Source: Rhizopus arrhizus
Taxonomy: Eukaryota; Mucoromycota; Mucoromycetes; Mucorales; Rhizopodaceae
Length of the DNA: 64,000 nucleotides
Assembly (NCBI GenBank): GCA_024220505.1
Contig: JAKZZE010000001.1
Coordinates: forward strand, 1,302,001 to 1,366,000
Reading direction: 5' to 3'
Shown: piece after piece, positions 1 to 64,000 of the stretch
Numbering within the stretch: the first letter of the stretch is position 1
Layout of the letters: every line of letters begins with the position of its first letter
Program-made: the position numbers and the translations under genes
The notes under the pieces: generated by a model
What the model saw: only the letters and a program-made list of their open reading frames with translations
Database searches by the model: none
Told to the model about the DNA's origin: nothing

Positions 1-433
<433 letters not shown>

Positions 434-1263
434 AAAAAAAAGGGAGAAAAATACATTGGAATTTCATCTTTTTGATCCTTCAATCTGTACCTGTGATTTA
501 TTATTTGCTGCAGTAAATCTATTATTACATTTCTATAGTATTGGAGCTAATATATTTTTCAACTAGTTTGAAATGAGCGGGATAATTCAGAATTTATAGC
601 CGTCTTATTTTTTTGGCTGGAAGAAAATACTAATAAAGAAGTTTTGGGAAAAACTAAAGTTAATTCCTTTTATTTAATAAAGATACGTTAAGTATTTATA
701 TCTTTTTGTTAAACTAATTATTCTTCCAGAATTATCTTTGCAAACGAGATATATCAATTATATTGAAGTATTTTCAATGGCAGACTCAGTCTCGCGACAA
801 GTCTAATGAGACTTCTTACTGAACTTTTTGCTTCTTTGTTTCGAAATACAAGCTTTTATGTCTTTTGAAAGAAAAGAAAGACTGTTTTTATTGATCAGAG
901 GAGATAAATGTGTCTTTTGGTGATATTGTTTGTATACAACAGAAGCGTTGTAGATGAATAGAGCGATGCAGTTATTGATATTTCTTTTTTGTTATTAATT
1001 TTGGAATAATTAAATGCTATACATGCTACATAGGCTTTAAATTTATAGCTTCCCTGATTATAATCTAATTATTTGTGCACCTAAAAAAGAAACGGTTATT
1101 TCATTTTTATTTATTTGAGACTCCTTTCCAGAAAATAAAAGCAAACTTTATGCAGCACTATCAGAGCTGAGTAGAAAAAAAAAGTTGAAAATAGATTACT
1201 TTTCTTTCTTGCTATTCTTTTCTAATTCTCTACATTTTTATTACTACTTCATAATTCAAAACT
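434..1263. other. intergenic, AT-rich
   Basis: About 830 bases between RPT3 and the trehalose synthase gene. AT-rich, with a pyrimidine-rich stretch (about 1198-1240) just before the next start codon that suits a fungal promoter/5' UTR. No frame, tRNA or repeat that I can support. Confidence 0.6.
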
Positions 1264-3746
1264 ATGCCATCCAACTATAGCAACGTACCTACTCGATCTT
1301 CTTTACGTAAATATTCTCTTTCTCATGTTCCTTTACCTGTCTATCTTGGTGTGGACATTGAGATCCGTGAAGAAACAACAAGTTACTATTCCATCTCAGT
1401 TCATGATGGATTTTACAGTACAGATTTTTATGAAGGAGAGCTTGTACGCCATAATCCACATAATAAAGCACCCGAGGAAATGATCAAAGAGGCCTTGGTA
1501 AAGCTGACAGAAATTGTTTCTCTTTATTCTAAAGCTCAAAACTATAAAGTTCAACTGATTGCATGCTCATATGATATTACTCGCGATTTTTTGAAAAAGG
1601 AGGCATATATCATTTCTGAAGAGATGAACATGATGAGTGAATTTTGGAAGCAACTGGATGCTATTCCTTTTCAAGTACACACCAATGGAGCCTCTTCGGA
1701 TGAGCGAGCTAGTGCTGCTGTCAGAAAGGCAGTAATGTGGTAAATTTCTTTTATTTTGTTTTTTGCTCTATAAAGGCGACCGTTTGCTAATACAATGTGC
1801 CTTATCTTTCTTTTGGGCATATTTTAGGCTAAGTCCAATTTATCCGGGTAATTTACCACGTATATCAGTTGGATTTCGTCATGAAGTAAGTTACGCGTAC
1901 TCAACTTTATTATATTAGTTTAAATTAGTTTCTTATATCATTTTTTAGGTTGAAGGTAGATTGCAACGAACATTAACAGTTTCTAGTTAAGCAATTTTTT
2001 TTCCTTTTTTAGTTGATTTTAACTATCAAATCAAAATGGTGAGCCTGACTGAATACCAAAACACAGTGTGTAAGGAGACTTGGAGAGTATTAAAAGAAAT
2101 GGTAACCGAGTTTAAAAGAAAGAAATTGAGAGTGTCTTTCTTTAGTTCTACTCCTCAAGGCGGTGGAGGTAATAAACGTCAATATGCAATCATAGCACGA
2201 ATAGTTCACTTACTATAATTGGTATACTTTAGTGGCACTCATGCGTCATGGCTTACTGCGTTTTTTAAATTTAACTGGCGTTGAAGCTCACTGTAAGAAA
2301 GACATCAATGATTGTTTTATAGAGAACAACGATTAACATTTTACTTTTTAGGGTACGTGGTTCGTCCAAAACCCGACATGTTTGATATAACAAAACGAAA
2401 ATTTCATAATGTTCTTCAAGGCGTTTCTTCACCTGATGGATATCTGACAGATAAAGAAAAAGAGAAATTCATAGATTGGACTGATGAAAACGTCAGTCGA
2501 TTTTGGTTAAAAGATGATGGTCCGATCAAGAACTCTGATGTGATTGTCATTGATGATCCACAAGGTAAAGAGCTTATTAAGTGGTTGTGGCATATTTCGT
2601 TTGTAATAACAGCTTTCACAGTGTGTGGTATCATTCCTTACATCCGCAAATATGCCCCTGAAACAAAGATCATATTTAGATCTCATATTGAAATTCGATC
2701 TGATTTAATAGAGGAACACCCAGAAGGACCACAGGCAATCACTTGGAAGTAAAGAAAATAACATTATTAGCTTTATCTTTCTTTATTTACACTTTTGTAG
2801 CTTCTTGTGGAGCTTTATTCAACATGCAGATCTGTTTGTCGCACACCCTATTAAAAACTTTGTTCCTCATGCCGTGCAATCTCGTAATGTTGTACTCTTA
2901 CCTGCTGCAACTGATCCTTTGGATGGCCTGAACAAATCTCTGACAGATTGGTGCATAAAATATTATCAATCTGTTTTTAATCGTATGTGTGTAGATTCAG
3001 GTTTGAATGAAGTCGATTGGTCGCGCCCTTACTTTGTTCAGGTCGCCAGATTTGATCCTTCCAAGGGTATCCCTGATGTCTTGGAAGCCTACAGATTGTT
3101 TCGCACTAAAATAAACCCTTCCCTTAGCATTTATGAGGTACCTCAATTGATCATTTGTGGACATGGAAGTGTAGATGATCCCGATGGCACGGTAGTGTTT
3201 GACCAAGTTCAAGAAACGATCAATACAGCAGAGTTCGCTGATATTAATAATGATATTATCTCTGTTCGATTGCATGCCTCTGACCAACTGCTTAACATGG
3301 TTGTTCGTGGTGCCTATGTTGCTCTCCAACTCTCTCATCGCGAAGGCTTTGAGGTCAAGGTAACTGAGTCTCTTTATAAGGGTATCCCTGTCATTGCCTA
3401 TGATGCAGGTGGTATCCCTCTGCAGATCAAGAACAATGAAAGCGGTTTCTTGTTTCCTATTGGGGCTGTGGAAGCAGTGACAGATAAGCTCTTGGAATTA
3501 TTTAACGATCGTTCATTACGTGATCGCATAAGTCGAACAGCTAGAGAATCTGTTACTGAAGAATATTTTACTGTATGGAATGCTATGTCATGGCTTCACA
3601 TGTGCATTGAATTAACTCAAAAACAAAAAGAAAGCAATCATAGAAATGGTAATCTATTAGATAAGAACGTATTAGATCATACAGATCTGGGTTACAACAA
3701 GAAAGTGTCTGATCTTTGGAAGAAGAAATATAATTACAGTGTATAG
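1264..3746 (+). CDS. ccg-9: CCG-9-like trehalose synthase, GT4 family
   Basis: Predicted 680-residue retaining glycosyltransferase of the CCG-9 (clock-controlled gene 9) trehalose synthase/phosphorylase family, cytosolic, making trehalose from glucose and an activated glucose donor. Eight exons: 1264-1739, 1828-1885, 1949-1955, 2013-2168, 2233-2292, 2352-2564, 2622-2748, 2801-3746; all phases agree and the sum is a multiple of three. The N-terminal domain runs to about residue 195, then come the family signatures FFSSTPQGGG-VALMRHG, WYVVRPKPDMF and IIFRSHIEIRSDLI. The C-terminal GT-B half has FVQVARFDPSKGIPD and the EX7E box (HREGFEVKVTESLYKG) followed by GGIPLQI. Exon 3 is only 7 nt; the splice is needed to give FRHEVEVDFN, since continuing that exon reaches a stop at 1988. 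Stop codon is TAG, the minority stop here. Length matches the family. Product name rests on recalled family motifs; confidence in GT4 is higher than in the exact reaction. Confidence 0.88.
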
Positions 3747-6143
3747 GTTTATTTATTCAAAACATTAGAATATAGATTTTCTGTTTAAATTCTTTTAAAT
3801 AAATACTTACTTGATATAAATTTGATTTTATTTATTTCTTAATGGTGAGAAACAATAACATACACAAAATAAGATATTGCTTGTAAATAGAATAAGAAAA
3901 AAGCAGCGCTTAAAAAAAGGAAGAAGCTTATGAAAATATATGCCAAGTTATATACTTGACTTTAGTACGTAGAAATGCCGAATCTTTTTAAACTGTGATG
4001 TTTTCTCTTTTCTACTGTAAAAAACTATTTTTGTCATTATATTCAGTAACTAAATATACATATTTGGAAAAAATACTACTTTATACAAAAAGAGTAAATA
4101 GTTAGAGTGTTATTTCATTTATTGACCATAGGAATTATCAATAACAGATATTATACACTTTTATTAAATTTAATACATATAGATTGGATCTTTTTGTTTA
4201 TCAATAAAAAACAAAGCTCATAAATAATATCTATTATCAGATGAAACGAATATTATCACAAGTCAATCTTTTGGGTGTTATCATCAAAATATTTCCCTCC
4301 TGAATGAGATAAAGGAAATAAAAAAAGAAATTGAAAATAGCATATCTGCATCTAACTTTATGAAAAACCTCATCCTCAATTATTATGACTTTCCATTGTT
4401 AAATGCTACTTTATAGATATACTTTTTTTAGGGACTGATTAAAAGCAACTTGGTTTCAGCCATTCGCAGTTATGCACTAGTGAGATTAAACAAGGACTAA
4501 CTTAAAAGTTTAGAGTGTGTAAAATTCATATTTAAAGTAATATGTATTATGAGTGAATGAATAACAGTAAGGCAAGCAAAAAAAAAAGTAATCGAAAGAA
4601 ATACATATCCATTTAGATAATAACAAAGAGCAAATAGACTTTAAGAACGTGTATTGTTTAACCTTTTCGAGTTTAATAACACAATTTAGAGTTATATATG
4701 CAGAATTATGTTTTTTTGTATGGTCTATGGGTTGCATAAAGAAATCTATAGAAAACGGACAACCCTTGGCACTGTATTAAATTGTCGGGAATTATACATT
4801 CTATTCTGAAAAGAATAATTAATGAAGCCCATTTGTTATTAATACAATCGAAGAATTTTTACTCTATAGAAAGGAAAACAATATATTAAAAGATAAGCCT
4901 TATGTAAAGAAAGCCCAAATACTGCTTGAAAGAGACCAGAGAGACCCTGCCCATATCTTTTAAAAGGATTCTAGTGGAAAATGATTTGCTTCAAGGTTGA
5001 AGACAGTTTCTTCTTTTATAACTGCCGACAGAAATAAAGTAAACAAACTATAAACGTAAAAGGTTTAATCTGACTTCGCTTTTTGATATACCTAAGTTTA
5101 AGCAAATACATTATAAACACGTTGTGTGATTAAAAGTATGAGTTTGAGTTTTTCAAACAGCTGGGATAAGTTTTAATAAGCATTCGTTGATTTATCATTA
5201 AAAAATCTATAAAATCAAAGCAGCGCTGGTTTTCCTTGGTGTATATCAACATCAGAATATTCATTTTCCATCCTCTTCACCGAGAATCCAATTGGAGGAC
5301 ACGAAATATTGTATTGTACACTAAAGTTTGCCAAGGAAATTAATCGATTTTCCGCCGCTTTTTTCAAATAAAAAAGTCTCCATTGATTCTTTTATGTTTA
5401 GCAAAAATAATAAAATAAAATAAAATTACGCTTTAGCTAAGGCACAGTATCTACTTTAATTACTCGATTTATCATTAATCAGAATAGAGAAAAACAAAAC
5501 GTACTTTTTTATTGCTGTTCAAGATGCTACTAAATCTTTTATACAATGATCGGAATGGCTGAATCTAATCTCAACAAGAAGTCGGTTCACGTAACTCAAA
5601 TTTCATATGACCTGGTTTCTGAATTACATAAATCCAAAGATTTATGTTCACATATTAATAAAACTATACCTGAGAACCATCTACTCCATACACATATTGG
5701 TCGCTGCAAGCGCTTTTAAGGTTTTAATGGCAAGTATAATTGTTTTAGGCCTTTGAAACGCTTTGTATGGATTCAAACAGCGTCCACAAAAAAAAAAAAA
5801 CTTTTTAATTAAAACGAATTCACGGTTACATCTAATGACGACCATATATTCAATTGTATTCTCTTTTATATCAAGTTGCTTCATTGTTGTATAGAAGAAA
5901 AAAAAAACGAGAACTATTTTAAATCAAACAAAAGTACTTCGATCGATCCCAAATATTCTAAGCATAAATATGGATCAGTAGTAAGAAGGGCAGAAAACGC
6001 CTTACAAAACATAATGAAACGTCATTGATGCCAAGAAGATGCTTTAAATAATAAATAATACTTTTTTTTGCTTCAGCCTCTATCATCCTTATAAAAGCAC
6101 TACACTGTTTTATTTATTTTTCGGTTTTTATTGTAAATCAGAA
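3747..6143. other. intergenic, AT-rich, no gene seen
   Basis: About 2.4 kb without a convincing frame. Short frames on the minus strand at 4510-4737 and 5681-5884 have low-complexity composition and no start context. No tRNA-like B box, no terminal repeats and no clear transposon remnant were seen. Region just before 6144 is the likely promoter of the CotH gene. Confidence 0.55.
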
Positions 6144-8041
6144 ATGATTGTCTTTAGCTATATCACAACCATATGTAAAGTTTGACTCTCTTATTTAAAA
6201 GAACTAAAAGTAGATTAACCTTTTCTCTAACTTTTTAGTACTTGTATTACTGCTTTCAGTATCCTCCATCGACGCTCAGGATAACAATGCAACCATTGAA
6301 TACAATGTCATTGCTTTACTGAACCAGACTGTCTTTAAGTCAATGGCTGTCGTTGTGGACAACGTTAGCTACATTCTCGAATCCAACACGACCTTTCCCA
6401 TCATCTACTCAGTCAAGGCTCCCGCTGCTCAAACGGGCTATCAATATGCCAAAGTCTACTCTAGTAACGACAGTATGCTTATCGAGCCATTTACACGCCA
6501 ACCTGTCACCGAAAACACACCACATGAATTCTTCAACCGTAGCTGGAATATACACGACAATGTACAGTTACCACAGATCTACTCCATGTTGAGCTCTGTC
6601 AACAGAATAAGCTCCGATCTTCACAAGGACAACCAGATACCAACGATCCATATCATCGGCAACCAAACTGAGCTTGATGAGATGAATACAAACAGCACAG
6701 CCGATATCACTGTCCAGACCAATGTGACCTATATCTCACTTACAGACGCCTTTAATTTTGAAAATGTCAAGGTTTCCGTGTCCGGTCACAGTAGTCGGTC
6801 TCGTTCCAAATTATCCTACAAGCTGAAGCTCAAGAAAAAGCACCCTCTTTATGGTTACAGATATATAAAGCTTCGCGCTATGTCCATGGACTCTTCTTAT
6901 ATTCGCGAACAAATTGCTTATGATATCATCAAATCTGTTGGTTTGATCTCCACAGAATATTCTTTTGCTCGCGTGTTTATGAATGACCAAGAGCTGGGGC
7001 TATTTGGTCTCATTGAACACTTCAAGAACCCTTGGTTAGCCAACGTGTTCGCTAACGGTAGCTCTTCTTATGAAAATGGATACCTTTATCAGGGCGTCTT
7101 CCAGGGCTCCAGTAACCAATCACTTACCTCTGATCTCTCTTATTATGAAAACGTCACATTATATGCTGATGGTGAATACAAGATGAGACAAAAGGCCACA
7201 GGTGGAAGCAAGACCAACTTTAAACCCTTGCAGACATTTACAAAATTTATTGACGAAGCACCCACAAACACCTCAGATGCAGTTAGTACATGGAAAGCAG
7301 AACTCAATACTGACTCTTATCTTCGATCGTAAAGTTTTACTATAGTTAATTGTTGTCAACCTTTAACTCGTTTTTTATGATAGAGCTGCACTTGAAATCT
7401 TGCTTGGTAACGCTGATGGCTATTTCTCAATGGCAAACAATTACTATTTATACCAAAATCCTGAAACCGACGGATTTTTATGGATTCCCTGTGACATGGA
7501 TCTTTCGATGGGAACCCATGCAAATTCAGTTTCAGATATGTGGAGTGGAAACTACAGTACCTTCCCCAATATCTACGAGCGCCCCTTGATGAAGAAGATC
7601 ATAGCTGTACCAGAATTCAAAGAGACATTTGAAGGCTACATCAAGAATATTACTGCTCAATTGATTAACCCTAATATAACCTACCCTCGTATCAATTCTA
7701 TTGTAAATATGATTAGACAAGACGTTGAATGGGATCAAACTTGTACTCGTGTTCATTCTGAATCTGATTCTAGTTCCATGATGGGTGGTGGGGGAGCTGC
7801 CATGTCAAACAACAGCACCATACCAAGCAATAATACCACTATGAGTATGAATCAAACCATGCCTCAGCAAGGAAATTCTACAACCCAAGGCGGGGGCGGT
7901 GGTGACGGCAATCCTAACAGTGAAGAGTCGGTTTCTTGGGAAGATGCAGTCAATGGAACAACCACCAGTAGTTCAATCAGTGTTAAATTATGGCTTCAGG
8001 CTATCTATCAAAATACTACAAACTTTTATTCTCAAAATTAA
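6144..8041 (+). CDS. cotH: CotH-type spore coat/cell-surface protein, copy 1
   Basis: Predicted 592-residue secreted CotH-domain protein. CotH proteins have a kinase-like fold; in Mucorales they are cell-surface proteins of spores and germlings, and some Rhizopus members act as invasins. Exons 6144-6174, 6239-7328 and 7384-8041. The short first exon plus exon 2 gives a signal peptide (MIVFSYITTI then LLVLLLSVSSIDA, cleavage likely before QDNN). The CotH core has RSKLSYKLKL (the Arg/Lys strand of the family), a RAMSMDSSYIREQIAYDI helix, a VFMNDQELGLFGLIE strand and, after intron 2, NADGYFSMANNYYLYQ and PCDMDLSMG with the acidic metal-site residues. Residues around 490-550 are a Gly/Ser/Asn/Met-rich insertion absent from copy 2. 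Many N-X-S/T sites. No clear GPI-anchor tail at the C-terminus. First 160 or so residues are nearly identical to copy 2 at 13280-15167. Confidence 0.9.
6197..6723 (+). repeat. near-identical 5' block shared by the two CotH genes (copy 1)
   Basis: 527 bases covering the last 42 nt of intron 1 and the first 485 nt of exon 2. It matches 14578-15104 on the opposite strand with only two mismatches seen (both near 6461-6466, one giving N to D). Similarity drops sharply at both edges: upstream the introns and first exons differ, downstream the codons after VQTN diverge at once. This looks like a gene-conversion tract. Confidence 0.9.
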
Positions 8042-9116
8042 AAACTATGTAAATTTTTATACTAACACATTTTATATACTATCTTCCTTTATGTCGTTAC
8101 AATCGTAATACATTATCTTTATAAAAATAATTCTTTGTGGGGATTTTTTTATGATTAATACTGGATGCTTTTAGAGAAAAAAAATTGAGTGTAAGCTCGA
8201 GCAAAAAACCGATCTTCTATGTGCGATCGTGTCCAAAATATGTTACGTGTTTGATATATGAAAGTACTGATTTTTATGAAAAGATAAAATCACACATGAA
8301 CTTGTAAATAACTACAAGGAAAGACATATAAAAAAAAGAGAGAAATAAACCGTCCAGGATAGAATTAGCATCTATTCTGCATGATGTTTTAGAAGCGATA
8401 GTGACATGAAATGGCCTAAATTAGTTAATCTCGATTTAGCATTCTTTGTTACTTAAAGCCCAAATAAACAAGCCCGTAATATTGCCTCCGTTTAAAACAC
8501 TTGGGTTTATAGGTTCCATCTCAGTCTAACAACACATAAAGTTTTAGTAAGACAATATAAAGTTACAGTATATGCCTTTTATGGACAATTCCTATTGTAA
8601 CATTATCACTTTGAATATATTCGCGTTTTTCTCCCTTTATTTTAATTATACTGAAACATATAAATTACAGCGATACATAAGCAATAAAATAAAATATTAA
8701 AAGCGGGCCACACACACACATATATATAAATATAATTCCGAAAATAGAAGAGATAGTTTACTTTTTGTTTGTAATGATTACTTTAATAACGAAATAAAAT
8801 AGTGTAAGCGCATGCAAAAGAAGTAATCTGGTTCCGATTAATATATAAAACAAAAAAAAAAATTAAACTTTTTGAACGACCAATAAAATAATGTCGATTT
8901 TTATGAGAGAACTCAAGTAATGTGAAGTGGAGGATGCGGACACAAAAGATTAAAATGATCGATCGCAAAAAATTCTTTTTTTATAAAGCAGAAAGATTTT
9001 CCTTCTGTTTTACCTTCTTCCTTCTCTACTATTATTACCCAGCTTACCATTGATTATTATTACTATTCACTCATTTATTTTCCTATTTAAACAATAATAT
9101 AGTAACAGTGCAAACA
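8042..9116. other. intergenic
   Basis: About 1.1 kb between CotH copy 1 and the RING/LON gene. Contains a short CA/TA repeat near 8710-8733 and pyrimidine-rich sequence at about 8995-9030 ahead of the next gene. No coding frame I can support. Confidence 0.55.
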
Positions 9117-10655
9117 ATGCGAAATAAAAGATTACACAATCAGGTTGAACCTGAAAGTGAACAAGCAGATAAAAAGCAAAAATATGACATTATTGCTGTT
9201 ATTAAATATTGCCAATCATGTCACAAAGATCTTACGAGACCTTTAACTTTACCTTGTGGATACACTTGCTGTACAGCTTGTCATAACAGCAATACAACGT
9301 GCCTTGGCTGTAATAGAATTCACACAACAACCATTAATCCTAATGTCGTTTTACAAACTATGCAAAATACCCTTTCCACAACAGATAAAGTGAGCCCAAT
9401 ATTATCCAAATTATTATCTCAGGCATTAGAATGTGCCATATGCTGTACCCGATTCACTACACCTGCGACAACCCCCTGCGGACATACATTTTGTAAGAAC
9501 TGTCTTGTCCGCTCTCTAGATCACCAACATGCCTGTCCTTTTTGCAGAGACCCGCTTGATTCCTGTCCACAGCCAACAGAATTATTAATAGACATTATTC
9601 AACAATTACATACAGATGACGATGACGATGAATCACAAGATATGTTTGATGTGAATCTTGAGCGAGACGATCGTATACCTCTGCTGATCGGCTCGTTAGC
9701 ATTCCCAGATGTCGACTGCGCTCTTCACATATTTGAACCAAGATACCGGCTGATGCTTAGAAGAGTGATGCAATCGAATCGACATAGATTTGGCTTGTGC
9801 CTTGTGAGACGTAAAAGATCAGAAGGAGAGTCACCATTCTACGAACATGGTACGACACTCGAGCTGAAGCATGTACAAACTTTACCGGATGGTAGATCGA
9901 TCGTGGAAGCTGTCGGATCTTATCGGTTCCGTGTTACCAAGTATGAATTAATGGATGGGTACCATACGGCTGAAATAGAAAGAGTGGATGATTTGGACCG
10001 AGAACAGCAACAAATGCTGGAGCAGCAGCAAATTTTAAAATCAAGCGCTTCAAGAGTGAAATCTCAACAACAACAAAAGTTACCTCTTCATCATCCTTTG
10101 GTTAAGTTACCTATGATGGTGGATGCGCGCCAATCTTGGGCACAGCAAGCACATCCTCAGATAACTCGAATCAATCGAGCTCCCTGGATACAAATGCATA
10201 CAAGGGGTTTATCCGTTGCTTGCCCTAAACCTTATAAACAAGATAGCCTGGTTACTAGGTCAACTGTAACAGCAGTAACCAAGCAAACCAATAAGGCAAA
10301 CAAACATGAACTGACTACAGATGAATTGATGGATGAGCTAATCTTGTTCATTCAAAAATTAGTACAACATAAACAATCAAATCCTGAAACTCAATGGCTG
10401 AATGCCCTTTGTAATCCTCCTCCCTTGGATAGAGTCTCGAGAGATCGAATTAAGATCATATGGTGGGTAGCGAACATGATGCCCCTGAGTGAAGAAGAAA
10501 AGGTCCCTCTTTTGACTTTGAGAACATTACGCGAAAGGGTTTTGCTGATCATGTCTTGGGTGAGCCGTTTTGATCATCAATGGTCCTTCTTTTTAAATGC
10601 AAGCAAAGTCCGCACCCCTTCTTCATCCGTAACTACTCCATGCTCTATATCATAA
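9117..10655 (+). CDS. RING finger and LON substrate-binding domain protein (LONRF-like)
   Basis: Intronless gene for a 512-residue protein. Start chosen at the ATG at 9117; the GTG nine bases upstream is not a likely start. Residues 32-65 form a degenerate Cys-rich RING-like motif (CQSC...CCTAC...CLGC); residues 106-143 are a canonical C3HC4 RING (CAICC, CGHTFCKNC, CPFC). An acidic linker follows, and from about residue 187 to the end is a LON N-terminal (substrate-recognition) domain beginning IPLLIGSLAFP and HIFEPRYRLMLRRV. This order matches LONRF-type proteins, which are putative E3 ubiquitin ligases acting in cytosolic protein quality control. A Gln-rich stretch of roughly 100 residues (about 295-395) splits the LON domain between its beta-rich and helical halves. 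E3 activity is inferred from the family. Confidence 0.9.
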   Translation: MRNKRLHNQVEPESEQADKKQKYDIIAVIKYCQSCHKDLTRPLTLPCGYTCCTACHNSNTTCLGCNRIHTTTINPNVVLQTMQNTLSTTDKVSPILSKLLSQALECAICCTRFTTPATTPCGHTFCKNCLVRSLDHQHACPFCRDPLDSCPQPTELLIDIIQQLHTDDDDDESQDMFDVNLERDDRIPLLIGSLAFPDVDCALHIFEPRYRLMLRRVMQSNRHRFGLCLVRRKRSEGESPFYEHGTTLELKHVQTLPDGRSIVEAVGSYRFRVTKYELMDGYHTAEIERVDDLDREQQQMLEQQQILKSSASRVKSQQQQKLPLHHPLVKLPMMVDARQSWAQQAHPQITRINRAPWIQMHTRGLSVACPKPYKQDSLVTRSTVTAVTKQTNKANKHELTTDELMDELILFIQKLVQHKQSNPETQWLNALCNPPPLDRVSRDRIKIIWWVANMMPLSEEEKVPLLTLRTLRERVLLIMSWVSRFDHQWSFFLNASKVRTPSSSVTTPCSIS

Positions 10656-12186
10656 TCTTTCCTTTTCTCTATTTCCTTTCAAATTTCTTTTGTCTTTGTA
10701 TTTTTTTAATTTATTACTATGCAAATCATTATGTATGCTTTATTTTTATATATGTAAATTATAATAAATACTCCTCAGTTATTTACATTAAATACATTAT
10801 ACTTCATGACGCATATAGAAAATTCCTTTTAGACTTTCAAACGATATAAAACCTCCCTTTTCCCTTGTCTTTGAGTTTCATTATTTTTAAAACGTGATTT
10901 TCCAAAAAAGGAATTGAATTAGACTTGTGTGGGATCTGAGGCTAACAAAAATGGGCTGAGCGTCAGGTTTCAAAAAAACTGCGTGTACCTGGATTAAGCA
11001 ATGATGACGGAATTGTTTTCCGGTTGGTTCAATCTCAAATAGGCTTTTGTTTGTTTAGATGATCAAAAATAGGCTACATATTCAAAGGATGTCTTGTTCA
11101 AAAAAAAAAAAAAAGTTGTAAAGTGAATTTTTTTAGAGTTCTTGTGCATCAATGAGTTCACTATTTGTCATTGATCTGACCAAATAAATTTTAATACAGT
11201 CTTAAACATCATAAGAAGGACCTTTGTTGCAAATTTCTGTTGGATAAATTAAAGCAGTCATATAAATCCTTGAAGTTTTTATCAAATTTTGGATAAAACC
11301 ATCAGCTTTCCCTTAATTATGCGTTTGCTGAAACGCATATACTTTTTACATTAGGTCTACACAGTTTTCCTATGTATTCAGTCACACCTTCTTTGTATCT
11401 ATTGACTATAATAAACAATAATAATGCAGACAAGTAAATAAAGATGGTTAATATATGCTCAATTTCACATCACTTTATGATTTAAAATTTCTCAACCTAT
11501 ATTTGTGCTATAACTTTTAACAATTTTGCTTGGTCATACTTTCCCCATATGCATGGAGAGGTTAGATGTGGCAAATCTAATAACTACACAAACAACATGA
11601 AACAATCTCCATTTTTTAGATCAAACCGGTCAAGCGAAAATAAAATAGAAAGAAAATAGCTGAACAGAGACTATTTTGGATAGAAAATGAGCCCTACTCC
11701 TAGAGAAGCATGGGACATGTGATCGAAAGCTGCTGCCATTCATTTAGTCACTTTGAAAAAGCTGAAGTAAATCAGTTTTTTGTTTATAAGAAACAACTAA
11801 ATAGGTAACAAAAAGAAAGACAGATAGCAGAATATAGGGTACAATAGATGATTGAATAAGCAACTCATTGAAAAATCGAATGTGTTAGTAGATGAATTAC
11901 ATCCAAGCGGGCTGATGTAAGATAAATTGTCAATGCTTGCGCCCTTATATACAATTTTGGTTTATGTGTACTACATTTTATAAATATAGCGACAAATAAT
12001 TAAACTTTATTTTTAAAAATATATAAAATGGGCTTGTCTATAAAACACACTATTTTTTCTTTTCTTTTTCTTTTAAGCATGCTTTTATAAAAGATAAAAT
12101 AATAAAAGAATCTTTTTTCTTCTCTTATTCTACTCTCCTTTCACATCCCCTTTTATATTCTCTCCTTTCCTTTCTCAAACCTTTTG
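10656..12186. other. intergenic, AT-rich
   Basis: About 1.5 kb with no supported gene. A poly-A run lies at 11100-11115. The last 120 bases (12055-12180) are strongly C/T-rich on the plus strand, the sort of tract seen just upstream of several start codons in this window (also near 18120 and 48580), and probably belong to the promoter/5' leader of the next gene. Confidence 0.55.
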
Positions 12187-12591
12187 ATGACAATAAAACG
12201 TAAATACAGTATGATGACAACAACCAACAAAAAGCAAAAGAAACTTTGCGTGACATTCGATACAAACATTACTATTGCTGAAACCTATTCATCAGAAGAA
12301 TACGACCGTTCTGACATTTTTTCTTCCACACTTTATAAAATCAATTCATCCAGATTACCTCAATTATCACTTACTATCACTACCCCCAGTCTTACTTACG
12401 ATGATGATGATTCATCCAGTACAGAAACAAGTCCTATTATATCTCCATTATATAAAAAATCCAAGAAGAAGCCAATGCTTTCGATTGATACCAGTGTTTG
12501 TTCTGATCCTTTATTCTTTTCACGACTCACAACAAATTATAAATCAGATAATATAGAAAATGATTACCTTGTACCTCTTTCCATTGTATAA
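12187..12591 (+). CDS. small Ser/Thr-rich protein with SSEEYDRS motif, function unknown
   Basis: Intronless frame for 134 residues; start at the ATG at 12187. Basic N-terminus (KRKYSMMTTTNKKQKK, possible nuclear signal) followed by LCVTFDTNITIAETYSSEEY-DRS, then Ser/Thr/Pro/Asp-rich low complexity. The CVTF tetrad resembles the RVxF docking site for protein phosphatase 1, and the following ET[YF]S..[EL][DE]?YDR pattern is shared with the gene at 18187-19405. I do not recognise a named family. Upstream C/T-rich leader and a compact AT-rich 3' end support a real gene. PP1 docking is speculation from a short motif. Confidence 0.6.
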   Translation: MTIKRKYSMMTTTNKKQKKLCVTFDTNITIAETYSSEEYDRSDIFSSTLYKINSSRLPQLSLTITTPSLTYDDDDSSSTETSPIISPLYKKSKKKPMLSIDTSVCSDPLFFSRLTTNYKSDNIENDYLVPLSIV

Positions 12592-13279
12592 ATTATACTA
12601 TTTTTATTTATTTTAACTCCAATTCAATAAACCATCTTTTTACACAATTGAATTTTTTTTTAGAGTAACATCAAGTATAATTACTATCTTTAGTAACAAA
12701 GACAATAACCAGATCGACAAACAGTTACACAAAAGCTATGGATATTTAAAATAGAGAACTAGAATCAGGTATATTTTAATAAAAACCAAAATGCATATTT
12801 ATAAAATAAAAAAAAATATATAAAAAAAAATCAAAGGAGGTTTTATTACAAAGACTATAATTAAATACATACAAGAAAATAACTTGTTTTTGAGCAACGT
12901 GCACTTTGTACAACATTTCAAAAATAAATCAAGGGTAACTTTGTATGGAGATGACAAACGTTTTACATTTTCAAAATAGAATACTTGTCTTATCATTTAG
13001 GCGAATTATTTTACATACTTCTTTTTTTTTCATATGAAGAGGAAGAGTGATTTGATAGTTTTGTTAATTCAAGAAGATTGTCTTTTATTCAAATTTATTA
13101 GCATCACTTTTTATTCAATAAAACCTTGACATGTTTACTAAATATATAGCATACATTTATGATTAACTTGAACAAGTTTATAATTTAAATTTAATGATCC
13201 CTTTCGAATGCCATTTTGATATCAACTGCATTTAATTAAACAAAAATAGGACAAAAGGGATGTTTTATTTACTTGAGTA
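12592..13279. other. intergenic between convergent genes
   Basis: About 690 bases of AT-rich DNA between the 3' ends of the 12187 gene (plus strand) and CotH copy 2 (minus strand). Expected to hold both polyadenylation regions. No gene seen. Confidence 0.5.
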
Positions 13280-15167
13280 TCAATTTATAGATTTTAGCGA
13301 TAAACTCATATTGTGCACTTTAAAGAATTCAGTTGTATTTCGGTGAATAGCTTCAATCCATTCCTTTACACCTGCTAAAGAAATATGTCCTGTAGGTCCA
13401 TTCAACGCAATCTCGAATGGGATAACCTGAGTAATACGATCACTAAGATCATTAACTGTAGCATTATCAAACTCGATAGGACGATTTGTGCCAACATCTC
13501 TATCCTGTGCATTGGCACGCGAGTCAGGGTCAATGACAGCTACACGAACTAAAGATTGATCCCATACGACATCCTGTTTAATCATGCTCGCAATAGAATC
13601 AATGCGAGCAACTATCACATCCGGTTTCATCAACTGGGTATTGATATCTTGAAGGAGATGTTCATACCTTGCTTTAAATTTGCCTACTTTTAATATCTGA
13701 TTCATCAATGGTCGGTCATAGAGGCCTGGATAGGTGCTGTAATTGCCGCTCCACATCTCTGAGATTTTAAAGAGAGTGTTGCCAAATGTGAGGTCAAGAT
13801 CCGAAGGAATATAAATGAACTGGTTCATACGTTGAGGATTCTGATAAAGGTAATAATTATCTGCTAAGGCCATGTATCCATCTGAAAACCCAACTAACAC
13901 TTCAAGTGCAGCCCTAATCATAAACTTAATGTCTGCTTTCCCTGACTAATATTATAAACTTACGATCGAAGAAATGATTCAACATCAAGTTGCTGGTTCC
14001 AAGCATGAATGGTCTCTGAGCTATCAACAGTAGGTGCATTCGCAATAAACCTTGTAAAATCAATCAAGGCCGTCCAATTCACTTTATCACCATGGGTTGC
14101 CTCTTCTTCGATATTATACTGTCCCAGCTCATACAGTGTATGATTGGACATATAAGAAAGATCCGACATGACGTTTTGAGCAGCCGAATCAGGTGTCAGA
14201 TAGACTGCTTGATAAAGATATCCATTTTCATATGTCGTGTTCCCTTGATCAAATATATTGGCTAACCAAGGATTCTTGAAGGTATCCAAGATACCAAATA
14301 GTCCCAGTTCTTGATCATTCATAAACACGCGAACATAAGAAAACTCAGATGAAACAAGCCCCACAGATCGAACCATATTGAAAGCGACCTGTTCACGAAC
14401 ATAAGAAGGATCAATAGCCAAGGCACGTAACCGAACGTATCGGTATCCGTAAAGACTATCGCCATTTTTTAGCTTGAGCTTATAAGATAGTTTGGGCATC
14501 CATCGTGAAGATCGACCGGACAAGGAAATCTCGACATCTTCAAAACGGACTGCATCGAAAAGGGAGATGTAAGAGAGATTGGTCTGGACAGTGATATCGG
14601 CTGTGCTGTTTGTATTCATCTCATCAAGCTCAGTTTGGTTGCCGATGATATGGATCGTTGGTATCTGGTTGTCCTTGTGAAGATCGGAGCTTATTCTGTT
14701 GACAGAGCTCAACATGGAGTAGATCTGTGGTAACTGTACATTGTCGTGTATATTCCAGCTACGGTTGAAGAATTCATGTGGTGTGTTTTCGGTGACAGGT
14801 TGGCGTGTAAATGGCTCGATAAGCATACTGTCGTCACTAGAATAGACTTTGGCATATTGATAGCCCGTTTGAGCAGCGGGAGCCTTGACTGAGTAGATGA
14901 TGGGAAAGGTCGTGTTGGATTCGAGAATGTAGCTAACGTTGTCCACAACGACAGCCATTGACTTAAAGACAGTCTGGTTCAGTAAAGCAATGACATTGTA
15001 TTCAATGGTTGCATTGTTATCCTGAGCGTCGATGGAGGATACTGAAAGCAGTAATACAAGTACTAAAAAGTTAGAGAAAAGGTTAATCTACTTTTAGTTC
15101 TTTTCTTGTTGTTGTATGCACAAGCCTAAAAAGAATGCCTATTACATGTATGGATTATGGAAACCAT
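13280..15167 (-). CDS. cotH: CotH-type spore coat/cell-surface protein, copy 2
   Basis: Second CotH gene, 584 residues, convergent with copy 1. Exons on the minus strand: 15146-15167, 13964-15062, 13280-13913, with introns of 83 and 50 nt at the same phases as copy 1. The first exon (22 nt, MVSIIHT) is unrelated to that of copy 1 but splices in the same phase to LLVLLLSVSSIDA and again gives a good signal peptide. CotH core motifs are kept: WMPKLSYKLKL, DPSYVREQVAFNM, VFMNDQELGLFGIL, GFSDGYMALADNYYLYQ, PSDLDLTFGN. It lacks the Gly/Asn/Met-rich insertion of copy 1, and its C-terminal half is clearly diverged (roughly 60-65% by eye), while the first 160 residues are almost identical. Role as surface protein is inferred from the family. 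Confidence 0.88.
14578..15104 (-). repeat. near-identical 5' block shared by the two CotH genes (copy 2)
   Basis: Partner of 6197-6723 in inverted orientation, 527 bases with two mismatches seen. It forms a large inverted repeat with about 7.85 kb between arms. It carries only gene-internal sequence (intron tail and exon), with no transposon hallmarks. Confidence 0.9.
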
Positions 15168-15555
15168 TCTATACTTTCTGGTTATTGGAAAAAAAGAAGA
15201 AAATCAAATTCGTTGCATATATAGTAAAAAAAAAAGAAGCAAACAGTAACTGTCATAAAATGACGTTTTTTGTAGTAAACGAAACTGGTCTCATCTTCTC
15301 ATCTTTATTGGATCAAATCAAAAGGAAAAGAGACTCATCAATTTCTACGGTAGACAATACAATTTTCTTAAATTGTCTGTGCTTTATCATACAATAAAAA
15401 TAATGTGTACAAGTAATAGATCTGATTTTATAAATAATCATTCTTTTTTAGACTATTTAATCTTTTTGCGATTGTAATTAAAACACAGGATCTGACACCA
15501 AACGGGGTACATGTGTTAATGGAATAAACAGAAACTAAATAAAATACAGTCCAAA
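15168..15555. other. intergenic
   Basis: About 390 bases between CotH copy 2 and the 3' end of the tRNA methyltransferase gene, both on the minus strand. A frame at 15116-15397 on the plus strand is Lys-rich, overlaps the CotH first exon and looks spurious. Confidence 0.5.
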
Positions 15556-17512
15556 TTATGATTCTATTCGGATAAATTCAACCATTAATTCACAATGTTC
15601 TGTATGTGGAAATAAATCAATAGAAACTGCTCTTGAAGGTTTAAAAGGAAGTCCTTTAAAGCGATTAGAAGTAGGTCTACACAGACTATGTATTATGTTA
15701 GCTTATATATAAAGTATACCGTTTTTTTCCTACCCAATAAAATTTTGCATGGCTTGTTTAGCATCACAACTAATAAAGATGACTTTCTTAATCTGTGATG
15801 ATTCTCTAACAGCACGAATCACACTGCTATGAACACCATTTCTTGGTGGATCCAATACTGCAACAACTTCTTCATTTCTTTCATTGGCTACGATATCAAT
15901 CTTGTCTTCTACCTTATTTGCATAATAGTATGCATTAGTGATATCTATTGAATAGTTAATAAGCAAAATTCAACAATGAATACAATTAGTTTACTGTTTA
16001 TTTCAGCATTTGCTTTAGCATCCACAATAGCTTCAGGTATCATTTCAATTCCAATCACTTTATCTACTGATTTCGCCATCGTGATACCGATAGTACCTGT
16101 ACCACAGCAAAGATCAAGCAGTGTTGTCTTTTTCTCTTTATTAATATTACACCACTCTGCACATTTAGAATACAATAGCTCTGTGGCTGGTGTATTCACT
16201 TGAAAGAAGGCACTACTTGAGATACGGAACCTGCAACCCAAGAGTTCCTCATAAACATAGCCATCACCAATCAATATTTCTGTATGCCCTTTATCTGTAA
16301 TACCATTTGAATCACCATCCCAAGTTTGCAACAGCAAAGTGGTTGTATTTATCGTTTGCTTTAATCCGTTCCAATAGTTTATTATCCTTTCTTTTTCCTG
16401 TATTAATTGTTGATCGCTGAGCTCAGTTGTTCTTAATTGGATTAATATCATGACTATACAGCAGTAAGATCAGTCGCTATACCCTCTCTATTACAACTTA
16501 CTGTCGCCTGTTGTTTGTGTTTTAGTCATGATTGATCTCCAAACACCTGTCTTCGATACTCTGTCATATACTTCATATTCTGAATCCCTTATGTATTCCT
16601 GATATACAGTGAATAGAAGATATAAAACCTATCATCGATTACCTTCATTTTTTTTGCTATTTCTTTTGCCTTTTCAGAAACATGTAAACATTCATTGGGA
16701 TCCAATACAGAAGTGATACCATCACGATATTGACCTAATAGGAACCCAACTGTCCTTTCACCATTTAAATCTTTACCTATAGTAAATTCACATTTTGTTC
16801 TGTATTCTTTTATAATAGGTGAATGAATTGGATCCAATATTTCATATACGTTATTTTCTCTAAAAAGGATAGTTAGCATTTATCCTCTCTTCTTATTTTG
16901 GTTACCTATCATTAGTCCAAGCTAATTGATTTCTTGCCGCATCATTTAAATCAGGTAAAGTATTCAATTTCTTTTTTAAGCTATTTAAGTAACGTATTCC
17001 ACTTTTATGTTTCTTTGCTACTTGTTCTTCATAAGCTAACCTAAATAATGTTAAATATGGATGTGTTTAACTCTATTTGTTATTTACTTGTAAAGTGGCG
17101 TTACTTGATCTGCCAGCATTTCTGCTGGTGTTCTTAAATCTTCTTTTTCTTCTTGCTCGCTTTCTTTTTTCTTTTTTGTTTCGAACCTTGCTCTGAATGC
17201 TTCTTCTGATACCTTAGTATATTCTGTTACTAGCACTCTCTTTTTAAACTCTCGTCCATCAATTTTCATCATGGCTGCTTTTGCTGCCTCTTCTGTCTAC
17301 TATGACATATTATCATATATGTTACGTGCCATTTTTTATTTATTTATTTTTTTTACCTCAAAGTTTAAATAAGCATAATCCCACTTGGGTGCCTTTTTAA
17401 ACTTGTGCAAGTCAAGGGTGTCAAATAATTTTTTTATTGAGCTCATTTCATGTTTTGGTAAACCCAACACCTTGACTCTATAAATAAATGCTTCTTTGCA
17501 GACCAAAGACAT
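15556..17512 (-). CDS. TRM2: tRNA (uracil-5-)-methyltransferase, TRM2/TRMT2A type
   Basis: Eight-exon gene for 537 residues, a SAM-dependent enzyme that makes m5U54 (ribothymidine) in the T loop of tRNA. Exons (minus): 17357-17512, 17088-17296, 16906-17040, 16643-16859, 16502-16598, 15995-16453, 15734-15944, 15556-15685; introns 44-60 nt, all in phase. N-terminal RRM-like part (KAPKWDYAYLNFE, MMKIDGREFKKRV) as in TRMT2A, then the central domain with EYRTKCEFTIG and VGFLLGQYR. The methyltransferase core shows FFQVN, the SAM loop LLDLCCGTGTIG, DPPRNGVH, and the catalytic cysteine in FISCDAKQAMQNF; the C-terminus has LCRPTSNRFKG and DLFPHTEHCELMV. Introns interrupt nearly every domain, so single frames look broken, but the spliced product is complete. 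Confidence 0.92.
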
Positions 17513-18186
17513 TTTCCCTTATTTTTATTGTTAAAATAGTGTTGCTTAAAACAAAAGAGCAATTTACCTAAAAGCGATTTGAACATAAAAAAAAAACCGC
17601 ATGTCTACTTTGACAGATTTCTCTGTTTGTGTGGTTAAAAAAACTGCAACTCCGACATTCTCTACAAACAAAATTTTCTCCTTTTCCTTTTTATAGCAAC
17701 AAGAAGAATTATAAGCTTTTTTATTATTAATAGTGATTATTGAATTAGAAAAAAGAGATAATTGTAGTTAATTGGTATTGCTTTACTTTATGAAATAGTT
17801 AATGTTGAGTTAAATATTATTTTAACTATTTTTTATACAAGATCCGTGGTTTAATTTATTGCAGAGTTTATTTAATGTAGCACAAAAACAGATGCTAATA
17901 AACAATGCTTAATCTTCTATTGTTTAACCATAAATCAGTTTAGAATTCATTTTAAACGGAGTTTACTTAAATAGCACAAGGGAAATAAACCTCAAATTGA
18001 TTTCTTTTTTTTTTCCTTTTATTCTTTATTTCCTTTGCTTTTTTATTATCAAATAGAGAAAGAAAGAAAGAGAAATACACTTTATGTTCTTTTAAATACC
18101 TTTTTACTGTATATACCACTCTTATTCTCTTCTTCTTTCTTCTTCTATCAACTCCTCTCCTTTTTTATTATTAATCTATAAACAAA
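17513..18186. other. divergent intergenic (bidirectional promoter region)
   Basis: About 670 bases between divergently transcribed genes (TRM2-like, minus; unknown gene, plus). AT-rich with GA/CT-rich segments at 18055-18075 and 18120-18165, just before the plus-strand start. Likely holds both promoters. No other gene seen. Confidence 0.5.
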
Positions 18187-19405
18187 ATGGCTACAACAAC
18201 TACTATTCAACATAATCATCCAATTTCATTAGTAGTTGATGATGATGATGATGAGAATATTGCTTTATCAAACTATTTAACTAAATCATTCCAGGTAACA
18301 CAATCAACTCTTTATTTGGTTATTTTATTATAAATAAAATTATGCACTTGCTTATTAACAATAAAACGTGTTTTTATTATTACTATATTATTATTATTAT
18401 AGCCTCAACAAAAACAAGAACTTTGGTTACAATCAAAGCAACAACAACAAACTTATGTCAATTATAAACAACAAAGAAGACCTCGTACTCTTCAAATGCA
18501 AAAATCAAACTCTACTCCTATTCCTTCTAATCGTTCAACAATATCACAACAACCACAACGTAGACCATCTATGGCATCTTCAATTGAATCAGATGCTTCT
18601 ACAACTTCAAAGGTTTCATTGTCAAAAAGACTTAGAAAAGTATTTAGTATGAGTAATATTAGATCAAGTAAAGATCTATCAACGCTCAAGGAAATAAATG
18701 GTTCTATTGTCTCTATTCCTTCCTCTCTTTCTTCAACAGATAGCAGACCATCTTTAAGAAGAAGATCCATTGCTTCTCTTTCAAGTTTATTTCAAAAGCA
18801 TTCAATACAAGAAGAACAAGAAACAGTGGAAAATAAAAATAAACCTGGATTAAGAGTAGATGTTAAACAAAGAAAGAAAGGTAAAATAAACAAGAGTTAC
18901 TTTATTATTATTTACACATCAAGTAGGAATTAACAATGATAATCACAACACTGTCACTCCTGATTCTCCTAATTCAGCCATCTCTTCTCGTTCTTTTACT
19001 CGGCTACCTCCCCCTGTGATTACCAATCAAAGATTTATCGAAGCACTTCCTTCACCCACGCCTTCCTCCTCTTCCTCCTCTTCCCATGAACTCAAAAAAC
19101 CCCACGCAGTCGGTTTACATTATGGTATCGGCTTACACGCCTCACCGAAATTGAGACCAGCTGCTTCTTCCTCTTCAAGCTCACTTGTCATTAATGAAAA
19201 GAGAAAAATACAATTTTGCACAACAATTCAAGTACACGAGACATTTTCTGCTCTTGATTATGATCGTCGTTGTAATCCAAATGCTACTTGCCAGAAATTA
19301 ACACCAGTGATTGCAATGAAGGTTAAACAAGAATTGAACGAATACAAATTGTCTGAAATGGAAGTTCATGTAGAAAGTAGACAATACACTCACTTTTTTT
19401 TATAA
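18187..19405 (+). CDS. conserved low-complexity protein with C-terminal YDRR...YTHFF module
   Basis: Three exons (18187-18294, 18403-18880, 18927-19405) give 354 residues. N-terminus has an Asp run, then Gln-rich, Ser/Arg-rich (KRLRKVFSMSNIRSS, RPSLRRRSIASLSS: possible kinase sites of RxxS type) and poly-Ser segments. The C-terminal 75 residues are conserved in style among fungal regulators: KIQFCTTIQVHETFSALDYD-RR, ATCQKLTPVIAMKVKQELN, EMEVH and YTHFF at the end. I recall this module from uncharacterised fungal proteins but cannot name a function. KIQF is compatible with a PP1 RVxF site (speculative). The VxF..TI...ET[YF]S motif recurs in the 12187 gene. Confidence 0.75.
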
Positions 19406-19962
19406 TAAATGCATCAGAACCTTTCACAGGATTTCCCCCAAATTATTCGCCATTTGAAATTATGATGAATTAGCTGAGATTTTTCATTTTGTCGTGTTAA
19501 ATAAAACAACTGACCATTTTATTTTTTATCTTGTTGCTTTATATAAGCTTATTATTCTTTTTAACAAAGATAAATGACCTATTCGACTAGAAAAGTCATA
19601 AAGAGAAGTAGATTTGTAAGCTTCTGTTAGTCAATCAGATATGGTTTCACCTTTGTTGCAATGATTTCTGTAAATGGATGTTTTAATTGGTTTCACTATT
19701 CTTCAATAGGGTTTAATAATGAAAGAAGTGTCTATAACTAGATTACATCCTTTATATGCTGTTTGACAAGCGAATTATTATAATGTGGTCATTTTGCATG
19801 GATTACAAATCAAAAACAAAACGCGACTTTTTAAAAGAGGTAAATATTCTTATGGCTTTTAAGCATCTAAACTTACACGAAATACATCATGTTCAAATCA
19901 TAACAAAAGAAATTAATTGGAAGTTCTGAAATACACATAAGAAAACGAGAAAGATGCGATCA

Positions 19963-19999
<37 letters not shown>

Positions 20000-20115
20000 C
20001 CTTTAACGCATTGAAAAAGCAAGATAGGAACGAAAACAATCTGACTTTGATGAGAATTGGCAAAGAACTTCAAAACTTGGCATTGCCTTTTGCCCATTAA
20101 AAAGAACCTTTAAAA

Positions 20116-20335
20116 TATTCAAATGCTTTGTAATTATTTGAATAAAGTAATAGCTTTTGTCTCTGCCAAATGTTATTTAAAGAGCTATTGAAAGGATTTG
20201 AGTCATGCCAAATTATGAAATCCTTTGCTGATTGGGTTGAAATGTTTTGCCAAATATCTAAAGTCGTTTGCCAACTGAGTTGAAAATTTTCTGCCAACTT
20301 CATGTAAAAGCTTTGCTAATCCTAGCAAAAATTCT
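20116..20335. repeat. degenerate tandem repeat, period about 22 bp
   Basis: Units beginning TTTGC or a one-to-two-base variant lie at about 20204, 20224, 20246, 20267, 20290 and 20312, spacings 20-23. A typical unit reads TTTGCCAAxTxxxTTGAAA. Earlier, weaker units reach back to about 20116. The array sits between a T35 tract on the left and an A27 tract on the right. Period is not a multiple of three, so it is not a protein repeat. Confidence 0.5.
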
Positions 20336-21285
20336 AGTACACATTTGTATATAAAGCTCGTGTAAACTGCAAAAAAAAAAAAAAAAAAAAAAAAAAAGAG
20401 AGAGAGGTGATGCAAAGAAGATGATCGTGTTAGGATTTCAATGGAGGTTTATCTTAAGTTTTTATGATTATTACTTTTTTTCTACTGTTGAATTGAATAG
20501 GTTATTGCGATTCAATGGAAAAAGGAGAGTGCATAATTTTATTTTGTCATACAAAGATCATATTATTAATTTACTCTTAATAAACTTTAATTCTCAAGTA
20601 TTACTGCGATTCCTTTTATTGCAAACCATTCTATTCATAACCTACTTCCCCACCCTGTTTTATTAATAGTAAAATCTGTATTTTGGGAGAGCAGTACGAA
20701 GCTGGTCAAAGTGGTTGTCTGATAAAAATAGTGCTAAATATTATTTGCTCATTCTTTACTTGTACAAATAACGTGGTTTCTTTTCAACTTGAAGAAAATT
20801 GATTGCCAGACCTATTTTTTTAATGAATAACTCCATTCGTATGTAAATCTAAATCTACCTGTATACAAGCCAATTGGAAGCTCAACATTGGGTCATGAAC
20901 TATAGCGTAAAGATTGTGCTTTTTTTCAGTATCTGAAGAAGAAAAAAGTTGAACCTGAATAATGCTATATACAGATAATATCAAATACACACTGCGGTTA
21001 CCTGTTCCCTAACCTTAATCCTATTGGATGCACTGTATAAAGGGTCATCAAAGGGTTGGATTGGATGCTAATTGCCAGAATAGAGAATCTAAATGATAGG
21101 GGTAAGAGGCTCACCTTACTATAGTTCGAGAAGGTTTTTAAAAACAACTTATCCATATCAAATAAGTTCACTACTTGAGGGAGATATTTGGTTCTTGTCA
21201 TGTTTAACCGTATTTCTATAATTTATTTCAGTTAGAAGGCATCAGTCGCCAGAGTTGACTATTGTCAATCTCTCATTAAATAAAC

Positions 21286-21289
<4 letters not shown>

Positions 21290-21331
<42 letters not shown>
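21290..21331. repeat. T42 homopolymer
   Basis: Uninterrupted run of 42 T, the longest homopolymer in the window. Could be the tail of a retro-inserted sequence on the minus strand or a nucleosome-free element; no adjacent coding remnant was recognised. Confidence 0.9.
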
Positions 21332-22041
21332 CAAAAATAAATAAATAAATTATATACAATTAACTTTCTATTGCTTTCATTTAAAAAAATGACGAGAGAA
21401 TAAGATGTGTATTTTTAGAATAACACATTTGCCTATGCATAAGATCTCTTTGAAATTATATACTATTTGAAACTATGAATGACAGGTTGAGATTGTTCAG
21501 TTTGCCAAATCAAACGAATAATTGGTTAGCTGAGAAGTTTGATCTTTATTGTTTGCGTCTTCTTATTAAAGATGTCTGTTTCTAAATTAGGACACCAAGT
21601 TTTTAGATTCTTTACAATCATAATCTAGCACATTCTTTATAAAGTATCCTCAATGATAAGTCAGGATTTGACAAGAAAGAGAATTAGTGTAAAATAAGCT
21701 ATTACTATTGCTCATATGCAGTATGAGCATACAATATAAAGTATTATGTATTCCTTTGATAGTACAGATCATCTTCTACAGACCTTGGAGGCAGGCAAAT
21801 CTTATGTTTATTCGTAACAAATATGCTGTTTGCTTTTTCTACACTAATCCTCGTCGACTTATAAATTTGGCATATAATGAAACTTAGCTTTGTCTATCAT
21901 TTTTAGGATTTGAGGTTTCTTTTTATGATAATCGTCATGCTTTTGCTTTTAAGCAAACTTTTAGTTTGTAACTTTTTTAAAAAATTGGGTTCAGCTTAAA
22001 GCAGAACTATTGTTTCACACGCACACACTTTTATTCCATCC

Positions 22042-22438
22042 ATGTCAACACCTAACCATATAGCAGAAAAAATATTAAATCTAAAGAATGAACAAGACAT
22101 TGCGACAATTTCGAGAGATCAAGATGAATGGTACGATAAAGACTTCACGCAAAAAAAATATAATAATAATAAAAAATTCATTTCAAACATTTAGCCTTGA
22201 TGCTTACAGAGATTCCGAAAAGAGATTAGAAGCATTCAACAAATTTAGTAAAGCAAGATACCAAGATATATATCAACATTTTGAACAGCATACCAAGTTG
22301 TTAAAGCAAATGAAAAAAGACATGAATTCAGTATTCACAAAACTTAGAAAAATCAAAAGTCAATTGAATGAAGCATATCCCGAGCAATATAAAGCTGTCA
22401 TAGACAAGTATCCTCCTCCTGTCATTGAAAACGATTAA
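22042..22438 (+). CDS. KXD1: KxDL domain protein, BORC/BLOC-1-related subunit (KXD1-like)
   Basis: Two exons (22042-22130 and 22195-22438) encode 110 residues. The start at 22042 (MSTPNHIAEKI) is chosen because its frame splices to DECLDAYRDSEKRLEAF in phase; a downstream ATG at 22088 is out of frame with the conserved part. The body is one long amphipathic helix with RLEAFNKFSKARYQDIYQHF, HTKLLKQMKKDMNSVF and KLRKIKSQL, matching the KxDL family, whose name comes from the K-x-D-L segment (here KKDM). Members are coiled-coil subunits of BORC in animals and of the endosomal BLOC-1 complex in yeast and help position or mature endolysosomes. Complex membership is inferred. It is convergent with the RhoGAP gene. 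Confidence 0.82.
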
Positions 22439-22753
22439 TTCTTGTGCTTTTGTATAATTTGTGTATTAATTCATACACAATTAAATCAGTTTAATGTCCA
22501 TATACTTTTATTGATTTTTTTAATACAGTTCTGGATGAATGTATCATTTCTTATTAAAGCCAAAAAAAAAAAACGAAATTCGTTGATAGTTACTATAATT
22601 CGTAAAAGGAACAATTTGTATATTTGCATTATTGACTACAGTCTTAAATACATGTCGTCAACTTTTTTTCGAGCACTACAAGGCGTCTTACGCAAAGTTT
22701 GGGAGTACAAGTGAATAGAAAAAAGAAAAAAAGGTTTTTAATTTGGGCTATAT
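22439..22753. other. 3' intergenic between convergent genes
   Basis: About 315 bases between the stops of the KXD1-like gene and the RhoGAP gene. AT-rich; nothing else recognised. Confidence 0.5.
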
Positions 22754-23929
22754 TTAAAAAATCGGCTCGAAATTAATGAACCCCATGGTACTATTACTAT
22801 TACTATTGTCATTATATAAATATAACTTTGAATGACGAAGACTTTTATCGTTGGATTCCTATTGAGATAGCTTAGAAAACACAAGTCTTTATCATTGTTA
22901 TGTATCTTACAGCAAAATGTAAACAACTGTTTACTTTTGTGTCTGGAATGTCTTCTTTTTTATATTTTGTCATTGTTGTAAACACTTCTGGATACGCCAT
23001 CATAAACTCAAATATCTTGACCCACGTATTACTTTCTTTCATCAGGTCCAATTGTAATAAATCACTTGGTTGATAAAGAATCAGTGACATGCTATTCTTG
23101 TTATAAAACCAACTATTTTTATGATGCTGTCGTCCAACTTTTCGTTTGATAGCGCTTACTATCAATTTCCTTGCTTTTGTGAAAAAATCATGGTGTTTAT
23201 TGTTGATAACCACCGGAAGTGATGAACAAGAAGATGACCCGCTTTGGTGTTGTTCACTTTTCGAAGGCATCAATTGAGCGACACCGTCCAATCGTACGCA
23301 GGTGGGAGCAAAGATTATGGCGAGTGAATTCAAAGACATGTGGTTCTGATCTTGATATTGTTGAATGATGACCGCAATTTCGATAAGATATTGCAATAAG
23401 TGAAGGTGTTCATGAGGTAGTTGTTTGCATGCTTCTTTTAAACGTTTTTCAATAATTTCTTTTGTAAATTTTTCTTCATCTATACCAGTATGCTTAATAC
23501 ACATGTAAGTTCACACAATATATTTACCGAAGGCGGAAAGAAAACATTTTTGATATTGTTTTGGAATGACAGGTTCAGGCAACTGTTGAAGATAACGTTT
23601 GAGTAAACCAGCTACTGAATGACAATTTGTATTTTCAGGAAGTTTAATCTCAAATGGATCCTCAGTTGTTTCAAATTGTTTTTGTAATTGATTGATAACG
23701 GCAGCAGAACCTGACTTACGGAAGATACCTTCAAGCTGTAATCCTAGATAAACAAATGAACAATTGTTTCTTTTTTGAATTTAGAAATCATACGCATACC
23801 ATTTCTTTGGATTTCACTAAAACATCGAGCAAGTATTCCAGGTATACATAAACCGGAAGAAGTTCTAACACTTGACCGAGCTAAAGCGGTAACAAGAGGT
23901 GATCCAAATAATGGAAGTGTCTGAACCAT
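22754..23929 (-). CDS. small RhoGAP-domain protein
   Basis: Four exons on the minus strand (23800-23929, 23528-23743, 22911-23479, 22754-22858) give 339 residues. The protein is almost entirely a RhoGAP domain, which speeds GTP hydrolysis by Rho-family GTPases. It opens with LFGSPLVTALARSS and IPGILARCFSEI, then LEGIFRKSG with the arginine finger at about Arg52, LPEPVIP, HLHLLQYLIEI and NSLAIIFAPTCVR. A Ser-rich and Lys/Arg-rich loop follows (about 225-275). The last intron (22859-22910) is optional: unspliced, the frame stops at 22872; spliced, it adds 35 residues. Upstream sequence has no obvious extra exon, but a longer N-terminus cannot be excluded. Confidence 0.85.
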
Positions 23930-24674
23930 AGCAAAAAGTAAGAAGAAGAAGAAGAAGAAGAAAAAAGAGAGAGAATTGTTATAGTAAAAGGAAAAAAGAA
24001 ATATATAAAAGAATGTTGCTTTTTCATTTCAATCCAACAGGATACTTGATTTTTTTTTTTTTTTTTTTTTTTCACTGAAACTTTTTCTATTTCTTTCTTT
24101 TTGCTATGTATCAATCCCTTTTTACCTAGCAAGTTCTCTCTAAATTACAGGTGCATGTATGTTTAGATTGCTCTATATTTTTGATCACTTGTCTTTTTTG
24201 ATCTGTCGGAGGAATTTTGCTTTATTTTAAAATCACTTTTTACCTTAAAAATAAAAGTAAAAAAATAAAATAAAACAAAAAGTGTGAAACATTTAGGAAA
24301 ACAAATTAAGGGAAATAAGGTATTCTATTGTAATAATAAAGTAATAGAAATGGAATTGGCTTTTTTGCTTTTCAGTAAATGTTAATTGATCTATTTGTTT
24401 TATCATGAATTTTCATATGTATTCTTAATAAAACATATGAAATCAAATGATTCTAAAATACAAAATATACCAAATGTATTGCTTAAGCTCTCCTTTCCCC
24501 TCGAGAAATGTAGTCCTCTGTTTCCATTGTTTAATAAACCGTGTTTCTTTATCCAAGCAGCTCCTTTTCAATATCAGCATTTATTTGATTGGTCAGATTA
24601 AACCAGTAAAAAAAATTTTTATTTTTCAGAGAAGGCGCGGAACCTAATTATTCCTTCTCTTTCTTTATATTATT
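23930..24674. other. divergent intergenic region
   Basis: About 745 bases between the RhoGAP gene (minus) and eS19 (plus). Contains T22 (24051-24072), GA-rich DNA near 23940-23965 and, close to the eS19 start, GAAGGCGCGGAACC, a relatively GC-rich patch that may be part of the ribosomal-protein promoter. No gene seen. Confidence 0.5.
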
Positions 24675-25515
24675 ATGGCTGGTATCACTGTAAAGGACGT
24701 CAACGCCCACGGTAAATAACATAAACATATGCTGGTCTAATGGTCTCCAGAGCAAAAAAAAAGAAAAAGATATACAAAAAAAGTACTGAAAAAGAGAGAG
24801 AGAAAAAGAGAGAAGAAAAAAAGAATGTAGCAAATTGGAACATCTTGACATTATTCAATTCTCTTTTCTTTTAACGTACTTTTTTTTTGTTTGTTTGAAT
24901 TATATTGAAACAAAACACTATGTCAATATACTTCTTTTCTCTCTTTTTCTTACAAGCTACTTTTCAGAAAGAAAAAAAAATGCCTATTTGAATATGTGGC
25001 TTGGCTCGACCTATTTACAGCATCCATCTTCTCTAGACAGTAAACTCACACTTTACCTTAGCTTTCATCAAGGCTTATGCTGCTTATCTCAAGCGTACTG
25101 GTAAACTCGAAGTTCCCAAGTGGGTTGATCTTGTTAAGACTGGTACATTCAAGGAGTTGGCTCCCTATGATCCTGATTGGTACTATGTCCGTGCTGCCTC
25201 TGTTGCTCGTCACATTTACATTCGCAAGAACGTTGGTGTTGGTGCCTTGAACAAGGTTCACGGTGGTACTGTCAACCGTGGTTCTCGTCCTTCTCACCAC
25301 GTCGATGCCTCTGGCTCCGTTAACCGCAAGGTCCTCCAATCTTTGGAAAAGATTGGTGTCTTGGAAAAGGACAAGAAGGGGTAAGTTGGATTACAAACAA
25401 TGATAAATAGCAAACTAATTGTTTTTCGTGTAGTGGCCGTAAGATCACACAAGATGGTCAACGTGATTTGGATCGTATCGCTATGACTCTTGCCGAAGAA
25501 TCCGATGAGGAATAA
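24675..25515 (+). CDS. RPS19: 40S ribosomal protein S19 (eS19)
   Basis: Three exons (24675-24711, 25062-25380, 25434-25515) give 145 residues, the normal length of eS19. It is a component of the small subunit head and is needed for late 18S rRNA processing. Recognised by MAGITVKDVNAHAFIKAYA, WVDLVKTG, PYDPDWYYVRAASVARHIY, NRGSRPSHHVDASG and QDGQRDLDRIA. The 350-nt first intron right after the start region is typical of highly expressed ribosomal protein genes. Codon use is more GC-rich in third positions than neighbouring genes, as expected for high expression. Confidence 0.97.
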
Positions 25516-25602
25516 ATAATAAAAAACACTTGTTTCTTGCTTTATAACTATTTTTGTTGCATAATAAAAGTGCACAACTTTATTAAAATAGAGGAATGAT
25601 AG

Positions 25603-26751
25603 TTAAAAGGCCCTTGTATTGTTGTTTGGTGGTGGTAAGATAGGTGGAGATGATGACGGACGATGATTGTTTTCAAACAAGAATTCAGTTAAAGGACGGC
25701 CAATGATATGATTGGCAGGTAATTCTGATGGGGGTAAAGGAGAATCATGTTGTTGTCTTGGTGATGGTGGCAACCGGTAAGATTGCATATACCAATTGGA
25801 TTGATGATTGTCTTGTTTATATACATTTTCATTACTACTACTATTATTCTTCTATGATGTAAATGTTAAGGCAAGAAAATACAGTGAAGTCTAACTTACT
25901 ATACGTTGTTCATTGGCCATATCTGTATAGATCATATATGTAATATATGCATGCATCGCATTTCTTTTTATGCGTGGATTTTGTTTCTATTGAGAAAAAA
26001 TGAGTGAACAAGACGATGAAACAATCATATATTTACCATGGATAAATACTGCCATGAAAATGTATGCTGTGATTCATCCTATAAAAATGTGTCAAACAAC
26101 AATAAGCACACACACACACCTCTTTACCTCTTTCAATTCCATTTCTTCATCTTCGGGTGTTATTGTTCTTGCAGGCATCCACGTGTCAGTTGAAGGCTGT
26201 CTTTGGTTAGGATGACGACGATATAAATCTATTGATGACTTTCTTTTAGTTACACCTAAATAAAAGGGGTTAAAAAAGTGATTAAATATCTAACAACGAA
26301 ATTCTTACTGTGTCTTCTTGATTGTAATTTAATTTCTCTTCTTTTATAAGGTCTTCCATTATATCTTCCTTCATCATCATCAATAACAGCAGCAGCGGCA
26401 GCTAATAACATGATTGGATCAGGTTGTAAGCGTTGATGATTGATTCCGACGTCTCCTTATTTATTTTGAGTAAAATGTCATTTTGACTGAATAATAATAA
26501 TATAATAATAATACCTTTATATTTAAGCGATTCACTGCCTACTTTCAAGTTAATATAAATCATCGAATATGACTAAATAATATATTACCTTTACCTACAA
26601 AGTTATGTAAGCTGGTATCTTGATTGGCTAAATCGATAAGTATACGACTTGCTTCAGCATCTACTTTATTTGAAGAATCAACATCTTCTTCTTGTGTATC
26701 TCTTGTAGAAGAAGAACGAGGTTGTACTTGTGTAGGATATTCTTGTAACAT
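25603..26751 (-). CDS. seven-exon gene of unknown function
   Basis: Minus-strand gene model of 277 residues: exons 26595-26751, 26515-26538, 26309-26455, 26128-26255, 26037-26078, 25900-25986, 25603-25851. All junctions have GT/AG and keep phase, which supports the model although exon 2 is only 24 nt and exon 5 only 42 nt. N-terminus is polar (RSSSTRDTQEEDVDSS) followed by a helix with SRILIDLANQD. The middle has an Ala run next to IDDDEGR and basic KRREIKLQSRRH; then WQYLSMKQNPRIKRNAMHAY and YMIYTDMANEQR, which look like a conserved helical core; the C-terminus is Pro/Ser-rich (RLPPSPRQQ, PSSSPPILPPPNNN). I do not recognise the family. Composition suggests a nuclear or scaffold protein, but that is a guess. 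Its 3' end lies 88 nt from that of eS19. Confidence 0.65.
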
Positions 26752-26895
26752 AATAATAATAAAATAAAAAGAAGAAGAAAAGAATAATGAAAAAGACAAT
26801 GTATCTTTCTCTCTTTCTTTAACTGGTTATGTGTGAGTTTAAAAATATTGATACGTGCGTTGTGCAACTATTCCTTTTTACGTCACTCACTCATA

Positions 26896-26961
26896 CAGTG
26901 CTTCCAAGAAGTAAGGTCACAGCCAATCAAAATCAATGTCACTAGCCAAATAAAAATAATG
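26896..26961 (+). repeat. left terminal inverted repeat of the 5-kb mariner element
   Basis: Sixty-six bases matching the reverse complement of 31880-31945 with one mismatch. Starts CAGTG directly after TA. Contains AGCCAATCAAAATCAATG, a motif repeated inside the right end. Confidence 0.92.
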
Positions 26962-27017
26962 GTTCTTTCACGAACTTAAACGTTACACACACTTCGACGA
27001 AAACAACTGTACTAATA

Positions 27018-28247
27018 ATGCCACCTGGCTCTACTAATCCAACCAACATTACGACTGCAACGAGTTCTCTGACTTTAGAGGAAATAGCAGACTTGCTTGT
27101 AAAGTTTGAAAGCTGCCGCAAAGTATTAGCTTGCCCTCAATGTACGAAAAAAGGAGTCTTTCGCCGCAATGGCAGTACTAAGTCTGAGCCTCCACAACCT
27201 GTTTTTCGCTGCAATGGCTGTGGAGTCAGCTATCGAGCTGCTACTATGAGATCCATTGTCCTTTCTTGCCTTCCTGCTTCCTCTCACATGTCTCCCATTG
27301 AGGAGAATATCGAAACTTCCAGACGCAATAATGAAGCTCCGACCAGCTCACAGAACTCACCCAGTGAAGATATCCACACTCTGTTAAGCATGATCCAACG
27401 CCTCACCAACGAGCTTGCCGCTGCCAGATCCGAAATCGAACAACTTCGTGCAACTACCGTACAGCTACAAAATCAGTTAAATCAGGTAAACCCAACCACC
27501 AATCAGCCTACAAGCACCTTAACAGCAAACGTTCAATCTTCACTTGATTTCCCAGAACTCACCACAGTCTCCGCACCTTGGCGTAACCCCGAACAGGTCA
27601 GTCGACTCAAAGAGGGTTTGCTACAGAAATAGCAACAAAGACGTCAACAACGCCAGGAGGCTGCTGCAAGACTTCTACAACCACTATCAGAGAACCAGGG
27701 CTTTCAGTATCTCTACCTTCCGACCAAGGCGCGAGTTCCTGTTGGACAACTACGATCTCGACTGCGTAAACTTGACATCAATAACAACCGCATCCTCGAT
27801 ACCCACTATCCTGATCGAAATGTCGTCGCTCTTTTGGTACACAATGACTATGTAGATGAACTTAGATCCCACCTCAGGAAATTCAAGGTTACCTTGAAAG
27901 ACGATTTTGATCCCTGCGATCCTATGATCCTACGTGACCCTAGATACTCTGATTCTACAACTGAGGAACGAACTAACATCGTATTCATGCACCATTGTAA
28001 CCGTATGGAACGCGCACTCAGATTTGTCCGTGCTCCAGTCAAATTTGCTGTAGCACGCTATTTCCATACTAAAGGCTGGATCAGTACACAGACCTTGCAG
28101 GAGACCCTTTCCTTTAATCGTCGTGTTAATCACACGCAACCTGAATCCATTTTCTTCGAAGATGACAACATGAGTACTGTGGAAGACCATAATGACACCC
28201 AGTCACACCTCACGGCATCCCATATGGAAGATGATCCTTCCTTATGA
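27018..28247 (+). pseudogene. zinc-ribbon/coiled-coil protein, ORF1-like, with one in-frame TAG
   Basis: One frame of 410 codons, open except for TAG at 27630-27632 after codon 204. The first part has a zinc ribbon (CPQC ... FRCNGCGVSYRAATMRSIV, residues about 37-77), then a polar linker and a coiled coil (LLSMIQRLTNELAAARSEIE, about 120-150). The part after the stop continues with Gln/Arg-rich QRRQQRQEAAARLLQPL and a folded-looking region to the end at 28247. The layout of zinc finger, coiled coil and basic segment resembles ORF1 proteins of Mucoralean LINEs; that comparison is from memory. It begins only 56 nt inside the left inverted repeat. It could still work if the stop is read through or if translation restarts; otherwise it is a young pseudogene. 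Confidence 0.6.
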
Positions 28248-28287
28248 GTACCATTAAGATTTCTCTTTTCAACGCCACATAGGCAAA

Positions 28288-29895
28288 ATGGTGGTTGAAA
28301 AAGTAGCAGATGGGTTCTGTTGCCCTGTTTGTGACCGCCTATACAAGTCAACTGTTGGTTTCAGAAATCATCTGGCAGTTCACGGTCTTTGCATTTCACT
28401 TCCTGCAGATCAAAAAATCATTCATCCCAGAAATAGCAGTGGTGGTAAATCATCTGACGACCTCGTGGAATCCGGTAAACTGAGCGCTCACGACATTGCT
28501 GTCCCTGCAAGTGAACAGTTCGACGGTGCTTCAGCAACATGTCTCACGCAATCAACGTTAACATCAAAGAAAAGGAAGTGTTTGGACTATGAATCCACCA
28601 TTTTGGCAAATTGCGATGCGTTGCCTGAAACCGAAGAAACAAAAGTGGACAAGCTGTCTATCGCCAGACTGGGTCGCTGGACGCCTATCACTCTCTCGGC
28701 ACCTGCTCGACAATATCACTTCTTAGCTTCTCCAACTACTGTAAGCGCAATAATGGAAGATCCGGATGCTGGTATGTGGTATATGCCGTTGAGGGTGTCG
28801 CCCAGCCATAGCTTTGAAGCAATAGATGGGGATATACTTGTACAAGCTGCTTTAATGAAATCGTAAGTCAAATTTTGTGTCTTGTATGTTTTTGTCATTT
28901 GAAAATCGACTGATCTTTAATTTCTTTTTAGGAAAATGGGCAAGCATTTGTTAAGAAACCGTTATGTGGAGTTTACCAAGGAAGATGGCGTTTTATTGAA
29001 CAAAGATTGGCTTCTTTACCCTGAAATGCGATACGTATGCTCTCAATTGTTGGCTGGTGCTATCCTTGAAAGCAATTCCCAGTCCCTTCTTGTCAACACA
29101 GTTGAACCCTATGGCCGATACGCATTGGATGATGCTCATCACGAACGTCGGTTCACGCCTGCTTCTTCCACATTTCCGACCAGTGAAACGCCGTATGGTT
29201 ACGTGCACGTGGTTTTGCTGTCATCGATGGAAAATGGCCAAAATAAACTCCACATTTCTAGCCGAGCCTGCGATCTTTTGATAACTTCCAGCTTGCGAAT
29301 TGACCAAGTTTCGGTGAATCTAGGGCCTGAGACAAGTCATTTCACATCCTGCTCTGGTACGCGTATATTCTTGGATAAGAAATCCCGACAGCAAGCTCTT
29401 GATTTGATGACAGGCGACCATTACTGTGAATCGCAAACGATGCCGTTCTTATACCAGCTCAAGCAAATTCGATCCAAATTTCACCATCTCTCTACGTATA
29501 CTCGCTGTCGAGCATCATCGGATTTTAGTTCAAGGCTTGAATTTCAACCATGCACGATTTGGACTCTCTCGGATCAAGACTCAACTCAGCACAGTATGTC
29601 TCAAGAGAAGTTGACGTCAATGGTTTTTCAAAAAATTGCCACGCAAGTCGTACGTAATGGTGTCAAAGCTTTGATCAAGTCGGATGATCTGGAAACAATT
29701 CGATCTCGTGCAACAGGAACTACTGTGGACAACTTCATCCGGAGGATACAGGAGCTGGGAAACGAATTGCAAATTATTGGCAACGTTCCTTTGAACAATA
29801 TTCTTACTGATATGACAGGACTCATGACCAGTGGATTACGAAAAAACAACGATCGAAAGATCGAAGCCATTACCAAGGAAGCATACCAGTGTTAG
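28288..29895 (+). CDS. C2H2 zinc-finger protein carried in the mariner element, function unknown
   Basis: Two exons (28288-28862 and 28932-29895, 69-nt intron, phase 2) give 512 residues. A single C2H2-type finger lies at the N-terminus (CCPVCDRLYKSTVGFRNHLAVH, shown here only by its C-x2-C and H-x3-5-H anchor residues), followed by a Ser-rich linker with KKRK. The rest is a globular-looking region with LGRWTPITLSAP, KHLLRNRYVEFTKEDG and a C-terminal helical part. I do not recognise it. No nuclease, RT or helicase motif is visible. Location between the mariner repeats, on the strand opposite the transposase and just 40 nt after the ORF1-like frame, suggests that it travels with the element. 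Confidence 0.65.
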
Positions 29896-30414
29896 TAAAG
29901 AAAAAATCATTTATTTCGAAATTCATTGGGTTGTTTGAAATAAATTCTCTCTCTCTCTCTTTCAAAAAAAAAAAATTTCAACCCACCGTCCGATAAAATA
30001 AAAATGACCACGTCTAATGAAACTAAAAGAAAGTCAAATAAGTTTCAATGATTGTCATGAAAAATTTGGTTCACAAGATCTATCTCAAAAATTTCAAAGA
30101 ATTCTTTCTTGATCATGTTCATTCCCAAAGCCAAACGTCATTACAGTATAAATATGACATTGTGTCAATTAAACTTTGTAAATGGAACGAAAAGTAACTC
30201 ATTATCGACTTGAAGGGAATTGAAACGTTTGCCTTCCAAAATCATTAACAATTTCCAAACATACTTGCGTATTAAATTGTCCTGTTAAATCCGATAGATC
30301 CATTCGAACAGGTTCCAGTTTCGCCAAGGATAAAAAAAAAATCAGGAACGAAGAATAAGACAAAAACGATTATGTTTTTTTTTTTTTGGTCTTGCCACTC
30401 ACCGTTTTGGGTCA
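29896..30414. other. non-coding spacer inside the mariner element
   Basis: About 520 bases between the convergent cargo gene and transposase gene. Contains CT microsatellite (29946-29962) and short A and T runs. Probably the two 3' UTRs. Confidence 0.5.
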
Positions 30415-31695
30415 TTACATAGGTTGTCTGTTTCGACATTTGTCCCAACACTGATAAGAATGCGAGACGAATCCTTTGAAATGACTTTGCTTCACACTGT
30501 TGCAGGCTTCTGTAATTCTCTTGGACAAAGTGTCTTCCTGCAAAAACCTATGACGCTTGACCTTACTCTTTGCTACTGCCCAGAATTGTTCAATTGGGTT
30601 AAGTTCAGGAGAGTAAGTAGGAAGATAGACACATTTATATCCTCGATACTCAATATACTTCTTTATGTTTTCATGGGTGTGAATTGGTGCATTATCCATA
30701 ATGATATGATAGCCTTTCATATGTGGGTGTTTGTCCATTTCATCGAGTGTCGTTTTTAAGAAACTGATATAGTGACCAGTAACAGTCCCTGAGCTTAAGT
30801 ATCCATCAGCTTTTCTCTTCTTCGCAGGTCTAGGTTTTTTTACGACGACGGTAATCAAACCCGAGGCAGAAATAGCACCCAGTATAGATGTTGTATTTGC
30901 TCTTGTAGTCGGCCTGGTAACAATAGCGCGAGTGCCTTTATTGGACCAGGCTCTTGAACGTTTCATATTTATATCAAAAGCAGACTCATCAAGAAACACG
31001 CAATTCGTCAGAAAGTTCATGTCTGTATTTTCCCATTTGCAAACCCAATTGTGCCTCTCTTCAATCTTTGCTGGACTGTTTCTCTCAATAGAATGAAATT
31101 CTGCTTTTTTCAACGAAAGGTTGCATTCACGCCTCATAAAGTTATTAACAGTGCTGCGTGATACTTTTAGATCATGAAATTGCTTCAATAAATGCTCAGT
31201 TACTTCAATAACAGTAGCAGAGGGATTAGCATCAATGAAGTTGATAACAGTCGTTTTATGTTCTTTAGTTAAGATACACTTACGACCTACTTTTTTACAG
31301 CTATCAAAAATACCGTCAGGGCACGCATTGTACTGGCTCACCCATCTATAAGCTGTTCGAGGGTGAATGCCCAACTGCTTTGCTGCTGCTGCTGCAGTCA
31401 TACACTTTTCAATCTTCAGATCGAAAAACCTAACTTTATCCTGAACTGTATAGCGCACATATTCTCGTTTTGGTTTTGCCTCCTTCATATGAACATCTTC
31501 ATTTTTTGGCTTTTCCAACATCGGATAAGTCATAGAAGATTCATTGGGGACTGCATTTCCCAAGTACTCTGTGTGAGTAGCAATAGTCTTAACAATAAAT
31601 TCATTCTGATCAACAATGTAGTCCATGGGCTCAGGACCACCGTTCTCATCAACAACATTCCCATGTCCATCTTCATATAGAAATATCGTACTCAT
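30415..31695 (-). CDS. DD34E Tc1/mariner-family transposase, open frame
   Basis: Uninterrupted 426-residue frame; the ATG at 31695 (MSTIFLYEDGHGN) is preferred over an upstream in-frame ATG at 31776 because the intervening residues are a Phe/Leu-rich tract that is probably UTR or intron (a GTGAGT lies there). Two N-terminal helix-turn-helix units (AAAAAKQLGIHPRTAYRWV and the region around SRSTVNNFMRR) bind the terminal repeats. The catalytic triad is D236 (CVFLDESAF), D334 (IIMDNAPIH) and E369 (SPELNPIEQFW), with 34 residues between the last two. A KKRK patch may act as nuclear signal. It is the only one of the three transposases here that is not broken. Confidence 0.93.
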   Translation of the reverse strand: MSTIFLYEDGHGNVVDENGGPEPMDYIVDQNEFIVKTIATHTEYLGNAVPNESSMTYPMLEKPKNEDVHMKEAKPKREYVRYTVQDKVRFFDLKIEKCMTAAAAAKQLGIHPRTAYRWVSQYNACPDGIFDSCKKVGRKCILTKEHKTTVINFIDANPSATVIEVTEHLLKQFHDLKVSRSTVNNFMRRECNLSLKKAEFHSIERNSPAKIEERHNWVCKWENTDMNFLTNCVFLDESAFDINMKRSRAWSNKGTRAIVTRPTTRANTTSILGAISASGLITVVVKKPRPAKKRKADGYLSSGTVTGHYISFLKTTLDEMDKHPHMKGYHIIMDNAPIHTHENIKKYIEYRGYKCVYLPTYSPELNPIEQFWAVAKSKVKRHRFLQEDTLSKRITEACNSVKQSHFKGFVSHSYQCWDKCRNRQPM

Positions 31696-31879
31696 GTTGA
31701 ATCGTAAAGTTTTGAAAAAGAAAAAAAACAAAAGGAAAAATGCACTCACTGTCTGTTTATATTTTTCAGGTGCCAAGAATCATGGTGCCTGATTTCTAAG
31801 CAGGCGCAAGTGACAACATTTCTAAAAATATGACATTGATTTTGATTGGCCAATGACATCAATTTTGGCTGACCAATGA

Positions 31880-31945
31880 CATTATTTTTATTTGGCTAGT
31901 GACATTGATTTTGATTGGCTGTGACATTACTTCTTGGAAGCACTG
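31880..31945 (-). repeat. right terminal inverted repeat of the 5-kb mariner element
   Basis: Partner of 26896-26961. Immediately inside it (31823-31879) the motif TGACATTGATTTTGATTGGC and variants with CCAATGACATTA recur, giving the right end extra subterminal copies of the presumed transposase-binding sequence. Confidence 0.9.
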
Positions 31946-31947
31946 TA

Positions 31948-33723
31948 CTTGCCCCTCAATATATCACTCATATTGTCATAGCAACTGAATTATACTAAGC
32001 TTTTTCTTTTGAGTTTGAAAAAGGTTTACTTGAAGGTTTTTATTTTCCCAATGGTTAGCATTTTACTTGTATAACTATCGATCATCACTAGCTACTTTAA
32101 TTATCGACGTAAACGAGTTGTTCGCTTTCTATTGCTTTGGTGAATAATTATTAAATAAATTATTCACCAGACCTGAGAAAGCCAATACCATATTCTTTGA
32201 GGTTAATGGGAGCATTGGTTCAAAACGGCATAAAAGCCTTTCGTTCAAAAATGGAAATTGAATTTTAAATAGGAGGCCGCATGTTTCAACTACAGTGTCT
32301 TCATTTCACACTCAGTCAAAGTAAAAATGATTTCAGATAGGTTATTTCAGACAATGTTTTTTTTTTTTTTTTTTTTTTTTTTAGACAACGAGAGCTGTTT
32401 TCAGACATACTAAACGTTGAAGTGTATTAGTTATGTAGCAAATCATAGTTTGATGATGGATATTTTTACCAGTAAAATCAAAGCTTTCTTAAGAAAATAC
32501 ATCTTCATACTCAGCAACATCAACTATTGGGAACTAATTGGTCAATAGCATACGTCGTTCTATTAGAGAGCAACCAAAGCAGTTACCTCACGTCAGTAAT
32601 AAAGCTAAATTAGCGGATATTCCAATCATTCTCACAAAAGAAACATTATGAATCCAATTGCAAGGTCAACAAACCTTTAAAAAAAGAGCAGAGTAGCCAA
32701 AAACATTGAACATGGTAGTGTTTGTCATGTTTTGACATGTCAATAAGATACAGTCTTATCGTTCTGGACTAAATCTTTACAAATGAGTTTGAATAAGAAT
32801 AGATCCTGATAATTATCACTGCCCTAAACAGCCAAGTCTCACTTTCATCTCAACAGTTGATTATTAACATCAGTTTATAAAATACTCTTAATGTCAAATC
32901 ATATCGGTCGTAACTACCTTTTGTCATCTAATCTCAGGTCTTGCTTAACTAATAAAAATAGTCTTGAAATCTTTCTTTAATAAAAGTATTCGACTTTAGA
33001 ACTATTGTTCGGTCTCGTTAATTCTTCTTTGTCTTATTTTGTAATATCTAAAACACTTCAGTGTTTTTCAAGTTGTACGCTCTCGACAAGTACAGATAAA
33101 AGTTTCGCGCACCAAGCAGAGAAATCTGAAAAGCTTACTCTTTTATCCATATTTCAAACTACCAAATGAAATAGGGAAATTTGTAGGACTATAAGGACCC
33201 TATTTCTTTTGATTTGATAAATCAATATGTGTAGTTTAAAGCAGAGCGAGACAGCCGCTCAAGTTTTGAAATATGACTTGAATCACAGTCATATCCAAAA
33301 GCATTTCATTGATATCTTTAATTTTTCACCACTTTTTCCTTGAAAAAATTTACCCTATCAAATTATTCTGTCTAATAAAGCAATTAATTATTTAAAAGGT
33401 GTAGAAAGAAGCGCATTCAGATTGAAAGCAGTAAATTTACAAAATACTATCTTTTTATTATGTTGAATGTTACTTAATATATTGTAATGATAGCAACTGA
33501 ATCAGTACTTGCAAACAAAGGCAGCTTGATATTAGTATTATTTTTTTTTTAAAAAAAAAATTATGAAATCTAAAATTGTATCTTGTTGTATTGCAAATCC
33601 ATTTAATCAAAATATTAACGTATAGTGTATATGTTTGAGGTCAAAGAAGACGAAAAGAAAAGACTAAGGATGATAATGAAGCCAAAACTGAAAAAAAAAA
33701 GAAAAAATTAAAAACGTCAGCGT
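31948..33723. other. intergenic, AT-rich
   Basis: About 1.8 kb with no supported gene. Has T24 (32359-32382) and a perfect T/A hairpin near 33541-33560. Likely old, unrecognisable repeat debris. Confidence 0.5.
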
Positions 33724-35280
33724 TTGGATAATGAAAAATCCAGCAGTGATATCTCATCAGTTTCAAGAAGTACGTCTTGCGGTCAACTAAGACATGCTAA
33801 CGCAAAGGAGTGTAAAAGCTACAAGCCGACCCTTAATGGGTTTTTAAACAATCACTTTGGTGGTCAATTCGAGCGCTTCACTCGTAAAGTATGCTTAAAA
33901 TCTTTTATAGACCAACATATTAAGATGGTTTTGATGATAAAGTCACAAAACATAGTGAGTTCACTAAAAATGTCATCTTTCGTGCTCAGGTATTTTTAAA
34001 AAGCTATGTAGTTCAATGTCAAGCCTTTAGCGCTTTGGATGTCATAAACCAACAGAATTTTTAATACTCAAGCTGTCAATTGATAACAGGTCAATATGTA
34101 ACAAACAAGGCCTTTGTTTCGAACGGAATAGCTCTTGCTTTCAATGAAATGAAGTGTCAATACCCACAACTTGTCTATTCTTTGAAAGACCATCCCATCA
34201 AAGGATATAGCGATTCATTATCTGCAGCTTGTACTGATGTTTCAACATTTTGCTTAAAGCATATTGCTGAAAATTTTAAAAGAGCCTTGTATTACTTGTA
34301 CATTATTCTTAAGAAGCTCTTGATGTAATGACTATTGAATATACAAATCGAGTACTTGAAATATACCAGGAACTTAAAAATCAATTTTCCAGTTTTGCCA
34401 AATATTTAACTTTCATTACCTCGTCCACCAAGCTTGTACCTGCTCTGGCTTTTGTAGTCGACGAACTTGAGGAAGTTTGTAAACGCAGTTCCAAACAATC
34501 TGAAATAACTAGGGTTTTTTCCTTTAATGCCTACCCCAGATTTACATTAAAGACCTGCTATCATCAATCCAAAATCTCTCGCTATAATTACCAAACTGAA
34601 GATCGATACAAGCTGTAAAGAAAATGTGAACAGTTTTATTCCACTTTTGATTCCAGTACCTTTGAATATCGAAGATAAAAACTGAAATATTTGTACATCA
34701 ACCTAAATACATACATACGCTTATCTTTAGTCTTGAGCAGCTGTTATCAAGTGACATTACTGAACGTTTCACATGTTGTATTCACACGGATGGTTACAGT
34801 GTGTGCTTATATTCGCCATAAAGGCAAATAATAATGTAATTAACAACAATGTTTTTTCAATCTGAAGGGCTTTCATACTGTTTAAATAGATAAATACTTT
34901 ACGCCATGCACAGTTGATCTGGAAAGAAAGTACGTCTTCACAGTAACCACTACTCACTCGTTAGAAGAGAAGGAGATAAGACTCTGTAGTACCAAGGAGA
35001 GAGCGTTCTATACTAGTACAGCAAGAAGAGCAGCTTATATGGAAAAATTGAAAGTTAAAAAAAAAACATTAAAGATATTGAAACAAATACGCCGACAATT
35101 AAAATGATTAACGAGCAAAAAAACGGGTTAATACATTCACTATGCACTACACCATTTAACTGCTTTATTCAGTTTTTATAATCAAAAGTCTCCTGCCTTC
35201 TGTTTCCGCAATTATCAAAGAATACAGAGAGCAAATTCAGAAGCTGCTAATATTTTATTGAATGGTGGCAAAAGGTAACC
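33724..35280 (+). pseudogene. Fanzor-like (TnpB-related) gene relic A, C-terminus missing
   Basis: Frame fragments in plus orientation line up in order with the other two Fanzor-like relics. N-terminal part: FTRKVCLKSFIDQHI, then YPQLVYSLKDHPIKGYSDSL and HIAENFKRALYYLYIILKKL, which parallels AHFGNRLRGLINKLLKKK of relic B. The wedge/RuvC-entry motif IHTDGYSVCLYS (about 34778-34813) matches KSDGFSV of C and ETDGIGA of B. RuvC-I is degraded to TVDLERKYVFT near 34910-34940 (intact family: LDPGRK). Then CSTKERAFYTST, and FYNQKSPAFCFRNYQ...ANILLNGGK (35173-35272) parallels FYGKDTAYHRFQLYQ...ANMLTRG of C. Several frameshifts and stops. No RuvC-III or zinc finger follows. Assignment is by motif order and similarity between relics, so moderate confidence. 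Confidence 0.5.
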
Positions 35281-35418
35281 TAAATAAAAATTTCGTTTAG
35301 TACATCTATTATTGTCGCTTTGTACTTGTTTTAATGTAATACCTGTATTAAATGACCAAAGCGATAACCTTGGTGGAGAATTTTTTGTAATTTTCCTACT
35401 TTTGTTCTACTTAGATGA

Positions 35419-38295
35419 TCAGTCTAAAAGATATTTTCTGGTGAAAAGGCTAGGGCGTTTGCCAGTCTTTCTCAAACTGTTTAGGATCTTGAGAAAATTC
35501 AATACGGCTGCTTTTATTCCTGTGGCTTGTTGTTTAAGACATGAGAGGCTCTTACACCTAGTAATGCATTGGTTACCAAGAATTAATCTAGTTTTTTCTT
35601 CTTCTTTAGATTACCTCAGCAAACCATTGCATAGCGCGTCTGGCTTCTTTTTCCGTTGGTAAGGGGAGGATTTGGCACGGTTTTAAATTTTTTTAATTCA
35701 TTTTCACAGGTTGGACAATGGGAAGATGTTTTGTATTCATTGACTAAGTAGACAACAAACCCGTTCTTCTTTAACATCCTGATTAACCCTTTGCTTCCTT
35801 TCGGTTCTTGATACTTGACATTAAGGGCGGACCATATCTCCAAAAACTAAGACAGCATCTTGACCAAACTTTGCTTTTAAGCTACGCACTAATTTTTGAT
35901 CATTCTGGTCAAAGAAGAGTTTAGTTGAAAACTTTAATTTTCGAAAAGGTAAAAGTTGTAGCTTTTCTAATGCTGTACTGATAGTCTTTTTGTAATTGCT
36001 TTGCTGTGGTTGTCTACACATCTCTTTTGCCAGCCCTAGAACTTTGCTTTCTCACTATTATCTAGTCTTTCTGAAATATGCTTTTGTTGTAGCATTGTTT
36101 GTAGGTAGGTAGCATACAGTTGAGACTTTCGCAGAGCTATCAGTAGAGAAATTCTCAGGTTGAGTGAAAAAACCACGGATTCTTACTATGAACAGATTTC
36201 CATAATACAAATTACATTTTTGGTCGACTCGAAAGTCAAATTCGGATTCAGGGAAATATGTTTCTTTAGACTTTGTTGTCTCATTTCCATAATATTCGTA
36301 CAAAGTGTTTTTTACTGATGCTCTTGTTTTAATGCACTGTACAAACTTTTTCAAGTTTACAGTTGGATTCAGATCTAGAAAGGATTGCTTCGGCTTTCTG
36401 GATCACAAAAGGTTGAGTACGCTTTCTTAAATATCTGAAGTGCCTTGAACATTTTGAGTGGTTGTTCTTGGTAAATATAAGTGTTTGGTTTTCTTCAACA
36501 GTACTGGTTTCTTTCATGCAGTACATCAAGTCCCGCCTTCCAGGGTCTATCAAGACGCACTTGCCTTCAGTGCTCTTTAAGTCGGCTTGACATAATCCTT
36601 CAATATGCTCTGTTTGATTACCGTCCACTTTCTTTTCAGTATTGGGTTTAGGCGAATTTCTACTTGTATCAGTATTTTGCTTTATTATGGAGGCACCGAT
36701 TCCATCGGTCTCGAGAGTTCCTTGGAACCGCAAAGACTTTTGAAATCCTTGATACTTAAACGCCTTTTTGTTTAGGTCTACGACGGCACTCCATGTCTCA
36801 AACTTGCTTCCTGTTTTTGTATTCTTTTTCTCTTGAAAATATGGTAATGGATTATTTTGCTATCCAACATCATGTAGCAAGGAATAAAGATGGTACGTAG
36901 CGGGAAACAAGCAAACCGTTTCATCTGTTCAGCTTCAGACAATTTAGCAAGTCTGAAGAAGGCTTTGAAATGGTTTTTTGGACTAGCCATAACGTCATAG
37001 TAAATTGAGTTCTCTTGAAAAGTGTAGTGCTCTGGGTAGCTTGAGAGAAAATCATTTAATTGCGTTCTTGATTGATCATCTAAAAGACCAACTTCAGGCA
37101 TCTCTTTTTTTGCAATGGCAAGCTTCACCTGATTGCAAGGTCGATAAATCATCTTTCAGGTAGCTTCTTTTATCGCTTTACTACTAGACTTGTTTGCTTG
37201 CATTTCTCCTCTGAGACTCTCTGCCTTTTCCTTCTTTTTAAGTAACTTGTTTATCAAACCACGCAGCCTGTTTCCAAAATGAGCTTTGATGTTATTATGG
37301 TAGGCCGTTTGGATCTTTTTACACTCGTACAGGGCTATTTGCTGAGCATATGGCAAGTTTGGGGGAGTATAACCAGCATCTTCAAAGTAAGCTTCTTTAT
37401 ATTTTGATATCAGTCGCCTATAGTTTTTGGTCGTATCCTTCAGCCTTGTGCTATTTCCACCCTTTGAGAGAACAAGACTCAGAAAAACTTCAACAAAAAA
37501 ATCTTTTGTCATAAAGTTGTTCAACGCAAAATTTTCATTTGCTGCCAGTTCTTGTAAATATATGTACTTTGTGAAGGCAAAGGTATGTGTAACTAGTAAG
37601 TTGGTAGTGTGAATCAAACCATACAATGGCTGTAAATATGCTGGTTTCTAAATATTTTTTTACAGTCGTTTTAATTGTTATCACACGCTTGCTTATCTTC
37701 TTAGGGCCTTCTTTAATGCCACTTGTCTTGTCAACAGACACAGGACAAAAACTTGATTTGGCAGAAGTTGCAGCTGAATTGAAAACAGTTGGAACAGATT
37801 TACTAGGCTTGGGGGAACCTGGACTTGTTTTAGAAGCAGTTGTGCTTGACTCCACAGCAGCAGAAGTTGATTTGGTGATACGAAAAGCAGACTTGGTTGA
37901 TTCACTCAAAAAGGGTCTTTTGACAACAGGTGCATCAAAATCGTCACTGCTATATTCAAGATCATAGTCATCAAGAGTGATCTTATTGATCATGGTAGAT
38001 TCATCTGTTGTAGAGATACCAGTACTACCTGTAGTAGTAACTTCAGAATCTGTAGCTTTTCCTTTGCCTTTGAGCCTCTTTTATAATCCACTTTGTGGAG
38101 TATTTTCCCTACCTATGATGGGTTTTCATACGTTAGGCTAGCTGTTTACCTACATCAAGTTTGACATTGCAACTTTCTTTTTCTTTTTCTAGCTGTTACA
38201 GCGGGTTGGAAGTCGTCGTCTGAGCTGTCTTCTACATATATTTCAAACGAGTCTATAATAGTATCAATCTTGTCGTCAGTGACATTTCGATCCAT
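35419..38295 (-). pseudogene. Fanzor-like (TnpB-related) RNA-guided nuclease gene relic B, near full length
   Basis: Minus-strand relic, convergent with A. Likely start at 38295: acidic N-terminus (VEDSSDDDFQP) then KRKRK nuclear signal. The body spans several shifted frames: TVKKYLETSIF, PKNHFKAFFRLAKLSE, LETDGIGASII, RuvC-I VLIDPGRRDLMYC (catalytic Asp codon 36545-36547), DAVLVFGD, then FVVYLVNEYKTSSHCPTCEN (35706-35774), which holds the Glu that serves as the rearranged RuvC-II residue in Fanzors (known from the family) and half of the zinc finger. The C-terminal helix VLNFLKILNSLRKTGKRPS fits the end of RuvC-III, but the expected R-D before it is replaced by G-I. Breaks seen: frameshifts near 37620, 36815, 36365, 35840, an in-frame TGA at 37156-37158, and a stop near 35607. 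Not functional as it stands. Confidence 0.7.
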
Positions 38296-38895
38296 TATTA
38301 GATATGGAGCCTACAGTTTTCGCTCTTAGGTGACTTCTTTTGGTTTAAAGAGAATAAAGTATCTTTTTGCTTTCCTTTCATTTTTCAATGCGTTTTTATG
38401 AGTGAAATATACGAACAAAAAGAAAAAGTGTCTCCAGAAATTGATTTAAATGTTGAAAAGAAATACTCTCATCCCATTCATATAGATTTATTCAAACACA
38501 GCTACAACCGAATAATAGTAATGTGTCTACAATGAGCTTACACCATGTAGTAGCTTGCAATAAAAGATATTTGTTTTCTAGATTCACATAGAATAGTAGT
38601 TATAGTATATAGGACTCGAGGAGTTATTAGCGTCTGAGTGTGTCAAGTTCTTTATGTTTTTTCATCAAACCTCAATGATAAATATATTAAGAACATACTT
38701 GATAAGCATAAAATGTTGGAACGTCATTTTGTAATGGCACTGTATAATGATGATATATTCACTGATCAAAATATCCATTAAAGGCCCTTTGCTGATCCCA
38801 ATAAAACTGGCTTAATCATACTAATTCTCGCAAGGTTTACATTCTAAAAAAGTATGGCCTTGTGAAAATATCATAGTATGATTTTAAAAGCATGT
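38296..38895. other. intergenic within the mobile-element island
   Basis: About 600 bases between the start of Fanzor relic B and the end of the second transposase relic. AT-rich; no frame or terminal repeat that I can support. Confidence 0.5.
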
Positions 38896-40168
38896 TCACA
38901 TGGGTGTTTTATTACAACAGTGGATGGTTTGACTAGAGAGGCTATAAAGAACTTGATTACAAGCATCAGCACTTCGACTCGATAAGTTTTCATTCGACGA
39001 TGTTTGAGCTTTCCTTTAACTATAGCCTAAAACTGCTCAATTGGGTTGAGCTCTGGCGAACAAGGAGGTAAGTACATTACTCTATAACCTCTACTGTCAT
39101 TTTTTCTTATCATTGGATGAGACTTATGAATAATACAGTAGTTTATTACAAGATAACTACCCATAAGACTTTCGTCCATGTCCATGATATCAAGAAGCTC
39201 ACTTATAGAACTTACAAAATGGGCAGTAGTTGTACCTTTTGCTACTGGCTTGTTGTTCTCGATGGCAGTACTCTCCTCCACACCAAAGTACTCTATAGTA
39301 GGCTCTTTAATAATAATGTCGCCTGCTCTTTGCTCTTTGCCTCCTGCAAGCTTTATTTTTTATTTTTTATTTTTTTTTTTTTATTTTTTTATTTTTTATT
39401 TTTTTTTTATTTATTTATTTATTTTTTTTATTTGGCTGTCTTCAATACAGCCTCATCAATAAAAATGCAGTTCTTAGTGTAACCCAGATTCGAGCCTTTC
39501 CACTTCATGAACCACTCGTATCTCGTTTGCAAGTTATTGTCAGAGTTTCTTGTCACAGGGTCGAAGGTTGGCTTCTTTATTGAAATGTGCATGTTGTTCC
39601 TCAAGTGGTGGTTCATTTGAGAATTTGAAGTCTTCAAGTCCTCAAACTGTTATTTCCGAGAAATAATAATATCATCAGCACAAAGTTGTGAGTTTTTTCT
39701 ACTATTTGTTGAATGTGCTGCTGATTCTCAGGAGTCAGTGAGTTGGGTAGGCCGGGATTTTTTTGCAACGTTTTGTAAACTACCTTCCCAGTTTCTTGAT
39801 AGTGTTTCCACCAGCGCATAGCAGTACAAGGATTAATTCCAAGATCCTTTGCATGCAAAGTCACTTCCTCTTTCCGTAGGACCCTCTTTCATTCGGTCAA
39901 TAAATATCTCTCTGGTTTGATCGTTGTAGTCTTTGTAGACGCTGCTTTCTTGACAACTTCTGTAGTCTTTTTTGTTGAATCTTTTGCAGTAGTTTCTTTC
40001 TCTGCTGGTTTGAGACTCGATAAGAGTTTTGGCTCGTTATGGCTTCAAGTATTACGTTTGGATCAATGATTTCGGTTAATACACCTTCCATCGGATCGAA
40101 GACTCTCTATCCATCCTTATTGTAGACATTATTGTGTCCGTTTTCATAAAAAATGTATTTTTTGTCAT
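38896..40168 (-). pseudogene. broken DD34E Tc1/mariner transposase, relic 2
   Basis: Collinear with the intact transposase but shorter. Start region KYIFYENGHNNVYNKDG parallels IFLYEDGHGNV; then HTH residues (DLGINPCTAMRWWKHY), SIKKPTFDPVTRN, CIFIDEAV (first catalytic Asp) and VMYLPPCSPELNPIEQF with the final Glu. Stops and shifts: TAG after NKDG (about 40113), frame changes near 39650 and 39430, TAG replacing the Trp after NPIEQF (near 39030), and another shift before ENLSSRSADACNQV. A T-rich insertion at about 39351-39430 interrupts the catalytic domain between the two Asp blocks. No terminal inverted repeats were found, so the ends of the element are unknown. Confidence 0.75.
39353..39432. 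repeat. T-rich low-complexity insertion in transposase relic 2
   Basis: Eighty bases of (T3-12 A)n sequence inserted in the transposase relic between the block with the first catalytic Asp and the downstream catalytic part. May be replication slippage or the tail of another insertion. Confidence 0.75.
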
Positions 40169-41074
40169 GTTATTCAATTGTTAGAGCGAAAGGAAGAATT
40201 AGAACTTTTACATCATAGCCGACAATAATCTCTCAGCAACCCCAATTTGACTTGGCCCAAAAAGACAAAGTAAAATCTTCAAAAGCAACAATTTTTGCAA
40301 GCAAACAGCCAAATATTTTTCAGATAGTGCTATTCATTCCTAGGTAATCGCCATTTATTTTTTCAGAACAGACAAAATTTACCAGCCGCACTGTGTAATA
40401 AACTTTCACCCATTTGATCTACTAACAAGGACTCATGCCATTCAATGTCTTCATATGCATCGACGTCTGCAAATGCCACGATCTATCCCTGACCCTCTGT
40501 CATTTCTCTTAAACAAGCTGCCCACTTCCAAAAAGAAACCAACCGACAAAAACCGCTCAAATCATATTGCATGGTCTATTCGTTGGCCAATTATCTGTCA
40601 AATTTTACATGAACTCGATTATTTGCATCACGATCAAATCTCTCCTGATGTTCCCCCTTTTGGTCAAAAATTATTATCTTGGTTATTCTCTAGCTCTTAA
40701 ATGTATGGATTACACCTTCCTATCATCTTCCCTTCTTTATCCTTTTTACCTTTTTGGCTATCAAAAAGGTTTTTAGTTTCTCTAACACTTCTTTGAACTG
40801 GCCCGGGCAATACAATATGTCAAATATTATGTGCTCATTTTGGGTTTTAAAATTTTTTACAAATAAAAAATTATTCTTTAATCGTATAATAAACGTTTAC
40901 TAAAATTAACAAAGAACTTTTCTTAAAAACTCTAATGTTTTCCAAAATCCTTAATAAAACTTTTCCAATAATAATTTAAATCTCAGTATTCAGCCAAGTA
41001 AGTTTCTTTAAAAGGAAATTTTAAAGCAAAGCAAGAAAAAATCCGTGCCTTCTTTTTTTTCTTTATAATTGAAA
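40169..41074. other. intergenic with a possible retroelement fragment
   Basis: About 900 bases. A frame at 40455-40700 (81 residues: SFLLNKLPTSKKKPTDKN, WPIICQILHELDYLHHD) resembles the C-terminal tail of Mucoralean non-LTR RT proteins as I remember them, but no RT motif is present, so it is only noted here. The rest is AT-rich; 40955-41070 is the likely promoter of the UBX gene. Confidence 0.35.
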
Positions 41075-41907
41075 ATGTCTGGTCCTGAAGCATCAAATGT
41101 TGATAGACAACTTAAGATTTTAAGCCCACCAAAGAATACACCTTCTATACGTAAGCTTTAAATTACAAAGTTTTCACAGAGAGAGTAACATTTTTTTATT
41201 TAAAAGCTGAATTGCCAGAATCCGCTTATAGATTAGATAACAATGAACTCAAGAAATTATATCAATCCAGCATAGAAAGAAGAGAAAAACTTGAAAATAG
41301 GTAGGAAAAAAAAAAGCAGAAACATAATAAAGAAAAAGTGTTATATTAAATTAATTCAAACAGTCCATTGAAAACACAAAAGATGAGAGATGCAGAAGAA
41401 CAAGAAAAATTAAAAAAACATCCCAAGACAACTATTCGAGTTCGTATGCCTGATCATACAATTGTCCAAGCTACATTTCAGTCAAAAGAAAAGAGTAAAA
41501 TGAATATTTAATTTAACCCAGTTGTAATAATATCATTTTTGTTAGTATCTGATTTGTATGAATTTATACGCACCTTGTTGGAAACACCAGAACGTAAATT
41601 TGTGCTATGTCTACCTCCTCGAACAAAACTTATTGACCCAATGATCAGCTTATATAAAGCTGGATTATCTCCAGCTTCAAATATCTTGTTTGGTTGGATT
41701 GAAAAGGGTAATAATGATTCAGGTTTGAAGAAAGAATTTGTGGACATGAAGCAAGAGTTATCTTTACCAAGTCAAGCAACAGAATCATCATCTCAAATCT
41801 CAGCTAGCAGCAGCACTAGTAGTAGCAGTAACCAGACAGCGTCCAACACTTCAACTAAAAAGGCTGTACCCAAATGGCTTCAAAAAGGTTTATTTAACAA
41901 GAAATAA
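41075..41907 (+). CDS. UBX-domain protein (TUG/ASPL-like C-terminal part)
   Basis: Four exons (41075-41150, 41207-41300, 41364-41494, 41546-41907) give 220 residues. A UBX domain, the ubiquitin-like fold that binds the N-domain of Cdc48/p97, spans about residues 75-165: TTIRVRMPDHTIVQATF, ISDLYEFIRTLL, FVLCLPPRTKLID and ASNILFGWIEKG. Flanks are a short helical N-terminus and a Ser-rich tail ending PKWLQKGLFNKK. This order and tail resemble the C-terminal half of TUG/ASPSCR1, without its N-terminal ubiquitin-like domains; no room is seen upstream for them. Likely a Cdc48 adaptor (inferred). It is an intact gene inside the mobile-element island. Confidence 0.85.
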
Positions 41908-42016
41908 AGAACATATGCATAATGGAATGTATAAACAGGTTTTTTAATTTATTTCTACTATTACAAAAGAAAAGTACTTCTTTTTAAATTTGAGTGTTAT
42001 TTACGATAAAAGGAAT

Positions 42017-42331
42017 TTAGAATTGGTAACCAGTTTGTTCAGTGTAGAGCTTTGCAGCTTCTTCTTCAGCTTGCTTCTTGGCCTTGTGGCGGTCAACCCA
42101 GTCCATACCCTTAGTTTCAGCGAGGTGGTCAACAGAAGCAGCAGCCAAAGCAGCAAGCAGGTTCTTGGCGACATGGTGATCGTTTTCAGGGTTAGCACCT
42201 TCTTCTTCCTTCTTCTTGTTATAGGCGCGCATGGCAGCAAAACCACCGGCAGCAGCAAGGAGTTCATGAGTCCATTCAGCCTTGTTCTCATCGGCTTCGA
42301 TTTTGTTGTAGGCTTCTTCGTGGTAGGACAT
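42017..42331 (-). CDS. CipC-like stress protein, DUF3759
   Basis: Intronless 104-residue protein: MSYHEEAYNKIEADENKAEW, THELLAAAGGFAAMRAYN, HHVAKNLLAALAAASVD, KGMDWVDRHKAKKQAEEEA. This is the CipC (concanamycin-induced protein C)/DUF3759 family, small cytosolic proteins in many fungi induced by stress or growth on hosts and wood; molecular function unknown. Third codon positions are notably C/G-rich compared with neighbours, suggesting high expression. ATG at 42331 gives the family's usual MS[YF] start. Confidence 0.88.
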   Translation of the reverse strand: MSYHEEAYNKIEADENKAEWTHELLAAAGGFAAMRAYNKKKEEEGANPENDHHVAKNLLAALAAASVDHLAETKGMDWVDRHKAKKQAEEEAAKLYTEQTGYQF

Positions 42332-43036
42332 GTTTATTTTAATGATTTGAATTTGTCCCAAAATCACTCTCTTTTTATACTTTTCGTAGCATTAAGCATC
42401 GTAAGACCCTTTATTTTTAAACTTTTCCTTTTTCTGTCGAGCGTCCGGAAAAAGATTTTGGGTTAGTATTTTATGCTCCCGAATACATGCAAACTGGTTC
42501 GCACAAATAAGTAAAAGAACCTTTTTTCGGTAGAAAGACGCGTCTGTAATTCATGCTGTTTAAAGTTTTTTAATAATAATCTAGAACTCCTTTTCTTTTA
42601 CTAAAGATATCCTTCTTTTACTGTTTTCACTTTCTATTTTTTTGTTTCTTGATAAAATGAAATTTAATATAAAGTTCATATTAGTCTCTAGTGTAACTCA
42701 TTAGCCTTAGTTTGCTTTTTCTTAATCTATGGTGAAACTCGAACTTTTAGAAGAGCATCTAACCAAGTTGGTATAAATTCATGTTTACACAATCTCTGTA
42801 TGTAAGCAATTTATGATAACCAAGTTGTCTCTAAAAGCATTGTGATTCACAAAAGGCCTTTTCGTATAGTTCTTTAAACACATTCCTTTTTTATTTGAGG
42901 GCTTTGTTATATTAACCAATTACACAGTTTTAACTCCTATCCAAAAAAAGTTACTCTATTTGAGGCGCTTAATCGCCTCGCTTAGCACCCACATCTTGGA
43001 CTTGACATCATTGTTCGGAAACGGGCTATAAACCTC

Positions 43037-43080
<44 letters not shown>

Positions 43081-43254
43081 ATGAGCTGTGATTTTTCAGT
43101 GATAAGTATATTTATATACTTAAAGAAATGAACATGCATATTACGATTTTCATTATAGCTCTATGTTCGTTCGGCTTTATAGATAGAAAGGATTACACTA
43201 TTTCCACTTCAATTTCGACCAAATGAACTTGCTTATTTCGTCCATTTGTGTACC
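42332..43254. other. intergenic with long T tract
   Basis: About 920 bases. T-rich tract at 43036-43075 (40 bases with one C). Upstream part is the likely CipC promoter. No gene recognised. Confidence 0.5.
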
Positions 43255-44021
43255 ATGGCTCTTTCGCCTAATAAATTTTTGAGTAACCATTCCGCTGACC
43301 CACCGGGTAGCAAACAACTTTCATCTCCAACGTTCAAGGCTCGACCGTTGAACAACCAACTTTGGCCTTGCCTTCATTTGCAGATCTATTACCAAAAAAC
43401 CAAGTTGTCAATTCCTCGACGTATGATTCCATCGCTAGTCGTTCATCTCGTAGAAAATCTCCACCTCGCAAGGAGTATTCTCTGTTCACTTCTGATAAGG
43501 CTCCACTCATTTTCAAAGCTGGCACGGCTGCTCATTCCGTGTTTTATTCGGTCCCTAAGCGTTTGCAAAGTCTCCAACCTTTGCTCCACTCTAAGTTGAG
43601 AGAACTTTTTCCCGTTAATGTTGGCTTAGGTCTGACAGTTAAACCTGAGCCCAGTAACATTCAAATTGAACTTGCGCTAGCTTCTGCTACAGATTGCGAG
43701 AGAGCTGCTACCACACCTATCGTCGTTGAGAATCACACCTTTAAGGCTACACTTACCTACTCCTCTGAGAATATTTTGCATAAGATCAACCTTACTGACA
43801 TTACCTGCGCCTCCGACGAGTATTTGAAATCTCGATTGCAATCCACTTTTGAACGTTTTGGTATCGTTAAAAATATTGTTTTATATCATGATGATATTAG
43901 CCGTGAATGGTTTACTGGTAATGGTCATGTGTACCTGGAAATTCCTCGTAATCCCAGTACCGAACTCGAGCCTTTGGAATACCGTATCAGTTTATCCGAC
44001 AGCATTAGCACCCTTTATTAA
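43255..44021 (+). pseudogene. non-LTR retroelement ORF1-like fragment
   Basis: Two overlapping frames appear to be one gene split by a frameshift near 43350: MALSPNKFLSNHSADP... then ALPSFADLLPKNQVV, SRSSRRKSPPRKEYS, HTFKATLTYSS, NLTDITCASDEYLKS, FGIVKNIVLYHDD, GNGHVYLEIP and LEYRISLSDSISTLY. The pattern of a basic Ser/Arg linker followed by an RRM-like fold fits ORF1 proteins of Mucoralean retroelements, which normally continue into CCHC zinc knuckles; here the frame ends before any. It lies 130 nt upstream of Fanzor relic C, in the same orientation. Family assignment is from memory of such proteins. Confidence 0.45.
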
Positions 44022-44149
44022 GGAAGCCCTGCCACAAGGCTACCAGAATCAACTTAATATGTTTTGCCGTGTTTTTAATTTTAAAAAATTACGTTTAAGG
44101 TATGATATGATATTACATAATAGGCTTTTTTACTTAAATTTACAATAGC

Positions 44150-45253
44150 ATGGACGATCTCACACCCAACGAAAACAACAAGATACTATTCGGAAATACA
44201 ATCAAATCTGATGGCTTTTCTGTTGACTTTGTGTTTTATCGAAAGGAAAGAATGAATAATGGCTCTGACGTTGAATTAACCCTCGAAGACTTCAACTACG
44301 AAGAAGTTCACAATCAATATCATCCAATGTTCCTTGACCCTGGGCGTAAATCATTATTCACGACAGTTGTTGGCGTAGCTTCTGCCAAGCAGATCCGGAA
44401 GTCCTCTGTAAAAGAATATTATCATTTAACAGGTAGTACTGTCTATAGCAAAAATCTCGAGTTAAAAAAAATGTTCTGGCATCAAGACGATCGAGTCCCA
44501 AATTTACACACCAAAAACAGCAGCAGTTGGATCATACGATCAATATGTTAAATACACGCTAACAAACCTTGACAAGCTCCTGGATTTCTATGGCAAAGAC
44601 ACTGCATATCACCGATTCCAGCTTTATCAAAGCCGATAGAAGGCACTGGAAATGATGGCTAACATGTTGACTCGTGGAACAGCCAAGTACAACAGATCAC
44701 GGAGAAAGCGAAAGAAGAAGAAGGAGGACAAGAATGATAAGAAGGAAGATGAAGGGTTATCATTGCGCACTGACGAAAAGAAGTAAGCAATTGGCCTTTC
44801 TTTAATAGACGTTATTAACTTTTTTTTTGAAAGGTTGAAGTGGTGGCCCCTTCCTTTCCAAGAAAACAAAGAAAAGTGTCCGTTAGTCGTTTTTGGTGCC
44901 GGTGTTTTCGGCAAGGATATGGTCAAGATGAAAGAGCTTCGGTGTGGGGTGATAGAAAAACTTTTTGCAATGTTGAAAAAACGTGAAGCAGCTGGTGAGT
45001 TGATCGTCATGACGATCGACGAATTTAAAACATCAAAGACGTGTAGCTCCTGTTTTTCGATGATCTTAAAGTAGTCAAAACACCCGATTTTAAGGGCAAA
45101 GGTGTTCTCAGTTGCTCTAAATGTAAGAAGGTTTGGCAACGAGACGTCAACGCCGCCACTAATATGATGACGATCTCTGAGGCAGTTCGGATGGGAGAAG
45201 GACGACCGGAAGTTTTCAAACCGAAGAAAAACGATGGTGAAGGAAGATCCTGA
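44150..45253 (+). pseudogene. Fanzor-like (TnpB-related) gene relic C, N-terminus missing, catalytic end kept
   Basis: Plus-strand relic keeping the nuclease half. Order: ILFGNTIKSDGFSVDFVF; RuvC-I MFLDPGRKSLFTTVVGV (Asp codon 44336-44338); EYYHLTGSTVYSK; FYGKDTAYHRFQLYQ; basic RSRRKRKKKKEDKN; intron 44783-44834 (GTAAGC...AAG); CPLVVFGAGVFGKD; IVMTIDEFKTSKTCSSCF with the Fanzor-type Glu and first zinc pair (45042-45053); second pair CSKC (45113-45124); RuvC-III QRDVNAATNMM with Asp at 45143-45145; tail EGRPEVFKPKKN. Breaks: frameshift near 44490, TAG at 44637-44639 where the frame otherwise runs on (probably CAG originally), and a shift at about 45062. All three RuvC acidic residues and four zinc cysteines are still encoded. 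RNA-guided DNA cleavage is known for Fanzors, not shown here. Confidence 0.75.
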
Positions 45254-45850
45254 ACTTGGTAAGATCCCTTTCAAGTACGCTTGAGTCCTCGATAATCTTA
45301 AGGCCGAACGTGAACGGATTACCACCATCGATATTGCTCTCTTGAAGCTCGAAACCCCACACTATCATTGATGCTCCTGGTCACAGAGATTTCATCAAGA
45401 CCATATTTACTGGTACTTTTCTCAAGCAGATCATGTAATTCTTATCATTGTTGGTGATGCTGCTGATATTTCCAAGGATGATCAAACCCGTGAACACGCT
45501 CTTCTTGTCTTCACCCTCAGTGTCCATCAATTAACTGTTGCTACCAACAAGATCCAAGTGGTCCGAAGCTCGTTACAACGACATTGTCAAGGAGGTCTCC
45601 TTCTTCATCAAGCAGATTGGCTTCAACCCCAAGTCTGTTCCTTTCGTCCCCATTTCTGGCTGACACGATAATTACATACCTGATGACAACACGTCTCTGT
45701 CAAGGATATCCGTCGTGGTAACATCTGCTCTGACTCCAAGAAAAATCCTGCTAAAAAAGTTGATTCTTTCACTGCTAAAGTTATTATCTTGAACCACCCT
45801 AGTTAAATCTTTGCAGGTCACACCGCATTTCCAATCCAAATATCGTCGTA
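45252..45850 (+). pseudogene. translation elongation factor EF-1alpha pseudogene fragment
   Basis: Damaged piece of EF-1alpha beginning at GELGK-type sequence (ELGKIPFKYA) and running through [79 protein letters not shown] and [11 protein letters not shown]. Many frameshifts, small deletions and stops, including the TGA in the Trp codon of KYAW. Missing are the N-terminal P-loop and the last third. Its first base abuts the stop codon of Fanzor relic C exactly. No intron is visible in the fragment. Confidence 0.85.
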
Positions 45851-46046
45851 ACAAACACGGTTTTCCTTTCTTCTGAAAGGATTAAGATCATTACAGGTAA
45901 AAAAAATCTGAACATAAACCTCCATTCGTCTCAAAATTAATTTTTTTTCGTCTGATTTCTATTTTTGTTTCATCCAAAAAAGGTAAGCTAAAAAATACTA
46001 ATATCGTCTGTATTTAAAGTAGAAATACTGTCATGCATCTTAGCAT

Positions 46047-46354
46047 ATGCTCTTTACTTGCATCCAAAAACAAGACCTGTGGAACGCAGCCTTCAAGAAA
46101 TACTTATCAAATCCTAAAGATCCCAACTGCAGCTTAATATTCGAGGACCTACCTACACTTAGATTATCCAAGTATTACATCTTACACTACCATGACAAGT
46201 TTACAATCTATGATTTTTTTGCTACAGTTATTCGATTCATTTGGAAAGCCCACTGGCAATAATTCTTTGAACAGACTCCTGTCTTGGATGAGATTGTCCT
46301 CAATCAAATCCAGAAGGAACTATTGAAACTATCCGCTTACAATTCTTTACCCTA
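46047..46354 (+). pseudogene. non-LTR retroelement ORF2 C-terminal fragment
   Basis: Frame KQDLWNAAFKKYLSNPKDPN, LRLSKYYILHYHDKFTIYDF, FATVIRFIWKAHWQ, then TAA at 46260-46262, continuing FFEQTPVLDEIVLNQIQKEL to NSLP and TAA. The pattern F.W...F..YL..P and AIRFIW..HW is what I remember from the C-terminal end of Mucoralean LINE RT proteins (the segment after the CCHC motif). The internal TAA most likely was CAA. Confidence 0.5.
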
Positions 46355-46711
46355 ATATCTTTTGTATTTTCGTGACAAGTCACTGTTTCATACACTTGTA
46401 TCGCTCTTAACCTTTATACTCTTTGATGAGTTTTAATAAATATTAAGATTTTCATCCATAAAAAAAAATTTTGCTTCATTTATTGAAGTCATTAACATAG
46501 ACTTTCTTTTTCTTTCAACATTATAAAGGAATCTTCATATCAGTTTACTCAATAAAACATAATGAAAAAGGTACAATTGAAAGAAAAAAAAGATATGGCG
46601 TACTCTCTTTCTATAATAACAGAATAAGAAGCATAAATGTTTATATAAAAAATACAAGCACAAATAAGAAACTGATGTGAAATGCAAAATATCTAATGTC
46701 TTTTTTTTTAT
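46355..46711. other. intergenic, 3' side of GT49 gene
   Basis: About 360 AT-rich bases between the retroelement fragment and the stop of the GT49 gene. No gene seen. Confidence 0.5.
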
Positions 46712-48442
46712 TTACTCTGGCTTTCCAATTAATCCCTTGCCCCAATTTTGGATTACACGAGAGCATTGACTTCTAATATGTCTTGATCTTGGATTGTTCC
46801 ATAAACCCAAAGCATCCAACTGTCTAGCATGATGAACACATTGTTCCCAATAGAATTTAGCATAAATCCTGTTCTCAACGACGTGCTTTAAAGACAGCAG
46901 TATTAGTTACTATTTTTCTATGAACAATAAAATACTCACATCAAAATCTGATACTTCAGGAGCATGATTATCTGGCATTTGCACCACATAATCATCCGGC
47001 ATCACATAAATTTCATTTCCTTGTAAATAACTCGAGAAAATACAAGCCGCTCTACTATCTAAGAATCTCTCTGAGCACCAAGGTTGAACCGTTTTACTCT
47101 CAATCACCACAGGCTCATAGTGAAATTCATATTTCTCAATCGAATATAATGTGTTGGCATCAATCCATTTATCCAAATCTGTTGGTCCCTCATTTTCTTT
47201 CCAGTGTTTATCATTTAATACCATCTTGCCTTCATGTAAATTATTAATCAAATGTCCCTTATCAACTGGAATATCTTCCTTCTGCACATCCTTTTCTCTA
47301 AATGTAAAAGTTGGTAAGGCTAACAAATCACCAGCCTCTAACAATTCCTTGATCTTTTTCTTATTGGCTTCCAATGTACGACGTAGATCAGAAGCAGGGA
47401 TCATATCAGAAGGTACATCCATGATGTATTCGGTTCTGGATAATAATCTGGCCAAGTTGCGTTCAGCGTTACGGGGGAAAAGTACCGAAGGTTTTTCACC
47501 GGGCACACGAACAAGATGAAGATCGACATTGTTATAAAGTTCTGGTATTTCTCTATACTCTTGTTCCAACCTTTCCATTGATAATTCATCTTGACTATCC
47601 AGATGAACAATAGCAGAGATGGGCCCTTTACAGTGTTGTTAATAAAAAAAAAAGATGCTTATGATTTTATTACGCACCATCCCAATACACCGTCAATCGG
47701 AGTAAATTGGGCCATGTCTCTGCTGTAACGGCAGTAATGATGGAGACTTGATCATTTGAAGGAGTGTTGCTTGCCTTTAACCAGAAAGGTTGAATATTTT
47801 TTGCTGCATCATAGTAACTCTTTGAAAACAGCTTGTGCATTTTCAGACCGTGGGTCATTGAATCCAATAATGAATATGGTTTATCTACGCCAAGAAATAT
47901 ATTAAAATGTGTGTTACTTAATTTTTCTCTTTACCTTGATCGTATGTTCTTTGAGGTACCCAGTTGTCATCAAATACCTCCATTGTTTCTATATGCACAC
48001 TAGGCGAAGAAATTCCCATCAAATATTTCCATCCATGATTTAAAGTCAAAAAGACTGAAAAGATCACATAAAACAAAGTCAAAAATCGTGTCATTCGAGA
48101 TTGACAAAAGGCTGTGAGTAAGGAAGGTTTTGAAGTTCCACCAAAGGCAGCAGCATGTTTGGAATGTGGCAACAAAGGACCTGAAGGGTTTAAAAATGAG
48201 TGTACCTTGAAGATGAGCTGGTTGAATACTCCAGACGGTGACGATAGACCAGGTTTATGATAGTGACGTTTACTGTTTTCATTGTTGACATTGTTTAAAG
48301 TAGCAGCAGCAGTAACAGGATTATTAGTGTTGTGAATAAATGATTTTTGTTGTGCACTAAGAGAAGGTTTTCTTTGGTGTGAAATCGTACTGTTTTTTGT
48401 AATAGAAGTTGACCTCGAATGCTTAGGTCTAACTTCAGTCAT
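46712..48442 (-). CDS. GT49-family glycosyltransferase (LARGE/B4GAT1-like domain), type II membrane protein
   Basis: Four exons on the minus strand (47935-48442, 47678-47884, 46940-47625, 46712-46885) give 524 residues. Long polar cytosolic tail, one membrane segment at about 118-136 (RFLTLFYVIFSVFLTLNHGW), then a lumenal domain. Family motifs: QPFWLKAS.TPSNDQVSIITAVTAETW, IVHLDSQDE, FPRNAERNLARLLSRTEYIM-DVPSDMIPAS (the V-D-x-D-x-P-like stretch expected of the metal site), FDEN-like KYEFHYEPVVI, W-C-x-ERFLDSRAACIF, the segment IYVMPDDYVVQMPD, and C-terminal VVENRIYAKFYWEQCVHHAR. These match the GT49 'glycosyl-transferase for dystroglycan' family; fungal members are Golgi enzymes of unknown acceptor. 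The open reading is complete and no motif is missing. Confidence 0.88.
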
Positions 48443-48627
48443 AGTTTATTATTAAATTATAAGGAAGAAGAGATAAAAATACATGTAAAAAAAAATAGAT
48501 TCATTCAATGTAGTCAACGTAGCACATTAAATTAGATATTCAAACTCCTATACAAAAAATTTCTTTTTGTACTTCTTCTCCCCTTTCCCTTTCTCTCTTC
48601 TTTCTTTATTTTTTCAATAAGAGAAAA

Positions 48628-48925
48628 ATGTCTTACGCACCTCAGAACAACAGCTATTATGGAAATGCACCTCAAGGCTATTATGCATCTCCTCCTCCAC
48701 CTCAACAAGGTGGATATTATCCTCCACCTCCACAACAAGGCGGTTATTATCAACCTGCGTAAATATATTTATTATATCAATGATCTACTGTTATCTTACA
48801 CTCTTTGTAGTCCCCCTCCTCAAACAGTAATTGTTCAACAACAACCTCAAAAACGTGATGATGATTGCTGTACTGCTTGTTTGGCCGGTATGCTTTGCTG
48901 CTGTTTATTAGAAGAATGCACTTAA
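48628..48925 (+). CDS. CYSTM-domain small cysteine-rich membrane peptide
   Basis: Two exons (48628-48758 and 48811-48925) encode 81 residues. Pro/Gln/Gly/Tyr-rich N-terminus (repeats of PPPPQQGGYY) and a C-terminal CYSTM module: RDDDCCTACLAGMLCCCLLEECT. CYSTM peptides are tail-anchored plasma-membrane proteins found in eukaryotes and linked to stress or metal tolerance. Head-to-head with the GT49 gene with only 185 nt between starts, so they share a promoter region. Confidence 0.9.
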
Positions 48926-49626
48926 TAATTCAATGTATTGTATACACACACTCTCACACGCATACTTTCAATTCATGGGAAGCTTTTTTACACAAATAAT
49001 CTTAATAGTAATAACAAATAATAATCAATAAAAAAACCATCTTTCAAAATAATGCATTATACAAAGTAAGCGGTATATACTTCAGGAACAGAGTGTTTTT
49101 ACTCCTTAAAAGTGTTTATTTGTGTATTCTGCAATTGAATGATGTTTTGTGTATACCAACATGGTTCAAACGGCTAACCGGGATTTGTCAAAGTCACACA
49201 CGTATGGATCTCTATTTTTTTTTTCACAATTATAAAAATAGAAATATTTTTCTAGGATTAATTTGTCTCTTGATTTATACTCCTTTAAAAGAATGGCAGA
49301 GAGCGAAAGTAATCTATATCAAATTTGGTATAAACATTATCAAAAATGTATTAATATTTCTCTCCTCTCCCTATTTGTACCACACTATTTTAATATAAAG
49401 CTTGATCTTTTCGTGAACAGCTCTCGGTATGTTTCTGACTAGTTACTGTGAGAAATTCAAATGCTTTAATGAAAACCATTGACTCCTTTACAGAAACGTG
49501 GCTTTTATGAATTATGTAAAAGGGAATCTTACAAGTAGCTAACTAGAAATGCTTGTTCCTGTTACTCTTAATTTGTGTTACGAATTGTGTGGCTGCTGGC
49601 CGCACATGCATGCTGGCTTTTTCCAC
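48926..49626. other. intergenic
   Basis: About 700 bases between the CYSTM gene and the third mariner element. AT-rich, no supported gene. Confidence 0.5.
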
Positions 49627-51228
49627 TTGAAATCATTTTGGAACATAAAAATAAATCAAATTGAAACGCAGATCGAAAATGTTTTGAAACAAAAATGAAA
49701 ATTGAATTGGCACAAATGATGGTGTCCCAAATGTACCAAATTTTTATCTTTATTAGATGGGGCTTTTTTCTAAACAGTCAGAGAACTTAGCTACAGAATA
49801 CTTGCAAAATTCACGCAAGCCGCTGATCAGCACATTGTTGCAAGCAACTCTGATTCTGGAAATCAAAATTTCTTCTTCCAAAAGAGCTTCTCTCTTGAGC
49901 TTGCTTTTGCAAACAGACCAAAACTATTCAATTGGATTGAGCTCGGGAGAGTACGGAGGCAAATAAATGCAATCATAGCCTCGGATTTCAATGTAAATTC
50001 TAATATCTGTATGCTTATGAATTGGTACATTATCCATTACGAGATAATGCCCTTTGAATAGCTCATGCTTATATATAACATCTAAAGTCATTGCAATAAA
50101 ATTAAAATAATGGCCAGTAGCTGTCCCACATTTACCTTTTCCAACAACAACCGAGCTACCAGATTCCGCCTTTCGTTTCTTTGAAGGTCCTGCTACCTTG
50201 GAAGACTTGACCTTTATGTTGACCACGCCATATGGAGATATAGCTCCAATGATGGTGGTAATCTTTGCTCTTATCTTTGGTGTTACGACAACGGCACGTT
50301 CTCCTTTCTTTGGCCATGCCATAGAGCGCTTCAAGTTGATATGGAAGGCAGCCTCGTCTATAAAAACGCAGTTACTCTCAAAGTCCAAATCAGTCTTCTC
50401 CCACTGCTTAACCCATTGGTATCTTTCTTCGATTTTCTGAGGGTTGTTTCGCTCGATTGAATGAAAATGTGCTCTCTTCAGACTGATCCTACACTTTTCT
50501 GTTACAAACTCGTGCAGAGAGTTTTTGGAAATCTTCAGATCAGTAAACTTAGTCAAGCTCTTCATCATTTCATCCAAAACAATGCTAGACTTTACGCCAA
50601 CAAGATTTGTGAGATAATTCTTGTGAATATCATTCAGAACTGCTGGCCGTCCCACCTTCACAGCACCCCTTGCTCCACCCTTCTCAATATCTTCATCGAG
50701 CTCTAAGCTTTTCAATCCTTTCTTGTGCCAATTGTATGCAGTGCTTGAAGGAACTTTTATTTCTGCAGCAGCAGCACCACGAATGGACATTCTCTTCTCG
50801 TTTACCAAGTAGAAAAACTCCTCCATACCCTCTTTCTTGTACTTTCTGTACGTCTTTTTACTACTCACTTTTTTTTTTCTGAAGAAGAGAGATCCTCTTC
50901 GGGTACTTCTTTCTTATCCTATTGCATCTTTTCAGGAGGCTTGAGATCATTGTACTAATCGAAGTTGGTAACATCGTCTAAGGGATAGTTGACCTCATCA
51001 ACTTCCATCTTCATTCCGACGAACTGATCGCCTTCTACATCGAGCATGTTTCCCATACCATCTTCTTGGATAAAGGAATTCATTTTGGTTTAAAAGCAGT
51101 TATTTATATGGTTTAAAGAAAAGAGGTAATTCAAAAAATGTCCCAACTGTTTGTGCCAATTCAATTTGATTTATTTTTATGTTCCAAAATGATTTCAATG
51201 TGTGTCCCAATAATTTTCGGAAATAGTG
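49627..51228. mobile_element. degraded Tc1/mariner element 3
   Basis: Inverted arms of about 39 bp (49627-49665 and 51160-51198; TTGAAATCATTTTGGAACAT) flank a transposase relic. The right arm continues outward to CACTATTTCC (reverse strand) and a TA at 51229-51230, the probable true terminus. On the left the outer 30 or so bases are missing or diverged, so the element is truncated. A further matching stretch ATTGAATTGGCACAAA lies inside both arms. Confidence 0.75.
49757..51083 (-). pseudogene. broken DD34E Tc1/mariner transposase, relic 3
   Basis: Start region at 51083 (MNSFIQEDGMGNMLDVEGD, like the N-terminus of the intact copy), with two TAG codons before an A-run frameshift near 50870. 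The long open part (50868-49924) has the HTH (SIRGAAAAEIKVPSSTAYNW), CVFIDEAAFHIN (first Asp), LVMDNVPIHKH (second Asp) and YSPELNPIE (last Glu), i.e. a full DD34E triad. The frame then meets TAG exactly where the intact copy has Gln (NPIEQFW) and reads on for 50 more residues to about 49757. All four visible lesions are one-base events, so inactivation looks fairly recent. Confidence 0.85.
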
Positions 51229-51230
51229 TA

Positions 51231-53029
51231 ATTCGTTTATTTAAATAGCCTTTCACTCAGCTGGTGGAAATTGATTATTTGGCTTTTCGGTTAAGCTTAT
51301 ATCAAACGTTAGAGATACGCAAATTAACCGTGTTTTTCACTTCAAATTTAAACGATTATTGATTTTTTTAAACAAATCAAAGCTGAATTTTAGAAGCAAA
51401 TTTCAAATTTAAATACCTACTCAGTATAATATGTGCTTTTATGACTAGAAAGTTATATATATTGCTTTTATATTTGCTAAAGTGTCTTTATTATTACTAA
51501 AATGATATATCTAAATACTTGTAGGCAACGCCGAAATTTATGCCATTTACTAACCTTCATGACCGGTCAATGCCGCTATTTTCTATTTTTTTTTTTTTTT
51601 CATGTAATTGGGTACCAATAGTGTCCAATGATGTCCATATTTATAGTAAAGAAATTGAATCAAATAAATCATAGTTATAAACATCAACAGCGCCAACTTT
51701 AAAAGAAAGATCGCAAAATGACTGCTTGTATACTCTGACTCATTAATATATGATTTGATCGATGCGTTAGGTTTAGCCATCAATATATTAACATCTATCC
51801 TGATCAAATAGAAAGAGATTTCTTTCTTTTATTATTATGAATATACTTACTTGAATACCCTTTTGTTCCTTATTTTAAGTCCCAAGTCTCTTATTGTAGC
51901 TTAAAATGTGTAAAATTACTATTCAAGACAGACTACAATCAATTTCAGAAAGAAGAAATCCGTGGTCATTAAAAATGGTTTCATGGGGGCAAAGTCCCCT
52001 ATCGAAGTAGCCAAGTTCTTTCTGCTGGATTAGTCTCTCGACTGGCGGTATTAATTTCTATCTCCATAGTCGTTTTCTGTTTGTTTGTTCGTGGGTTTAA
52101 GCCCTGTTATTAAAAAATGTTTCTTATGATAACCAGCTAAAAATGCGGCATCCGAATAAAATCCTCATACACAAAAAAAATAGTTTCATGTTCTGATTGT
52201 CTAAATAGATGTAAAGTTCAACGGTTGCGGAAATTTGGGACATTACAGAAAAGAATGTCACTAGTGCCAAATATATAATTCAGAAACAGTCAAAGATGTT
52301 AGGATTCATATGAATGATATAGCATTATGGGTTATGGTCATTAAACTTTTTTACTACTAAATTTGATATTAGTTACTAGTAAAAATAAAAGTCAAATATG
52401 GAGCAAGAGAAATGGAAGAACAAACAATAAACAAAATTTAATTCTGTTAGATGCCCTAACTGTTATAGAACAGTAATAAATATAAGTCTTAATACAAGAT
52501 CATAATTAAATAAAATAAAATATAAGTTTATTTAAATAAGATCATACAATCAATTCCAATTAAACATGTTCTTTTAGAATATGTTTTGTATTAATGAGAG
52601 TTCTTTAATAAGAAGAAGTATCAACTAAAATAACAAGATCCAATCCAATATCAGGAATATTGCTAATCTTTCACATAATTGAAATAATGCGTAAAATAAC
52701 GTTATTCAAATCAGTGAGGAATTCCCAGAATAAAAAGATAACCTAGGCAGACATACAAAAGAACAAATGAAAAGTTTTTGTAATCATAATTATAGATGAC
52801 ACTTGTTAAAGTACCTGAATATTAGAAGAACGCTTACAATAGAAGATATCAAGCCACTCACTCAATAAGATATAAATACCTGCCTTCAATTAGAATAATT
52901 TTTACTTAAAACTTAAACTGAAATAAAGATCAGTCTCAAAAAGTACCTACACTGTTTCTTGATCTTTGTTTCTACCTTTTTCTTAATCACTTTTACCATT
53001 ATACAACATCTAAAAGCGTTAATGATAAA
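51231..53029. other. intergenic, AT-rich
   Basis: About 1.8 kb without a supported gene. A GGGGGCAAAGTCCCC hairpin occurs at 51986-52000 in a slightly GC-richer patch (51960-52110) that may be a short remnant of something coding; I cannot identify it. Confidence 0.5.
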
Positions 53030-53850
53030 AATGTCGTAGAGCGGTTCGTCATTGGAAGGAAGTAGCCAGCAAATTTGTAGAGCAGCATGTTGATTACCAA
53101 GGTAGATAAGGGTAATTCCATCTTCCTTGCGTAGACATTGACAGGGCTGAAAGTTAACAGCTGAAAAAGATTGCCGTGAGATAAACTTGAGGATGGAAGA
53201 ACGAACTTGAGCAAGAAATGATTGCAGGAGGGTAAGGATACGAATAGAATGCCAAATTGGGCTCATGATCAGAGAGTTGGCAACTAGGTTTCTACCCAAA
53301 ATACAATGGCTGCGTTGTGTGGGCTGTTGAGTACTATTTTGCAGTTTCGAGAGGGTGTCTGAGAGAAAGGCTCTGAGCTGATGTTTTGCGTCTGTGAGCA
53401 GAAAGCCGAGATAGATGGCTGCGTTGTTACTGGAACGAGCGTGCCATCGGGTAATTCCTACTGAGGAGAGAGTAAGTTGCCAAGAATCTTGGGGGGGACG
53501 CCAGATAGGGATACAGCAAGTTTTACAATGGTCTAACCAAGCTTTCGATATGTGTTCATATATAGAAGAAATAAATATAAGTAAGAGCATTAATTGTAGG
53601 TGCCAAAGCTGAAGCAGCAGACTGTTGTCGATACGATGGATTGCGAAAGGTAAATCCAGGGAGCGCCGAAGAAGCATAGATATTTCGCAGTAGAGGCTCC
53701 AAAATCAAATTGAACAGTAAAGACGAAAGAGGATCACCTTGACGAAGGCTTTGTCCTTTATCAAATGGAGCTGAAAGAAAACCGTTCACCCAATTTGATT
53801 TCAAAAAAACGAGCAAAATAGTTTCCTTTTTTGGGTCAAACTTATTTCTA
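53030..53850 (-). pseudogene. non-LTR retroelement reverse transcriptase fragment
   Basis: RT motif FDKGQSLRQGDPLSSLLFNLILE (53690-53765 area; shown by its QGDPLSSLLF core) followed after a frame change by WRPPQDSWQLTLSSVGITRW, NNAAIYLGFLLTD, RNLVANSLIMSPIWHSIRIL and QSFLAQVRSSILKF. These are the fingers/palm box with QGDP and the downstream region of LINE-type RTs. The catalytic Y-x-D-D box is not recognisable: the expected spot reads ALTYIYFFYI and then stops. Truncated at both ends, so inactive. Confidence 0.75.
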
Positions 53851-54049
53851 AAAAAGCAATAAAATTATCTCTGAAGTCCGACGGCTCTTCTCAAAAAATC
53901 GTCTAATTGATGGTGGAACAGATGTAAAAGTTTTTTTAGTTCCAAAAAAAGCAGCGGAGTAGTGACTGTTGGAATCTTTTTTTTACATGAAAAATGACAT
54001 ATTTTTACAAACTTTCTCTCTTTTTTACAGAAAAAAAGTATTTTTACAA

Positions 54050-55597
54050 ATGGGTTTACAACCAAGAACCGCTGCATTTATTGGCGTTGGTGTTGCTGCT
54101 ACAGCATGTCTTGGATATATGCTTTATTTTGATTATCAAAGACGCAATAATCCCGTCTTGAAAAAGAAAATTAGTAAGTCGTAAACAATGATCCCGCTAT
54201 AATGAAGTTTTAACCTATAATCATTAGAAAAGGAAAAAAAGAAAGCCGAAAAAGAAGTCAAGAAAGCTCAAGAAAAGGTTAAATTGAATACTATACAAAT
54301 TATTGAGTCTGTTATTGAAGCGGCTTCAGAGGAAACACTTCCTTCAACACCTGAAGAGAAGGAAAAATATTTCATGCAGCAAGTTGCATTGGGTGAAGGC
54401 CTTTGTAATCAAGGTAATGCGCTTTTTTTTTTGCTGTAAAAGAAAATATAAACAAATTCAATTCATAGGCGAAGCTTTTTATAATGATGCTGTTTTACCT
54501 TTCTATTTGGCTTTAAGGGTTTATCCTGCACCCATGGAACTGATCATGATCTACCAAAAGACAGTCCCCGAACCCGTCTTCCAAATGATTATCAATGCAA
54601 TGGCACTTGATGTAAATTTAAAAAGGAAATAGTTTGACAGCAAGAAGAAACTAAATTATTTGAAATATAGCAACAAAAGCGTCAAAATCAATTTTATGAA
54701 AGCTTCCCTCCCAAAGAGACTAATACTAAATTAACCGAGCTACCTGCTGGTACAAATGAAGAAGGAAAGCCTGTGATTCGTCGTGGACTTGTTGTCAATA
54801 GGGACATTGCAGCAGATGAAGTTATTTATACGGAAAAACCTATTGTATCAGGTCTTTTCCCTGGATTGGAAGGTTTTCACTGTAACCTTTGTCTGAAGCG
54901 TTTAAATGATGTAAAGGTCGAGTGCCCTGATTGCGATGTTGTTGCCTTTTGCAGTGATGAATGCTTTAACCATGCCAAGGAAGAGTACCATCAGTATCTT
55001 TGTCCGCAAAATAAGAAGGAGAAAAATGTTGATGCTTTGGAATTTCATGAGGTGTTAAAAAAGAACAATACAAAATATCCTTCTATGATTGCCCGTTTCT
55101 TATCTGCAATGGTAGTTGAAGAGCTAAGCAAATCAAAGGAGCAACAAAAGGTCGGCGAAGCCAGCTTTGGTGCTTGGGATCATGTTGATCGTTTTAGATA
55201 CTTGGAAATTTCAGAAAATGAGGAAACAGTTGCAGAGATTGAGATGTTGAAAAAAGTGTTGGGCCCCAAGGTACAAGGTATTAATGAATTCCTGTCGAAA
55301 GAGATCTACTTGATGCTCAAAGGAAAGCTACTTTTTAATGCTTATGCTATCCCTGCAAACTTTGAGGACATTGAAGTAGAGGAATCAAAAGAACACGCTA
55401 GAAAATTAGATAACAGTGAAGCCAAGCATATTGGTGCTGCTCTTTATAAAATCTCTACCTATATTGGACAGTCAGAAGATGATCCTAATGTAAAGATAGA
55501 ATTTGAAAATGATACAATCTCCGTCAGGGCACTCAGGGAAATTAAAGAAGATGAAGAACTCGTTGCTGCTTATTCATTACCTGTATCAAAGAAATAA
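54050..55597 (+). CDS. TOM20: Tom20 (MAS20)-MYND-SET fusion protein
   Basis: Four exons (54050-54173, 54228-54413, 54469-54611, 54671-55597) encode 459 residues. N-terminal membrane anchor (RTAAFIGVGVAATACLGYML, residues 6-25) then a charged coiled stretch and the Tom20 receptor TPR-like domain (PSTPEEKEKYFMQQVALGEG, AVLPFYLALRVYPAPMELIM, MIYQKTVPEPVFQMI), which binds mitochondrial presequences on the outer membrane. From about residue 185 a SET-domain half begins (IRRGLVVNRDIAADEVIYTE), interrupted by a MYND-like zinc cluster at about 222-260 (CNLC, CPDC, CSDEC, HQYLC), and ending with the SET-like KHIGAALYKIS and LREIKEDEELVAAYSLPV. I recall the same fusion in basidiomycete and Mucoromycota Tom20 proteins. 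The classic SET motif NHSC is not visible, so methyltransferase activity is doubtful. Confidence 0.85.
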
Positions 55598-55973
55598 AAT
55601 TTACATGTTCATTTAATTAAATAAATTGTCCGGACCGGAAATTTATGGTTCGTTTTTCGCACATATTGTCAGGCTTCTAGGCACTTGTCAAATAATCCTT
55701 CTCTTTTTCCACTAGTTAGGCAAGTATATAAAAGAGAAAGAAGGATGAATGGGCCTTTTAATTATATAGAGTCCTCATTCACCTTATTTATGTGTTAATG
55801 GATGAATAAACTAACCTATTGATTATCTATTTATATCCTCAACTATATACCACAACTTTCAACTTTTTTAAATTTCCATTTTCTTTAAATTCCAACATTT
55901 CTGCATGAACTACAATTTCAACTTTCAATCTTCACTTTTCTGAACCTACAACAATTCACTAAAATAAACAGCT
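55598..55973. other. intergenic, uL2 promoter region
   Basis: About 375 bases. Contains TCCGGACCGGA (a near-palindrome) at 55629-55639 and an ATATATA-like AT stretch; the last 100 bases are CA/CT-rich leader ahead of the uL2 start. No gene. Confidence 0.45.
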
Positions 55974-56792
55974 ATGGGTCGTGTCATTCGTGCTCAGAGA
56001 AAGGGTGCTGGATCCATCTTCAAATCCCACACTGTTGGTCGCAAGGGCGCCGCCAAGTTGAGAGTTTTCGACTTTGCCGAGCGTCACGGTTATGTTCGTG
56101 GTATTGTCAAGGAAATCGTTCACGATCCTGGAAGAGGTGCTCCTCTTGCCAAGGTTGTTTTCCGTGACCCCTACAAGTAAGCAAATACATTCAAATTGGC
56201 GATTTTAAGTCTGATAGATTTTTATAAAAGGTACAAGCTTCGTACTGAAACCTTCATTGCCACCGAAGGCATGTACACCGGTCAATTTATTTATGCTGGT
56301 AAGAAGGCTTCTTTGAACATTGGTAATGTTATGCCCTTGGCTTCCATGCCCGAAGGTACTGTTATCTGTAACGTTGAAGAAAAGGTTGGTGATCGTGGTG
56401 CTATTGCTCGTACCTCTGGTAACTATGCCACCATCATTGGTCACGGTGATGATGGCAAGACCCGTATTCGTCTTCCCTCTGGTTCTAAGAAGGTCATTCC
56501 CTCTACCTCTCGTGCCGTCGTCGGTATTGTTGCTGGTGGTGGTCGTATTGACAAGCCCCTCTTGAAGGCTGGTCGTGCTTACCACAAATACAGAGTCAAG
56601 CGTAACAGCTGGCCCAAGACTCGTGGTGTTGCCATGAACCCCGTTGATCACCCTCACGGTGGTGGTAACCATCAACACATTGGTAAAGCTTCTACTATGG
56701 CCCGTGACTCTCCTGCTGGTCAAAAGGTTGGTTTGATTGCTGCTCGTCGTACTGGTCTCCTCCGTGGTACCAAGAAGGTCAAGGATGCTTAA
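55974..56792 (+). CDS. RPL2: 60S ribosomal protein L2 (uL2)
   Basis: Two exons (55974-56176 and 56231-56792, 54-nt intron) encode 254 residues, the standard length for eukaryotic uL2 (L8 in mammals). It sits at the peptidyl transferase centre of the large subunit. Recognised by [89 protein letters not shown], and [19 protein letters not shown] with the conserved histidine. Third codon positions are rich in C and T, as in eS19. Confidence 0.97.
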
Positions 56793-57154
56793 ATGTCTTG
56801 TCGATAATAAATGCACAAAATCAGAAAAAAAAAAAAACAGCATCAATTAAAACAGTTTTTTGTTTGTATAAAAGAAAACCTTTATTGTGTGTGTGATGAT
56901 CTCTATAAAACAAAATATGAAAGAGAGACCAATAAGGGAGAGGAAAGGAGCTACTTGTTCTATACTTTTTATGTGAAAACTGAAATGACAGATTCCCCTA
57001 AACTTGATTTCTTTCATGTTTTTCATGCAAAAGCACTTTGATAAAAAGAATTTAAGAAAAAAGGACTTCAAACTTCGTGTAACTAAATTAGGATAAATAT
57101 TTAAGCATAACTGACAGATTTTATTACTTTTTTTTTTCTGTAATTTCGTTTCTG
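56793..57154. other. intergenic
   Basis: About 360 bases between uL2 and the carrier gene; a T12 run at 57129-57138 area. No gene seen. Confidence 0.45.
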
Positions 57155-57597
57155 ATGGGTAAGATCCTTTTGAAAAATAGCAAAAAGATTAAAGAGAATA
57201 AACTTATTGATTTATTGTTAAAGCTGAAAGTACAAATGATTTTGTTGCAGGTAAATATAAAAAAAGAGAAAATAAGAAAAAATACGACATAAATAAAAGA
57301 AGGCACACAATACAAATTAATTATTTTTATCTAAAAGGCTGGATTAGTGGTGCAGCAGGAATAATTGTAGGAAGTCCTTTAGATGTTTTAAAAGTAAAAA
57401 GTTATAAACGTTTTACCCATGCAAAAAGATGAATGATCCTTTCTCTCCTTATTTATAAAAATTCTGATATAGGCACGACTACAAGCACCTGCAGTTAATG
57501 ATACGGAAAGATTTAGTCGGAAAAAATCATGGAATATAATGAAGAAGATGGTTCAAACAGAAGGGGTAAAAAAAGGGGGGGAGAGTAGAGGGGTGTA

Positions 57598-57643
<46 letters not shown>

Positions 57644-58420
57644 CATTGACACATAATTCAAAGTTAGGATCGATGTTTAAAGGTATACTTTCCCCAGTTA
57701 TTGGTTTAGCAGGTCTAAATGCAGTATTATTTGTCTCATATGGTTCTATCCTGCGATGCTTTGAACAACCTGATAAGAGCCCAAATTTATGGGATGTGTA
57801 TCTTGCTGGTACTGGCGCCGGATTTGCCTGCTTTTTAATCTCCACGCCAACGGACTTGGTGAAAATCAAGGCACAAATGACAAAGTTTCCAAAAACTAGT
57901 TTGCAAATCACAAAAGAGATATATCAAACAAATGGCTTGAAAGGTTATTATATTCATTGTCTATATAATGTATGTTCTTTGTTTACAGTTCCTGAGTTTA
58001 GGTTTTTATCAAGGCGGTTTAATTACCATGATCCGTGACTCACCTAGTTATGGAATATATTTTTGGGTCTATGAAGGTTTGAAACGAATATTACAAGTCA
58101 ACCCGAGTGAAAATGAAGCCTGGAAACTCCTATTAGCAGGAGGCATGGCAGGGACAGTATCATGGGCCTCTATTTATCCAATTGACGTCGTCAAGTCGCG
58201 TCTACAAATGCAGAAACAAGCTAAGGGGTATAATGAAGCTAAAATATTGCTGACTATGGATCAGCCTTATGCATCAATTAGAGACTGTTTCGTGCGATCT
58301 TATCGTACAGAAGGATTGAATGCTTTCTTTAGAGGGCTTTGGCCAACGTTATTAAGAGCATTTCCCGTAAATGCAGTTACATTTTACATGTATGAAATGG
58401 TAATGGATATTTTGCAATAA
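57155..58420 (+). CDS. mitochondrial carrier family protein (SLC25)
   Basis: Five-exon model of 283 residues: 57155-57158, 57338-57393, 57473-57565, 57664-57943, 58002-58420. Three carrier repeats with the signature P-x-[DE]-x-x-[KR]-x-[RK]: SPLDVLKARLQ, TPTDLVKIKAQM, YPIDVVKSRLQM. Other family features are GLKGFYQGG, RDSPSYGIYFWVYEG, AGGMAGTVSW and ATPase-independent exchange across the inner mitochondrial membrane. The pattern RDSPSYG.YF and the third-repeat spacing fit the carnitine/acylcarnitine-ornithine branch, but substrate is not certain. The first exon is only ATGG, chosen because ATGG|GTAAG joins in phase to MGWISGAAGIIVGS; this start is the weakest part. Intron 3 contains a (GT)n-T33 tract. 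The exon 4 to 5 junction uses an acceptor at 58001 rather than the nearer CAG, since only that keeps the frame. Confidence 0.85.
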
Positions 58421-58683
58421 CCAAAAGCAAAATAAAGCTGTATTTTATATACTCAAATAATGCTTCTTACTCCCCTCTCCATTTTTTTTCTCCTTTTTTC
58501 TTCTTTTTACTTTTTACAATATAAACCCCTTTGAGATTTTATCTGTTGTACCACTCTGAAGCATATAAAATTGTTTGTGTGCTAAAAAGAGAGGTACATG
58601 TATAAAAGGACAACATGCAAATGAAAAGAAGAAAACAAAATAATTTCTTCTTTTCTTCTCTACTTTTTCCATTTTCTTTCATC

Positions 58684-60551
58684 ATGTCATTATGTTCTAA
58701 TGCTTTAAAATCATCACAGTCTTCCAGAACAATTTCGGAAGATGTCACACTAAATAAGAAAAGGCCATTTTTATATAAATATAGATCCAGTCATACTTTT
58801 GTTTTTTGGACGGCTGCTGTTGGTTTATTCACAAGTGTAAAAAAAGCTAATCAAAGATGTACATATACCTAAATCTTTATTTATTCGTTCTTTATATAGA
58901 CTTTTGTTCACTCAATCCTATTCCCTCTATCACCATTTATTGTTGCCCGTATAAGACATATTAATGATAAAACATGGACAGAACATTCAAAATCAACCGC
59001 TATAACATCAAATATTGAATTAACTTCTAGAGACACAGGAATATTAGTTGCACTATATGCCGTTGGATTATTAGGTATATATATCATTGATTTTTTTTTT
59101 TTTGAATTAGAGTGTGAATTAATTTCGATTATGTAGCCGGTTCACCTATCTTTGGTTGGTTAGGCGACAAAATAAAACAAAGAAGGCTTCCGATGCTTTT
59201 AGGGACCGGCGCTTCTATAGTAGCCAATATTTTATTCATGCTCAGTGTTACTTATCCCATGTTACTGGTTGCACGCTTTTTACAAGGCATCTCAAATGCT
59301 TGTGTTTGGACAATGTGTTTATGCTTAATTGCTGATAATTGGCCAAGAGAACAACTTGGTAAAGAGAAAAGAAAATATTTACAATTGTTTCTTATGTCTT
59401 TTTATTTTCAAATTAGGTTCCCAAATGGGTAAACTGGTTGGATTTTATCCTTTAGGAATGATGGTAGGGCTGCCAGCTGGAGGATGTAAAGATATATACA
59501 AGTCATATTTTTTTGTGTTATCATTGACCGAACTAATACGTATTGATAGTATTGTATAGCGAATTAGGTTATGAAGCACCTTTTATAGCATCAATGATTT
59601 TAAGTGGAATTGACTTTTTGATGAGGCTTGTTATTATCGAGGGACAACATATAGAAAAAGTTGAGAACGCAAAACCAGATGTACAAGAAGGGATAATGAA
59701 GACAGTAACTTGGCTTCAGTTATTAAAACAAAAAAGACTTATTGTATCACTTGGACTAACAATGGTTGTAGCAACTGTTATGAGTGCTTTTGAGGTAGCT
59801 ATATATACATAAATCAATTATAAAAACTATATAATTTCTTTATTTAGCCAACGTTATCTATGCGACTTGCTCAAGAGTGGGGTTTTGATGCAGCAGGCTG
59901 TAGTTTGATTGTTCTTGCTTACATGGTTCCTTCCATTATTGCTAGCGCTGTTTGCGGTAGATTGTGTGATATTTTTGGCACAAAAATAGTTGCTATCGTT
60001 TCCTTATTTTTTGCAACACCTTCCTGTATTCTAATCGGCATACCCAATAGAGAGCTTGGGTCATTTTGGGCACTCATACCAGGTTTAATTTTGGGTGGAA
60101 TAACGATTGCAGGTTGCCAAGCGCCTGTATTTCCCGAAATTGCTAAGGTTGTAGACAAAGAAAATGGAGGTTCTTCTACAAGTGATGGATTAGCAAGAAG
60201 TTATTCTTTATTTAATGCAGCCTATGGTGTTGGTAAGAAGAAAGCAACCTTAAAAAATTTAAATTATTTTCTTACATTTATTTAGGTATGTGCTTTGGTC
60301 CGTTAATGGGAGGCTATGCATTTGCTGGAATAGGATTCTTTTGGTTATGCACTATACTAAGTGTCTTCTTTTTTTGTTTCATTCCATTTGCATATTTCTT
60401 TATTGGTGATAGTCGAAAACTAATTTACCGCCGCCATCTTGAAGAACAAAAAGATGAGGAGAAACGACAGCCACCGAGAACAGCGAATCGTCAAGAATCT
60501 AGTTTATCAGCACTTACAATCATAAATAATGAATCTGTTTTTAAAAAATAA
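58684..60551 (+). CDS. major facilitator superfamily transporter (DHA1/vesicular amine transporter-like)
   Basis: Seven exons (58684-58836, 58900-59074, 59137-59358, 59417-59485, 59550-59794, 59848-60232, 60286-60551) give 504 residues with 12 predicted membrane helices. The start at 58684 is preferred over in-frame ATGs at 58615 and 58621. Motif A after TM2 reads GSPIFGWLGDKIKQRR; TM4-5 has LLVARFLQGISNACVWTMCLCLIAD; motif C-like GFYPLGMMVGLPAGGLLYSELGYEAPF follows, characteristic of 12-TM H+ antiporters of the DHA1 group and close to vesicular monoamine transporters. A second motif A-like is VCGRLCDIFGTK after TM8. Cytosolic C-terminal tail is Glu/Lys/Arg-rich. Probably a proton-driven exporter of small organic molecules; substrate unknown. 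Confidence 0.88.
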
Positions 60552-61181
60552 TTTCATTGTGTGTAAATAATGCAGTCGCGCGCTTGTAATACATAAAACA
60601 TTTTTTTTTAACCATAAAATAATAAAAATGCCCTTTTTAGTTTGTATCAACCACGATACGTTTGCATACACGGTTCAGAGTTACAAAAGGAGCACCAACT
60701 GTAAAATAATAATAATAATAATAATAATAAAAACTCACGCACAGTATCTGCATGCGTGGATTTCCATCAATGCAGAAATAGTTGTCAGATTCTCATGCAA
60801 GCGTTCTGTACAACACTAAGATTTCCCAAATGTTGACTTTCTTTGACGTACAGTAAACAATTTACTTGAAAAAACAATTAAATACTTATCTACAAGCCTA
60901 GCTTACAAATATACACCATTTAATCTTGTTTGTATAACTTTAAATGTGTCTTCTTTTTCAAAAGAAAAGAAGGAGAAAATCTTCTGATTGTCTATTTCTT
61001 TATTTTCTATAGTTACACCTGTTATTAAAAAGCAACATGCTGTATTGCATATGATCTGCTTACGGTACTTGTATTGTCTCATAAGTATAACATTAACTAA
61101 GAGAAAAAAAGATATGGATTATTTGGCTTCTAAGTTTCGATTTATTGAGTTATGGTTATCTAATAGTTAAGAAAAGATAGC
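60552..61181. other. intergenic between convergent genes
   Basis: About 630 bases; holds an (AAT)n microsatellite at 60705-60730. No supported gene. Confidence 0.5.
60705..60730. repeat. (AAT)n microsatellite
   Basis: Eight or so uninterrupted AAT units. Plain simple repeat in the 3' region of the transporter gene. Confidence 0.9.
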
Positions 61182-61889
61182 CTATGATATCTGGCCTTGT
61201 TTAATATCACAAGAGACAGGCCCTTGAGAAGTGACGAGTGGAATGCCTTTATAAGTAGCAATACCATTTTGATTTGTTTTCAAGTGTTGTACAACTTGCT
61301 CAAGTATTTTTTGCTTTGGTTTCAATACATCTACTGCCTCCCCTAAAGTAATACCTTCTAATTGAACCCTTTCACCCAAAGTTGCAGTGGATGGAGGTGA
61401 TAAGGTCTCAACTTTATTTTCAAGTGAAGCAGCAAGTAACATACCTTGGGATAATACACCTCTAAATTTGCTTGCTTTCAAGTTGCTTACAACAATAACA
61501 TTTCTATCCTGTTTTATACATGATCTATTAGTTTTTAGTTTTATTGTATATAAAAACCGAATGACCTGCAGTGATTCTTTTGACATGTATGGAACAAGTC
61601 CACTTACAATGGTGCGTGAATCTGTTTGTTCAGCAGAGAGATTCACTACAAAATAATTCTATTTAAATTTGTGCAATGTTTTGATGGATTAAAATGTACC
61701 TTTTTCAATGTACAAATGTGTTGCTTCTGGATGATTATTTATATCAATTATTTTGCCCACTCTTAAATCTACTTTATGTATAGGATCTTCGACTGCTATA
61801 ATATTTTCGCTCGCTAAATAACGTTTAAACAGTAAATTAAACGAATAGGGTGTAGTCTTTGCACGTTGAGTGATTGCTGATACGAGCAT
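61182..61889 (-). CDS. EMAPII/tRNA-binding domain protein (AIMP1/Arc1-like)
   Basis: Three exons on the minus strand (61700-61889, 61566-61645, 61182-61508) encode 198 residues. The protein is a tRNA-binding OB fold plus the EMAPII-type C-terminal extension: HKVDLRVGKIIDINNHPEAT, YIEKVNLSAE, RTIVSGLVPYM, RNVIVVSNLKASKFRGVLSQG, MLLAASLENKVETLSPP, PKQKILEQVVQHLKTN and GIATYKGIPLVT. This combination is found in the C-termini of Arc1, AIMP1/p43 and tyrosyl-tRNA synthetase, which bring tRNA to synthetases. Only about 38 residues precede the domain, so the synthetase-binding N-terminal part of Arc1 is absent unless further exons exist upstream. Confidence 0.9.
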
Positions 61890-64000
61890 TTTGTGAAGGG
61901 CAAGGAAAACGAAGTAGCACAAATAGTTTAAGCCATTAAATTGACGGACTGTAAATACATTGAATTTTCAACATATTTTCTGAACGTAATCATAGATTAT
62001 ATTGAATTGATTCATCATTTTCCATTGTTTCAAACAAAAAAAAGCCATCGGTAATACTTTGCTACTTAGCAAAAGAGAAAAATAAACATGCAACCTAGCG
62101 CTCAGAACTATCGCTTACTAAATTATTCGTTCTCTTTTTTTTAAAAAAGATAGCACCAACAGTCAAAAGAGCCCTTAATAAACAAATTCAATCTTGCATT
62201 ATCTTGACTTTAATTAGTAGTATGTCTAGATCATACTACAATATAAAAGCAAAAAAGAGATTAATGTACGATTAATTTGATAGCTTAGCAAGCATGACAG
62301 TACAATCCGTCAGGTTTATCTAATTGTTTGGTACCATATCGCTAGCCCATGTACAGTCTTCCCAAAATAACTACATAACTATATACAAAACAACAACACA
62401 TTACATTTACATCCCACATTTAATAAGACTTTTGAGACTTTGATGTATTTCAAACTTTTCTGTTTAACATAACATTTGCTTGAAACCAAAATTTCGCGAA
62501 AATGTATAGCTTTTCTAGGATAATGCTGCGAACAATGCCAAAACAATCGAGCTCCTGATTCTCATACCAATTAGTACCTCTATTATTATGGATTTTTTTT
62601 GATATACCAAGGAAGTTGAGTTTCTTCGATGATAATCATTATGTACTAATCGTGCGTTCTTGACACTCAATTCTTGTCACTGAAGTCGGGAAACTTAGAT
62701 TTCTTGGTGCTTGCTTCGATTGTGCAGTGAACGAGCCATGTTATATGATGCTGAAGGCAAATAAATTATAAATTTGGAAAGAACCTTTTTATCATTTTCT
62801 GCTAACAAAATAAATATTCCCAACAAGATCTAGTTATAGTTATTACAAGCAAAATTACATTCAATCTATTACTAATTTGGGAGCCAAACTCTATTCAAAA
62901 CCTTAGTCTCGCAACAAAATTCTTTAAATCAAGCCTACATAATACTATATAAAAACCTTACAAACTCCAATTTCACACTACCAGACCAAGTAACATTTTG
63001 TCGTTTTGACAACCTTTTTTGTTTGTTTGTTTGTTTTAAAAGTGTTTATCCTTTTTGTTTTTACTTCTGACATGTCTGACTTTATTTAACTTCGGTTACA
63101 AATTTCTTTTTATTCAAATAAATCTGAAGTGTTTTTTATATATATATAAACTCTTTGATCTTTACCTTACCATACAAGCAAGTCAAGTTCCTTGAAGTCA
63201 ATAACCTTTATTGTATCCCCTTTTTTTTAACAAATCAAATCACTTTATCTTTTAAAACAAGTTTGATCTACTTCACAACATCTGGTGGCCACTTATAACA
63301 AGCAAATCTACTTACTCTCATCCACTTTTATACTCAAGCTTTATCAGAAACTCATATCTCGAGGGCTAAAAGCCGAACCAAATTACGAAATTTACAGCAA
63401 TAGTAACAAGGTCAAATCAATCCACGGTCATGGCTACATGTTGTAACTTTAAAGTTCATTTGAACTTTGTTTTTGCTTCAACTTTATTTTTGTTTAGACT
63501 TTATTTCTTTTTTGAATTTGCTTTCTGCTTGAAGAATCCTTTTCTCAGGCTTTATATTTTTTGAATATAAAAAAGACAACCTTTTTATTCCTTTTAACTT
63601 ACTTCTCTTTGTCATATTTTTTATATAAATATCCAATAATTCAAACCATGTCTATAACCTATTTAATATTAGTCTTTAAATACGAGCAAAACAATTCCCT
63701 TGAAGCAACAAGCCTCCTCATTATAAACAACTCCAAACCCTTATTAAACTATCTTGTCATACTTCAAGCCTCATCTACTTTACAAGATCTGACAATCATT
63801 TACAGAATCAAATTACCTTTGAAACTGTATATCAAAGCTTAGTTTTTGAAGTTTATTATTAACTCAAAACTATCAACACACCAGAATTCAATATAATATC
63901 CTAATAAATTATTCAAAATTGATATCGTTAATCAAATACGACCAGACATTAATTCGCATAGCGATGTAATGATGCAGATTTTGGTTTCGACTGTAATAAT
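61890..64000. other. intergenic, AT-rich, no gene seen
   Basis: About 2.1 kb to the window end. Has a GTTT microsatellite (63024-63035) and a TA run (63139-63147). A 93-codon frame at 63561-63842 is hydrophobic low complexity with no family motif and is not called. A gene starting beyond 64000 may have its promoter here. Confidence 0.5.

Follow-up and report, generated by a model that had tools for sequence, protein, structure and literature searches.

Three decayed Fanzor1-type transposons of three families, adjacent in a Rhizopus arrhizus genome

Described Fanzor1 systems and the Rhizopus locus

Fanzor1 proteins were reported by Bao and Jurka in 2013 (PMC3627910) from Mariner elements, with or without a transposase, and Table 1 of that paper includes four Fanzor1 families, bearing the prefix ROr, from Rhizopus oryzae RA 99-880. 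Solved structures exist for SpuFz1, the Fanzor1 of Spizellomyces punctatus (PDB 8gkh), and for PpFz1, Fanzor 1 of Parasitella parasitica (PDB 9cf0-9cf3, PMC11423790). The latter source describes PpFz1 with a 75-nt omegaRNA, an ATN TAM and an FRI insertion in its RuvC domain, the insertion being stated there to be “only found” in Parasitella and Rhizopus. A pattern of alternative Glu, RuvC and zinc-ribbon residues is given as the Fanzor signature in PMC10711439.

The stretch under study (C1:1302001-1366000, in a 50.3-Mb genome of 41 contigs), all 64,000 nucleotides of which are called the window below, contains what are very probably three decayed Fanzor1-type transposons from three families, adjacent in Rhizopus and gathered by independent insertion and later deletion (Table 1). 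The kind is already known: these are pseudogenised Fanzor1 transposons, and nothing is unusual in their type. In layout element B agrees, and A and C probably agree, with PGv-1, PUl-1 and PUl-4 (PMC3627910), which have mariner TIRs, a TA duplication and a Fanzor gene with or without a transposase. The differences are that PGv-1, PUl-1 and PUl-4 come from other hosts, that our family C adds an eEF1A fragment, and that its transposase occurs in either orientation (two copies). The ROr families belong to the same genus, and families B, C or D of this genome may be identical with them.

Table 1. Features of the three elements in the window (positions counted from its first letter)
Feature	Position	Strand	Remarks
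Element A, 3'-truncated	32293..35275	+	Left end mariner-like (TA-CAGTG...); then a long 5' part without coding capacity and a Fanzor relic
Fanzor relic A	33712..35266	+	N-terminal part, zinc-knuckle-like stretch, decayed RuvC-I; no TNB, no RuvC-III
Element B, Tc1/mariner transposon with Fanzor and transposase	35276..40393	-	Fanzor-3' end lost at 35276, other end kept at 40393
Fanzor1 relic B (PpFz1 family)	35419..38295	-	At least 7 open pieces, frames broken
Tc1/mariner (DDE_3) transposase relic of element B	39027..40106	-	PF13358 at E 3.7e-7, above cut-off
Element C	43196..46030	+	Mariner-like ends CA[CG]TATTTC.ACTT..A.TTC
Piece of another multi-copy repeat, replacing the N-terminal part of Fanzor C	43254..44003	+	ORF without Pfam match above cut-off
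Fanzor relic C	44002..45252	+	LDPGRK, DEFKTSKTCSSC and QRDVNAA; frameshifts and stops
Captured eEF1A GTPase-domain fragment without P-loop	45240..45667	+	78% identical to host eEF1A gene

The three elements and their sister copies

The relics are weak alone and were tested through sister copies elsewhere in the genome. In the profile search of the fragments proposed by the earlier note, pieces from the window reached 19-21 bits, below the curated 26.3-bit cut-off of the zinc-ribbon family PF07282 (20.7 bits, E 4.8e-4, for relic B; 19.1 and 21.4 bits for two pieces of relic C), and relic A had no match. Genome-wide the profile finds 43 places, 42 of them above the cut-off, and no window locus is among these matches. 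Beyond families A, B and C, family D and others (L050-L056) account for 34 further PF07282 places, 22 of which have a 186-aa C-terminal frame; L050 has long inverted flanks and may belong to the MuDR-type elements reported from Rhizopus in 2013. Homology to families B, C and D was used to collect 164 database proteins, among which 77 match window B, 72 match window C and 38 match window A at E 1e-4 or better, more than would be expected by chance. DPG, alternative Glu and CxxC follow one another in order in 42 of the 164, and 14 also have the [QN]RD of a stricter pattern, both counts being drawn from a set with many partial gene models. The assignment of all three relics to Fanzor in the earlier note holds: family B leads to PpFz1 and SpuFz1 in the PDB, the profile of family C has SpuFz1 as its best match, and A is homologous to C. 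The same note had placed Tc1/mariner elements next to the relics. Such elements are present, but the relics themselves bear ends of Tc1/mariner type (B) or mariner-like ends (A, C). Its ranges likewise fit in part: read by eye, Fanzor B does begin at 38295, but the transposons are larger, A beginning at 32293, B extending to 40393 and C occupying 43196-46030.

Family B is a Tc1/mariner transposon: it encodes a DDE transposase, and four of the five copies read have TIRs and a TA duplication. These four (L045, L046, L047 and L049) measure 5064-5227 bp and have imperfect TIRs with TA on both sides; one element end reads TA-CAGTGGGGCTGGTAAATTTTGTC, the opposite one TA-CA[AG]TGCGACTA[AG]TAAATTT. 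An inverted-repeat search inside the window copy found no TIR because one end of that element is missing. Where the window transposase relic sits, L046 has a 265-aa open frame with PF13358 on the same strand as its Fanzor gene. Copy L048 is without the usual mariner TIRs and has a different 27-bp inverted pair near 555-582 and 5774-5800, as if its Fanzor-transposase unit had changed ends or lay inside another transposon. The 48 DNA matches of family B resolve into at least 40 loci including the window, mostly at 89-93% identity (40 of 81 candidates scored), and at least five loci have a frame open across all 838 aligned residues (54 of 363 candidates scored). Open relatives, for which the earlier note had suggested a search, exist in family B, and dispersed copies were found for all three families; the copy counts of A, B and C are lower bounds, since only part of the candidates were scored.

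The protein of the open copy L046 matches PpFz1 at 1065 bits, in an alignment that opens at residue 141 and runs through the rest of the long frame (residues 141-838), and SpuFz1 at 141 bits (E 3.5e-40); no other PDB sequence matched it at E 1 or better. Rhizopus arrhizus and R. delemar supply the nearest database proteins (P0001, 94% across 87% of the query), and two Parasitella proteins are 60-65% identical to the family. Open copies L045 and L046 carry DPG, the alternative Glu six residues before CxxC, and the RuvC-III Asp, the Fanzor1 signature. As in PpFz1, intact B copies retain the FRI insertion (residues 615-715 of the L046 protein) and a PQP loop, which by position would be the P614/P616 cyclophilin contact of PpFz1. 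Across 47 aligned rows that hold both flanks of this loop, 29 have PQP, 9 a gap and 9 other letters. PQP and the insertion also occur in proteins from Helicostylum pulchrum (P0049), Mucor flavus (P0057, P0074), Gilbertella persicaria (P0058) and Mucor mucedo (P0059). On the alignment, then, the cyclophilin-binding FRI insertion is perhaps broader in Mucorales than published, which would be new; a wider spread argues against a tie to mycoparasitism. A sister family, B2, is 42% identical to B and has at least two copies (L057 at C23:648494-650296, and C2:1447396-1449198), whose open frames measure 617 and 639 aa; in the one that was read, L057, the FRI insertion is absent.

The window copy of B differs from PpFz1 in being a pseudogene that has no RuvC-III Asp, reads TQP in the loop and has lost its 3' end. 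The earlier note had seen the whole series of motifs in it. RuvC-I LIDPGRRD and NEYKTSSHCPTC are indeed present, with the RuvC-I Asp and the alternative Glu retained, but an in-frame deletion takes out the RuvC-III motif together with its Asp. The DNA for WNRDQAA is kept in all five other B copies read, where the motif would lie downstream of the long frame, past an apparent intron.

In relic C, the motifs that the earlier note had read (Table 1) are all present, though in broken frames. Judged by its residues, the family of this relic is a Fanzor1 family, with DPG, the alternative Glu, a C4 zinc ribbon and RD. In alignment A1, which holds 14 homologues of C, the alternative Glu E430, T433 and S434 are invariant (14/14), and D211 of RuvC-I, C440, C461, C464, R470 and D471 are kept in at least 90%, which is the signature given in PMC10711439. 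The C-terminal frame of copy L004 reaches 44.6 bits with PF07282, and the family C profile, set against solved structures, ranks SpuFz1 first (E 2e-14), with LaTranC and TnpB-like proteins next; database protein P0093 matches the NCBIfam RNA-guided TnpB model at E 5e-7, below that model's cut-off. The likeness to SpuFz1 is distant, and families A, C and D differ from it, by eye, in carrying an N-terminal zinc-knuckle-like stretch.

Window positions 44002-46030 recur at 91-96% identity in at least 12 further loci (40 of 50 candidates scored). The 750-bp foreign piece before them is 96% identical to three other loci end to end and to three more in part, and the matches listed include none to family C near its other copies. 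The right end of element C is common to six of the eight copies read and is followed by TA in five of these six; TA is absent after the right end in the window copy and in L007. The left-end sequence, similar to the right end but degenerate, is shared with L059, L061 and L062, and no family C copy among those read has TA at both ends. A Tc1/mariner transposase is present in two of the four copies with the 5' part read (L061 and L062); the end sequence of L059 leads straight into the Fanzor part with no transposase between, and L058 shows neither arrangement. The transposase of L061 (257-1408) is oriented oppositely to that of L062. End-like repeats flank the L061 transposase on either side, as they would if it were a mariner nested in the element. 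Given the mariner-like ends and the transposase in two C copies, A and C are probably of the same general kind as B, that is, cut-and-paste and mariner-like.

For relic A the earlier note had proposed the same full order of motifs. Its N-terminal part and a decayed RuvC-I (VDLERK, against DPGRK in sister copies L037 and L039) are there, but the element is cut at 35275, ahead of the zinc ribbon and RuvC-III, and the truncated relic does not show the Fanzor1 signature of DPG, alternative Glu, C4 zinc ribbon and RD. Its “SEAANIL” aligns with “PEMMANIL” of family C, not with RDVNAA. With nothing from Pfam under E 0.01 on the relic A fragments and no TNB in the window, one might take relic A for some other zinc-knuckle protein of a transposon. 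We think this very unlikely: DPGRK stands in L037 and L039, the CxxC...NRD end of L038 and L039 (NRN in L042) is homologous to family C, and the window copy is matched by database proteins P0162 (E 1e-16) and P0129, its relatives having Mycotypha and Mucor flavus as hosts. By tblastn, relic A matches family C in its N-terminal part (E 4e-12) and in its middle part (E 5e-11). We regard A as an old and diverged Fanzor family related to C. Its long matches number at least nine, fall on at least 8 further loci and are 70-77% identical (40 of 79 candidates scored). TIR-like ends of the CAGT...TTCAGAC kind with TA are seen at the window left end and at three of the five right ends read (L037, L038 and L042); such an end was not seen at the right ends of L039 and L040. 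A single transposase match turned up among the A loci, next to L044, and it is a B-type piece.

Separate origins and clustering

The earlier note had taken the relics for separate invasions, with no local duplication, and this is borne out. Families A, B and C are each dispersed over many contigs. A tree of the RuvC-I block was computed from 29 of 33 rows, after L038 and L040 (A), B_L046 and B2_L057, each with fewer than 70 of 192 residues, were dropped. The A copies group together (0.983) and then with proteins of Helicostylum and Mycotypha (0.976), and the C copies form a clade of their own (0.989), grouped weakly with proteins of Parasitella and Gilbertella (0.538); the long branches of C copies L001 and L005 are probably due to frameshifts. 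The split between A and C would, on this tree, be older than the separation of the genera Helicostylum, Mycotypha, Parasitella and Gilbertella. B has no RuvC-I block that tblastn can align to family C at E 0.01, and it gave no alignable residues for the tree. That all three lie within 12 kb, and that A and C are homologous with related ends, could suggest a single insertion that was duplicated locally and diverged later. This appears extremely unlikely, since B lacks a tblastn-detectable RuvC-I block in common with family C and differs in its ends, relic C is 91-96% identical to at least 12 loci elsewhere but shares 31% identity with relic A across the RuvC-I block, and the two group with different relatives, well supported for A and weakly for C. 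Independent insertion and later deletion very probably brought the three elements together. Element A ends at its junction with B (35275/35276); just beyond element B no A-like sequence was found.

The nest of Fanzors that the earlier note thought notable does consist of three elements, but as a cluster it is weakly unusual. We placed 98 points at random, window included (9 A, 40 B, 13 C, 34 other PF07282 and 2 B2, the element counts being lower bounds), on a single line without contig boundaries or TE-rich regions; where one copy gave more than one match, these counted as one point (48 B rows giving 40). A triple within 12 kb arises in 2.65% of these placements. Four pairs within 12 kb are observed against 2.2 expected, a number reached by 19% of random sets, and three quarters of the observed pairs are the window triple itself. 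The rarity of the triple, and B abutting A, could point to a favoured insertion site or a safe haven for Fanzor elements, one conceivable route being homing that Fanzors guide into older elements of their kind. We consider this improbable, given the pair statistics, the lower-bound counts and the ordinary TE-rich regions that explain the cluster: the window holds two further DDE_3 transposases, so that TE-rich surroundings suffice.

Those two Tc1/mariner transposases (30415-31779, -, and 49924-50913, -; frames of 454 and 329 aa) are 44% identical to each other. Elsewhere in the window, four adjacent long frames at 26946-29895 (+) resemble the first part of a LINE-type retrotransposon; the three of them that were searched had no Pfam match above its cut-off. 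Two CotH-family genes in opposite orientation (6214-8041, +, and 13280-15087, -) are nearly identical in their N-terminal parts but have diverged in their C-terminal parts, a pattern that an inverted duplication or gene conversion would leave.

Captured host sequence and the proposed mechanism

Directly after the Fanzor stop, family C carries the eEF1A fragment. In the window it matches host gene L060 by blastn at E 3e-109, beginning past the P-loop, and it has indels and no open GTPase frame; L060 is itself identified as EF-1_alpha by TIGR00483 (347 bits across half of the model). The fragment is present in seven of eight other C copies examined (L001 and L003-L008) and mostly deleted in L002. 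Four R. arrhizus gene models (P0096, P0100, P0103 and P0106) have PF00009 beside a Fanzor part, and TIGR00483 matches P0096 at 94 bits and P0103 at 72 bits. No report of such a fragment was found in open-access article text on Fanzor with elongation factor or Rhizopus, and its position right after the family C Fanzor gene is perhaps a new observation. Fanzor guide RNAs are encoded between the Fanzor stop and the right end of the element. One could accordingly imagine that family C captured the P-loop-less eEF1A sequence in this interval and spread with it, and that the fragment could join the guide-RNA transcript or its processing; we rate this a long shot. If true, it would tie an element with an RNA-guided nuclease to an essential multicopy host gene.

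As the earlier note had advised, we looked for a conserved 3' guide (omega) RNA, and none emerged clearly: Rfam gave no match on the whole window, folding of the 3' ends of two B copies gave z-scores of -0.3 to -1.4 and no clear signal, and sliding identity across B copies showed no clear excess at the 3' end. The ends, TA sites and open frames of its sister copies show that B in life was a cut-and-paste transposon of the Tc1/mariner type that encoded its own transposase. If the homology to PpFz1 and SpuFz1 is a guide, the Fanzor protein would bind an omegaRNA copied from the 3' end of the element. The complex would cut matching DNA, for example at the site just vacated by the element, and repair would then copy the element back, a form of homing that would agree with what is known of Fanzor and TnpB. 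The window copies themselves cannot work: A is truncated ahead of the catalytic C-terminus, B has broken frames and has lost both its RuvC-III Asp and its Fanzor-side end, and in C the frames are broken and the N-terminal part is foreign.

As to what Fanzor elements carry at their 3' ends, the eEF1A capture offers a minor curiosity that is open to test. One Rhizopus Fanzor1 lineage, in which open copies are present, is linked to the structurally solved PpFz1. Several old, independent Fanzor1 lineages reside, in what look like mariner-type transposons, within one Mucorales genome.
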